Positions 1-64,000 of a stretch of 64,000 nucleotides of DNA are shown piece by piece. Every line of letters begins with the position of its first letter. Position 1 is the first letter of the stretch. The DNA comes from Siphlonurus alternatus (taxonomy: Eukaryota > Arthropoda > Insecta > Ephemeroptera > Siphlonuridae), in assembly GCA_949825025.1 (NCBI GenBank), contig OX463782.1, positions 3,359,501 through 3,423,500 of the forward strand, given 5' to 3'. The notes beneath the pieces are model-generated. The model was not told where the DNA came from. It was given only the letters and a program-made list of their open reading frames with translations, and ran no database searches. The translations under genes were made by a program, and so were the position numbers.

Positions 1-232
1 TGCCAACAAAGAGGGCGAGGCTTGCTGATGATCATGATGATGTAGAAAAGGGGGAGCGGGGGGAGGTAAACATTGAATATAAGCGCTAAATGTTTAAAAC
101 TAATTTTCCTATGTCTTATGCAAACAACACAAATTGATATTTAATCAAATTTGAACACAGTTGTTTAATAAATTAGCAATGAATTATCATATATGTAGAT
201 CCAATTACCTCCATATTTAACACGTAATCCAA

Positions 233-475
233 GATGGCGGCGTAATTAAAAACCTTATCCAGGTGGGAGATTTGTCCACGAGACATAGCCGCGCGGTTAG
301 TTGTCCGCGGGACTTTAGCCAACAGGCTTGGCCAAATGACTTTTGTCCAGACCGACGTATCCAAACCCTTGTCCAGCCTTATACTTGTCCGCGCGGCCAA
401 GTATTTAGGTTATCCAGACTAGAATGTGGACAAGTTATCCGCCGGCCAAGTCTCGCGGATAAGTCTTTTTGAATC
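233..475. other. GC-richer repeat-like segment, unrecognised
   Basis: This stretch stands out from AT-rich surroundings. The words 'ttgtccgcg', 'gcggccaag' and 'cgcggataag' recur in it in both orientations, so it looks like a degenerate inverted-repeat element. It starts with a perfect 'caagatggcggc', which matches the YY1-type motif, but no gene start is evident beside it. I see no TIR pair or target duplication and the open frames across it are short. Identity is unknown. Confidence 0.3.
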
Positions 476-765
476 CCCCTCAATATATCTAGGTCTTATA
501 GTAATTTTCTTGTATAAAAAAGTAATACAGTAATAGTGAAGTTTCTTCATCCGTCTATCGTATGATGGTAAGATGTCTTTTTAAAAGAAACCTACTTTAA
601 GACCTAGACATCTTATTAACAAATTAAAAAAAAAACACACACAGCCATAAAATGACAGTAAGAAATAAATAATAATAATTGAATTAAGAATCTAAATATT
701 AATACTCAAATTAAGGAAAATAAACCATTTAGGTTGTGATAATCTTATTAAAAGAATAAAAACTT

Positions 766-860
766 TCGAGTGAACCTCTGTGACCGCAAGAATTTCCTCC
801 TGCTGTGACTCTTTCGATCGGTAAGGCCTTGCTGGTTATTCCTATCCTTTTCTTTTAATA
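766..860. repeat. Half copy of the TTAA inverted-repeat family seen at 63764-63995
   Basis: The words 'cgagtgaacctctgtgaccg', 'gatcggtaaggccttgctgg' and 'ttattcctatcc' match the right arm of the complete element at 63764-63995 with a few changes. The matching left arm is absent, so this is a truncated or solo arm. It ends in 'ttttaa', consistent with the TTAA flank of the complete copy. Confidence 0.6.
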
Positions 861-1238
861 AGATAAATATTAATACTGTGCACCTTTGAACAGCATAAAC
901 TTTACTCATGCCAAACTTGCCATGAAATAGAGATGAGAATTTGTAATTTTGAGCGTAAGAAAAGCACCCAGTTAATCCAATACTAAAGGAATTTAGCTTC
1001 ACAATGGCTCCGTAGACTGCATGGTATCACTCACAAATAATAGAGTAGGAGTAAAGTTTGTAGTGTCTCAAAGTGTACATGAAAGAATCATTAATCTCAT
1101 GGGTCAAAAATGCAAGAAAACTTTTCAAATCGATAAACTTATATTTTCTAGCCAGTATGTCTATAAATTTTATACAGAGTACACTGATTGTGCTAGAATA
1201 ATAGCATACTAGTTGTGCTTATCACCAAGACAGCTTAC

Positions 1239-4200
1239 CTTCCTATGCGTCATGCTGAGTTCCTCTGGTTTGATCTCCCTCTCCACGACGGGAGGTTCCA
1301 TTACTCTTGACGACGACTGTACCGGGGTCTTCTTCTTGGGGACGGTGATGAACCTCCGGTCAATCTTCGACATTTGGATTGACTGCGCAGTCGTGAGGGC
1401 TTTGTGACTCGTCGCGGCCGGAAACTCTCTCTCGGCCAACATTCCAGCCAGGCACAAGTTAGGGTTTCTGCAAATAACAAGTTTGTTTGTTGTATTATAT
1501 GGGAATTGATATACTGTACTGTATATATATCTACACTTTAGCATATCAGGTTGGTTTGTTGTGTTAGTTTTAGCTTACAGAAATTTTAGATGTTTAGTCT
1601 GACTAATTTACATTTTAATTGCTGGTAATAAAGTTCTAATGGGCAATAAGATACTGTATAGATTTTTATGTACTGTGAACTGCAACTAATAGTTATGAGT
1701 GACATTACTATCGTTTTTTATCTTATATCATCAATGCTGTCAGGTAATATACTGATGATATAGTAATTTGTTTGTATGAACTATTGTATTCTTTATAATC
1801 GGATTACCTAACCTGTAGTCTGCTTTTGAATAAAATAAATAAATAAATAATAGTTACACTACTTATACTAAGGTACCAAGGGACGGTACATAAGGAAATG
1901 GTTGGTTAGTTACCAATGGCGGAACTTGTTTTTCAACATTGTTCACAGTGCTCTCTGGGGCTCCTAATACCCAGTCTGCATGCCAGACAGTTAAGTACCG
2001 TTTCTTAGGAAATGAATAGAGAGAAAATGTTAAAAAAAAAGAAAAAAAAAATCTGCAATTACTTTTTTATGCATCTTCGGAATAGCAAAAGAAGGAAAGG
2101 AAAGGGAGGAGGGGAAGAGAAGGGAAGACCCAAAATATTTTTTTTTATAATGTTGACTGTAGCATAGGGTCGCCCTTCAATTTTTTAAAGAACAATACAG
2201 TAATTTAGTAATAAACTTATGCACATCTTGCATTTGCTACTAGACCCACATAAGTTTGGGTACATACACTCAATACTTACTTGATTGGTATCCTTGGCTT
2301 CCGTGGTGACTGTCGTCTCTGTCGCGGAGGTGCGAGAGAGAGACGGCCGCGCCTGCGCTGGGCCAGCAGCTCCAGTGACAGAGAGTCAGGCGCGGGACTC
2401 GCGGGACTCGACAACGAGCGCGGCAGCAGGTCAGCAAAGTCACACGGCAACGGAGACTCTGGGGGAAGTACCAGCGGCGGAGTCCCAACGAAAGAACTGG
2501 TCTCGTGAGAGACACAACGTTGACGTAATCTCTCGTACAACGAGTCTAGAGTCTCGCACATTGAGCTGTGGTTGTAGCTGAGGGAAATATATTCAAATTA
2601 GGACGTACACTACTTGTTGTGTAACATTGACAGATAATAATTCTATACAGATATTATGAAAAAAAAAAAGGGGGGGGGGAAGGAACAAAGGAACCTGCTG
2701 ATGCTTCATTATTACAGAAAAACAATTTGTATTAGATACTTGGAGAATTAATATGGAGACCTTGGGACAGCATAAACTCTACCTCTTTCTGATTATGTAA
2801 ATGGTGATGCAGTTCCAAGATGAGGGGAGGTAAGAAGAGAACTCACTCTAGATATTGTAATACAAAACTCCAAAAAATTTAAGTTCACCACTCCCCCAGG
2901 AACCAAGTGGACTAGCCCAAAAACAGATCAGGGTTTTAGTTTGTGCTATCACAATTTAGATATACTCTTTAAAATACATGTTGTGTAATTCAAGATGCAA
3001 CCTTCTTGAGAATCCTTTCAATAATAATATTTTACCGAATTTGAGTTTTGAATTTGAATCACGTTTCATACTTACTATATGTCATAAAACAAGGATTCTG
3101 CAGCAACAGGCCAAGTTAGATCAGAAACTTGAGTTCCGTTTGTAGACAGTGCAGGCAAATTGCTTGACTCCCATTCTGAAAATAGAAAAACAATTTAAAA
3201 ACATGTATGAGGAAACACACATTGAGGTGGGGTGATTTTAGGGAATGCAATATATTGGACTCGTGATTTAACTAATGATGCAGATTCAGTGGTAGGAAAC
3301 GATATAACAAGGACAATAGAGGCATTTCCACTACTACAATTTTTTGTTTTATCAACATTTGCCTTATTGTCAGCTCAGAATATAAGTGTTGTATAAAACA
3401 TAAATTTTGATGCAATTACGAACCTAATGTACTGTACATGTACCATAAGGTTCATAATAGTAACAAAACCCCGTGATTTATACAGTATGACACTTATATT
3501 TTGAGGCGAGGTTATGTTAGAGCAGCCTCTACCTGCTCCCCCCACCCTTTCTCTCTTCTTTTCCGAAAAATATATGTATAGTAGCTGCGATCAAAATTCT
3601 TATTTGGGCTGCGTTTTTTTATTCCTCGGCCAGAAATCAGACGCTTACTCTCCCTCCAAATGCGCTTCCATGCACACGCACAGTTACAGAGCTGATATCT
3701 CCCACATACAGGTACCATGTCTCTATCCTCCAACATTGGTCGAGATCTGGAATGGTGGAGAAAGCAAATATCCTGATATCAGGCCGAGGAATAGCATTTA
3801 GGAAGTTTTTACATTGTCTCTCGGTACACTGAAACAGAAATAACCTTTTCTTTCCTTCTTTTTGCCAACTCCCCCTCTCTTATTTTTATTTTTTTTTCTG
3901 GACATCCCATAGCCACACACTCTGTGATTGTCCAGCAGCCGCAAACAAGTAGAAAAGACACTGTACTAGCATCTAAAAGGAGAGTTCTGTTCAACGGGAA
4001 GGTAATCCCAACCAATCATGTGTATTGTATGCATATTGTACGTGCTAATCCTATAATATGCATAATCACTTTCAGAAAAAAAGGGAAAGGGGGGGGGGGA
4101 TAAAATCTAAAAATCCACAAGCTGACAAGTAGGGAGGAATGGTCGCGCTCTGTCTTTATATTATGCATTCTACACTGTGGCCTGCGGCACACGAAGAATC

Positions 4201-4436
4201 GCCTTAAAAAAAAATCAAACAGTAGGTAGCTTATGCATACCAAGGTAGTTCTTCAGACGAAAAAGAGCCTCATCCACATTCACTCTAGGGTTGGTAAGAG
4301 ATGGAGGGGGCGGAATGCCCTTCAAACATTCTTGAAGAGAAAAAATCCTCTGAGAATCCCTCTCAGATTTTTCTATTTTCATAATACGAGCTGAGTCATT
4401 AGAGTTCTCAACATTGCTACAATGCTCTTCATCCAT
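1239..4436 (-). CDS. Unrecognised protein, four consecutive exons, 3' end missing
   Basis: The exons are 4436-4241 (start ATG), 3175-3076, 2577-2281 and 1467-1239. All have consensus GT-AG sites (donors gtatgc, gtaagt, gtaagt, gtaagc) and their phases join into one open frame of 274 codons with no stop. The predicted protein starts MDEEHCSNVENSND. It has an acidic, serine-rich N-terminus, a Pro/Ser/Arg-rich low-complexity middle from exon 3 with an RRR/PRQRRQSPRKPR basic stretch, and a Lys/Arg-rich exon 4. No signal peptide, membrane segment or known domain is visible. The next exon lies left of 1239; a possible acceptor at 25-27 would begin an exon running off the edge. The basic patches fit a nuclear or cytoskeletal protein, but that is inference. 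The exon structure is secure because four phases agree; the function is unknown. Confidence 0.7.
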
Positions 4437-4830
4437 AATTACAAATTATGCACGATGATTAATTAAAACTAAAAAAAAACTTCAGAAGCCTAAACAATAG
4501 ACTCTTTTAGTCAAATTTAAGACCCCCAGCCTGCCTATGGCCCAGGATGCCGAAAAAAACGGCTATGAATATCGATCAAGCACAGCTTTGCGTCACAGAT
4601 AAAAATGAATTTTAGTTTAAATATAAAATATAGAATAACAGAACATGATTTTCACATCAAAATATTGCACTTAAATGTAATAAAAACAATAAAAAACACT
4701 ATAAAACACTGCAGCAACCGCTGCCGCCGTCACCACCTGAGAAAACCTGCATTCAACTTTTTTTTTACCGATGATTTCGATGATTTACCGATGATTTAAC
4801 ACGCGCGAAATTTGATTGCGCGTACAGATT
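4437..4830. other. Upstream flank of the unknown gene
   Basis: This probably holds the 5' UTR and promoter of the minus-strand gene starting at 4436. It is AT-rich with a short GC patch near 4720 ('gctgccgccgtcaccacc'). No TATA box or other element can be called with confidence. Confidence 0.3.
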
Positions 4831-5095
4831 AAAATAGATTAAATAGATTAAATAGATTAAATAGCAGTGTGTACACACATTACATACATACACCACTGCT
4901 TGCGGCTATTGTGGGTATTCCACCACGGTGGCTCGCTTGCTTGCGGCTGACTCTCTCAGCCCCTCCCTGAACTCACCAACACTCCGAGCATCCACAAGCC
5001 CAGAGTCCAACAAATTCCACTCCCTCACCGTTCTTCTCAAAAAAGAATACTTGCCCACATCATTTTTGCTTCTCCTATACTCCACAAAATAATTA
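4830..5095 (-). mobile_element. Non-LTR retrotransposon (LINE) 3'-end fragment
   Basis: Read on the minus strand from about 5060, the frame contains KYSFLRRTVREWNLLDSG and continues to a stop at 4907-4909. This 'FxxRTVxxWN.L' block is the familiar C-terminal tail of many LINE reverse-transcriptase ORFs. After the stop comes a short 3' UTR ending in tandem ATTTAATCT units (about 4830-4865 on the plus strand, read as 'agattaaat'), typical of LINE tails made of short repeats. Only the last 50 or so codons remain, so it is dead on arrival (5'-truncated). Confidence 0.65.
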
Positions 5096-8000
5096 TTTTA
5101 ATTTGATTTTGTCGGATTTTGTAGCTTTACTTTACATGTCATTTTGATTTCTTAGTGTAAATTAATAAAAATTTATTGTTAAATTTTTAGAAATTCCATC
5201 AAAATTGCAATAAATCATTACGTAACATCAAATTTTTGTTGTCATACCGATTTGATCGACTTGATTTCGGAACTGTCTGCTGCCACTTCGGTCGTGGTAG
5301 CATTAAAGATACTTCGGTTTATTTTCATTGGCTAACAAACGATGACGTCATAAACCGAAGTGGCTGCATTAAAGATACGTCGGTTGATTTTTCGAAGTGT
5401 AACATACGTAACATATGATTCATGACGTCACTAATGTAACAAAAAAATACAAATGAACCCGCGAGACTGTTAAAAATCGTACTTGGCGTGTTGTACGCTT
5501 TTATAAAAGATTAGTAATATTAAAAAATTGCATAAGCATAATAGTAGCAGGTATATGGTCCCTGTGTCTGTTGATGAAAGTATTTATAATATAATATATG
5601 ATGTATTATTATTATTATGTATATAAACAATTAATACTGCAGGGCGCAGGGCCCGGCACTTACAATATTAATTATTATATATTATGTTATTTAAAAAATA
5701 CGTAATAAAATTATAATAAAATATAGCTAGAAAAAAAATGTACACATGCAAAATTAATAAATTTCAAATAACTTTAATAATTAAGTGGTACAAAATTTAC
5801 ATAATTTTAGAAATATAATTAAATTATATTATGTATATTATGATGAGTTATAACACTTTTATAAGAGTTATAAGTTATAGCAAAATCGTTGCTAATATTT
5901 TTCTTTAGTAGAATATAAAAAAATAAATAAATAAAATGTTTATAATAAACAATTGTTTCCTCAAAATATAAACTGCGGTTAGCACCAGCTTCGGCCAGCT
6001 TATTATATTATTTCAATGACCAATGACACCGCGCGGATTTCTATGTTAAATTAAAGTGATTCAAAAATTGTATTCGATGTGCACCAAATTTCTACTTACG
6101 TAGGGGTTATTAATTGGCCTTAATTCTTAAAACATTAGGTGTTAATTCCAAAATCAGAATTACTGATTACTTAATTTGCCGTATTTTTATTATTAGCACG
6201 TATTAAAATAAAATTTACACTGAATCATTAAATAGGTACTACGTGTATAGGGCAAAGTTCTTGATGATTCCATAAAAGGGGCGAACTTTATATTATGGGC
6301 CTGGGGGTAAACTTTCAGATTGGACCCCCTTGGCGGTGGCCGCAGCGTTCCGTTTAAAAGGTGGAGGCAGAAACCTTGCCGGAGGCGCGATTTTTTTTTT
6401 TTTTTATTTATTCAACTTCTTTTTTACTTAACGACAATAATTAGCAGTAAAAGTAAAATAAACAACCATCCTTTTTTCATTTTTTTTTAATTGTCATAAA
6501 AAACATTTTTTTATTTTTTGTGCTGCATGGAACCGAATATCTAAAAAAAAAAAAAAAAAAAAAAAAAATCCATTTACAGAGGTTCTCCAGAAAAAATTCA
6601 AAGTCCGACAACAGGCTCTGAGAGAATGAATCGTTTTATACGTTTTACAATGTATTTGGGGTTTAACTTAATTGACTTAACAAAACCACTCGATTTACTC
6701 AAAAAAAATTCGTAGATTTGTGTTACGAAATATATTTATATATAGCAGTCATGGCATATTCCCTGTCATGAGCTTTAACCAAAAAACGTCTAAAATAATT
6801 TTATTACGAAACCAATTTCCAGCAAGAAAATTAAAAATATATGTTTAATGTTAAATCCCGTATAAGATTATTTATTTCTTGAGCAGGAAACTGGTTTCGT
6901 AATAAAAATATTTCAGATGTTTTTGTGGTTACATTAAGTTCGGGTTATGTATATAAAACGTTGTAGAGCTATATTTTTTTCGTACCATCAAAAATCCACA
7001 AACTTTCTGTATGACGGACTGTAGCAAATCTCTGTAATTTAAAAAGTAGAAAAATAAAATCAAGCAAAATGCAAATGGGGCAAATAAAAGTTACACCGTT
7101 CAGCAATTAAATCTACGGAAAAATTGTTCATTTTTTTAATTAATCAATTTTTAAATAATCGAGATCGAGATGCTGTTGAAACTATTATAAATATATAATA
7201 GCTGCTGCTATGGTCCCTCTTTTCCCTGTTTGGCCAGTCTACTGTTTAACTATGCTACACTCCTCGGTCCCCTAGCTTCTATGCAAATATAATATACTAT
7301 AGTTATGTTGTTACCTGCTCCTTTAGTTCTGTATTATGTCCCATAATTATATTAATTTTTTTACGATCGGGTTGATTTGCTACGTGATTTCTAAAAGATC
7401 TGATACGAAAGAAAAAAAAAAACGATACAACGTTCTATGGTCCCAGCCGTCTCAGCTTAATTTTGAAACTTATAAAAAAACAAAAAATATGATCTAATTT
7501 TTAATTTTAATTACTCAAGGAAATTAAGACATCATTGCAATAGCAGTCTTTATGCGCCTGCATGTGTGCTATGCCAAGGGGCTTCGGCCTTACTGTTGTG
7601 GTTATACGCCCCTTTTGCAAATTGGCCACCTCGGTAAGCCCTTGGGTCCGGGGCAGTGCCCTCTCTGCCATCCTGGTAGTTACGCCTCTGATCCATAAAT
7701 TACGCACACGGAAAAAGAGATAGACCAGAGCGTACTTGAGTAGGACTCAAGTTCGCTCTGCATGGATAGACGGTCTCCAAGCTGAAAGAGTTGCCTATCT
7801 TACAGGCTCATAGTAAGAAGAACTCCAATTTTGACTCCGATCCTAGCTTATTTATTATATTTATTATAATATATTTATACAGTCTTTGCATTGCTTGTAG
7901 GGAGGGGGGGGGGGAAAGATATACCAAGATTCAAGAATTATTTTGCGAGTCATGTTTGTAATCAGAATGAATGAATGATTGACAAAAATTAAGATATTTA

Positions 8001-9016
8001 TTTTGTCCCGGGCCCATGCAGTTAGTTTGAGGATAGGCATCAGTATAATATTTATATTTTATATAGCATGCAAAACATGACTTTATGGCGTACGTATTAA
8101 GTATATAACTTTTATGTTTAATGGGCGTAATGGCAAAATAGACTCGCTTAATCTCAATAAAAAATTAACGAAAACAACAGTCTTAATTGGTTATATATTA
8201 TAATCCTTTTTTGATTAGTACATGCTATGGCATGAATGAACAAAAAGTGCTTAAAATATTTTATGTAAAACTTTTATACAATTTGCTATTATACAGTTTG
8301 TACTTTGGGCATAGAAAAATGGCTATTTATTAGACACAATTCTGCTCCTTTTTTAATCACGTTGGAGTCAATCGGCTTTCGCTTATTTCTTAGGGGGCTT
8401 GGCCGTCATTGCTCATTTATATCAAGAGGCAGAAATAATAAGTTAATTTTTTAGAAAATAAAAAAGGAACTATTCTGTAAACTATCTTTGTGTTCACTAA
8501 ATAATTTATATAAAAAAGAATTATGATATATAGCTTGCCGGGTCGGCCTATTTAGCATGAGCAGCTGTGACACCCATGCACCCCCTTAGATTTTGCCTAA
8601 CAAATCAAGTGTTTTCAGGAAGGCCTAAGAATTACTTGGAGGAAATATTTTAATTTCTAAAAAATTGACTTATTCCTGCCTCTTGATATAAATGAGCAAT
8701 GACGGCCAAGCCCCCTAAGAAAGCGAAAGCCGATTGACTCCAACGTGATTAAAAAAGGAGCAGAATTATGTCTAATAAATAGCCATTTTTCTATGCCCAA
8801 AGTACAAACTGTATAATAGCAAATTGTATAAAAGTTTTATATAATATATAAAATATTTTAAGCACTTTTTGTTCATTCATAATGCCATAGCATGTACTAT
8901 TCAAAACAGAATTATAATATATAACAAATTAAGATTGTTAATGTTTTCGTTATTTTTTTATTGAGTCGATTAAGTGAGTCTATTTTGCCATTAAACATAA
9001 AAGTTATATAGTTAAG

Positions 9017-9362
9017 GTAGAAATAACGCCGGTCAGCTGTTCAACGTAGGTCCCTTTGATTAACATGTAAACCTTAGCAAATTCACAAAAATTCTGAAAT
9101 TTTCTTGAGAGGCAGATATTAGTGCCCAAAAGCCATAGAAAAAATTTCAAGACAATTTAACGAGCTGATTATCTTGAAATTAAAAAAAAAAAAAATTAAT
9201 TAAAAAAATTGGCTCATTAAATTGTTTTGAAACTTTTTCTATGGCTTTCAGGCACTAATATATGTCTCTCAAAAAAAATTGCAGAATTTTTGTAAATTTG
9301 CCAAGGTTTACCTGTTAATCAAAGGGACCTACGTCGAACAGCTGACTGGCGTTATCTCTACC
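9017..9362. mobile_element. TTAA-target MITE, 'GGTAGA' ends, inside the fold-back right arm
   Basis: The element starts ggtagaaataacgccggtcag and ends with its imperfect complement, preceded by TTAA (9013-9016) and followed by TTAT (9363-9366, a mutated TTAA). The interior is a palindrome holding 'aaattcacaaaaattctga' on both sides. The opposite fold-back arm keeps the uninterrupted site TTAA at 8097-8100, which confirms the insertion point. Confidence 0.85.
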
Positions 9363-10511
9363 TTATACGTACGCCGTAAAGTCATGTTTTGCATGCTATA
9401 TAAAATATACTGATGCCTATCCTCAAACTAACTGCATGGGCCCGGGACAAAATAAATATCTTAATTTTTGTCAATCATTCATTCATTCTGATTATAAACA
9501 TGACTCGCAAAATAATTCTTGAATCTTGGTATATCGTTTCCCCCCCCCTCCCTACAAGCAATGCAAAGACTGTATAAAAATATTATAATAAATATAATAA
9601 ATAAGCTAGGATTGGAGTCAAAATTGGAGTTCTTCTTACTATGCGCCTGTAAGATAGGCAACTCTTTCAGCTTGGAGACCGTCTATCTCTTTTTCCGTGT
9701 GCGTAATTTATGGATCAGAGGCGTAACTACCAGGATGGCAGAGAGGGCACTGCCCCGGACCCAAGGGCTTACCGAGGTGGCCAATTTGCAAAAGGGGCGT
9801 ATAACCACAACAGTAAGGCCGAACGAAGCCCCTTGGCATAGCACACATGCAGGCGCATAAAGACTGCTATTGCAATGATGTCTTAATTTCCTTGAGTATT
9901 TAAAATTAATTAAAATTAAAAATTAGATTATATTTTTTGATTTTATAAGTTTCAAAATTAGAACGTTGTAACGTTTTTTTTTTTTTTTTTCGTATCAGAT
10001 CTTTTAGAAATCAAGTAGCAAGCAAATCAACCCGATCGTAAAAAATTGATATAATTAAGGGATATATATAATACAGAACTAAAGGAGCAAGTAACAACGT
10101 AACTAAAGTATATTATATTTGCAGAATGCAGAAGCTAGGGGACCGAGGAGGGTAGGCCCTGGGTAGCATAGTTAAACAGTAGACTGGCCAAACAGGGAAA
10201 AGAGGGACCATAGCAGCAGCTATTATATATTTATAATAGTTTCAACAGCATCTCGATCTCGATTATTTAAAAATTGATTAATTAAAAAAATGAACAATTT
10301 TTCCGTAGATTTAATTGCTGCATGAACTAGGTGTAACTTATTTGCCCCATTTGCATCTTGCTTCATTTTATTTTTCTACACTTTATAGTTAAGTAAAATT
10401 ACAGAGATTTATTTTGTTACAATCCGTCATACAGAAAGTTTATGGATTTTTGATGGTACGAAAAAAATATAGCTCTACAACGTTCTATATAATACATGGC
10501 CCGAACTTAAT

Positions 10512-10740
10512 GTGCTCTGGTTCCCCAGGCTTTGGACATCACTTTGATCCATTGAGAAAAAGTAGAGGTGTCCGTCCTGACTAAGGTTTTCCACGGTTCC
10601 CTCAGTCTCACCTCAGCGAATGCTGGAACGCGTAACAGGCCGTGGCCATCATCCGTTCCCTACCTTATCCCTATACCCATTTCCCCGCCGCGAGCTGTAA
10701 GCTCTTAGGAGTGTATCCTTGAAAAAAAAAAAATATATAT
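10512..10740 (+). mobile_element. SINE-like or LINE-tail insert with poly-A end
   Basis: This GC-richer block interrupts the fold-back right arm: the flanks 'cccgaacttaatgt' and 'ctgaaatatttttatta' are nearly adjacent in the left arm near 6910-6940. It ends in a poly-A run followed by (TA)n. Internal text such as 'aaggttttccacggttccct' and 'agcgaatgctggaacg' resembles the conserved module of SINE and LINE 3' ends common in arthropods, but this is from memory of the sequence style. The left arm holds about 14 bp not present here, so the insertion came with a small deletion. Confidence 0.55.
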
Positions 10741-11303
10741 ATCTGAAATATTTTTATTACGAAACCAGTTTCCTGCTCAAGAAATAAATAATCTTATATG
10801 GGATTTAACATTAAATATTTTTTTTTAATTTTCTTGCTGGAAATTGGTTTCGTAATAAAATTATTTTAGACGTTCTTTGATTAAAGCTCATGTCAGGGGA
10901 TATGACTGCTAATACTGCTATATATTAATATATTTCGTAACACAAATATACGAAAATTCTTTGAGTAAATCGAGTGGTTTAAGTCAAGTTAAACCCCAAA
11001 TACATTGTAAAACGTATAAAACGATTCATTCTGTCAGAGCCTGTTGTCGGACTTTGAATTTTCTGGAGAACCTCTGTAAATGGATTTTTTTTTTTTTTTA
11101 GATATTCGGTTCCATGCAGCACAAAAAAATATATTTTTTTAAAAATGACAATTAATTTTTTTTTTTATTTTTTTTTTTTTGAAAAAGGACGGTTGTTGAT
11201 TTTACTTTTATTGCTAAATATTGTCATTAAGTAAAAAAGACGACGAATAAAAAATAAATAAAAAAATCACACCATCGGCAAGGTTTCTGCCTTCACCCTT
11301 TAT

Positions 11304-11689
11304 GGGTATATAAATTATAAGGTACCCAATGCTAAAAAAAAATCCCACACATGAAAATTATGAAAAAAATAAATAAATTGTTCTCCTCTATAACATCCCC
11401 TATCAGTGGCTAAAATATCAGGTATACAAATGCGAGCTAGTTTTCGAGTTATGAATTTTTAAAATTGACTAATTTATTATGGAAGTTTGAGTTTTCCATG
11501 TTAAAGTAGTCAACTTTAAAAATTCATAACTAAAAAATTATAGCTCGATCGAATTTGCATACCTGATATTTTAGCCACTGATAGGGGATGTAGAGGAGAA
11601 CATTTTAATTTTTTTCATAATTTTCATGTGTGGTATTTTTTTTAGCATTGGGTCAGCTGATCCTTACCCTACCTTACCCTTAAACGCTG
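11304..11689. mobile_element. TTAA-target MITE, 'GGGTA' ends, second insert in fold-back right arm
   Basis: The right flank is TTAA (11690-11693) after 'accttaccc'; the left flank has decayed to TTTAT. The interior carries the 'cccaatgctaaaaaaa' and 'tatcaggtatacaaatgcga' motifs shared with copies at 20466, 32815 and 35189. The unoccupied site 'gtttaaaa' is present in the left fold-back arm near 6352-6359, so this element landed after the palindrome formed. Confidence 0.75.
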
Positions 11690-13132
11690 CGGCCACACCG
11701 CCAAGGGGGCCCACTCTGAAAGTTTACCCCTGGGCCCATAATTTAAAGTTATAATACGCCCCTGTTACGGAATCATCAAGAACTTTGCCCTATACATAAT
11801 GATTCAGTGTAAATTTTATTTAATATATGTGTGCTAATAATAAAAATATGAAAAATTAAGTAATCGCGGTAGTCTGATTTTTGAATTAACACCTAACAGA
11901 TTAAGAATTTATTATTTTATTATCTCGGACCTTTCATGGGCACTATAATATAATAATGTAGCATATATTATATATTATAGTCAAAATTGAATATACAAAT
12001 ATAAGTCCATGCTGGGGCAAGTGTTCATGCAGTTCATGCACCCATTAAGGCCAATTAACCTCTGAGTAGAAATTTGGTGCACATCGTATACAATTTTTGA
12101 ATCATTTTAATTTAAAGCCGGTAGATTACACGATACAATTTTGCATACAATTTTTCCTTGCAAGAAAATTTCACCTCCATCCGCGTGGTGTCATTCGCGC
12201 TAACCGCGAATTATATTTTGAGGAAACAATTGTTTATTATAAACATTTTATTTATTTATATTCTACCAAAGAAAAATATTAGCAACGATTGTGCTACAAT
12301 TAACTTATAACTCTTATAAAAGTGCTATAACTCATATATAATATAATTTAATTATGTTTCTAAAATTATGTAAATTTTGTACCACTTAATTATTAAAGTT
12401 ATTTGAAATTTATTAATTTTGCATGTGTACATTTTTTTTCTAGCTATATTTTATTATAATTTTATTACGTATTTTTTAAATAACATAATATATAATAATT
12501 AATATTGTAAGTGCCGGGCCCTGCGCCCTGCAGCATTAATTGTTTATATACATAATAATAATACATCATATATTATATTATAAATACTTTCACCAACAGA
12601 CACAGGGACCATATACCTGCTACTATTATGCTTATGCAATTTTTTAATATTACTAATCTTTTATAAAAGCGTACAACACGCCAAGTACGATTTTTTACAG
12701 TCTCGCGGGTTCATTTGTATTTTTTTGTTACATTAGTGACGTCATGAATCATATGTTACACTTCGAAAAATCAACCGACGTATCTTTAATGCAGCCACTT
12801 CGGTTTATGACGTCATCGTTTGTTAGCCAATGAAAATAAACCGAAGTATCTTTAATGCTACCACGACCGAAGTGGCAGCAGACAGTTCCCTTGATTTCGT
12901 TCTTTTCGTCGGGTTTTCGTGGTTTTCGTTTCCATGGTAACCACAGCTGGACCAGCTGATGTAATTGTGATTTGTGAGGTTGTGACCACACATCTGTCCG
13001 ACATCTGCCACACATCACAAGTGTGTCATTTGAGTTATTATTTGAGGACAGTTAGATAATTAGATGTTTGCGTAAGCAACAGTCTAAAAAAAATAATAAT
13101 TATCATACGTGCAAATCTAGCTGCTGAGCAAT

Positions 13133-16100
13133 ATGGTGAGTGGATCTTTTTTTTACACGGCCGGAGAATTAAAATTTCATATTATACCTTAATTAATTGG
13201 CTTTTATTAAAAAAAAAAGCTGGGATCAGCAAGCAGTTTAGCAGTACAATATCATATCATATCTGATATCTTATAGATCCGATTGTACAATATGATTGTG
13301 TATTTAGTTGCTATAAAGACCCAATTTCCAGGTTCTAACGATGAGACTTCTTCACAAATCTCTGCGGTTGGGTATGGCCAGCACCAGCAGTCGTCAATTG
13401 TCCTCAAATATCGTCCCTGTAGAAGAAGTAAGACGCTTCGGTATTGACTGTTTGAGAGCTGCAAATGTTCCTCTTGCTCACGCAACGATGTTATCTGACG
13501 TACTCGTTGCTGCGGACTATCGGGGCCACTACAGTCACGGAATGAACCGCCTTGGTACGTAATAATGACAAAAGTCTCACTGGTCAGTAAACTTTGTAAG
13601 TGTTTACAAATTATAGTAAAATCTATGCTCCCTGCTCAGGCTCGGACGGGAAAGCTAGGGGCCAGTCAGGGCCATGGGCATTACAGGCAGCAGAGGGGCC
13701 ACCTGGAAGGGGGTGTGATGCCACTTTTTGTGGTACTTCTGTGTTAAAAAGTGGAGAGGTCAGTCATGGACCCAACCTTATGGTCGGTCCGAGACTGTTC
13801 CCTGCTATAAGCTTGTATTTGTCCTTTAAAAATCAACCATAAAATCAACCATTGCTCTCTCATCACTAGAAAGTTGACCAAAAATTTTAGAATGATCTGT
13901 GTTTCTTGGATCATGGTAGCGCCGCATTGTTGCACCATATTTTGCTTACAGGCGACAGTGACAATATTGTCCCAGGAAACACAGAACCTTCTAGCCACAT
14001 GCAACGGTCTCTGAATTAGTCTCATATTTAATAGCTTAATTCTCTGCAAAGAAAAAAAAAATCAGATAGTGATAAATTATAAGTCATGTGAGCAAAATTA
14101 TTTCCTACATCTCTTTTATCCTTTTATCCTCTCCTCAGCGGTAAGAAAGCGATCTTAAGGTTTAAATTTACCATGTATTAATTTAAACACTCCACTCCTT
14201 TATTACAGTATCTTAATTTTGCCCCATTTATAAATCAACTTGTCATTCCATCACCAAAAAAAAAAAAAAAAAAAAAAAATGGCAGTATAAAAATAGATGT
14301 GAAAGAAAATTGTAAAAGCTTAAAATGAACTAATTCTCTACTCTTACTAATCTGAAAGTTGCATCATGTCCTTTATAATATCTGACAAAGCGATTGTTTT
14401 GCCATTTAATTTCAGAAATGTACGTGCGTGACGTTCAGTCTGGCATTTGTGATGGGTCGGCCGAGCCAATCGTCATAAGGAACACTTCTGCTACGGCTTT
14501 GGTGGATGGTCGCAACGGTCTGGGGCCGGTAGTGGGCAACTTCTGTATGCATTTAGCCATCAAGAAGGCCTTGGACACGGGCGTGGGATGGGTGGCAGCA
14601 AAGGGTGAGTATGGCCATGATGTTGCAGAAACACATCTCCCAATGGACAACATGCATGAAAAAATTTTATTGCAGAAATGAATAGAGGGTACCAAATTAT
14701 GCTACTCTGAATTTTTTCAGATTTTTTTGAGACCCGGAACTATTTTTAAACAATTACGTATTGAAAGTCCTGTGATTTCATTTGGCACCCCTGATGCCTT
14801 AATAAAAAGGATAGAGACTGGACGCCTATTGACGCCTCCAGGGGGCGTGGCCGCACTTTCAATAATGGGGAATTCTCTTACAACTCAAATTTTAATTTAA
14901 CTACTACATTATGATAGGGTACATATTAACAATAAGTTTGACTTAAGTTTCAACTTTTTTAACTCAGATTTGGGGACTCTGAAGGGATTATTAGAATAGG
15001 AGCAAAGTATGCAACCCGCGCGCAAACCTGAAAATTGTGACATAGAAACTCCCTAGTTAACACACAACAACTGCCTGATATCATAATTTGAGCGTCAAGG
15101 AGTCATTGGCTATAAATTTTAGTAACACGATCGAAATCAGCGGGTTTTTCTACCCTAGTATCAATAGTTTTGTCTCTAATATCAGTTTACTTTAAGAGTG
15201 ATAATCGAAAATATAAATTTATTGCAGGAAAATTTCGCCTGCTAGGCAGTTTCTACGTCACGTTTTGGCGCTAAATTCAAGAGGAGGAAGATTTTTAAAA
15301 AATTCCCATGTCTCCAATTTTGAAAATTGAAACTTTTTGTTTTGGGACATTTAGTTTCAAGGCATAGAGCATCTGAAAAAAAAATTAAAATAAATGTAGG
15401 AGAATTCCCCATTATTTAAAAATAGTTCTGGGTCTCTAAAAAATCTGAAAAAATTCAGAGTAGCATAATTTGGTACCCTCTATTCATTTCTGCAATAAAA
15501 TTGTTTCATGTATGTTGTCCATTCAACAATATCTTAAACACGCTGCTATAAGTTAATACCGTTTTTCTTCTTTTATATAATTTTGTACAATGTTTGAGTT
15601 TTAGACAACAAATGTTTAATACTGTATCATCATTGTAAATTTCCTCTGAAACAACTTTTTTAATACTTAGTCCTTTGATAGTGGTGTAGGCATATTTACC
15701 CTATTCCCACTATAGTTCTGAAACTGAGGTGAAATATATGAATGATTTAATACTTCACCCACTGCTTTTGGTAAAAACTAAACGACAACAAATCTTTATA
15801 TTTTTTTTTCTTGACTTCAATGCCAAGTAAAGAAATAAAAAATTAACTCGTCGATAATCATAAAAAGTTGAGTTAAATGTTCAACTTAATTATCAACTTA
15901 AATTACCATACTGGTTAATTAATATATTAATATACAGGAAGCTTATTAAAAACCAAAATAAAAAATAAAAAATAAAGTATTTTTCATTGACTGTACTTTT
16001 TTATTACTTTAGCATCTGATACACAAATTTAATACTTTTTTTTTTTTAACCGGAGTTGAAAATTGTTTCATATTGTAAAAGATTTTAGAATCATTAATAT

Positions 16101-19100
16101 ACATTTTAATTCATTATTCATCAACTGTACACTCCTCCATTTACATAGAAAAAAATGTCTGCTCCGGCTATACTTCAACATGTCGAGATCAGACATTTTT
16201 ATTTGAATGGAGTGTATGTATATTATGCCATTATTTATAAACAAAATGTTTTTATTTTTGTAGGTTCAAATCATTACGGCATTGCTTCATGGTACAGTTT
16301 GCAGGCAGTGAAGCAAGGAATGATTGTAAGTTGAGGATACACAAATCAATAATTAAATTCATTAATTTCAAACTTAATTCCAGGGTCTATCCTTTACAAA
16401 CACATCTCCGTTAATGAGTCCTACTAGAGCTAAGATTGTGAGTATTGCTTTCACAATTTTCTCTCAACTTCTGTGCTGAATTAATTTACTTTCCAGGCTG
16501 CTCTTGGTACCAATCCTCTTACGATCGCAGCTCCGGGAAAAAATGGAGACTCTTTTGTGCTTGACATGGCAACCACTGCAGTGGCATTGGGAAAGGTAAT
16601 TTGGCTATAACATAGGAATATATTTTAAAGTTTGTTTCATTAAAATTTCGATGCAGTTCTCTTAAAAATTACATTATAGAAACTTAGATATTTTCACTTT
16701 ACCTCAAAAATATGAAACAATTAATTAGAGGGGGGGGGAGGAAGGACATTTATTACTGGCAATTTGAATGCAGTTTCTTTTCTACAGTATTAATAAATTA
16801 TTAATTTATTTTCAGTTATTTTCATGTATTCCTTACATGCATGCATAATATATTGCCATTAATGTTAAGTCAATTTTATTCTTAATAACACTTTGTTTCA
16901 TATATTAAAGATTTTAGAGTCTTTACTCTTTAGAGTTGACTTCTTTTAGTAAATTTCTTTAATTTTTCAATTTTTACTGTAATTTCTTTCACATTTTACT
17001 CGTTTGAGATAAGCTTAATTAGTTGCAACAAATTTTACAGCAACTAATGTAAAAATATTACTCTGGCAGTGTTATTGAGTACCTGCTTTTGTCCTTTTTC
17101 TCCATAAAAACTAAACCATACTAGCAACAGAATCCAATGATATATTATTCCCTCCCCTCTGCTTTGTCTTACATCCACAGCTGGAGGTCCAGCGCAGGAA
17201 GAATGCCGCTCTGCCTGCTGGTTGGGCGCAGGACGAGCTCGGAGTGGAGACCCTGGACGCCGCTCGAGCGGTCACCAAAGGAACCTTGCTGCCTCTGGGA
17301 GGCACCGAGCTAACGTCTGGCTACAAAGGCTACGGACTTTCCTTCATGGTGGAGCTGCTGTGTGGAATATTGGCTGGTGAGTGTCCTCAGTATTGTGTGG
17401 ATTTCTCCTGTTGGGTTCATTTCATTTAATTTCAGGACAATGAATAACCTGTATTACTACATTTTTTATTTTTGCATAATTGACAATGCATAATTTTTTT
17501 AGCTGAAATGAATAGAGATTGCAAAGTTGTGCTGGTTTTTGGACACAACCTGTATTATGTACATTTTTTTTTTTTTTTTTTTTTTTTTTTGCAAAATGGA
17601 TAACCTGCATAAATTTTTTTAATTGCAGAAATAAATGCAAAGTTGTGCTACTCTGATTTTTTTTTTTTTTTTTTTTTCAGATTTTTTTAAAGCCCTCGGA
17701 AACTGTTTTTAAAAACTTATTGAAAACACAGAAAGTGGCTTCAATTGGTGCCACTTTTTAATAAAGGGATAGTCATATATTATACTGTAGATACTAGATA
17801 ATAGGAATTAATACACCCAGATGGCATTATTAAACTGCACAGTATTTTTTTCTATCATAATCCATGGACTTATTATTACGTATATGAAGGTTGACATAAG
17901 ACTTATTTGTATAAGTTTTTTATGATTATTATATGGATTGTGTCTGATAGTAACCCTAATTAATACAGTACAGTGTATTTCATTATTTAAGTTTTTCTTT
18001 ATTTTTATTTTTCTTTCTTATGCCCAGGCTTTAAAGGATCTATTAGCTTTACCAGTATCTATTTTTTTTTAATAACCATTAAACTTGTTTATTTATTTGT
18101 TCTCAACATATAATTAATAACAGTATATACTCTGTCTGTCTTGTGTATAACAAACCACAACTTGTTTAACAATGACAATGCCCGTGTGACTACAGATGCT
18201 TCGTACGGCCCGAACATTCGCCGCTGGATGACCACGGAGAGAGAGGCAAACCTCGGGCAGTGCTTCATCGCAGTCGACCCCCAGGTGTTTGCTCCGGGCT
18301 TTGCAGACCGCCTGCAGGAACTCATGGACTACTTGAGGAACATGGAACCAGTGAGTTCTTTTGTAGTTATTTCAAGAACATCAGAATAAAATAGATTATC
18401 ATATTTAAACAGAAGTTTTATCAGCTAAGTACAGCATAATGTATATAAACTGTGTTGTTCTTTGTGATGCCATAAAATAATAATAATTAAATATTTGCAT
18501 AAAAAGTTCAATATTGACATTAAAAAAAAAATCTAATGTGGGTCTCCATTATTATAGCACGGCATGCAGACTTCATGTTGCCCATTTACTAAAGGTGTAG
18601 CAGCTAAAGAATTTCCAAGTTTTGTTTAAAAAAAAAAAAAAGTGGGTGAAGCAGGATCTAATTTTGGCTTGAGCCGTCATGTTGTTATTTAATATACAGT
18701 CTAGACAGTTTTGACAGTTCTTCATAATATTTATAAACAACAATGTCATTTTGTTTAAAGTTCAAAAGTTAAACTAATAGCTGAAGTTGTGTAATCATAA
18801 TAATCTACAAAACTTGAGCTATTAAATTTTGAACTTCATAATGTCGAGAATTAATATTTATGATTGTGTTTGTTTCAGAGTGATACGTCAGCACACGTGA
18901 TGGTAGCTGGGGATCCGGAGAGGAAGACCATGGCAGCCAACGACAAGCAGGGAGGGATTGAGTACCACGAGAATCAGCTGGAGGCTTGCGTAAGTGTTCC
19001 TTTTTTTCAGCTCTTAGGTGGGGGTGTTGATGATTTGAGCATATTAAATATAGTTTGTAATTTGAAGGAAAATAAAATAGACCATTTACTTTGTGATTTT

Positions 19101-19948
19101 TAAATAATAAAAGCAAATGATAGACGTAACCAGCAAGGCCAGAAAAAATTCATAAGTCGTCAGAAGAGGTTCAATTCATTTTTTTGCAACTGATAAAGTA
19201 TCGTTACGGTGTGAAATATCTTTAAATACTGTATAGATAATTTTCAAGTAAACCTGTTACTTCAATATTTCCATGTGCTGTAACTTTTTTAATTAGTAAG
19301 ACTTTGCTGATTATTCCTAAAAATTATCTGCTTTTAAAGAAAATGTAATTGAAATTAAGAATATTTTTTCGTAAATGTGGTTCATATTTCATGTTATCAT
19401 TTAGTTTTATTTCTCTAGTTCTTAAATATTGTTATTATATATGGAAGTTTTAAAAAAATATATAGTTAGAATCAAAATATGGAACTAGTCATGCCTGTAC
19501 TATAGCTTCCAATGACTGTTTTTGTTATAATGAGATATTAGAATGTGAAACTTTTAGTGGCTTAATCGAAAGAAGGGGTAAAAATATGGAACTTTGAATT
19601 TTTTCAGATTTTTCTGAGACCGGGAACTATTTTTTAAAAATTATTAAAAGTCTATTTTGATGACGTCACGGGCGGCACTCCATAAGAAAAAGGATATAGC
19701 AGTGCCGCACGTGACGTCATAAAATAGACTTTCAATAATTTTTTAAAAATAGTTCCCCTGAAAAAATTCACAGTACCATATTTTTATCCCTTCTTTCGAT
19801 TAAGCCACTAAAATTTTCACATTCTAATATCTCATTAAGTAACATTTCATTTTTCTCCGTTTTCATAAGACTAAAATATGCTATGTATTTACAGAAAACT
19901 CTGGCTGAAAACTTGAAGGTTACCCCACTTCAAACTCTCGATATATGA
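13133..19948 (+). CDS. Ldh2/malate-L-lactate dehydrogenase family NAD(P)-dependent oxidoreductase, complete
   Basis: Main exons are 13332-13554, 14416-14604, 16264-16325, 16384-16437, 16497-16595, 17181-17376, 18196-18350, 18879-18989 and 19895-19948, all GT-AG and phase-consistent. From the ATG at 13341 the protein is 377 aa, the usual size for family PF02615. An ATG at 13133-13135 directly before a donor would splice in frame and add four residues (MVLT); I use that as the outer start. Family motifs are visible: SHGMNRLEMYV with the conserved His, KGSNHYGIASWYS, SPTRAK, AALGTNPLTIAAPG and YKGYGLSFMVELL. Members reduce 2-oxo acids to (S)-2-hydroxy acids with NAD(P)H; substrate here cannot be read. 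The N-terminus (MRLLHKSLRLGMASTSSRQL) is basic and lacks acidic residues, so it could be a mitochondrial presequence. Introns 2 and 8 hold inverted-repeat elements. Confidence 0.92.
14643..15533. mobile_element. Long palindromic element of the 'gcagaaatg' family, Ldh2 intron 2
   Basis: The ends are atggacaacatgcatg and its near complement. Next inside are 'ttattgcagaaatgaataga' and 'tctattcatttctgcaataa', then 'gagacccggaactattttta' mirrored near 15425. At about 890 bp it is far longer than the roughly 320-bp relatives at 22222, 28329, 33232 and 55972, and its central part is unique. No ORF of note is inside. Confidence 0.7.
16125..16215. repeat. Short inverted repeat
   Basis: The words 'tacactcctccattta' and 'aatgtctg' are mirrored by 'cagacatt' and 'gaatggagtgta' about 60 bp later, giving a hairpin of about 90 bp in Ldh2 intron 2, 50 bp before exon 3. 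It may be a very small MITE. Confidence 0.45.
17400..17770. repeat. Tandem fragments of the 'gcagaaatg' element family with long poly-T
   Basis: 'ttttttagctgaaatgaata' and 'ttttaattgcagaaataaat' lie about 115 bp apart, each followed by 'gcaaagttgtgct', then by 'cagatttttttaaagccc'. These are partial copies of the family described at 33232, degenerated by poly-T expansion, in Ldh2 intron 6. Confidence 0.5.
19530..19835. mobile_element. MITE family D, copy 1 (Ldh2 intron 8)
   Basis: The ends are atgagatattagaatg and its complement. Both arms carry 'ggcttaatcgaaagaagg' and 'gaattttttcagatttt' or their complements. The centre has two TGACGTCA-type sites (gatgacgtcacggg, cgtgacgtcataaa). A second copy is at 34261-34586. 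Confidence 0.8.
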
Positions 19949-20465
19949 AATATTTACACTAATCAATTTATATGAGGATTGTTTTTGTTCTGCAATGGTG
20001 CAATATACAGCACATTTATCATTTTTAGAATGTATTTTATACTTAATTAAGTCATTTTATATAAGACTGCTGATAAGGTCTCTGTTGAAAAATTTTGTTA
20101 CTGTCCTTAAAATTTAAAAAAAAAAATAATTAATTTACTTTGAAATTAAAAAAAAAAAAAAAAACATTAACCTTTGTCCAAAAAGCTATTTAAAATATTT
20201 TGGTTATAAAAAAAGTACTGTTTTTATTTTAATAATTCTATTTAATCGTTGTTTAATATTATCACAAGATTAAGATCTGATATCTTGCTATAAATTTTTT
20301 GATCTTTATTAAAGTTGTGTGTATTTCTTAATTGTTATCATGAGAAAATAACAATTAATTTTAAGTATATATGTTAAACTGGCAGTGAGAAAATCATAAC
20401 ATCAGTGGATCTTGTCAAAGCAATAAACTTCACAGCAGATACCATTGTTTTTAAAGTCATGTTAA

Positions 20466-20812
20466 GGGTAAGGTAACGCCACCAATGTTAAAAAAAATCC
20501 CTCTCACAAAAATTCTGAAAAAAATTTAAAATGTTCTCCTCTATACCCCCTATCAGTACCTAAAATATCAGGTATACAAATACGATCTAGTTTTTGAGTT
20601 ATAAATTTTTAAAGTTGACTACTTTAACATGGAGAAATGAAACTCCCATGTTAAATTGGTCAACTTTAAAAATTCATAACTCAAAAACTAGATCGTATTT
20701 GTATACCTGATATTTTAGCTACTGATAGGGGGTGTAGAGGAGAACATTTTAAATTTTTTTCAGAATTTTTGTGAGAGGGATTTTTTTTAACATTGGTGGC
20801 GTTACCTTACCC
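20466..20812. mobile_element. TTAA-target MITE, 347 bp, copy 1
   Basis: It is flanked by TTAA at 20462-20465 and 20813-20816. Terminal inverted repeats start GGGTAAGGTAACGCC. The whole element is a palindrome with 'tatcaggtatacaaatacga' in each arm and a short asymmetric centre. A copy of the same length lies inverted at 35189-35535. TTAA duplication is typical of piggyBac and Kolobok-type transposons; no transposase is here. Confidence 0.88.
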
Positions 20813-22221
20813 TTAAATAGTTTTGTGTAATTGTTGTCAGTGCTCCAAGAGCGTATGAAAATCAAGAAAAAAATATAGAATATATATGGGGAAAATTTTA
20901 TATAAAGTAAATCTGGTAAAATCAGCTATTTTATTAGGAAAATAATTTCAACTGCCCATATCTTTCAATAACAATTTGGTAAATGTGTAACTTTTTTTAT
21001 TCGATCTTATCAAGATATTTTTTAAAAAAAATTTAAGAATTTTCATATTTCGAGAATGCCATGAGCAATTTAGTCTAACAGCAAATGACGTGATATAGTA
21101 ATTTTCGCATTGGAATTTCCAGGTATAAGACGGCTCTCAGGTTCGCAGCATTTGCTGTTAATCTGAATTGCCACGACATCATCAATTTGCTATATATTTC
21201 TTATAATTATTAAAAATACTAAATTTTATCGTATCTTCTTGAAGCACTGGTAATACTTTTTAAACAGAATGAGATATTGTAACCTACCTATCTCCATATA
21301 CTCTCAGAACAAAATATATAATAATTTGAGGTAGGATGATTTGCACATTTGTTACTTTTGAAAAAATCTTAAACATAATTTACTAAAAACTTGTGACGTG
21401 ACTTTAAAAATTCACTGTAGTGGCATATATTTACCTCATTTTTAGCTCTAAGTTTATAATTATGCTTCTTGCACCTGGGAATCCCTAGTTAGTATGGTGA
21501 TAATTGTTATGAAAGAATTAATAGGGATTGTTGATAATATTTTAAAGTTGTTAAATAATACATTACATTCTTTATCAAGACATTGTGAAATGCTGTTATC
21601 TTGCTATTTTTTATAATATCTTTATTTTGGTAATAATTAATGTCTTTATTTAATTAATTATATTTTCAGTGTGATTCAGTTAAAAGCAATATGTTATTGT
21701 AAATTGAATAACCTTGATAAAAAGATTCATAATAGGAAATAGTTAAACATGTTTTAAATACTGCAATTTATAGCTCAAAATAATAGCTTACACTTGAGCA
21801 GAAAAAATATTTGCATTATTGCATTTTATTATTAATTAATTTAATTATGAATTGTTAAGTAATTGAAATAGTCTGGCAGCTCGTGAAGGTTTCTGCAGAG
21901 CTGAGCTCTAACAAATAGAACATTGTTTGTATAAAAATGTTCCATCTTAAGGAAAAGCATACAAAGATTATGAAATTTCAATAATTAAGAATTTGTATCG
22001 ACTCTGCATACACCTCTCATGTCTACTGAATGCTCAATTAATAATTAGCAGTATAAATAAGACTATTAGTTATCTTAATATAGTTAATATTATATATTTC
22101 TAGAAAATCTCTGAGTTTGCATTCCGTTTATAAAGTAGTAGAGTAGTAATCAGTATACCTCGTTAATAATAACAAGAAAACTTTATGACATTTTGCGTAA
22201 TTTACATTGTTGTGAGAATAG

Positions 22222-22546
22222 AGCATCGACCATAAACCTTAAAAATTTTACTGCAGAAATGGATATAGAAGGTGCAAAGTTATGGCACTCTGCTTATTTT
22301 CACATTTTTTAAGAGCCTGGAAAGTATTGCTAAAAAGTTTTACCGAGATCGGGTTTGAACCCACGTTCTTTTTAGTCCCTATCCTTTTATTAAGAGAGAC
22401 GTACGTCACTTTCTCTGTACTTTCAATAATTTTTTAAAAATAGTTCCCAGACTATAAAAAATCTGAAAAAAAATCAGAGTAGCTTAAATTTGCACCCTCC
22501 ATCCATTTCTGCAATAAAAATTTTGAGGTCGATATTCCATCTAGCC
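22222..22546. mobile_element. 'gcagaaatg' family inverted-repeat element
   Basis: Left end 'agcatcgacc', right end 'ggtcgatattccat'. Inside are 'ctgcagaaatggatagaa' and 'atccatttctgcaat', and 'cagattttt'-type blocks with 'gagcctggaa' mirrored by 'gttcccaga'. Layout is the same as at 33232 and 55972. Confidence 0.7.
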
Positions 22547-23014
22547 TTTATAATGTCTGCAATAAATGACAAGACATACTGTACTGAATAAAATACATAA
22601 TATTTTTACTGTATGTTGCACATATTTAGTAGTGCATGAATTGTCTTCCATACTTAAGGGCAGATCAACGGGGATCCTAGAAGGTCTTGAAATACATGGG
22701 AAATGTTATGACCCCCCCCCCCAAACTTTCACCCCAAATTTAACATTGCGGGGGCTCGCCACATTCCTTCTTCCCCCCACATGTTCAGAACCAACCCCTG
22801 CATTTCACCCCTAATAATAATATGCTTTTACACTGCCCCCATTCCCCATTATAAAGTGTGATATTTTTGTTATTGTGGCAATACATCAAACTCATATCAA
22901 CTGTATAATTAATCTATAAACTGTTACATTGTATTTATGGCAAAGTTAACAAAATATATTGGTTTCATTCATTAATTAAAATATGTTTTTTATTTCATAT
23001 AATAGATCCGACTT

Positions 23015-23172
23015 ATGTACAGTCGTCACCTTGGAAAATTTCCCTTTTCAACCTTGTTAATCAACATGACCCCCATAAGAATTTTTAATTTATTTTATTT
23101 TTATTTATTATAAAAAAATAACAGAACAATGCTGCAAGTAGAAAATTTTTCAAGTTGGCGAGTGTAAATTTC
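23015..23172. repeat. Short MITE family E, copy 1 (degenerate)
   Basis: It starts tacagtcgtcaccttgg then 'aaaatttcccttttcaacct' and 'gttaatcaacatgacccc'. The right arm is weaker: 'caagtagaaaatttttcaag' then 'ttggcgagtgtaaa'. Better copies are at 24246 and 36871. Confidence 0.55.
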
Positions 23173-24245
23173 AGTACATTTTATATAATATATATATAAT
23201 AATTTATTTTAAGTTCAATTTGATATAGAATTCAATTATAATTTGTTTTTTAAGCTTCTTTGCAATTTTATTACAATACGTACTGTTCGTAAATTTTTTA
23301 CTGCAACTCCCACTTTGATTGAGAGTTCATATTAATTCATTCACATTTTTTTTCTCACTTTTTAAAGAGTAACTAATCAGATAAAAAAAATACATGACAT
23401 GATGATCTTAAAATTAAGCTATATAACTATATTTTCCTGTTAAACTCTGAATTAAATGCTCGTAATCGTCTTAAAATTAAAATGGCGGTCTCAGCCTGAA
23501 TTTTAGGCAACCATCAATGCAGGGGACGTAAAAAAATTGCATAACTTTAGGGAGGTTCGAAATAAGAACTCGATGCAAATTTTTTTTTTCAGATCATTTT
23601 TATATTTTTAATTAAATACAAATACATAATATTAATAATATAATAATAAAAACGCATTGACACTATTAAGTTTATCACAATTTTTTTATGTAATTTATAA
23701 AAAATTACAATTTTATAATTAAATATTTAAAAATTGTATTATATAAAATGGATTATGGCAATAAAAAGATGAAAGCAAATAAAAATTATAAGGCACACAA
23801 AAATTTATGTTATTGTATATTAAATTAACAAATATTTTATTTTTTTTTTTTTGCTTAAAATCATAGAAAAGCATTAGCAATTATTAGATGTCTATAAGAA
23901 AATACGGTGTTAAAAACATAAAAAAATGCGGTGTTAATTTTTGTTTAAATAATTTTAGTAATTAATAATGTACAAATCAGCCTAATGTTTCAAAAGTTTT
24001 GGTTTGAATTAAATTAAATTGAAATACAAAATGGTAAATAACTTTTATAGTAATAAATTTGAGTTCACGTGGGGTGGAAAATCAGTGCATGCAAAACGTG
24101 AATATTACTACGAATTATTTTGGTTTTAATGGTGGGAAAATTCCATTTAAAAACATAACATATAGGAAAGCAAATTATTTATAAGTAATAATTTATCAGT
24201 CAGACGTGATTTATAATTTTTTAAATTTTGGTGAGCGGTTGTAAT

Positions 24246-24362
24246 GTACAATCGTCGCCTCGGAAAATTTCCCTCTGCGACCTATTTAATCACCATACCC
24301 CGTAAGAATAACACAAGTAGTGATTTATACAAGTGGGAAATTTTCTAAGGTGGTGAGTTTAA
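24246..24362. repeat. Short MITE family E, copy 2
   Basis: It has tacaatcgtcgcctcgg, 'aaaatttccc', 'aatcaccataccccgtaag' and then the mirrored 'gggaaattttctaaggtgg' and 'gagttta'. The total is about 117 bp with imperfect terminal inverted repeats. Confidence 0.6.
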
Positions 24363-24437
24363 ATTCTTGTTCTAAATCAGAGAGAAAGAAGTGATATGAC
24401 AAATTATGATTTTGTCTGTACGAGAAATGAAGATGTA

Positions 24438-24800
24438 ACTTGAGAATTGGGATGAAAAAAAAAAAAAAAATCATCGAAGGATCTTCTAAGTTGACTAACA
24501 ACAGTCTTCTTGAAAGTCCTAATTTTTTTTAGAATTTTTTAACCACTGAATTATGAATCAGCTCATCAAATTTGGCCGAAGAATTGCAAGTCTCGGCGAC
24601 CGAGGCTTCGATCGCCGGTAACTGGCATGTCCTGCTCGGCCAAATTTGATGAGCAAATATTTCATAATTCAGAGGTTCAAAAAAAAAAAAAACTGAAAAA
24701 AATCAGGACTTTCAAGAGACTGTCTACCTAATTATTTTAAAGAAGATCCTTTGATGATTTTTTCCCCATTTAAATTTTAGAATTTTACCAATTCTCAGGT
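24438..24800. mobile_element. Palindromic element with GC-rich core
   Basis: The arms pair 'cttgagaattgg' with 'ccaattctcagg', 'atcatcgaaggatcttct' with 'agaagatcctttgatgat', and 'catcaaatttggccga' with 'tcggccaaatttgatg'. The core (about 24590-24635) is GC-rich. No coding potential. Confidence 0.7.
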
Positions 24801-25565
24801 TTAATAGTCTTAATGAAATAATTTATAGTATAGTTTATATTTAAATAATTTATTTTCAACCTGTAAACACTGGAACAGATAAATCCAGTTACGAGATCAT
24901 AACTTTTTTTTTTTTTTTTAGTCCATACGCCCACTCCTTGTTTAAATTAACATAATTATAACAGTTAACTTTTTACTTCTATATTACACTTCTTTTTCAA
25001 ATTATATAATTATTACAAACTTATTTACTTTTTTAATAAGTAAAATTAAAGCACAAAAATGTCTAATTTCATTTCAACGTTTATAACCATATTTTATTTC
25101 ACGTCTGTTTTTCCCGAAAAATAAATTAAAATACATTTATGACACACATGCAATTATAAACACACGAGAATTAAATAATTAAAAAGCTAAAATGTATATA
25201 TGTAGAAGACGTGTCATTTTGAAATTCTGGAAACCCTTAAATATAATACAATTAAGTAAAATTTTATTTTATATCATGAAAATATATCAAATTTTTGCAG
25301 CAGCTTTTTTTATTGTAAAATTGTTGTCCCATGATATTTTTTATTTTATTTATTTTTACTATTTAAATTTACTAACTAATTAATTTTTAAGAATGATAGA
25401 GAACATAATATTATGTTAACATAAATTTGGTATAGAAATAAAAAATTTAATTTATTAAGTCTCAGTAACTAAATTCAATGCTGAAGACAACTAATAATAA
25501 ACATATAAAATTATATCAAAGTAGAAATTCACTTTTATGTGCACGATAATCTTACACTTTAATAT

Positions 25566-25571
25566 TTTATT
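25566..25571 (-). terminator. Candidate polyadenylation signal of the CABIT gene
   Basis: The minus strand reads AATAAA here, about 100 bp past the CABIT stop codon. The position is suitable, but AATAAA is common by chance in DNA this AT-rich. Confidence 0.35.
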
Positions 25572-25670
25572 GTATCACTAAAGAGTTTCCAAAATTATTT
25601 AAATATAAGACATCTAGTACATACATTAAATAAGCTACTCCCACCTGTTAAAAAACCCTGCGACTTAAAG

Positions 25671-28120
25671 AACTAAAGGTAGAGAATCCCGAGCTTTCCT
25701 CCCCTCTCCATCTTGCTACCTCGAACATGGTGCCGCGGAGTGTTGGACGCCGCGGCTGCGTGTCCAGCGTGGGGTCTACTCAAGTGAAGGTGCAGCTCCA
25801 CAGGCCTGTGTTCGATCACCGGCGTGTTCGGAGCCGCCTCAGCAAGGAGACTGGACAAAGAGCGCTGCTTGCTGAGACGACGTCTCCGAGCTTTACGTTC
25901 GCTAGATTCAACAGTAGGAGAACGTAAATTTGTCAAAGAATTATGTAATGGCTTTTCTGATGGACTTTCAGATTGTGATGATGTTGATGAATTTATTTGA
26001 GCAATTTTTGGTAATTGTTGTTTTTTAATAACTAATTCTTCATGTGATTTTGATGTTTTATTTGTTCCATCAATATTATTATGTATTTTTTTAATATGAT
26101 GTTTAATTGAGCTTTCATTATTATGATTAATAATTTTTTTATTATTATAATAATATGAATAACTTGGAGATATTTCTCCATCACGTAATTTATGTGCAAA
26201 TTCACTTGTTGCTTTTTGTTTTTGATATAAATGTGTTGTTTTTTTAGATGAAGATGAATTACTAATTTCATTATTATGTTGTGTATCACCACATTCTAAA
26301 TATACTTGAGTTGTATTTTCATAAGTTGGCTCTAAATCAGTGTCAGGAGATTTCCATATCGGTGATAAACTGTCTCCGGAGAAATCTTGTTCGTTCAACG
26401 AGCTGTGACCCGATGTGTTTGGTTGTGGAGAAAGGTCAGCTTGGGTCAAGAGATGAGTCGAACTGAGGTCAATGACCGGTTTGTCAACTACGGAGATTTT
26501 ATCACCATCCACATGACTCTCTGTTAATGCTGTCAACTGAATATAATCAGCTAAAGATGAAGTAGTCTTTGATTTAAATAATCTTTTATTTTGTTTTTCA
26601 ATACGTGAACCACGATCATTTGAACGTAATGATTCTTGAGCTAAATTTTGAGCATGTAATTCCATTTTTAATGCAGTTTTTGAACTTGGTTTTAATATTT
26701 TTTGTCTTTCTATTTTACGTGTTTTTTTCTCATGATTTGTTGTTGTTGTTGTTGTTGATACATGTTGCTGTTGTTGTTGTTGTTGTTGATGTTTATTTGT
26801 TGGTATTGTTTCAATTGGTGGTGGTTGTGGTGCTTTATTATTTAATGATGAATCATGATCTTCAAAATTATTTGATCTTAAATTTTTTGGTAATGGTGCA
26901 AAACCACGAACATAATCATATATTTGATCAATTTCTAAAAATTCTTGTGTTGGTGCAACTATTTCTGTTGTTGCTGTAATTTCATCTTGAGTATTAATTG
27001 GAGATACTACAATTTGACTTTCATGTGATACACTTCTACGTAAAAAATAATTTTTACTTGAAATTTTTGCTCCAATATGTTTACTATGATTTGGTGAAAT
27101 ATTCCAAAATGAAATACCATCTTTGAACGTTTCTAATACTGTCATTCTTGAGTTTATATCTCTTGCATGACGTGATGCGGAGGATGCAAGACGCTTGAAT
27201 TGCTCGGTTTGACGTAACTCTGGGTGGTTTCTAGCTCGGACCAGCTTGAGGTTGCAGGCCGCGGGGAGGGGTACGACCCCACTTGATGAGTCCTTGCTGT
27301 GTTGTCCAAGGGGTAGCGCGAACAGCGTATCTTCCTCAAAAGTAGAGAAGAGCCTCAGCTCAGAGCATGCAGGCTGCGCTGTGCCACTCCCTTTAAAGGG
27401 CGGTGGTCCCCATACAAGGCGAACCATAAGCGGAAGTCTCTTATTAGTTACCAATTGACGTAACGTATGAACTCCACTTATATTATCATTTCTTGCAATA
27501 GGACTAAATTTTCCACGTTGTTCCATATTTAAATAAACAATATCTCCTTTTGAATCTGTACATTGTAAAAATTTATGATTTCTTGATGATCTTGTTAATG
27601 ATACTTCTTTTTGTAATGTTAATATTTCTCCAGCATTTATAGTACGTGATTTATCAGCACTTAATTCTACTAATGGTATTGCAGTAACAAATCCACGAAC
27701 ATTTTCACGTACTAAAACACATTCAGGAAATTTTTTTGTTAATTCAGATACACTTTCAATACATTTTACAGCTTTTCCTTCTTCACTTAATATTTCAAAA
27801 TATCCAGGATATGATTCAGGTATTGAAAATCTAATACCAGATGATACAGAACAATTTCTTTTACCATCTTTAAATTTAACACTTTGAGCAGCAACTTTTA
27901 ATGTTTTTCCTAATGTTGTAAGAATGGCATTTGAATGAAGACTTGGATTTGGTAAATTTGGGACACCGAGACTTGCGAATTGTCCTCGGACGAATTTCAC
28001 GAGTTCGGATCTCGGAGATTCTTCGGAGCGCGCTTGGGAGAGGAAGTCTCGGAGGCTGAGGACATCTTCCGTGGACCAGCGGGCGGCGGCGATCACGATC
28101 TGTCCATCCGTGGCGGCCAT
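25671..28120 (-). CDS. CABIT-domain protein (GAREM/THEMIS-type), single large coding exon
   Basis: An 815-residue frame runs from ATG at 28120 to TAG at 25671. A good acceptor ('cgttttcgtttcag') sits 12 bp before the ATG, so a 5' UTR exon lies upstream. Residues about 10-280 look like a CABIT module: an ARWSTEDVLSLRDFLSQ start, then repeated blocks with ESYPGYFEILSEEG, VTAIPLVELS and LPLMVRLVWGPPPF. CABIT proteins are adaptor or regulatory proteins in receptor tyrosine kinase/ERK or lymphocyte signalling in vertebrates. IYDYVRGFAPLPKNLRS near residue 400 contains a possible phosphotyrosine site. A poly-Gln tract is near residue 447, and the C-terminal half is disordered, Ser/Asn/Lys-rich, with RKARRRRLSKQRSLSSLL. 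Codon use alternates sharply along the exon (see findings). Family identity is good; no ortholog name is assigned. Confidence 0.85.
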
Positions 28121-28328
28121 CGCACCTCACATCTGAAACGAAAACGTGCAACAATTAATTAATTATAAAATGGTTAAGGTGAGTTTATAGTTATTATTTT
28201 TTAGCACGCGACGCCACGCCTCATTATTTGCTACATCCACATATACCTCTAGACTGCACGAATTTCACTCCTGCCTCACTTGTTAGAGCTGCAGCTCCAG
28301 CAATTTAGATAGAGAGATACAGATTTGC

Positions 28329-28640
28329 AATGGAGTATCGATCCCAAAAAATTTTTATTGCAGAAATGGATAGAGGGTTCGGGAACACTTTTTTTTTTTT
28401 TTTTTTAATCATTGAAATTATACAGAGAAAGTGACACTACGCTTCTTGACGCCTCTCTTAATAAAAGGATAGCTATGTATATAAAAGGAGCGTGGGTTCA
28501 AACCCAACCTCGGCAAAAATATTTAGCAATACTTCCCGGGATCTAAAAAAATCTGGAAAAAATCAAAATGGTATAACTTTGTACCCCCTACCCATTTTTT
28601 TTTTTGTTTTTTTTTGCAATAAAAATCTTTGAGGTTTTTA
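28329..28640. mobile_element. 'gcagaaatg' family inverted-repeat element
   Basis: Left 'atggagtatcgatccc' and 'ttattgcagaaatggataga'; right 'ttgcaataaaaatctttgag'. It has mirrored 'gggttcaaacccaacctcgg', also present at 22345, so this copy and the 22222 copy share a central segment. The right terminus is diverged. Confidence 0.65.
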
Positions 28641-29884
28641 GATAATAATTTTAGGTTGATACTCTTTGATTTATTTTGAGAGATGTTTAGAAGAGCACCC
28701 AGTCTACCCATGTAAAAAGAGTTTTGGTAATTAACACCTATTATAAATTAAACAAAGCAGAGAAGTAAAGTTCAGGGTGCCATGTCCAGAGCTAGGTGTA
28801 CATATATACGTATAATACTATTATAGCGGCCATAGTATTAGGCTTTTTTAAGTCAATGCGACGTAATTTTGGCATTCAGTTGGCCATAAAATCAATGCAG
28901 GTAATACACATGCAGTGAATTCGCCATGATACAGACACGATATCACAAATTGCAACATCAAAATCACGGCGGTGCCAACAAAAGAGACGGATGCCAAAAT
29001 ATGATTTCGCAGTAATATTAACGTCGCATATCACTATAATAAGGAAATGGCCCATATGTAAATTAATCCACCTTTCATATAAGAAATTAAATGACAATGA
29101 ATTGCGACCATATGCACCATCAATGTATGTTTTTATAGAATTGGGGATAATAAATGAAAAGAGCATAATTAATATTATATATGTAATTAATACGTTCTAT
29201 ATTTAATTTATTTTAATTATATTATGAGGCCTATATTAAAATATTTTTTTGTATTGTGTGAAATAATATTTTTAACCAGGCGTCAATCGATCTTTAATTT
29301 AAAATTTAATCATATAAATTTAATATAGCATGATATTATTTGACGAATTATATAGTATCCTGCTGAGATAATGTATTGCACAGTATATATTTATAGCCTA
29401 TAGTTAGGTTCTTTTTTGTATTGAAAAGTTAAAAACCTCACATTAAAGGTTCATATTTTTTCACTCATTTTTCTTTGTACATAGAGAAAGTTTCACTTTT
29501 GTATACGAGTTCCCTCAGAGCCTTCTCTTATCAAGCGAATAAAACATCAGTCATCGACTCTCGTACATAAATAAACGATATGTAAAAATAATAGCAAAAG
29601 ATTTAAAATGTCAAAGTATATATTTCTTTTGTTTTATAGAAAAATACAGCGATGCGCTTATTAATTTTTTATTATGTAAACGCCCGATTTATTAAAATTT
29701 GATGTGCAATTAACATCTATATTAAATTAAATTATTAAATTAAATTATTAAAGTTATTAAATTCTATATTAATTAACATTGTTGCAGTTTGGGCGAGTCC
29801 TGAGATTATTGAACTGCGGCCATTAATTATTTGGAGTATAGCTTAAACCTCGCGCAAACATAAAAAAGCGTGTTACCTCTCACA

Positions 29885-29965
29885 AATTGCACCATGAGAC
29901 GGAGCCGGGTGCATCTTTGCATGTAACCCGGCTCCTTACCATCTTACCATGATGGTGCAATGTAA
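29885..29965. repeat. Isolated GC-rich hairpin
   Basis: Two nested inverted repeats: 'attgcaccat' with 'atggtgcaat' outside, and 'ggagccgggt' with 'acccggctcc' inside, in a very AT-rich setting. It may be a tiny MITE or a structured RNA. No flanking duplication is seen. Confidence 0.5.
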
Positions 29966-32814
29966 AATGAAGGAGATACAGCACGTGCGTGCGTGCGAGG
30001 TTAATTATAGTATGCTCCAAAAGCTATGATATAAGAACACACATTGATCGCCAGCCCAACTCAGCTAGGGTGCTATAACCTAATTAAACGAAATTAATAT
30101 TATTAAGTTGAAATAATGTAGCAAAACTCATAAAACTTGTGATTACGCATACGATAAAAGAAGATAAAAAAAAAAAATCTACTATATCTGCAAATCGACT
30201 GATTGTTAGACGATCAAGAAAATATTTATACTAGAATCTTATCAATAAGTTGAACAAGCGCAATATGTGCACTTAAAATTCCATAAAAGATGTGAAGATA
30301 TAAAAACACTTTGATGAAATCACAAAGCAGATGAACGTAGACTTAAGATAAGATGTTTACCTCTAACCCTTCCATAAGTCTCTGTATACGTCTTATGCGT
30401 ATTAATTTTGCATGCATAAACATATATTATTAATTATTTTATAAAACGTATTATAGTATTCTTTATTATATTATGATAGTACCGTTATGGGCATACAATT
30501 TTTGATACACCATTATAATTATGTATTTATATATCGACCGGACAAATTTAGAATTTAAGTTTGGCCTGAAGGCAAGTGGACTTCAATACACTATAATACT
30601 TATAATAAAGATAATAACAGTAAGCTGATAACGTTATATTTCTAAGTATGCTGCACGTGTTTCCTTTAAAAGGACCCGATCAATATGCGTGCGTGTAGAA
30701 TAAGTTGCATAACAATAAGGCGCGCGTATATAGATTCAAAAGGAAATAATGAAAATAAAAATATTATTTTTGTTTTACTTATACTCGTACAGTACATGCA
30801 TCAAAAACAAAGTATAAACGCATAATTTGATTTTAATATTAATTGCGAGTATTGATTCTCACTCGACTTGCACACTCATTGTCCACTAATGTAAGTGGAC
30901 TAAATGAATTTTTTTTGCAAAAGCTCACAGAAGTTGTCATATTGTAGAATTGACTTCTGCTCTTTACCATTTTTACCACGCTTATTTATCACTATAGTAA
31001 AGGGGACAAAGGCTGGTGCAAACGTGCAAATTGAATGCATTATCCAAAAGGAAATTTAAAATTTATATCGCAGACTTTCCTTATCTTTCGATTTATTTTA
31101 CTAGCATGATCTTACGGGACACGCCCTAGCTCCTAGTTTTTTTTTTTTTTTTTTTTAGCGGCGCCCGCATATTATATGGCACATATATGCACAAAGTTTA
31201 AAGAGATTGTTTGAGCTATGATGGGATAAAATTTATACAACAACCGCTGCTATAACTAAAACTAATTTTTTCCTGCATGGATGACTATAATAAAAATTTT
31301 AATGTTATATAATATTTTATATTTATTGTAACGGGAGTTAATTTGAACGTTGCATCATTCTCGGAGAGCCGCAGTTTGGTGCAAAAATTCATTTTATGAA
31401 TTTTATAATTTCAAAACATTGAAAATTGTATTTCTATATCATCTTATATATCGTGTCTGATAGATATAATAATTAAATCATATCTAGACCTTGCTCAAAC
31501 TAATTAAATAATATAAGCGCACACCATAAGCACTGTGTATTTTTAATTAAATAAAAAAGGTACGTCAAGACAGAATAAGCGGAAACTCGTTTATGCCATG
31601 GTGTGAAAAAGTTACTGTACAAGTCAATTTAAAAAAAAAAAGTTTATAATTTTAAAGTATTAACTTTTATTGAACTTATTTTCATGACACATTTATTAAT
31701 ATAATTACAGTAAAAGAAAAAAAAAAAAATAAATTTTATAATGTTACTCTACATTTTTTAATCATTAATGATACAGAACAAAATTTAAAGAATTTTTAAA
31801 TATAAAAACTATTGCAAAACAAATCATCACCTTGATAAAAAAAAAAAAATTAAATATTTTAGTAATAATTTGATAAAGCCACATATTTTAAAATATTAAT
31901 AGTATACAATTTAATAATAATTATATATAAAATACTGTTACTTTAATTATTATTTCTCGATCATATTAGTTCCGTATTATATCGTGACGTCAGTAGAACG
32001 CTGTGATGACTAGAACTATAATATAGCCTCGACTATAATTTTTTTTAACTGCTTCCTAACGTGTCATGTATACGACAACCTGTACCGTTATTAAAATGCA
32101 GAGCCTAAAGGAAGTTAGCTAAAGCCTTTTATGAATTTAATTTGAACATATGATATTTAATTTAATCATATGAATAATTTTATATAATTAACTTACATTA
32201 TTTTAATTTAGTTAAAAAAAAAAGTAACTAATACACCTACGTAAAAAAATAATAAAAAAAATATATGCAATATATAACAGAGAGTACAATTTTATATAAT
32301 TATATATTTATAGATAATTTTTTAATATTTAAATTATTTTATTGAATACTTACTTTTATAATAATCAATGTCGAATAAACTTGTTCGGTGATTTTAACGC
32401 CAGGTATAAAACTTGACTTATATATATATCACACACTGTATATTATATATGCCACGATGACGTTTTATATAATAAAATAACACTTTATTTAATTAATAAT
32501 TATATATTTAATTAAATATTAAACATTTTTTAGTTCTAAATTGTGAAAATATACAACAGTTTTGTCTAGAAAATATTAACTTCACCGTCACTTCGATCAC
32601 TCAAGTCTTTTACGATTCTAAAGTCGTGAACAAGGCGATGACTAAAAAAAGGGTTAAAAAATTGTTTTGAAGTTCTTGACCTCTCATGCGAGAAGCAACG
32701 CTTACCTTTACGCCATCTATGTTCTTGATTAAAAAACACCTGACAGGTAAATTTAATTTACCTGATTTTCAAACTTTAAATAAAATCTCACCGACGTGCA
32801 TTGAAATTGTTTAA

Positions 32815-33179
32815 GGTAGAGATAATACGAATCAGCTGGCCCAATGCTAAAAAAATCCCATTCATAAAAATTATGAAAAAAATTTAAAATGTTCTCCTCT
32901 ACATCCCCTATCAGTAGGCAAAATATCAGGTATACAAAAACGAGCTAGTTTTCGAGATATTAATTTTTAAAGTTCTCTAATTTAACATGGAGAAATGGAA
33001 CGTTCATGTTAAATTAGTCAATTTTAAAAATTAAAAACTCGAAAACTAGCTCGTTTTCGTATACTTGATATTTTGCCTAATGATAGGGGATGTAGAGGAG
33101 AACATTTTAAATTTTTTTCATAATTTTTATGAATGGGATTTTTTTAGCATTGGGCCAGCTGATCCGTATTATCTCTACC
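32815..33179. mobile_element. TTAA-target MITE, 'GGTAGA' ends with type-A interior
   Basis: Flanked by TTAA at 32811-32814 and 33180-33183. Ends are ggtagagataatacg and complement. Its interior ('cccaatgctaaaaaa', 'tatcaggtatacaaaaacg') is that of the 20466 type, while its termini match the 9017 and 60325 type. Confidence 0.85.
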
Positions 33180-33231
33180 TTAAACAATCTTATAAGAAAA
33201 GGTTGCAAGTCTAGCTATAATTACTGTTTTT

Positions 33232-33572
33232 TTCCTACAATGGATGAGTATCGACCTATTTTTTTTTATTGCAGAAATGGTAGAGGGTGCAAAGTTATGC
33301 TACCCTGATTTTTTTTCAGATTTTTTAGAGCCCTGGAACTTTTTTTTAAAATTATTGAAAGTCCTTTTTGTGACGTCACGAGGCGCCGCTCCTTAAGAAA
33401 AGGATAGGACTTGCCGCCACGTGACGTCACAAAAAGGACTGTCAATAATTTTTTAAAAATACTTCCAGGGTTGTAAAAAATGTGAAAAAAAAATCAGCGT
33501 AGCATAACTTTGCACCCTCTATCCATTTCTTCAATAAAAAAAAAAAAAAAAATTTGAGGTCGATACTCCATA
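33232..33572. mobile_element. 'gcagaaatg' family inverted-repeat element, best-preserved copy
   Basis: Left 'ggatgagtatcgacct' with 'ttattgcagaaatggtagag', 'tgcaaagttatgctaccctg' and 'ttttttagagccctggaac'. The right arm mirrors these. The core has paired 'tgtgacgtcacgag' and 'cgtgacgtcacaaa' CRE-like sites. Relatives: 14643, 22222, 28329, 54942, 55972. Confidence 0.8.
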
Positions 33573-33765
33573 TTATATAAAATAAATATGTACGTATATA
33601 ATTATATATGGTATCGTCATAGTATCTCTAGCAGAATTAACTATAAATTAAATACAAACATGGCACTCGAAGCTCAACTGGAAAATTCTATTTTTCAGCA
33701 TGCAGTTCTGTTGTAATTAAGGTGGATTTTTATGAGCGCGCGGCAACGATGATGATGCGGTATAA

Positions 33766-33974
33766 AGGCGGATTCAGATGGCGACAACGGCGATGCGACG
33801 CGATTTTGACGTAAAAGCTGTGAAATCCTATGCAGCGGCAAATTCGCCGGTAATCGCGTTAATTATGATGCTCTTTTTTTTTAAATCGCCAAATATGGCC
33901 GCCAATGGATGTTACAGCAAGTGCGCATTATTCGCATCGCGTCGCAGGCTGAAAATCGCCATGTGAATCCGCCT
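33766..33974. mobile_element. PIF/Harbinger-like MITE, copy 1
   Basis: TAA flanks at 33763-33765 and 33975-33977. Terminal repeats are AGGCGGATTCAGATGGCGA on the left and, on the right, the complement of AGGCGGATTCACATGGCGA. A three-base TAA duplication with AGGCGG ends is the style of PIF/Harbinger MITEs. A 220-bp relative is at 42787. The 62-codon frame crossing it is not a gene. Confidence 0.75.
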
Positions 33975-34260
33975 TAAGTTACAGCTAGATAAATAAATGT
34001 CTATAATTTTTCCACAAAAATTTACGTTGTCCGATCGTCGATCGTATCTATAAAATTTTCATTCAATATAAAAATCTTCATTTATAATATAGCAAAAATT
34101 CTAAAATTAATATAATTTGAAAGGTGCGAATTTCCTATCATTCCATTATATATTATGGTATCTTATTTTATGCAGGGTAAAAAAATTCTAATACAAGAAT
34201 AAAAAAGATCGTGTATTTTTTTATGCCAATTAATTTTACTATAGCTGCATTCAACTTCGA

Positions 34261-34586
34261 ATGAGATATTAGAATGAGAAAATTTTAGTAGCCCAATCGA
34301 AAGAAGGGGTAAAAATATGGTACTGTTGAATTTTTTCAGATTTTTCTGAGACCAGGAAATATTTTTAAAAAATGATTGAAAGTCTATTTTATGACGTCAC
34401 GGGTGGCATTCCTTAAGAAAAAGGATAGGGCAGTGCCGCCCGTGACGTCATCAAAATAGACTTTCAATCATTTTTTAAAAATAGTTCCCGGTCTCAGAAA
34501 AATCTGAAAAAATTCACAGTACCATATTTTTATCCCTTCTTTCGATTAATTTAAGCCACTAAAATTTTCTCATTCTAATATCTCAT
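34261..34586. mobile_element. MITE family D, copy 2
   Basis: It has the same ends (atgagatattagaatg) and internal 'aatcgaaagaaggggtaaaa' in both arms as copy 1 at 19530. The centre again has paired 'atgacgtcacgggtgg' and 'cgtgacgtcatcaaa'. Confidence 0.8.
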
Positions 34587-34780
34587 TGTTTCTTAGTTTG
34601 TTTTCACATATTATTGTACACACTAGTACACAGTATATATATTTTACGATTAATATACTAAACTGTTTTTTACTGTGCATGTATAATTATATTATATAAA
34701 ATCCGCATCAAACACATGTGTATATTTATACAAAAAATAAAATAAAATTGGTAAATATAATTATGTAATAAAAAAATTAA

Positions 34781-35101
34781 GCAGTACCTAAAAGCCATCA
34801 CAGAAAAAGTAAAAAAATTTCAAAACAATTATTCGAGCCATTTTTTTTTTTTTTTTTTTTAAATTTTCAGCATAGGGCTTTCCCATGAGGAGTCAAACTA
34901 AAAAAAAAAAAAAAAAAATAAAAATAAAAAAATCGTCTCGAATGATTGTTTTGACTTTTTTTTTCTGTGGCTTTTAGATACTAAAATCTAAAATCTATTT
35001 TTAAAAAAATTTCAGAATTTTTGTGTCTGCTAAGGCTAAGGTTTACATGTTAATCAAATGTAACTAAAAAGAAAAAAAAGCTGATCAGTGTTCTCTCTCC
35101 C
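34781..35101. mobile_element. Degenerate TTAA-target MITE, type-B interior
   Basis: TTAA flanks at 34777-34780 and 35102-35105. The right terminus ('ctctctccc') is recognisable; the left terminus is shortened. Mirrored 'taaaagccatcacaga' and 'ctgtggcttttagata' arms tie it to the 36361 and 60325 copies. Confidence 0.6.
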
Positions 35102-35188
35102 TTAATAGCTTCATCCTTTTAATTCTGTCATAGAATATATAATAATATATTGTAAACAAATAAAAATAAATCATAAACCACCATTTAA

Positions 35189-35535
35189 GGGTAAGGTAAC
35201 GCCACCAATGTTAAAAAAAATCCCTCTCACAAAAATTCTGAAAAAAATTTAAAATGTTCTCCTCTACACCCCCTATCAGTAGCTAAAATATCAGGTATAC
35301 AAATACGATCTAGTTTTTGAGTTATGAATTTTTAAAGTTGACCAATTTAACATGGGAGTTTCATTTCTCCATGTTAAAGTAGTCAACTTTAAAAATTTAT
35401 AGCTCAAAAACTAGATCGTATTTGTATACCTGATATTTTAGGTACTGATAGGGGGTATAGAGGAGAACATTTTAAATTTTTTTCAGAATTTTTGTGAGAG
35501 GGATTTTTTTTAACATTGGTGGCGTTACCTTACCC
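35189..35535. mobile_element. TTAA-target MITE, 347 bp, copy 2 (inverted relative to copy 1)
   Basis: TTAA flanks at 35185-35188 and 35536-35539. It has the same length as copy 1 at 20466 and appears almost identical, but the asymmetric centre ('catgggagtttcatttctcc') is reversed relative to copy 1. The high identity suggests recent activity. Confidence 0.88.
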
Positions 35536-36360
35536 TTAATAAAATTTGGTCTAATTTGGCAAAGCATTACATCCCTAAATAATATTGCTTGATTGTCATG
35601 GTAATTCTTATTAAATGAACTGGCCAATAAGTATAATTTAAAGCATTTTTTTATTTAATATATAGTACAAAAAGCAATTTCATTTAGCAAAGAAATACAA
35701 AAATCTTTTAATTTTTATGTTCTAAAGAAAACCTATCAAACAATTACAAGATAAATAATCTACTCAAAATTTAAAAATAACCTAAAATTCAAGAATTACA
35801 TAAAATAAACATAAGGTCTATGTAAAAACAAAACAAAACAAAAAAAGTCAAACTAAATTATAACTTAGAAAATTTACATTTTAGGCAAAGAATCAATGAA
35901 AAAATTACTTCTAATTTTGAAAGAATAAAACCCATGTAACTCGTATAATAATGCATAATTTATGTTTGTATATCGGCTATACCCATACTACAACACATGA
36001 AATTATAGCAGGAATTTACAAATCAAGTCTGAAAATAATTATTTTAATTTACAATAATTGATAGCCTCACAATTTGAAATAGAACAAAAATTTCGAAGAG
36101 AATTTTTATGTGGGCCAACAAATTTGCAATATTCTAAATATCAATTCTTTCTAGTTAACAAACATTCCCTCCCTATAAACAGAATATATTTTAACTTAGA
36201 GTGGCATACAAAGAAGTCAGTACTAGCATACTGAAAATAAAATGAACACATAGAAAAATATAATAACAATGTATATCAAATATACAAGAAGTTATTTGAG
36301 TTATGGAATACATTAGTATGTATAAAGACTACATGTTCAATGTCTACATAGGGATGTTAA

Positions 36361-36761
36361 GGGTAAGGTAACACGAATCAGCTGATTTTGTAGTCCCATT
36401 TGATTAACATGTAAACCTTAGCAAATTCACAAAAATTCTGAAAAAAAATTGAGAGACAGATTTCCTAAAAGCCATAGAAAAAATTTTAAGACAATAATTA
36501 TTCGAGCCTTTAAAAAAAAATAAATAAATAAAAAATAAGTTTTTAGTTTAGCTCTCCATGGGCAAGCCCTATGCTGAAAATTAAAAATAATAATAATAAT
36601 TAAAAAAAAAATGTCTCGAAAAATTGTCTTGAAATTTCTTCTATGGCTTTTAGGACTAAAATCTATTGCTCAAATTTTTTTCAGAATTTTTGTGAATTTG
36701 CTAAGGTTTACATGTAAATCAAATAGGACTACAAAATCAGCTGATTCGTGTTACCTCACCC
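36361..36761. mobile_element. TTAA-target MITE, 'GGGTAAGG' ends with type-B interior
   Basis: TTAA flanks at 36357-36360 and 36762-36765. Arms pair 'cgaatcagctgattttgtag' with 'ctacaaaatcagctgattcg' and 'aaattcacaaaaattctga' with its complement. Both arms have 'aaagccatagaaaaaa' or its complement. Confidence 0.85.
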
Positions 36762-36870
36762 TTAAGTTAAAGCTATATGAGGAGATTTCCTAATCTACTT
36801 ACATGGAAACTATTTTGGTATATAATTTGGAAATATTTCTAAACGAAGTTGATTTCAGTTATTCAGTTGA

Positions 36871-37010
36871 ATATACAATTGTCGCCTCGTAAAATTTCCC
36901 ACTTGCAGCCCTGTTAATCACCATGCCCTGTAAGAATAGCACAGGTCATAGTGATTAACAAGGCTGCAAGAGGGACATTTTCCAAGGTGACAAGTGTAAA
37001 CTAAAATATT
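36871..37010. repeat. Short MITE family E, copy 3 (best copy)
   Basis: 'tacaattgtcgcctcg', 'gcagccctgttaatcacca' and 'gtaagaatagcacagg' are mirrored by 'tagtgattaacaaggctgc' and 'ttccaaggtgacaagtgta'. About 140 bp. Confidence 0.65.
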
Positions 37011-37571
37011 TTAGTGTACATTTTGCCTTGTGGTTAGGCAACTTGTTCAGCGTCCTGATGGAGCAGGTTGCATAAACAATAGGGGTAAGGTGACATTTTC
37101 AAGCTTTGAGGATCAAATTGATTAACAAGTAGCCTAACTTTCTGCTGAAATGATCAGGCAAGAATAATTATTGAAATACAACTCTGTACATAACAAACTT
37201 AGCCCTTGCCCTAGCTGTAACTGCAAAGTACAAAGAGTTGCATAGGTGAGGTAACAAGACCTCAGCTAACCCTCTCAAGTTTCATCAGGTCTCTATAGAC
37301 TCCTGTAAGAGCCTACAAACATAGCAAGGTTAATTTGTTTTCTTGAAGTGTGTAGTATAGCAGCCTTCTTAACAGTTTTTAGACATCTTCAAACTATGAG
37401 ATTATTTTCATAAATTTAGGATAAGGTGGGTAAGGCAAGACAAGTACATATTAATCTATCTTGACAATTTTGATGCATCAATGTCTGGTATATAGTACAT
37501 TATTCCGCTAAGAATAATCTTAACTTTTCGTCTAGGTCCGGAAGTCCACAGGCTGGATGACCACTTGCAGG

Positions 37572-40500
37572 TCACTGCATGTTCAACTTGGCAGCCTCTT
37601 GACGGATCACAGAGATCAAGTCTTGGTTCACCAGGAAAATGAAACGTAGGCTCGCGATCTGAAACATGACCATGTACAATGTAAGTACGTACACAAGCTA
37701 TAATGCTCTTATTGCAGTGTTAAATAAAGGTGTAATTTCATCAGGCTGTTGTAAGTAAGAGTGGTTAAAAAATCTCCTAGCAATGACAAAATATTTGTAA
37801 CATCTCTTTCATTGATCAGAACCTTAATGGAAAGCTTACGGCAATACATGACTAGTATTAATATTATTAGCCCTAATGATAATTTACAAAAAAACAAGAC
37901 TGGCTACACAAGACACTGAGCGTAAATCTCAAAACTTGTTAAAATGAAAGGGAACTTTTTTTTTCTGATGTAGGCACCACATTGAAATATCACAAGTGGA
38001 TATTAAATGCAATATTCTTACATTGAGTGCTCATTTAATTTAAAAACAACAACAATTCAGTTATGAATATAAATTACAGTATCCATTTTCAGGCTTCTAA
38101 AAAATTCAATATAGTAACCACACCTTTACTCAATTTTTTTCCTTAAACATAAATATTTTTGTAACTTTTATTGAGTAATAATTTCTTATCAAGAATTTAT
38201 TACTTCAATTAAATATAATACTATATAAAATAGAGGCTTCAAGTGTTCCCCGGCGGGATTTTTTTTTTTTTTTTTTTTTTTTTCTCCATAAGCCACCATG
38301 TTAGAAAATTTGAAGTTTTCTCTGTTACTATTAAAGCTATTGATTTGAAACAATCTCCTACCCCCAATTTAGGGGTCTTCTGACAATGAATTAAGAGCTT
38401 ATTTTCCTCTAAAAAATTTCTTTAGCGCCAAAAATGCAATTTCATTTTTTTTTTTTTTAATTTTCTATTTTTTTTTTTTTTTTTTTACATAGGTTTGAAT
38501 AAGACGGAGGGAACACCGCATAATCAGCTGACTTGAAGCCTCCATTGCTAGCACCAATTATTATTTCCTCTAAAAAAAGGCACATATTCTGAAGAGGTGC
38601 AATAAAGCAAGAAGAGAGATTTTCTCATGAAGACAAACCCACTTCTATGACGGAGTTGTTGTTAAGTCTCGTCTTGTTTCCGGTGAGCAGGGGTCGTCCG
38701 TCCACCATGATCGGCCGCTTGCCCTCGCTGGCCAGGAAGAAATCTCCATTGTTGCGCAGGCGGATGGTGCCCTGACGACGAGAAATCTTCCAGGCAGGGC
38801 CCTCGAGGGACAAGTCTACGTCCATCGTGAGCTCCTTGGTGGAGCGTCCGAGAGATATCTGGGGGAGCACATCAGAGTCTGTCAGACGTTGTCATGAAGC
38901 TTAGTGGAGAAAGTGATTAGTAAATATTATCATTGAAAAGGTTAATTTTCTTGACTTTTTACCACAAATGACATTTATCAGTAGTGAAATAGATACTTGC
39001 TACCCATGGTCTAGAAAAGAAAGAAAGATAAAAAAATGCTATCAATCTTAAATACTGTACTTTAAATTACTAATAAAGGTCAGTTTCTATTCTTTATTTA
39101 AAAAATGGCAACCAGAAAATAAAAAAATTTGAAGGCTTATATTTGGTTTTCAAAACTCAGCTCTCAAATTTGCTGAATATAAAGGAGAGTGGGGGGAAGA
39201 AACACGAATTCCTTATAAGTATTTTGATTATTTTGTCCATCTAACAGCATAGTTTCTTTATTAATACAACAGTCTCACCTCTCTACTGCGCATGAGGTAG
39301 CGCACCAGCCTGCCTCGCAGCACGGCCAGCGTCTGGTTATCAAAGTCGACGGGGCTAATTCCGGTCACGTGGTCCACCGACACTGCCCACTGACGACTTT
39401 CAGCTTCCAGACGATTCACCTCTCGCTGCAGCGCTCTGGTAACAAGAAGTGAGAAGCAAAAGGGTTAGAAAAAACAGTTCTCTTTAATAAACTGCAACTG
39501 AAATAATGCTGAATATATTTAATTTTTTAGGAAGATTTTCTTTTTTAAACCTGTGTACCAACTGTGGTTCAAAATATAATTTGACCTTGAGATTAATAAC
39601 GATTAATATTAACTTGTGAGCTACTGGAGTGCATGATCCCTTTTCCAGTCAACACAGTCAATATTCTGTAGCCATGTATTTATAACAACTAGATCTGTCT
39701 TAGGGGAATGTTCACTGGTGTATTTTATTGTTTTTGATAGTGTGCTACATTTGCTTATAAAAAGGACAACAAATTTAATTTATCCAAAAAAAGTTACAAT
39801 TCAAAGGAAAAAAAATTAATCTTACTTGTGTACAACCAACTGTCCATATTAACAAAATTTCTCAAAATATCTTCTTATTTGAAGCACAGCTTGTAAGTAC
39901 AAACAACATTGTGCACAACTATTAACCACAAAAGACATAAAAGAGAATGGAAATGAAAGAATTATAAGAATTTTGTCTTTTAAAATGAATAACAAAACAA
40001 AGTCGAGGCTCACCTATCCGCGAGGTTCATCTCGTGGTTGAGGGCTTCGTCTCGCGGGTCCTGCAGGTCTGCGTCTCTCAGCAGCTCCTCCGCGTCAGAC
40101 AAACTGGCAGACTGCTCACCACGCTGCATGCCCTGCACTGTGGAGGGAGGTAGGACATGTTGAGACAAGGTCAAAAGTGCCATGCATTTTGGAAGCAAGA
40201 AGAAATAAAAATAAAACAATTGAAAATAAATAATAGAGTAATTTAAGTGATATTTGATTTTTGACAACTATAATAGAAATAAACGGGAAATGTAATTTTG
40301 ATTCTTTCTGAACTTTACTCTCTGACATGCTGTACTATACATTTAATATTACAACTTTTTGAACTGAAAATAGCATGGCAATTGTTCAGACTAAATAAAA
40401 GTAATGCTGATAACGACTACGTAACTTGTTTCTAACTATTTTTTAGCATATTTTTGTATTGATGTGTGAACACAAAAGAATTGAGATTTCATCATCAAAT

Positions 40501-43500
40501 TCCTTCATACATTTTCCCTACAGTTAAAGGAGGGGAACCGCTTCAGCTTTTATATTTTTAATGCTTTATAAATAATGTCAAACTTACTTGTGCACCAAAA
40601 AAAAAAGTCACCACCCTCCGCCTTTCACCAGTTCAGCAGTTGACATTCAAAAAGCGCGCCAAAGAAAATTGGGGCTTATGACGTCAAGCGCCATGATTGG
40701 TCAAACGCAACCAATCGTTGATCTTGACGTCATAAGCCCCAATTTTCTTTGGCGCGCTTTTTGAATTTCAATTGCTGAACTGGTGGAAGGCGGAGGGTGG
40801 TGACTTTTTTTTTGGTGCACAAGTAAGTTTGACATTATTTATAAAACATTAAAAATATAAAAGCTGAAGCGGTTCCCCTCCTTTAATGCCACACTGAAGT
40901 AAAAATCAGACAATTTTTCTTATCTTACAGGTACTCTATCAACAAATTTCTGTGGTAAGGACACCAATAGAGGTGGTTTTTGTACCTGTCTGGTCTGGCA
41001 GCAGGTGGTACTGCTTCATCAACTGCCAGTGAGTGTAGAGGGCCTTGGCGCTGCGTGTCGGATAGAACACTGTCGAGTGTTGCTCCAGTAGGGACTGGAA
41101 CGTCGACAAGTTTGGCGTCGAGCTCTGCAAACAACAACGTCAACATTAGAAGGTACCAAGTGTGCTGGACGTTATTATGACGTGTTTTTACTGTCAGATT
41201 TTACTTTGGTTTAAAGACAAAATTTATATTTAATTATTCTGCTACTGTATATAATAATAGTTGATACCTAATTAAATCTTTAGATTTGAACTCTTATTTT
41301 TGTATTTCTAAAAATCATTTTTCATTTCAAGAAATGCACAAAACACAAACTACAGTATTTTACAGTACAGTGCTTAAATTTTGAGTAATTTTAGAACACA
41401 TAATATGATGAAGCTCTAAGCTTTGTGAATATCCGCACTACAGTAGAATGCTATATTAACAGCTTGCCAAGTCTCTGGTTTTGACACTCACCGAAGGCAC
41501 TCTGGCGAGGATGATCTCCTCTGAGCGGCTGTAGAGGGCACGTGACCTCACTGCGGCGATGAGCTCCGGGTGCAGATTACGCATGGCTGCCACGGACACG
41601 CGAGAGACCGCAGGGTCATAGAGCAGCGCCCACCAGCGGCCCTGAAGCTCTGCCAGCGTGAACCGACACGAGAACTTGACCCCTCGATGCACCAGACGAA
41701 GGTCATTGGTCTGTGAACAACGTCAGTAACAAGTTAGTGGTTGTGGAATATAGAAACATGGTGTGAAAATTTAAGGAGAGGTCAAAACAATACACATTTC
41801 TCTCTCATAGATGAAATAAGTGGAGAACATACAAAAAAAAAATGTACATATTGATAAAAAGAGGAAGGAAAATACAAACAACCTTACCACGATGAAATGT
41901 CCGTAGTGAGGAGAGTCTTGATGGCACAGATGACATAAATATATTTACAAATACATTATTGAGATGCTTCAACCAACAATGTATTTGTAAATATATTTGT
42001 GTTATCTGTGCCATCAAGACTCTCCTCACTACTGACGTCTCATCGTGGTAAGGTTGTTGGTATTTTCCTTCCTCTTTCCTTTTCTCAATATATTCAACCG
42101 CAATGGTTCATCTTTCCTTATACCTAAGAATGTTAAATCAGTTAAAATAATAAAATATAATTTAATTTGTAGGCCATGAGAAAAAGGGTAAAGTCACTAT
42201 TGTCTGATTTGTTAGTACTGTAGCTTCTAAGATAAAAAATACTAATACTATACAGTATTTAACATTTTATGAGTACTCATACAAGCACCCAGAATAGACA
42301 TCTCAAACACCACACTCCTTGGACCGAGTTACAATGCCCAATAAGAGAGCAGCTGCAATAGTCAAGGGGAGCATGATATAATGTTATTTTGATACGTTAG
42401 ACCTCAAAACTGGGCCCAGTTTTCCTTACCTGCTGCACGCCCACAATGAGAGCTAGATCATCAGTAGGTTTCCATCGCCCCAAATCCTTGGTTGCCATGT
42501 TGTGTTTGGGCTTGCCACGCCTCCTGTTGGACTTGGCCGAGCGTCTTCTCTCGGCAGCCGGTATCGCGGGAGTGCTCGCGTGGGCGGAGCTTGTCTGGGA
42601 GGTGGAGGGGGCGGCAGGGAGGGGAGGCAGAGAGGGGGAGGGAACAGAGGGCAGCTGACTGGAGGAGGGAGACGCCACGGAAGAAGTAGAAGCTGGAGAG
42701 GCCAGAGCTGTGCCTGCAAGCAAAGACGGGTATCAAACATCTGTGGGGAATGTAATCAAATTACTTTGCATGGAAGTTCATTATAAAGGCGGATTCAGAT
42801 GGCGACAATGGCGATGCGACGCGATTTTGTCACACAAGCTGTGAAATCCTATGCGGAAGCGAATTCGCCATTGCGGAGGCGAATATCGCATTCAATTACG
42901 ATGCTCTTTTTTTTTAATCGCCAAATATGGCCGCCAATGGATGTTACAACAAGTGCGCATTATTCGTTTCGCGTCGCAGGCTAGAAATCGCCATGTGAAT
43001 CCGCCTTAATAGAATCCTGACAATGAGCTTGTTTTATTTAACTGGCTGCTGAAATGTCTATGACAATTTCTTCCATGAAAAACAAGTTTATTGTCCAGTT
43101 TAGTAGAATTCTTGTAGTAAACTGACTGTGAGTTCACCCAACTGGCTGAGCACTGAAATTTTTATATAAATTTCATCCATAAATGAAAATTTTATTGCAT
43201 GCCTTAAATTTAGTCCACCATATTACATGGCTAACTGAAACTGTTCAGTATTTACAACAGTATTTAGATATTTGTAGCAAGGTAAAAATTATCATTAATT
43301 AATTACGTTACATTATTAAAATAAATCATAGTAAATACTATACTGTAGTTTTATAATTGATCTAAAAAATAAAAGTAAAACAGTAAAACAACAAAGATGA
43401 AAGTAAACACTGCACTTGCTACTTGTAAAACTGTTTTGTTATTTACAGCACAACTGTAACTGTAAAAAAAGTTTTTATTGAATTTTGGTGTAAAAGGGGG

Positions 43501-46500
43501 GGGGGGGGGCAAACTTAACAGTTACTAGTTATTTACTTCTATGTATAATGCCTAAACGTGCTAGCAAAGAAATTCTGCTTCAATTGTAAGAGTTAAAAAA
43601 TAAATAATAATGGGATCTTTCAAAGTTACCCGCACAACTTTGTAGAATTCTTGATTCAGCATTTTTCTTACTTGGCATTGCTGGCAGTGAGTTTGAGATG
43701 CCATACGGAGACGTCATGCTACTGGACGAAGCCCCACTTCCCCTGCTTCCCTTGCCACCAAATCCCGGGAGCATGGACCCTCCTCCGAGACTCGACTCCA
43801 CGATCTCGTCATCAAATCTTCGTCGCTTGATTGACCTCGAACTGCTGTAATGTCACAGTGAGACGTTAGCACTTGAAAGGTAAAAAATGAGGATCTCAAG
43901 ATACCTTCTACGCTGTGCAGGATCCATGGAAGGCCCTGCAGAAAGGGTTCGTTGACGTTCTCTGATTGACGGACTCAAAAGTGGTGTCTTACGGATATTT
44001 TGAATACCTCCAATACTTGATATAGGAGTCTGAAAAATAAAAACATGAATCAAAATGACAATAATGCACACTCAGTCTATTGTGGTTCACATTCAGACTC
44101 ATACAGTATGTATAACTTGGTTTTAATCATGTTTGTATCGTCTTCAGTCACTCATATTAATAGTTTATTGACGCTGAGCTGAAGGATGAAAACCAAGCGA
44201 GGAAGGGCCGGACACATGGACACATGTGATTAAAGACTTTATTTCAAGACTTTACAGAGCCTCAGTGGAGGTGGCTACAGTCCCTGTAACAGGGACCGCA
44301 ATTCTAGAACTTAGGCTCCCTGTATTGAAACTGCGCATGCGCGACTGAATGCATTTCCGGTACGTCATTTGTTGCATTGCAGGGACCGTAATTTTTGAAA
44401 CTAGGATCCCTGATGTATTCAATTTTAATAATAGGCCAAGTATAATAAAAGTTACAGGGAGCCAAGTGTTCGATCAATGCGGTCCCTGTAGTGAACTTGT
44501 AAAACGTGTTGTCATGAAATAGATGCAGGGACTGTAATATCCCGAAGTTGCGGTCCCTGTAATCAAATTTTCTTAAAGAAACGCGGCAATACATACACAC
44601 AGGGAGCGTAACATTCAAGTATTGCGGTCCCTGTAGTAAAAATTTCGTACTCTTATCTGGCCAAGTGCATGTTATACAGGGACTCTAACAACCAAAAGTT
44701 ACGGTCCCTGCAGCAATTATTTCTTTATGGACGCGGCAATAAAAACTACAGGGAGCGTAACATTCAAGTATTGCGGTCCCTGCAGTGAAAATTTCGTACT
44801 CTTATCTGGCCAAGTGTTATACAGGGACTCTAACAACCAAAAGTTGCGGTCCCTGCAGCAATTATTTCTTTATGGACGCGGCAATAGAAACTACAGGGAG
44901 CGTAACACTCAAGTATTGCGGTCCCTGTAGTAAAAATTTCGTACTCATCTTATCTGGCCAAGTGTTATACAGGGACTGTAACAACCAAAAGTTACGGTCC
45001 CTGCAGCAATTATTTCTTTATGGACGCGGCAATAGAAACTACAGGGAGCGTAACATCTAAGTATTGCGGTCCCTGCAGTGAAAATTTCGTACTCTTATCT
45101 GGCCAAGTGTCATACAGGGACTCTAATAACCAAAAGTTACGGTCCCTGCAGCAATTATTTCTTTATGGACGTAGCAATAGAAACTACAGGGAGCGTAAAA
45201 TTCAATTAAGTATTGCGGTCCCTGCAGTGAAAATTCTGTACTTTTCTAGCAAAGTGTTATACAGGGACTCTAACAACCAAAAGTTGCGGTCCCTGCAGCA
45301 ATTATTTCTTTATGGACGTGGCAATAGAAACTACAGGGAGCGCAACACTCAAGCATTGCGGTCCCTGTAGTAAAAATTTCGTACTCTTATCTGGCCAAGT
45401 GTTATACAGGGACTCTAACAACCAAAAGTTGCGGTCCCTGCAGCAATTATTTCTTTATGGACGCGGCAATAGAAACTACAGGGAGCGTAAAATTCAAGTA
45501 TTGCGGTCCCTGCAGTGAAAATTTTGTACTCTTATCTAGCAAAGTGCTATACAGGGACTCTAACAACCAAAAGTTGCGGTCCCTGCAGCAATTATTTCTT
45601 TATGGACGCGGCAATAGAAACTACAGGGAGCGTAACACTCAAGTATTGCGGTCCCTGTAGTAAAAATTTCGTACTCATCTTATCTGGCCAAGTGTTATAC
45701 AGGGACTGTAACAACCAAAAGTTACGGTCCCTGCAGCAATTATTTCTTTATGGACGCGGCAATAGAAACTACAGGGAGCGTAACATCTAAGTATTGCGGT
45801 CCCTGCAGTGAAAATTTCGTACTCTTATCTGGCCAAGTGTCATACAGGGACTCTAATAACCAAAAGTTACGGTCCCTGCAGCAATTATTTCTTTATGGAC
45901 GTAGCAATAGAAACTACAGGGAGCGTAAAATTCAATTAAGTATTGCGGTCCCTGCAGTGAAAATTCTGTACTTTTCTAGCAAAGTGTTATACAGGGACTC
46001 TAACAACCAAAAGTTGCGGTCCCTGCAGCAATTATTTCTTTATGGACGTGGCAATAGAAACTACAGGGAGCGCAACACTCAAGCATTGCGGTCCCTGTAG
46101 TAAAAATTTCGTACTCTTATCTGGCCAAGTGTTATACAGGGACTCTAACAACCAAAAGTTGCGGTCCCTGCAGCAATTATTTCTTTATGGACGCGGCAAT
46201 AGAAACTACAGGGAGCGTAAAATTCAAGTATTGCGGTCCCTGCAGTGAAAATTTTGTACTCTTATCTAGCAAAGTGCTATACAGGGACTCTAACAACCAA
46301 AAGTTGCGGTCCCTGCAGCAATTATTTCTTTATGAACGCGGCAAGAGAAACTACAGGGAGCGTAACATTCAAGTATTGCGGTTCCTGCAGTGAAAATTTT
46401 ATACTTTTTCTAGCAAAGTGCCATACAGGGACTCTAATTATACCCTTCATTATTATACCGTAACTTTTGGTTGTTAGAGTCCCTGTATACTACTTTGCTA

Positions 46501-48962
46501 GAAAAGTACTAAATTTTCACTGCAGGGACCGCAATACTTGAATGTTACGCTCCCTGTAGTTTCTATTGCCGCGTCCATAAAGAAATAATTGCTGCAGGGA
46601 CCGTAACTTTTGGTTGTTACAGTCCCTGTATAACACTTGGCCAGATAAGATGAGTACGAAATTTTTACTACAGGGACCGCAATACTTGAGTGTTACGCTC
46701 CCTGTAGTTTCTATTGCCGCGTCCATAAAGAAATAATTGCTGCAGGGACCGCAACTTTTGGTTGTTAGAGTCCCTGTATAACACTTGGCCAGATAAGAGT
46801 ACGAAATTTTTACTACAGGGACCGCAATGCTTGAGTGTTGCGCTCCCTGTAGTTTCTATTGCCACGTCCATAAAGAAATAATTGCTGCAGGGACCGCAAC
46901 TTTTGGTTGTTAGAGTCCCTGTATAACACTTTGCTAGAAAAGTACAAAATTTTCACTGAAGGGACCGCAATACTTAATTGAATTTTACGCTCCCTGTAGT
47001 TTCTATTGCTACGTCCATAAAGAAATAATTGCTGCAGGGACCGTAACTTTTGGTTATTAGAGTCCCTGTATAACACTTGGCCAGATAAGAGTACGAAATT
47101 TTTACTACAGGGACCGCAATACTTGAGTGTTACGCTCCCTGTAGTTTCTCTTGCCGCGTTCATAAAGAAATAATTGCTGCAGGGACCGCAACTTTAGGTT
47201 GTTAGAGTCCCTGTATAGCACTTTGCTAGATAAAAGTACAGAATTTTTACTGCAGGGACCGCAATACTTAATTGAATTTTACGCTCCCTGTAGTTTCTAT
47301 TGCCGCGTCCATAAAGAAATAATTGCTGCAGGGACCGTAACTTTTGGTTGTGAGAGTCCCTGTATAACACTTGGCCAGATAAGAGTACGAAATTTTCACT
47401 GCAGGGACCGCAATACTTGAATGTTACGCTCCCTGTAGTTTCTATTGCCGCGTCCATAAAGAAATAATTGCTGCAGGGACCGTAACTTTTGGTTGTTAGA
47501 GTCCCTGTATAACACTTGGCCAGGGCCAGATAAGAGTACGAAATTTTCACTGCAGGGACCGCAATACTTGAATGTTACGCTCCCTGTAGTTTCTATTGCC
47601 GCGTCATGCATAAAGAAATAATTGCTGCAGGGACCGTAACTTTTGGTTGTTAGAGTCCCTGTATAACACTTGGCCAGATAAGAGTACGAAATTTTCACTG
47701 CAGGGACCGCAATACTTGAATGTTACGCTCCCTGTAGTTTCTATTGCCGCGTCATCCATAAAGAAATAATTGCTGCAGGGACCGTAACTTTTGGTTGTTA
47801 GAGTCCCTGTATAACACTTGGCCAGATAAGAGTACGAAATTTTCACTGCAGGGACCGCAATACTTGAATGTTACGCTCCCTGTAGTTTCTATTGCCGCGT
47901 CCATAAAGAAATAATTATTGCTGCATGCAGGGACCGTAACTTTTGGTTGTTAGAGTCCCTGTATAACACTTGGCCAGATAAGAGTACGAAGTTTTCACTG
48001 CAGGGACCGCAATACTTGAATGTTACGCTCCCTGTAGTTTCTATTGCCGCGTCCATAAAGAAATAATTGCTGCAGGGACCGTAACTTTTGGTTGTTAGAG
48101 TCCCTGTATAACACTTGGCCAGATAAGAGTACGAAATTTTCACTGCAGGGACCGCAATACTTGAATGTTACGCTCCCTGTAGTTTTTATTGCCGCGTCCA
48201 TAAAGAAATAATTGCTGCAGGGACCGTAACTTTTGGTTGTTAGAGTCCCTGTATAACATGCACTTGGCCAGATAAGAGTACGAAATTTTTACTACAGGGA
48301 CCGCAATACTTGAATGTTACGCTCCCTGTGTGTATGTATTGCCGCGTTTCTTTAAGAAAATTTGATTACAGGGACCGCAACTTCGGGATATTACAGTCCC
48401 TGCATCTATTTCATGACAACACGTTTTACAAGTTCACTACAGGGACCGCATTGATCGAACACTTGGCTCCCTGTAACTTTTATTATACTTGGCCTATTAT
48501 TAAAATTGAATACAGGGATCCTAGTTTCAAAAATTACGGTCCCTGCAATGCAACAAATGACGTACCGGAAATGCATTCAGTCGCGCATGCGCAGTTTCAA
48601 TACAGGGAGCCTATGTTCTAGAATTGCAGTCCCTGTTACAGGGACTGTAGCCACCTCCGAGCCTCAGTACGTATACATATATAATGAAGTAAATATTATA
48701 TTTTAAATCATGTAAGAACGTAATATTTATTCATAAGGTATTCTTTTAGACCCTAATGGCAAACAATAAATATTGTTTTTCCGACTTCACCGGGAACGAT
48801 TGGGTGTGTCTTGAATCCAAACCCACATTTAAATTATATTTACCAGCTTATTTCTTTACTTACCGAAACAGTTGGGGTGGTTACCGTATGAGCTGTTGTC
48901 AAAGATCCCATTACATCACAATCTAAAATCCCATCATTTTCAAAAGCGTCTAAAATATCCAT
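37572..48962 (-). CDS. MCRS1: Microspherule protein 1 (MCRS1 ortholog), ten exons, complete
   Basis: Exons are 48962-48864, 44029-43905, 43844-43672, 42713-42430, 41710-41492, 41124-40986, 40137-40014, 39435-39279, 38858-38643 and 37658-37572. All are GT-AG, and the phases join to 540 codons plus TGA. Matches to vertebrate MCRS1 run from RRSSSRSIKRRRFDDEIVES (near residue 75) through TKDLGRWKPTDD, TNDLRLVHRGVKFSCRFTL, ALYTHWQLMKQYHLL and SDAEELL to a C-terminal FHA domain (about residues 440-540: ISLGRSTKELTMDVDLSLEG, NNGDFFLASEGKRPI, NNNSVIEIASLRF). The protein is about 80 residues longer than human, mostly from a Ser/Pro/Ala-rich exon 4. MCRS1 is a nuclear and centrosomal protein of the NSL and INO80 chromatin complexes. 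Intron 1 holds a 4.4-kb fold-back element and other introns hold MITEs. Confidence 0.95.
40528..40882. mobile_element. TTAA-target palindromic element in MCRS1 intron
   Basis: TTAA at 40524-40527 and 40883-40886. Ends are AGGAGGGGAACCGCTTCAGC and exact complement, and the arms are nearly perfect over about 165 bp each. The loop region has 'atgacgtcaagcgcc' and 'ttgacgtcataag'. High arm identity suggests youth or ongoing conversion. Confidence 0.85.
41848..42091. mobile_element. Palindromic element in MCRS1 intron
   Basis: Arms pair 'atattgataaaaagaggaag' with 'cttcctctttccttttctca', 'aaccttaccacgatga' with 'tcatcgtggtaaggtt' and 'tcttgatggcacagat' with 'atctgtgccatcaaga'. About 244 bp with a small loop. 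Confidence 0.7.
42787..43006. mobile_element. PIF/Harbinger-like MITE, copy 2, in MCRS1 intron
   Basis: TAA flanks at 42784-42786 and 43007-43009; AGGCGGATTCAGATGGCGA left end and mirrored right end. It shares 'gcgatgcgacgcgatttt' and 'ccaaatatggccgccaatgg' with copy 1 at 33766 but is 11 bp longer. Confidence 0.78.
44560..46437. repeat. Left-arm tandem array, about 145-bp units, with a 730-bp higher-order repeat
   Basis: Each unit has two hairpin modules ('cagggactctaac' to 'gttacggtccctg', and 'cagggagcgtaac' to 'attgcggtccctg') separated by linkers that contain 'caattatttctttatgg' and 'ttcgtactcttatctggcca'. A pattern of five units repeats at 730 bp: marker variants such as 'gtagcaatagaaac', 'attcaattaagtattg' and 'gcaacactcaagcattg' occur near 45174/45904, 45201/45931 and 45342/46072. 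Confidence 0.9.
46462..48345. repeat. Right-arm tandem array, complement of the left array
   Basis: The same units occur in reverse orientation. Marker variants appear once near the loop ('attgccacgtcc', 'attgctacgtcc', 'attgccgcgttc'). The outer units are near-uniform and carry unique short insertions (for example 'gtcatgcataaag', 'gtcatccataaag', 'gctgcatgcaggg', 'ggccagggccaga'). The two arms have therefore been remodelled separately. Confidence 0.88.
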
Positions 48963-49245
48963 TTTCTGATGCAATCAAGAAAAAACAAGATTCTTCTTTT
49001 TTACCACAACAAATATGGCGCGATCTGCGCGAACGTGCAACGTTGCAATTTACCATCTCGATTGTACATCGTTGCAATGTCTCCTTATCCGTTTTCCAGA
49101 TTTTCCAGAATAAAAAATTATTTGTAGGTTTTTATCAAGAATTATGTGTTGTATAATATTTTATTATAATATTAAAAAGTAGATCTGCATATTGCCGATT
49201 GAAATAAAATACATTATATAAAAAGTAAAAAAAAAAAGGTAAAAA
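48963..49245 (-). promoter_or_regulatory. Probable 5' UTR/promoter region of MCRS1
   Basis: Just upstream of the MCRS1 ATG the sequence becomes GC- and CpG-richer ('atggcgcgatctgcgcgaac' at 49015-49034). On the minus strand this includes 'gcgccatattt', similar to YY1-type core promoter sites in animals. No TATA box is clear. The tRNA gene begins within 300 bp. Confidence 0.4.
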
Positions 49246-49318
49246 TGTTTCCGCCCGGGATCGAACCGGGGACCTTCCGCGTGTTAGGCGGATGTGATAA
49301 CCACTACACCACGGAAAC
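49246..49318 (-). tRNA. tRNA-Val (anticodon AAC)
   Basis: The 73-nt minus-strand gene begins GTTTCCGTGGTGTAGTGG (A box) and holds GGTTCGATCC (B box). The acceptor stem GTTTCCG pairs with CGGAAAC, and the anticodon loop CTAACAC gives AAC. The T arm CCCGG-TTCGATC-CCGGG is perfect. A T-rich run just downstream (plus-strand A-run at 49227-49238) would terminate RNA polymerase III. CCA is not encoded, as normal in eukaryotes. It looks functional. Confidence 0.96.
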
Positions 49319-49640
49319 ACATAAAACGCCCTCATAAAATTTTAGCTAATAAAATTTTAAACAATGTAATTACGAATCCAAAATTATAAATTAAATAATT
49401 ATAATATAATTAATTATATGCCTACAATTAAAATTAAGCTATTATAAACAGAACCAAACAGGGTTGGACTACTTGGACTGGGCTTAATTAAAGGCCGGGC
49501 CTAATGAGCAAACAGGCGGAGAACAGGACCCATATCAAAAAGGGCCTCTACTTGACCCTGCAATGTGGCGGGGGCCTAATTTTAACGTTGTAGGGGTCTC
49601 CCAGTCGAGGGGGCCTATATACTGAGCGATCACTCACCAA

Positions 49641-49654
<14 letters not shown>

Positions 49655-49691
<37 letters not shown>
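49655..49691. repeat. (TA)n microsatellite, left of nested element
   Basis: A pure TA run preceded by (CT)n. It continues as the TA run at 52089-52127, so both are halves of one microsatellite split by insertion. Confidence 0.85.
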
Positions 49692-49693
<2 letters not shown>

Positions 49694-52086
49694 CACACAG
49701 CACACAAAACTCAATATCTAGATATTTTTTGGATATTTTTTGTATATGCAGATATTAAGTGGATATACCACAATTCAAGATAACGATATCTAATATTTAT
49801 ACAATATTTATCTAAAGTGCCGAGATAATATGTAGATAAAAATTGGATACTGCTATCTTTTGTCTTTGCTTATTTTGGAAGAGATATTAAATAGATAAAG
49901 TTATCCAAATTTTAAACATGCACATGAGAGTTAAAATTTATAATAATTAATAAAATAATACAGATTTAATAGATTTATTGTATATAAAGTATAAAAAAAG
50001 AATGAACACAAATTATTATTATTTAATGTTTATTATATATTTCAAATTTATAATTTTAATATATAAATTTTATGTACATTTTTGTTTATTCCATTGAAAT
50101 TTTGAATTATTTAAATTTTGAAACCTAAATTAATTAAAATTTTCTTTAATTAATGAATTAAATTAATTAATGCGTATTTAAACTTTTTAAAACTGACTGC
50201 ATATTTTATAGATAATTTTATCTATTATTTATCTGAGGATATTTTTATCTAGATATTTTATAGATTATTTTATCTATTCTCTATCTAGAGCGATTTTTTT
50301 GCATCACGGGTACAATTTTTATGTGACGTCATGCGCACTTCGAAAATTCTGCATGTTTGTTGTAATGTAAACACAACGTTTTTTTGCGTGAAAAATATGT
50401 AAATTTCTCATCTAAAACCGAAAACATCTTCAAGTGGAAGGTAAGAAATCAATTATAAGTATTTTCTGCTCATAAATCTTTGGTCGGCTTTAACAATGTG
50501 TGTACTTTTTGTTCAGAAAAGTGGGATTATATGGGCTGCGGCGGTTGACTGCACGCTGCACCAATGTAAGCCTTGGAGTACATATTGGAGTAGCCATGCA
50601 GGTTTCAAGTCGTCTAGTAATTTATAAGGTATGCAATGAGGGTTAATTATTACAATGTTTTTGCCAGTGTTAAAATATCATTATTTCAGGCCAGCACTTG
50701 TACTTATATATTATAATATGCATGATATATTATTAACAATTTTAGGTTGGATTCACCGACCGCGGCGCTTATGATATCATATGCATACTCTATAATAATT
50801 ATGTATGCATACGTTTTATAGCTGTGTATTTATGGATGCTGTATTTTTACTATAATTATTACTGAAAATTGTATACTGTAATTTCTGTATATACACAGTA
50901 TATAATTCATAACAATATGTCACATTTAAGCAGCATTATTTTAAAATTTCAGTACAGTATTTCATATGCAGGTGCAGGCAATATGCATACATATTTATAT
51001 AAGTTTTCACTACCCCTATTGTTTTCTAGGAGCAAATTTCACATTGGCCATACAGTGGCTATAATTCATAATGACCAATGCAGCCATTCTGCAAGCAGCA
51101 TAAACATGAATATAGTGATGTTTATATGTTGTTTTTTTTTACTTTACAGGTCCAGACATGACAACATCCAATACCTAGACCCAGCTTATCTACCCATGGC
51201 ATAAATTATATAGTGCAACATATTGGTTCTGAAAACTGCAGCCATCTGTATATAATGGGCAATATCATCAGATCATCACTACAGATCAGCAATGCTGACC
51301 AGCAAAAGAAGCCATGCAAGCAAGTAGGGAGAACAGTGTGTATATGTTATTAAAATGAATAAGTGAGATAATTTTTAATGTATGCATACTAAATTGCAGT
51401 TGTTTTCATTGTATTTTTATATACTCTTGCATATATATATAATAATTTAGTACATCTGTATTGCTCAATTAAGGTTCTTTTACTTTTTTAATAACAAAAC
51501 AAAACACATATATAATGCATACTGTATGCCTTTTGTTGTTTTATATGGAATTTGTTATACTGTATGCTGTAAGCATGCAATGACTATATGCATTCAATAT
51601 TATAATTAATAATATAATATTAATAATAAACATGCATACAGTATTATGTAATATATGTGTTTATGTTATAATATGTCAGCAGCAGTAATGTTTTGATAAA
51701 AAATGAAGACCACTTTTGTCATATTATTTTTTTTATCATTCTACATGTATGATGATTTATCACAATATCTTTAAAATTTCCTATAATGTATGTTGATTGA
51801 GAAATGTTGTTAATAATAAAAATTTATGTTAAATATAATTATTTTGTGTGTTTTTACTTAAAAATAGAAGCATAGTATATAGGAGGATAATATAGCTAGA
51901 TAAAAACTGTATAATTATAGGATAAGATATTAACAAGATAACTTTATCCAAAAAATAGAGGACATTTAGCTAGAAAATATCCATGAAAGTTCATAGATAA
52001 TATCTATATAATTTTTAGATAAGTAAAAAGTTCTATACAGATTATATCTAGATATCATCTAAAAAATATCCATTGTGTGCTGTGTG

Positions 52087-52088
<2 letters not shown>
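49692..52088. mobile_element. 2.4-kb TA-target element with CCCACACAGCACAC ends
   Basis: Terminal repeats are CCCACACAGCACAC and the complement of CCCACACAGCACAC, with TA on both sides, inserted in a TA microsatellite. Both subterminal regions (about 49710-49920, 50205-50290 and 51880-52075) are filled with 'gatat'/'atatc' words ('ctagatattttt', 'agataaa'), possible transposase-binding repeats. The interior has a CRE-like promoter-type patch and consensus splice sites (separate entry). No transposase frame. Superfamily not assigned. Confidence 0.75.
50300..51860 (+). ncRNA. Possible spliced transcript carried by the TA-target element
   Basis: A GC-richer patch 'gtgacgtcatgcgcac' (50321-50336) could be a promoter. 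A consensus donor follows at 50441 (gtggaag/gtaaga). A second block, 50517-50628, is bounded by gttcag and a gtatgc donor. A third starts at 51150 after a strong 'ttttttttactttacag' acceptor, with AATAAA near 51818. Joined, the longest frame runs through block 2 and stops six bases after 51150's first codons, with no convincing ATG, so a non-coding RNA or decayed gene is more likely than a protein. This is inferred from signals only. Confidence 0.35.
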
Positions 52089-52131
<43 letters not shown>

Positions 52132-52159
52132 GGCCAGTCCGATCAGCCTGGAACCATAT

Positions 52160-53667
52160 ATTACGTACCTAAATAATTTGTTTCATTGCATCAAAAAATA
52201 TTTAATATAATATGCATATATAATATATATAATAATATATAATTTTTAATTTAATTGAAAATATTGAATTAAATTTAATTGTAATACATAATCTATCGTC
52301 TAACGGTACGTATTAGCTGCACAAAAACATAATGTTTTACTTAATTGTTTATTTTCTATTCCACATCATGAGCATTGAATATTTGTAATAATACTAATAA
52401 TTAAAATAATATATGACGTATACATTTAATTATGTATTATAGCTATGGCTTATATATAAAAAATATAAGGTTGTAAAAATTATATACCATCATGAATAAA
52501 TTTATTAAATTAATCACTTTTATTTAATATATTAAATGTAAACAAATACAATATATTAAACATACATAAATATGCGCGGCACATACCAATTAAATAATTA
52601 ATTCCTATAATATATTAATTAAGGTATTATAATTAATAAAGCTAGTGCAAAATTTAATAAAAGTGACTGAAATATATTAATTATGATATAAATATATTAT
52701 ATAATTTTATTATGGTTCTATTTGTTTAATTTATCGCTGTGTCAAAAATGAATAGCACCCATGACTATAAAATGTATACATCAAGAAGACTATTAATTTT
52801 TCTAATTTAATTAATTGCCATGATTTTTTTTTTCAATCTAATGATCTTTTCAGTACACATATTACACAAAGTCAAAGAGTTGTAATTAAAATATACACAC
52901 AACTGGCAATGAACATGCAGTTGAAAATATATTCTCTAAAAATACTAATTTGAGCACCAAAAACTCAGTTCTTGCCCAATTATGTTTCTAAAATGCTAAT
53001 AGTTTTAATTTTTAAATAAATAATAAAAATTTAAAGAAAATAACAAGTAATTCCACCATGCAGTTTAATAATTTTGGCAAAAAATATTTGCTTATGACAA
53101 AAAAGTAAAAAAAACTGATAAAACCATCCAAGAATAATTATAAATTCATTTAAGCTGATAAACATTAAATTTGAAAATAATGCTATACAGTAACTATTAT
53201 TTCCTTTAAATATAAATTAAGTAAAGAATATTGTGAAAATATTTTAATTTAAACAAATAAAACAAGCAAAGTGTAAAATAATGAAAAGCTCTTCCTTCAC
53301 CAAATACAAAGCAGATACAAATCCAACAGCTTTTGCAAGAAATGGTGAATTCAAACACTTGGATAAATTGGAAAATGCATGAAATAAATTCCTTGCTCTT
53401 AAAAGTTTGCAAATTCACCAATAAATAATATGCACACTCAGAGGCGTTGAGAGTTTCTCAAAAATAGATTTTGATTACTTATTTGTAAATTCAGGAACAG
53501 AATTTCACTAGGATAATAATTTTGGACACATGTAGAGTCTAGCAAACTTTGGGGCTTACATCAGCTCTATCGTATTTCCTGGAAGTTGCAAGACAAATTT
53601 GAAGTAGCTGTTCGGAAAGCAGATGTAATTTTATAACTGTGGAAGATTTGACGCTGATTCAAGGTAC
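52160..53667. other. AT-rich interval 3' of the LTA4H gene
   Basis: Very AT-rich sequence with no recognisable gene. The end near 53668 should contain the LTA4H 3' UTR (minus strand). The 71-codon minus frame at 53206-53421 shows no family features. Confidence 0.5.
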
Positions 53668-56600
53668 TCAGGCCTCCAGTTTGAGGTCCATGGCCACCTG
53701 CCGAGAGGTGATGTACATCATGCGACCGCGGTTGGCTGCAAAACTGTCGAGGGATCGCTGTCTAGATGCCTCCCATGAGTGCAGGTCCCTGCAGAAAAAA
53801 GTTTATTAACGCCACTTAAATAATAAATTAAGTAAATTAGAGGACATTTTTTTGGCGGGGAGGAAGAAATATTACAATACTTTTGTTCAGGTGCAGTCCC
53901 AGAAAAAATAAAAACGAAAAAGAGTTCTAGGAGACAATACAGGTCTATGATGAAATTGAGAGTACGTACTGTATTTTTTTATTTTATTTTATTTACATTG
54001 TGTCCTGAATTGTGTGAATTGATATATGTAATGATGGAAATTTTAAACCCTTCCTGATTTCATTCTTACCCTTTCCATAACAAATTTATAAATGTAAATA
54101 AAAACATATAAAGGTGCTATAGAAGAAAAAAACAACAAAACAAATTTTTTCATAACATTAGACAATAGACAATAATGGTTGCATTTTTTTATTTCATAAT
54201 TAGAAAATATAACCTAAAATTATGCTTTTCTGATTTTTTTTTTTTTTTTGATTTTTTGGAGTGCGGGAACTAATTTTAAAAAAATATTTAAAATACCTGA
54301 ATTTGGGTGGTACACCTGATGGGACAACCGTGACGTCATTTGTCGTACTGTGATTGGCTGTTGATGATGTCACGGCTGCTGTGATTGGCTGTCGATGACG
54401 TTACCGTTGTCCCATCAGATGTACCACCCAAATTCAAATCTTTTAAATATTTTTTTAAAATTAGTTCCCGCACTCCAAAAAATTTGAAAAACTTCAGAAA
54501 AGCATAATTTAATGTGTATTTTCTAATTATGAAATAAAAAAATGCAACTATTATTGTCTATTGCAGTACAATAAATTATTGTAAGGTACAAAATATACCT
54601 GAAGAGAGGACGAACGAACTTCATGCGACCCTGGCTGGTGGCGAAGTCCAGGGCGTCTGCAATCTTATCCTCCCAATGAGCTCTCAGGCACAGTCGAAGC
54701 CACCTGTGACATCAGATCTTGTTAGGAGAACAGACTGCTTCTCCATTTTACAAAATGCTTTTCGACAGCTAAGCTTTTGGACTAAGAGAAGAAAGAATTT
54801 ACAAAACTTGACAGTAAAATCCTTACATTAAAAAATTCAAGGAATTTAATAGTTCTAGACAACAATAATGAAGGGTTAATTATCCAGTCCCTCCCCCTCC
54901 CCCCTCTCTCTCTAATATTAAATGTTTGGCAACTTACAATAGACAACCTGCATGTTTTTTGTTTTTTTTTTGTTTTTTTTTTTTTTTTCCAGAAATGAAT
55001 AGAGGGTGTCAAATTTTGATATTCTGATTTTGTCGAATTTATTTTAGTCCAGAAACTATTTTTAAAAAAAAAATATAGAAAGTGTTAGTGTGGCCACGTT
55101 TCCTCGAGGCGTCTTGAGACTAAAAATAAATCTGAAAAAAAAATCAGTGTATCATAAATTGGCACCCTCTATTCATTTCTGCAACAAAACAAATTCATGC
55201 ATGTTGTCCATTAATGCAATAAGAGTAAGAGAAATTCCATCATAATTCTTTGAATAACTTTACTCGCCACAAGGCAACTTGAGAGAAACAAGGTGTACTG
55301 ACCTGAACTTGACCTCCGAGTTCCTGACTTGGTCGGTGTGGTAGAGCTGCTGCATCTTGGCCAGCTTGGACTTGGAGAGACACACCTTGCTGGAGACGAG
55401 CTGCTGGAGGAACTCTCGCTGCTGCAGAGGCGACAGTTCGCTCATGCCGGGCGGAGCTTCCAGGGGAGAGAGGTCGTTTTCAGGACACGTCTCCCAGCGC
55501 TGCACCAGCGAGTTACACTGCTCAGCCAGGCTCGTGTCGTACCTGGGAGGAATCATTGAATATTATGGACACTGAAAGGAGAGGAGAAACTTTTGAATGC
55601 TTAAATTAATTACAGTATTAAATATTCTATGCTCAGATCATTAATTGCATAATATGGAGATCTGTAATAACTATGTGCACCCAATTGCATAGATGAGGTC
55701 TAACTTTAAGCAAGGCTTGAGTTTCTTGATTACTACCATATTTGAACAATCAAAATTAACAAAGTTAACCCTGAAGTAAAGTAGATCACTTTTTTTTTTA
55801 AAGTTTCAACCGTTGATCCTCAATATAGTCTTAACGACACTTTATTTCATGTTATTTTGTTGATTAGGACACAATTGTAGTTAACAACAATACAGGAAAT
55901 ACTGTAAGTTAGTATGAACGAATAATTAACTAATCACACAAGAAAAAGAAACTTATCTCTCTAAACCAATTACAATGGAGTATCAAGCTCAATTTTTTTT
56001 GCAGAAATGGAAAAAGCGTGCAAAGTTATGTTACCTTGATTTTTTTCAGATTTTTTAGAGCCCGGAAACTATTTTTAAAAAAATATTGAAAGTTCTTTTT
56101 GTGACGCCACGAGATACTGTTCCTTAAGAAAAAGATAAGACTTGTCGCCTTGTGACATCAGAAAAAGGACTTTAAATAATTTTTTTTAAATAGTTCCCGG
56201 GCTCTAAAAAATCTAAAAAAAATCAGGGTAACACAACTTTGCACGCTCTATCCATTTCTGCAATAAAAAAAATGAGTACAATACTCCATTATTTATTAGC
56301 CTGTCAAGAAACCATTCCTTACTTGGGAATCACGGGAGGCATTCCGACACCGAAGAACCACGCCTGCCAGTCCACGGCGTCCAGGAGGTCCTTCTTGTCT
56401 GCAAAGAACGTGTAGAGGTAGTCCTTGAAGAGATCCGTGGTGATGGCTTGGCCGCGGAAATGTTGGCAGTAGCTCTTCACGAACGGATTGAACACCTCTG
56501 AAAATATAGACAGGTGTGATAGGTTTGTTTGTAATGGAACAATTGAATTAGATTAATTAGAATCAGAAATAAGATGAACCTTCCCAGGCACAAGCTCTAC

Positions 56601-59600
56601 TAGATTCTTGAATTATTATGCATAAAAATAGATAGTTAAAAATATAATATATACTGTATATCAAGTTTCTGTTACAAAAAACTTAACACCTTTTTATGTA
56701 TTTGATATGTGACATTCAAGTGTTTTAATATCCAAAAGTTAACATTAAATTGTGAAAATAATCTAATAAGAGATATTATTTGTTTAAAAATTGCTGGGTT
56801 AATGACGGCTAAAAGCTCAAACTATTTCCCTTTTCAACAAATATTTTCTAGCGTATATGTTCCTATTCCCTTTTTAAACATGTTAACTTTTTTAAAAATA
56901 ATGTTTTTATCTATTCTGCATCATGTGCAATAAAAAAGTCAGAATTTTGTCTTTCTTTCTTCTGCTGTTTTTTGTAAAGAGAATCATGCAATTTAAAAAA
57001 CAACAGTAAAAGACATGCAGATTTAATGCCATAAAATTTCCCCTCTCTCATAAAAGCTTCTATCTCTCAATAATGAAAATAACCTTTATAGCAAAATCAG
57101 TTTTCATGTTTTGCAGTTTCATACAAATATCGACAGTTAAATAAATATTTGTAAAATTTTCTCTCATCAGCACCTTCTGAAGGCAAACTTGAGGAACTCA
57201 CCGGCTCCCCCCAGCACGGTCTCCAGGTAGTACAGAAGGGTGTGACCTTTCTCATAAGGAACCTTGTTGAAGACATCCTCAGGGTCAATACCCTTCAAAT
57301 CCTTCACAAGTGTGGTCTCAATTTCAGGCTTCTTCGATTCTTTTATCTATAGATAGAGAAATAAATACTGTATTGCCAATAGGTCTGAAATACACAATCA
57401 GAAATAATTAATTATTATTGATAATGCTTAATTTTTATGTACAGAAGGATCATCAATAATAATCGATTATTTCTAATTGTGTATTTACGAACAGAAGTAA
57501 TGTTTTTAAATTCCATTATGAATTTCAATTAAAGTAAATAGAGATAATTTTTGTACTCTTGTACTGCATGTGTAAATTAGACCTTAGAGATATTTCAAAT
57601 TAGTTAATACTGTACACTGTTATATAGATTGATTACAACCTTAGGATGCTGATCAAAAATTTGTAAACAACACCAATATATAAAAAATTTGCTACAGTTG
57701 AAACATTATTTTTTCTTTTGCATTGTAGCAAGTTTTTGTTTTTTATAATAAGTAATACAAAAATAACTCCATTGATGATAGCTTTGAAAGCTACTGCCTT
57801 TTGCACTCAAAATATGGTCAAAAATAAAACATTTTAATTTGTTTTCCCTAAATTGAAACATAAAATATAACAAAGGTAGTAAGAATTAATTTGCATCTTT
57901 AATGCAATTTCTATCACATTTAATGTCTATTTTTTTTTTTACTTCAGTTCATAACAACTATCCTCATTGCCAGAACAAGAGTTAAGAACTCTCGAACAAA
58001 GGACATTAAATGTAACGTCCACTCTAGTTAAAGTCATCTCCTTTATCTTTGATTTGACGTCACAAACCTTTTCCTTCGTCTTCCAGTACAATACTGATGG
58101 TAGGGTCACGTGACGTCAAATCAACGATAAGTGGAAACGATTTTAGCTTATGTCAACGCAACAAAGAGAAACAAAAAAAAGTTCTTCGGTTTACCTCTTC
58201 GATGAGCTCCATGAGCCCAAGGTGTGCTGAGAACTGTCGGTGCTTCTCTCCGAAGAGACGAGACTCAATTTTACGTTGCACGAACATCGTCCAGCCCTCG
58301 TTGAGCCAGAAGTGCTCGAAGTTTTGGATGCCCACCGAATTGCCCGTCCAGGAATGAGAGATTTCATGAGCAATAACGTCAGCAAGCGTCCGGTCACCGG
58401 CCTGTTGACGAGTTGACGTTTAGTGGAAAAGGTACAATAATTATCGACTGAATGTTCTTAGGAAATTCCAGACACTCACCACACAGGTAGGGGTCACGAA
58501 GGTAATGCAAGGGTTCTCCATTCCTCCGTAGCCGAAGCTAGGTGGCAGCACCAGTAGGTCGTAACGTCCCCACTCGTAGGGTCCACAGATGTCCTCTGCA
58601 GTCTTCAGCATTTCCTCTGCCTGCAATGTCAGCGTGTCAGAACATGTGGCTATAACTGAGCTTCACTTCTTTACCCCACAATAACAAGCAAACTTCCCTC
58701 TTTTACTCAATGAGTTACTTCTGTACGATATTATAATATTCTGTTTCTAACCATGATCATTATCATCTAAGCAAGGACACTTTTCAACTTTACCATTGGT
58801 ATACAGTATATGTACACCTCTGGGCACCACGAACTTCACTCCTGCTTTGTTTGTAAGCGTTACCACGAAATCTACGGAGGCGTGGTGAACAAAAACTCTT
58901 TTGATATGTCTAGACTGAGTACTCTTCTTACATCTACTAAAATTTCAAACCTGCATCTATCTTTCTAATGGAACTGCAGCTCTAGCAAGATCGGAGTAAA
59001 ATTTGTGCTGAACATCAAGTTAATTGAAATTTGATTACCATATATTATATTAAAAACTTTATGAACAATTTTATATTTAAATATTAAAGTATCAGGAGCA
59101 CCACCTGTCAGGTCTCACCTGGAAGAACTCCCAGGTGGCAGCCTCCACGTCCTCCTCCTCGGCCCACACGGAGCAGCGAGGACTGACGGGGCGCGAACTC
59201 AGGGCCCCCACTACGATGGCCAGCAGGTACGACGGGATGGTCACCTTCTGCTCGAACTTGTGGCGACGCTGAGGGAGGAAATGTCAGCCAGTGATTTTAC
59301 AGTACTACAATAGACAGAGATGTATTTTCTTATGTTGGCTAGTAAATTATAGAAGTATCATAACAAAATACAAATAATATTAGGGGGTATACATGACCAA
59401 AATGTGTCAATTGCCCCAAAATACCAACCAACCAACAAATAATATTAAAAAAAAATGTTTCCTTAGTATGGAAATCTCATATCAGTAACTAAAACAAATT
59501 ATGGAAACTTAAGTTATATCAATATAAAATAAGGTTAGAGATGCATCAAAATATTTTGTAGAGATTTAATTATGATGTGGCAACGTTTATATAACGGAGA

Positions 59601-62600
59601 GGTGTCACATTTAGGACCACAATAGTGGTTAGGAGGACTCACCAAGCCGCCTTCCTCTTTGGTAGGACTGCCACTGCTGACGGCGCTCATCAGAACGGTG
59701 AGCTTTGCGTCAGCAACAACCTGACGGAAAACGTCAGATTAGAAGAGGATCATGACGTCAGTTTAAATTAATATAAAAAACATGATTCATTCTTTATTGA
59801 ATATTAGAGTATCGTCAAGATTTAGTTGCATCATCATGAAGATATAATATATAATTCCCTGTCCGGAATAATGAACTATCTGCTATTTCAGGTGAGCGCA
59901 AAATTGAGCTTTATTTTATATACAGTACGTTTACATGACGGTGTTTAATGCGTATTCGTTGACGAAGGATAATGTTATTCTTATGAGGCGTCGTCAACGA
60001 ATACGCATTAAACACCTTCATGTAAACGTAGTGATAGATTTACAGCTCATAATTGCACTGACCTGAAATAGCAGATAGCAACGAAATTGCAACGAAATTG
60101 TGGTAAGCAGACAGCTCATTATTTCGGAAGAGGAACAATATTATAGTTGCCAAAGTTATTAGAAATAAATGAGGCTTTTTTTCATCTTCATCACTAAATT
60201 AGAAATTATGCACAACTCGACTTAATTAAGTTTGATTATAATTTTCTTGATTTCCTACCACCTTTATTATTTTGTTCCTCTTATGAACAATATTTTCAAT
60301 CAAAATTGTCACATAATAACTTAAGGTAGAGATAACGCCGAAAACAGCTGTTCCACGTACTTCCCTTTGATTAACATGCAAACCTTAGCAAATTCACAAA
60401 AATTCTGAAATTTTTTTGAGAGACAGATATTAGTGCTATGGAAAAACCATGAAAAAAAAACATAAAAAAAATTTCAAAACAATTTAACGAGCTGATTTTT
60501 TTTAATTAATTTTTTTAATTTTCAGCATAGGGCTTTCCCATGGAGAGACAAACTAAGAATTTAATTTAAAAAAATTGGCTCGTTAAATTGTTTTGAAACT
60601 TTTCTATGGCTTTTAGGCACTAATATCTCTGCCTCTTAAAAAATTTCAGAATTTTTGTGAATTTGCTAAGGTTTACATGTTAATCAAACGGAATTAAGTA
60701 CGTCGAACAGCTGTTTGGCGTTATCTCTACGTTAATTGAACACAAAACATCCTCTGCAATCAGGTGGTTCACCAACAGTTCTCTCACCTCGGCGGTGTAA
60801 GTAAACTTGACGGCTGGAGTGTCCTGGCACGGCATGATGGTACGACAGTGGATAGACTGCAACCACCACATACAAATTTAGGAGAGAGTTTTTCCTATGC
60901 TCGAATTGCTAATTATTTTTTACGGTACCACGATCTCCTTTACTCAAAATTGAGTTTTACCGTACAACAAGATGTATAGTAAGTAACAAGTTTTTACTGT
61001 AAAATTTTATTTTATTATGAAGAAATTTTAATTTTTATTGTAAATGTTCTAAAAAAAAATGTATTCAAATTACAGGCTCAGGTGAATAATGGAAGTAAAT
61101 AATTTTAGATTAGCTATTTGTAGCTGAGATTCACTAATGTGGTAATCTGATATACCTGACATTGGCTGAACATGTAAGGGTGCTTCTTTCCTGTGGTCTG
61201 TTCCGGAGTCAACCATTGCAGAGCACAAGCCTGGGGAGATGACTCGTACTCAATGTCCAAGTCAAACTTCCTGTAGGAACAATCAATAAATGATCAGTTT
61301 AGAACCAAAAATTTAAAATTACTAACTTTAATATATATTTAAAGAAGATAGAAACGCATACGATAGTAAAAGATTTGTTGGGAAGGGAGATAGTTCGAGC
61401 TTTTGGTCGTCATTGACCTAGCAAAAGGAGAAAAAAAATAATTAATTAAAACAATGATATGCGTGTATATTAGGTTTGACTCGCCGTTCATTTTTAGAGA
61501 AAGAGAGGGATTTTTGGCTTGATCAGCTAGTTTTTGCTAGCAAAATCGTCACACAAATAATACATTTGGTGCACCACTGTTCGATTTTTCAAATAATTAA
61601 TTAACTATAATGTGTAGAAATTCCTAAAGGGGTACCAAAGTGAATACTTTTATTACATGTTCGGGCAGCTACAAATTATTCTGATATCCCTGTGGCTCAA
61701 TATTTTCGTACAATGCCTAGTTATTTTATAATTAATTATTTAGTTTGAAAAGTGAGTTTGAAAACCGTTGGTTGATTCAAGCATCCCCGCGGCCGCAGCA
61801 GCCGGTGATACGACAAGAAGGGGGCGGGAGGAGGTTCCCCCGATTCGCGGGAGATTCTCGTCGTATCAGCGGCTGCTGCTGGAGCGCACCGGTTTGAATC
61901 AATCAACGGCCATATAACTCACTTTTCAAACTAAATAATTAATTGTAAAATAACTAGGCATTGTATGAAAATATTGTGCCACAAGGATATCAGAATAATT
62001 CGTAGCTGCCCGAACATGTAATAAAAGTATTCACTTTGGTACCCCTTTGAACTAAAAATACTTATGTCATGGAAATTTAAAACATATCTTACAATTAGTT
62101 GCCTCTCTTGATTAATAAAATATTGTAATAGGGTTCTAATCATAGTACTAAAAAGAGGGGGTATTGCAGCTCTTGATTAAAATGATTAAAATTAAATATC
62201 ACTTTAACTATTTCTAATAATTATTGTTGTGATTTTTAACTGTATTTAACTTACTTGTTAGTGTCCAGTTTTCTATAGTATTTATTTTTAATTGTGTTAA
62301 TATTAATATCAATTAAAGTAGAGTGAGCGATTTTTTCTTTTGAATATTTTATTTTCTAAAAATAGTTTAACTTGCCCTCTATTGAGAAATGAAAACCAAA
62401 AACTTCCATCTCAAATAGCTTCACCACAAAAAATTCCCAAAGTTGGTGTTTCGGAGGCCTTTTACATGCATCCTTATGGAACAGAAAACAGCTTTTTACT
62501 CCAACTTCGTCTGAACTATGGTACCAATTAAAAAATATGTACGTAATGTATGATGAATTCTTTAATGGATTTTCAAATAAAAAAAAATCACGGAGCCGTT

Positions 62601-63223
62601 TTTCCGGAAAAAAATATTGACATTTTTGCGGGTTAATTCTCATAAGGATTTTTTTCCGGAAAAACGGCTCCGTAAAAAAAAAATTATTTAAAAATCCATT
62701 AAAGAATTCATCATAGATTATGCACATACGTATTTTTTAATTGGTACCATAGTTCAGACGAAGTTGGAGTAAAAAGCTGTTTTCTGTTCCATAAGGATGC
62801 ATGTAAAAGGCCTCCGAAACACCAACTTTGGGAATTTTTTGTGGTGAAGCTATTTGAGATGGAATTTTTTGGATTTCATTTCTCAATAGAGGACAAGTTA
62901 AACTATTTTTAGAAAATAAAATATTCAAAAAAATGAAATCGCTCACTCTACTTTAAATTTAATGTTTTTTAAGCATTGTAGTCATTTTCTTTTTTTCTAA
63001 TCAAATTAAATTCTTAATAATAATCAATAATACAAAGGCAGAACAATGAATTATAAATTTTATTACAACCCTAATATTTTCAAGTGACTTACTTAGGAGC
63101 ATTTTTAGGTAGGGTGACTTCAAGTTTCTGTCCGAATGTGTGGGTGACTTCTCCGAAAGAAAACTCCAGCGGAACATTGTTGTGAGAGATCTTTTTTACT
63201 GTCAAATCCTTTGCATCTAAAAC
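53668..63223 (-). CDS. LTA4H: Leukotriene A4 hydrolase (M1-family aminopeptidase), 5' end beyond window
   Basis: Exons are 63223-63093, 61270-61156, 60856-60788, 59720-59643, 59268-59119, 58620-58480, 58401-58195, 57346-57202, 56497-56323, 55542-55303, 54703-54599 and 53788-53668. Phases join into 558 codons plus stop. Motifs line up with animal LTA4[41 protein letters not shown], the substrate loop [16 protein letters not shown], zinc site HEISHSW with the second ligand in [16 protein letters not shown], and the carboxylate-binding [10 protein letters not shown]. The enzyme hydrolyses LTA4 to LTB4 and removes N-terminal residues from peptides; the invertebrate role is mainly peptidase by family knowledge. 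About the first 50 residues are missing because their exon lies past 64000. All catalytic residues I can check are present. Introns are full of palindromic elements. Confidence 0.95.
54163..54563. mobile_element. Palindromic element in LTA4H intron
   Basis: Ends are caatagacaataat and complement. Arms also pair 'ttatttcataattagaaaat' with its complement and 'ctgatgggacaaccgtgac' with 'ttaccgttgtcccatcag'. The core has 'cgtgacgtcatttg', plus 'ctgtgattggctgt' twice as a direct repeat. Confidence 0.72.
54942..55213. mobile_element. 'gcagaaatg' family element in LTA4H intron
   Basis: 'agacaacctgcatg' on the left is mirrored by 'catgcatgttgtcc' on the right, as in the 14643 copy, with 'ccagaaatgaatagagggtg' and 'accctctattcatttctgc' inside. 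The left side contains long poly-T. Confidence 0.65.
55972..56289. mobile_element. 'gcagaaatg' family element in LTA4H intron, close to an exon
   Basis: 'aatggagtatcaagctc' left, 'caatactccatt' right. Internal 'ttgcagaaatgg' and 'tgcaaagttatgttaccttg' are mirrored. The right end lies only about 33 bp from the donor side of exon 56323-56497. Confidence 0.72.
58010..58150. repeat. Imperfect inverted repeat with CRE-like sites next to the zinc-site exon
   Basis: 'tatctttgatttgacgtcac' is mirrored by 'gtgacgtcaaatcaacgata' with about 40 bp between. It lies about 45 bp from the acceptor side... that is, just beyond the donor of exon 58401-58195. It may be a small MITE; no duplication is clear. 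Confidence 0.5.
59863..60127. mobile_element. Nested palindrome in LTA4H intron
   Basis: The outer arms pair 'ccggaataatga' with 'tcattatttcgg', and 'ctatctgctatttcaggt' with 'acctgaaatagcagatag'. The inner hairpin pairs 'cgtttacatgacggtgttta' with 'taaacaccttcatgtaaacg', around 'atgcgtattcgttgacga'. Confidence 0.65.
60325..60731. mobile_element. TTAA-target MITE, 'GGTAGA' ends with type-B interior, in LTA4H intron
   Basis: TTAA at 60321-60324 and 60732-60735. Starts ggtagagataacgccg. Interior 'aaattcacaaaaattctga' and 'cttttaggcactaatat' match the 9017 copy. It ends 56 bp from exon 60788-60856. Confidence 0.85.
61626..62048. mobile_element. Palindromic element with GC-rich core in LTA4H intron
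   Basis: Ends AAAGGGGTACCAAAGTGAAT and complement. The arms are about 95% alike over 180 bp. The centre (61785-61890) is strikingly GC-rich, with 'gcagcagccg' mirrored by 'cggctgctgc' and 'ggtgatacgac' opposite 'gtcgtatcag'. Confidence 0.75.
62317..62952. mobile_element. TTAA-target palindrome, 636 bp, in LTA4H intron
   Basis: TTAA at 62313-62316 and 62953-62956. Ends AGTAGAGTGAGCGATTT and complement. The arms are nearly perfect over about 300 bp, with a core hairpin 'cggagccgtttttccgga' to 'tccggaaaaacggctccg'. Mirror arms yield the same 60-codon frame on both strands; it is not a gene. Confidence 0.85.
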
Positions 63224-63763
63224 CTGGGGGACAGAAGAACAAGGTTCAAATCAGGTTTGAGCTGTAATACATTGTTGGCTGCTTCGAGATTTACTGTAAA
63301 TATTTTAAACACACATTGAGATGCAAAATATGTTTGATCAATGTTGACTAACTTATTTCATAAATAATGTACTTCAAAAAAATTTATACTGTATGCAATA
63401 TGTACATACTGTAACGTTAGCACCTCAAAGCTTCAATTATGTCACTTTTAGTAACTTTTCATCCAAAAACCATCATGCACAAAGCCTTGGACAAAATAGT
63501 ATGAAAGGGACATTATTGCTATGATCTACTATGGCATGTACTTATTTTGATTGAATACTTTTTTACTGCTATGGGAAATTAAGCTACAAAGTTACTTTGT
63601 TATCAAAGCTACAAATTGATCTATTTGCTGAAATGCAGTGCCTATATCAACTACAGTATATCTCACCCAACCCAACACACTAGAAATTTGCTAATGTGTA
63701 CTGTATGTTAGCAAACTCATTTTTACAATATTTAAATTATGGTACTGTACATAATGCTTTTAA
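63224..63763. other. LTA4H upstream intron sequence
   Basis: No further LTA4H exon is visible here. The missing N-terminal exon(s) must lie right of the window. Confidence 0.6.
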
Positions 63764-63995
63764 AGGAAAGGATAGGAATAACCAGCAAGGCCTTACCGAT
63801 CGAGAAGTCACAGAAGGAGAAAATCTTGCGGTCACAAGTCTCTCCGAACTGAGGAAGCACCTAGACGGTGCGAAACGTCTTCAAAATGTAGATACTGTAT
63901 TTAACTATTTTTCGAGTGAACCTGTGGCCGCAAGATTTTCTCCTTCTGTGACTTCTCGATCGGTAGGGCCTTGCTGGTTATTCCTATCCTTTCCT
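63764..63995. mobile_element. TTAA-target inverted-repeat element at the window end
   Basis: TTAA at 63760-63763 and 63996-63999. Ends AGGAAAGGATAGGAATAACC and complement; then 'gatcgagaagtcacagaagg' mirrored. The centre has 'ctgaggaagcacctagacgg' and 'tgcgaaacgtcttc'. A half copy is at 766-860 and a decayed relative may be at 19120-19350. Confidence 0.82.
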
Positions 63996-64000
63996 TTAAA

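Follow-up and report, generated by a model that had tools for sequence, protein, structure and literature searches.

A 4.4-kb fold-back element with arms of inverted CAGGGA half-site modules in the mayfly Siphlonurus alternatus

The locus and its surroundings

The stretch of DNA analysed, hereafter the window, comprises 64,000 nt of contig OX463782.1 from the mayfly Siphlonurus alternatus and contains, at 44267–48658, a palindromic fold-back element of 4,392 bp. The Pfam matches MCRS_N (41459–41722) and FHA (38628–38891) represent downstream exons of MCRS1 and, because a likely start exon of this gene is situated at 48864–48961, we place the element within the predicted MCRS1 intron that follows exon 1, the join between the exons being itself part of the prediction. 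A minus-strand tRNA-Val (AAC) is predicted at 49245–49319, a few hundred bases past MCRS1 exon 1. The window also codes for a CABIT-domain protein that, among the best 120 of 284 matches, shows 72–80 % identity to three named mayfly proteins (from Neocloeon, Ephemera and Cloeon) versus 46–50 % to other named proteins, in line with a mayfly host. The main features, with the two types of array module designated A and B and the divergent outer ones M1 to M4, are as follows.

25676–28126, minus strand: CABIT-domain protein (Pfam match)
44257–44266, no strand: left target-site duplication GAGCCTCAGT, an exact 10-bp match to 48659–48668 that abuts the end of the element
44267–44286, plus strand: left terminus, whose outward reading is the half-module CAGGGACTGTAGCCACCTCC; with up to three mismatches allowed, the window has no match besides the two ends
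44267–44599, plus strand: left outer domain, with the terminal half-module and the divergent modules M1 to M4 (starts at 44290, 44380, 44455 and 44526)
44600–46425, plus strand: left array, with units of 145 bp in which modules A and B alternate with linkers a and b, in the order A-a-B-b
44818–46334, plus strand: exact direct duplication of 787 bp in the left array, in two overlapping copies offset by 730 bp (about five units)
46426–46485, no strand: central axis, with a split B-type module and a short loop
46523–48328, minus strand: right array of 145-bp units, inverted with respect to the left array
48329–48658, minus strand: right outer domain, almost the same as its left counterpart
48639–48658, minus strand: right terminus, the same as the left one over the first 30 bp
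48659–48668, no strand: right target-site duplication GAGCCTCAGT, abutting the end
48864–48961, minus strand: probable coding portion of exon 1 of MCRS1 (MDILDAFENDG...), with a GTAAGT donor after it, as read from the sequence

Extent and ends of the element

The two arms account for 2,189 and 2,203 bp of the 4,392-bp element and align with 96.7 % identity (2,161 columns, 70 gap columns), with 72 aligned bases differing between them. The outermost 150 bp of the two outer domains are distinguished by two substitutions and one 3-bp indel and, inward of these but still within the outer domain, there begins a stretch of 432 bp that is identical between arms. The outermost 30 bp are the same at both ends (GGAGGTGGCTACAGTCCCTGTAACAGGGAC), and the 10-bp duplication GAGCCTCAGT adjoins each of them without a gap; the chance of such a duplication at a given position is about 1.7e-6. 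When the flanks were compared in inverted orientation, 15 of 60 bases agreed, showing that the symmetry ends at the ends of the element. A sequence-only reading of this DNA had described a 4.4-kb palindrome with a 10-bp target duplication, and its coordinates, the alignment of the arms and the abutting duplication were all verified.

Long near-perfect palindromes are liable to misassembly, and the exact internal duplications could have been miscounted, so that a fold-back read or a misassembled palindrome has to be considered. Nevertheless, an assembly artefact is extremely improbable in view of the base differences and gap columns between the arms, the target duplication and the non-inverted flanks, since a symmetry that stops at the element ends counts against a fold-back read. 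The expansion of a local satellite without transposition would agree with a tandem array that occupies most of the length, but it is also very improbable given the exact termini, the 10-bp duplication, the inverted arms and the absence of the array sequence elsewhere in the window. There, the end sequence found no further place in the 64 kb at up to three mismatches, no 14-mer of the element recurred outside it, and none of the 112 window self-matches kept touched it. The exact ends, the duplication and the abrupt loss of symmetry outside them indicate, as had been anticipated, a mobile element and not a satellite.

Organisation of the modules

Each arm contains 29 complete modules of the form CAGGGA...TCCCTG, 33–38 bp long and mostly of 34 bp, with no more than one mismatch in the tips; these were perfect in 56 modules and had a single mismatch in the other two of the 58. 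A further module lies split across the axis, and a half-module forms either terminus. Because each terminus is a half-module, which reads outward as CAGGGACTGTAGCCACCTCC, two abutting ends would form a perfect 40-bp palindrome. The total is close to the approximately 60 modules that had been predicted from spacing, and the inverted repeats of about 35 bp with CAGGGA and TCCCTG tips were found as described, except that their length is 34 bp as a rule. Conversely, the linkers, for which some 36 bp had been proposed, measure 37–45 bp, with a single one of 57 bp in each arm.

The element contains 59 copies each of the hexamers CAGGGA and TCCCTG, compared with 4 and 10, respectively, for the remainder of the 64 kb; under a first-order Markov null, both hexamers together had a mean of 1.25 and a maximum of 6 in 500, and the mean number of modules per simulated element was 0.002. 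Autocorrelation of CAGGGA, a check that had been proposed beforehand, showed peaks at 145, 72, 73 and 730 bp, with 72 or 73 bp between successive starts in 36 of 58 cases. Moving inward from either end, the order of modules is M1, M2, M3 and M4, followed by A and B alternating in direct 145-bp units. Three nested scales of palindrome had been proposed, of which those of the module and of the whole element were confirmed; the palindromic unit pair is absent, the 145-bp units being direct tandem repeats, and there are thus two palindrome scales and one direct-repeat scale. A helical phasing of the modules (72–73 bp, about seven turns) was dropped and is not claimed, because the linkers vary; a nucleosome-like length of the 145-bp unit was also considered and dropped.

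In the six module types of the left arm, one half fits the half-site CAGGGACCGYAAY (M3 with one mismatch, at position 12), the other half being weaker. Allowing up to two mismatches, 113 matches to the half-site were found in the window, all of them within the element, for an expectation of 1.43.

Conservation of the half-sites and pairing of the stems

CAGGGA and the A at position 11 were invariant in the 13 half-sites compared, two from each of the six module types plus the terminus, in agreement with the conservation of a binding site put forward by the sequence-only reading; positions 7–10 were skewed to CCGY and positions 12–13 to AY. Between M3–M4 and A–B, the tip bases agreed in 24 of 24 cases and the aligned non-tip bases in 81 of 115. 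Of the 26 array units, 24 were compared, leaving aside the innermost, incomplete unit of either arm; among these, 1 of 24 tip columns was variable versus 28 of 121 other columns (Fisher P 0.047); one of the omitted partial units (46354–46387) contains a tip change, which brings the changed modules to 2 of 58. The same test gave P 0.014 with seven left-arm units, after dropping L2–L6 as duplicates of L7–L11, and was not significant with the 12 right-arm units alone (P 0.077). Modules were located via their tips, which biases towards conserved tips; every expected module position was occupied, with at most one tip mismatch. Since homogenisation affects the array repeats and each arm is a copy of the other, this conservation rests on few independent comparisons.

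It could be argued that the arms are a neutral product of unequal exchange and conversion, which merely homogenised their repeats, and that the tips have no function. The 787-bp exact duplication and the near-identical right-arm units do point to recent amplification, and the outer arms are near-identical; however, even module types with about 30 % divergence in the other aligned bases share the same tips, and we consider this explanation unlikely.

Modules might also be maintained as hairpins or cruciforms, with selection for the structure itself, e.g., as a substrate for replication or recombination or as a source of double-stranded RNA. Indeed, four of the six module types fold as DNA beyond shuffled sequences, with z below −2 (M3, −2.17; M4, −3.93; A, −5.17; B, −3.07), the values for M1 (−1.19) and M2 (−1.81) being above this limit. 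In an alignment of 12 variants hand-picked from the 58 modules, in one orientation, the 13 stem positions were paired in 79.1 % of cases as drawn, compared to 31–44 % after sliding the partners by 1–3 columns, and positions 8 and 11 paired in six of six types, position 8 partly as G-T. Nevertheless, pairing was practically the same with shuffled partners (79.0 %), and there was no excess of covariation in these 12 hand-chosen variants (0.030, versus 0.040 when shuffled), a test in which 7 of the 13 stem pairs are invariant and therefore silent. Additionally, positions 7 and 9 are mismatched in four of six types and position 10 in two of six, and a G-T pair on one strand corresponds to an A-C mismatch on the opposite strand. 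Pairing far better than that of the slid versions is expected of any inverted half-sites, and the conserved hairpin structure suggested previously was not supported by covariation; selection for structure is, in our estimation, decidedly unlikely. A conserved half-site sequence together with stem pairing that lacks covariation favours protein binding over hairpin structure, on the basis of few independent comparisons. We thus read selection as probably acting on protein-bound half-sites, of which there are few independent types, with the stem as a by-product of their inversion.

Growth of the arms

Aligned with an A–B array unit, unit M3–M4 and its linkers agreed at 105 of 139 bases, for a score of 103 (at most 13 for shuffles); among its parts, M4/B and the linkers L4/b scored above shuffles, while M3/A and L3/a did not when taken alone. 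M1 agreed with the reverse complement of A at 17 of 21 interior bases, scoring 22 (at most 12 for shuffles), and with M2 in direct orientation at 15 of 21, scoring 18 (at most 6 for shuffles), whereas the score of M2 against the reverse complement of A merely equalled the shuffle maximum. The resemblance of M1 to the reverse complement of A and, directly, to M2 points to a probable change of orientation from M2 to M3. The right array contains successive units that are almost identical, apart from small private insertions. We infer that the arms probably extended inward from the outer domain, by tandem duplication of the two-module 145-bp unit.

Array units from 44600 to 48328 differ by insertions of around 3–7 bp, mostly in linkers, several of which duplicate adjacent bases (e.g., CTGGCC and ATG). 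The number of complete modules is equal in both arms (29) despite their differing internal duplications.

Coding content and sequence relatives

None of the 26 stop-to-stop ORFs of at least 60 aa in the element reached the Pfam cut-off, as expected for a non-autonomous copy. The best sub-threshold match, from two identical array ORFs (E 0.0041, 17.7 bits versus a cut-off of 19.2), and the remaining weak matches (E of at least 0.02, below the curated cut-offs) were deemed spurious, because these reading frames are made of repeats. A protein search from two frames of the element returned no match at E up to 10 and hence no autonomous relative, and neither a transposase among the element ORFs nor a second copy in the window was found. 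Likewise, the window had no match at the gathering score of any of 4,227 Rfam families. The module pattern had 0 matches in a viral contig collection; queries with 17 bases of the end and with a loose three-tip pattern produced two and four single matches, respectively. In a genome contig collection, the module pattern occurred at 17 bacterial loci, with one palindrome each, detected on both strands, and no second place, which we took as unrelated hairpins.

A second fold-back and other palindromes in the window

A second fold-back of 7.6 kb, at 5269–12889, is flanked by a 9-bp target duplication (CTTGATTTC) and its ends begin with GGA. Its outer arms are identical at 682 of 692 aligned bases, and the inner matching pieces at 85–95 %. 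The terminal motif GCCACTTCGGT is mirrored inside as ACCGAAGTGGC, and a further mirrored pair (ACTTCGGTTTAT/ATAAACCGAAGT) comes after the first; any inverted 11-mer pair appeared in 1 of 1,000 simulated 130-bp ends. The two fold-backs share no 14-mer and gave no BLAST match at 1e-8, and none of the 10 ORFs tested of the 20 (at least 60 aa) in the second one reached the Pfam cut-off. Two unrelated fold-backs with GGA ends, duplications of 9–10 bp and mirrored terminal motifs would fit mobilisation by one class of transposase.

Other palindromic elements are nested inside 5269–12889, and TTAA was the best target-duplication candidate in 7 of 21 inverted-repeat intervals, a set that includes both long fold-backs. 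Five of the following seven have GGTAGAGATAAY or GGGTAAGGTAAC ends.

20466–20812, 32815–33179, 35189–35535, 36361–36761, 40528–40882, 60325–60731 and 62317–62952: short, fully palindromic TTAA-flanked elements

Proposed nature of the element

The element is a genuine transposon, of a non-autonomous fold-back kind already known. As a probable though far from certain interpretation, we favour one that is likely mobilised by Mutator-like functions and has arms that are arrays of half-sites probably bound by transposase. Insertion would have occurred by a cut-and-paste reaction that left the 10-bp target duplication, and mobilisation would take place in trans, probably by a Mutator-like transposase encoded elsewhere in the mayfly genome. 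The arms would consist of inverted pairs of the half-site CAGGGACCGYAAY, with a strong and a weaker half per 34-bp module every 72–73 bp or so, probably bound by the DNA-binding domain of the transposase. If so recognised, each arm could be a multi-site loading platform conferring end specificity. The length of the duplication and the architecture suggest a Mutator-like affinity, bearing in mind that one 10-bp duplication does not settle the superfamily, and we do not file the element as a MULE because it contains no transposase. A more tentative, and in our opinion doubtful, possibility is an undescribed group of mayfly fold-backs with a dyad grammar, in which arrays of inverted half-sites, occupied by transposase dimers, would take the place of the usual direct repeats; the second fold-back, with its own mirrored terminal motif, would then represent a sister family recognised through another sequence.

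The purpose of the long repetitive arms of fold-back transposons is an unsettled question. The strong and weak half-sites, the terminal half-module and the diverged outer modules make up a natural series for direct tests of transposase loading and, if the dyad grammar is true, joined ends would reconstitute a perfect palindromic module of 40 bp. Mayflies are an old branch of winged insects, and fold-back arms whose array unit matches a unit of the outer domain, as proposed for Tetris, now appear in one of them.

Comparison with known fold-back elements

The features of the fold-back class are present here: long inverted arms that make up most of the element, tandem repeats inside the arms (145-bp units, about 13 copies per arm) and a target-site duplication (10 bp). 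Drosophila FB elements have long repetitive arms of direct repeats and 9-bp duplications. Duplications are of 7–8 bp in the P superfamily and of 7 bp in Galileo, a length not matched by the 10 bp found here. The comparisons that follow draw on passages of the cited papers. Fold-backs with long, internally repetitive arms are well known (PMC4079207, PMC3169594, PMC3688188, PMC5225508), in contrast to the impression of the sequence-only reading that no named family has this layout.

Most fold-backs seem to be members of Mutator, with exceptions (PMC4079207), and target duplications of MULEs are of 8–11 bp, a range that includes the 10 bp of our element (PMC6446971). For Ephemeroptera, one MULE is tabulated (row 1/1/1, 6362, 543, 34), with 34 taken as the TIR length (PMC13359780). 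In Rehavkus, the duplication is of 9 bp and a minisatellite precedes the 3′ end, at one end of the element (PMC6446971), versus a 10-bp duplication, from a single insertion, and repeats in both arms here.

As our element, Tetris from Drosophila virilis is an apparently non-autonomous fold-back with no conserved ORF, in each of whose arms a flanking domain precedes a variable direct-repeat array; a stretch of 37 bp is common to the repeats and that domain, and the duplications are of 8–10 bp (PMC4079207). Unlike ours, compared by description, its repeats are of about 220 bp and the passages cited do not mention inverted half-site modules; the string "palindrom" is absent from the text of the paper (PMC4079207). 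Galileo, a P superfamily element from Drosophila, also has long, internally repetitive arms with several transposase binding sites, and the THAP domain of its transposase binds sites within the tandem repeats of the long arms; however, the transposase is of the P type and there are three mapped sites per arm, compared to a total of 118 tip hexamers here (PMC3688188).

Muta1, an active Mutator-like element from Aedes aegypti that was called a type-2 fold-back, resembles ours in its spaced subterminal repeats, its palindromic terminal motif and its class, with duplications of 8–9 bp, but it encodes a transposase and its arms are of 145 bp, with nine 12-bp direct repeats and 3–4-bp spacers (PMC5225508). 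Tm1 from Meloidogyne (Mutator/Foldback) has composite arms built from tandem repeats, with a GGA motif close to the end, and its duplications are mostly of 8–10 bp; differently from ours, the arm repeats are of 13–15 bp, with asymmetric 7-bp motifs (A1/A2) outside the GGA, and some members encode a transposase (PMC3169594). No description of dyad-module arms with half-module ends stood out among the best-ranked open-access papers. Ends that are half-modules and arms made wholly of dyad modules are an unusual design within a known structural class.
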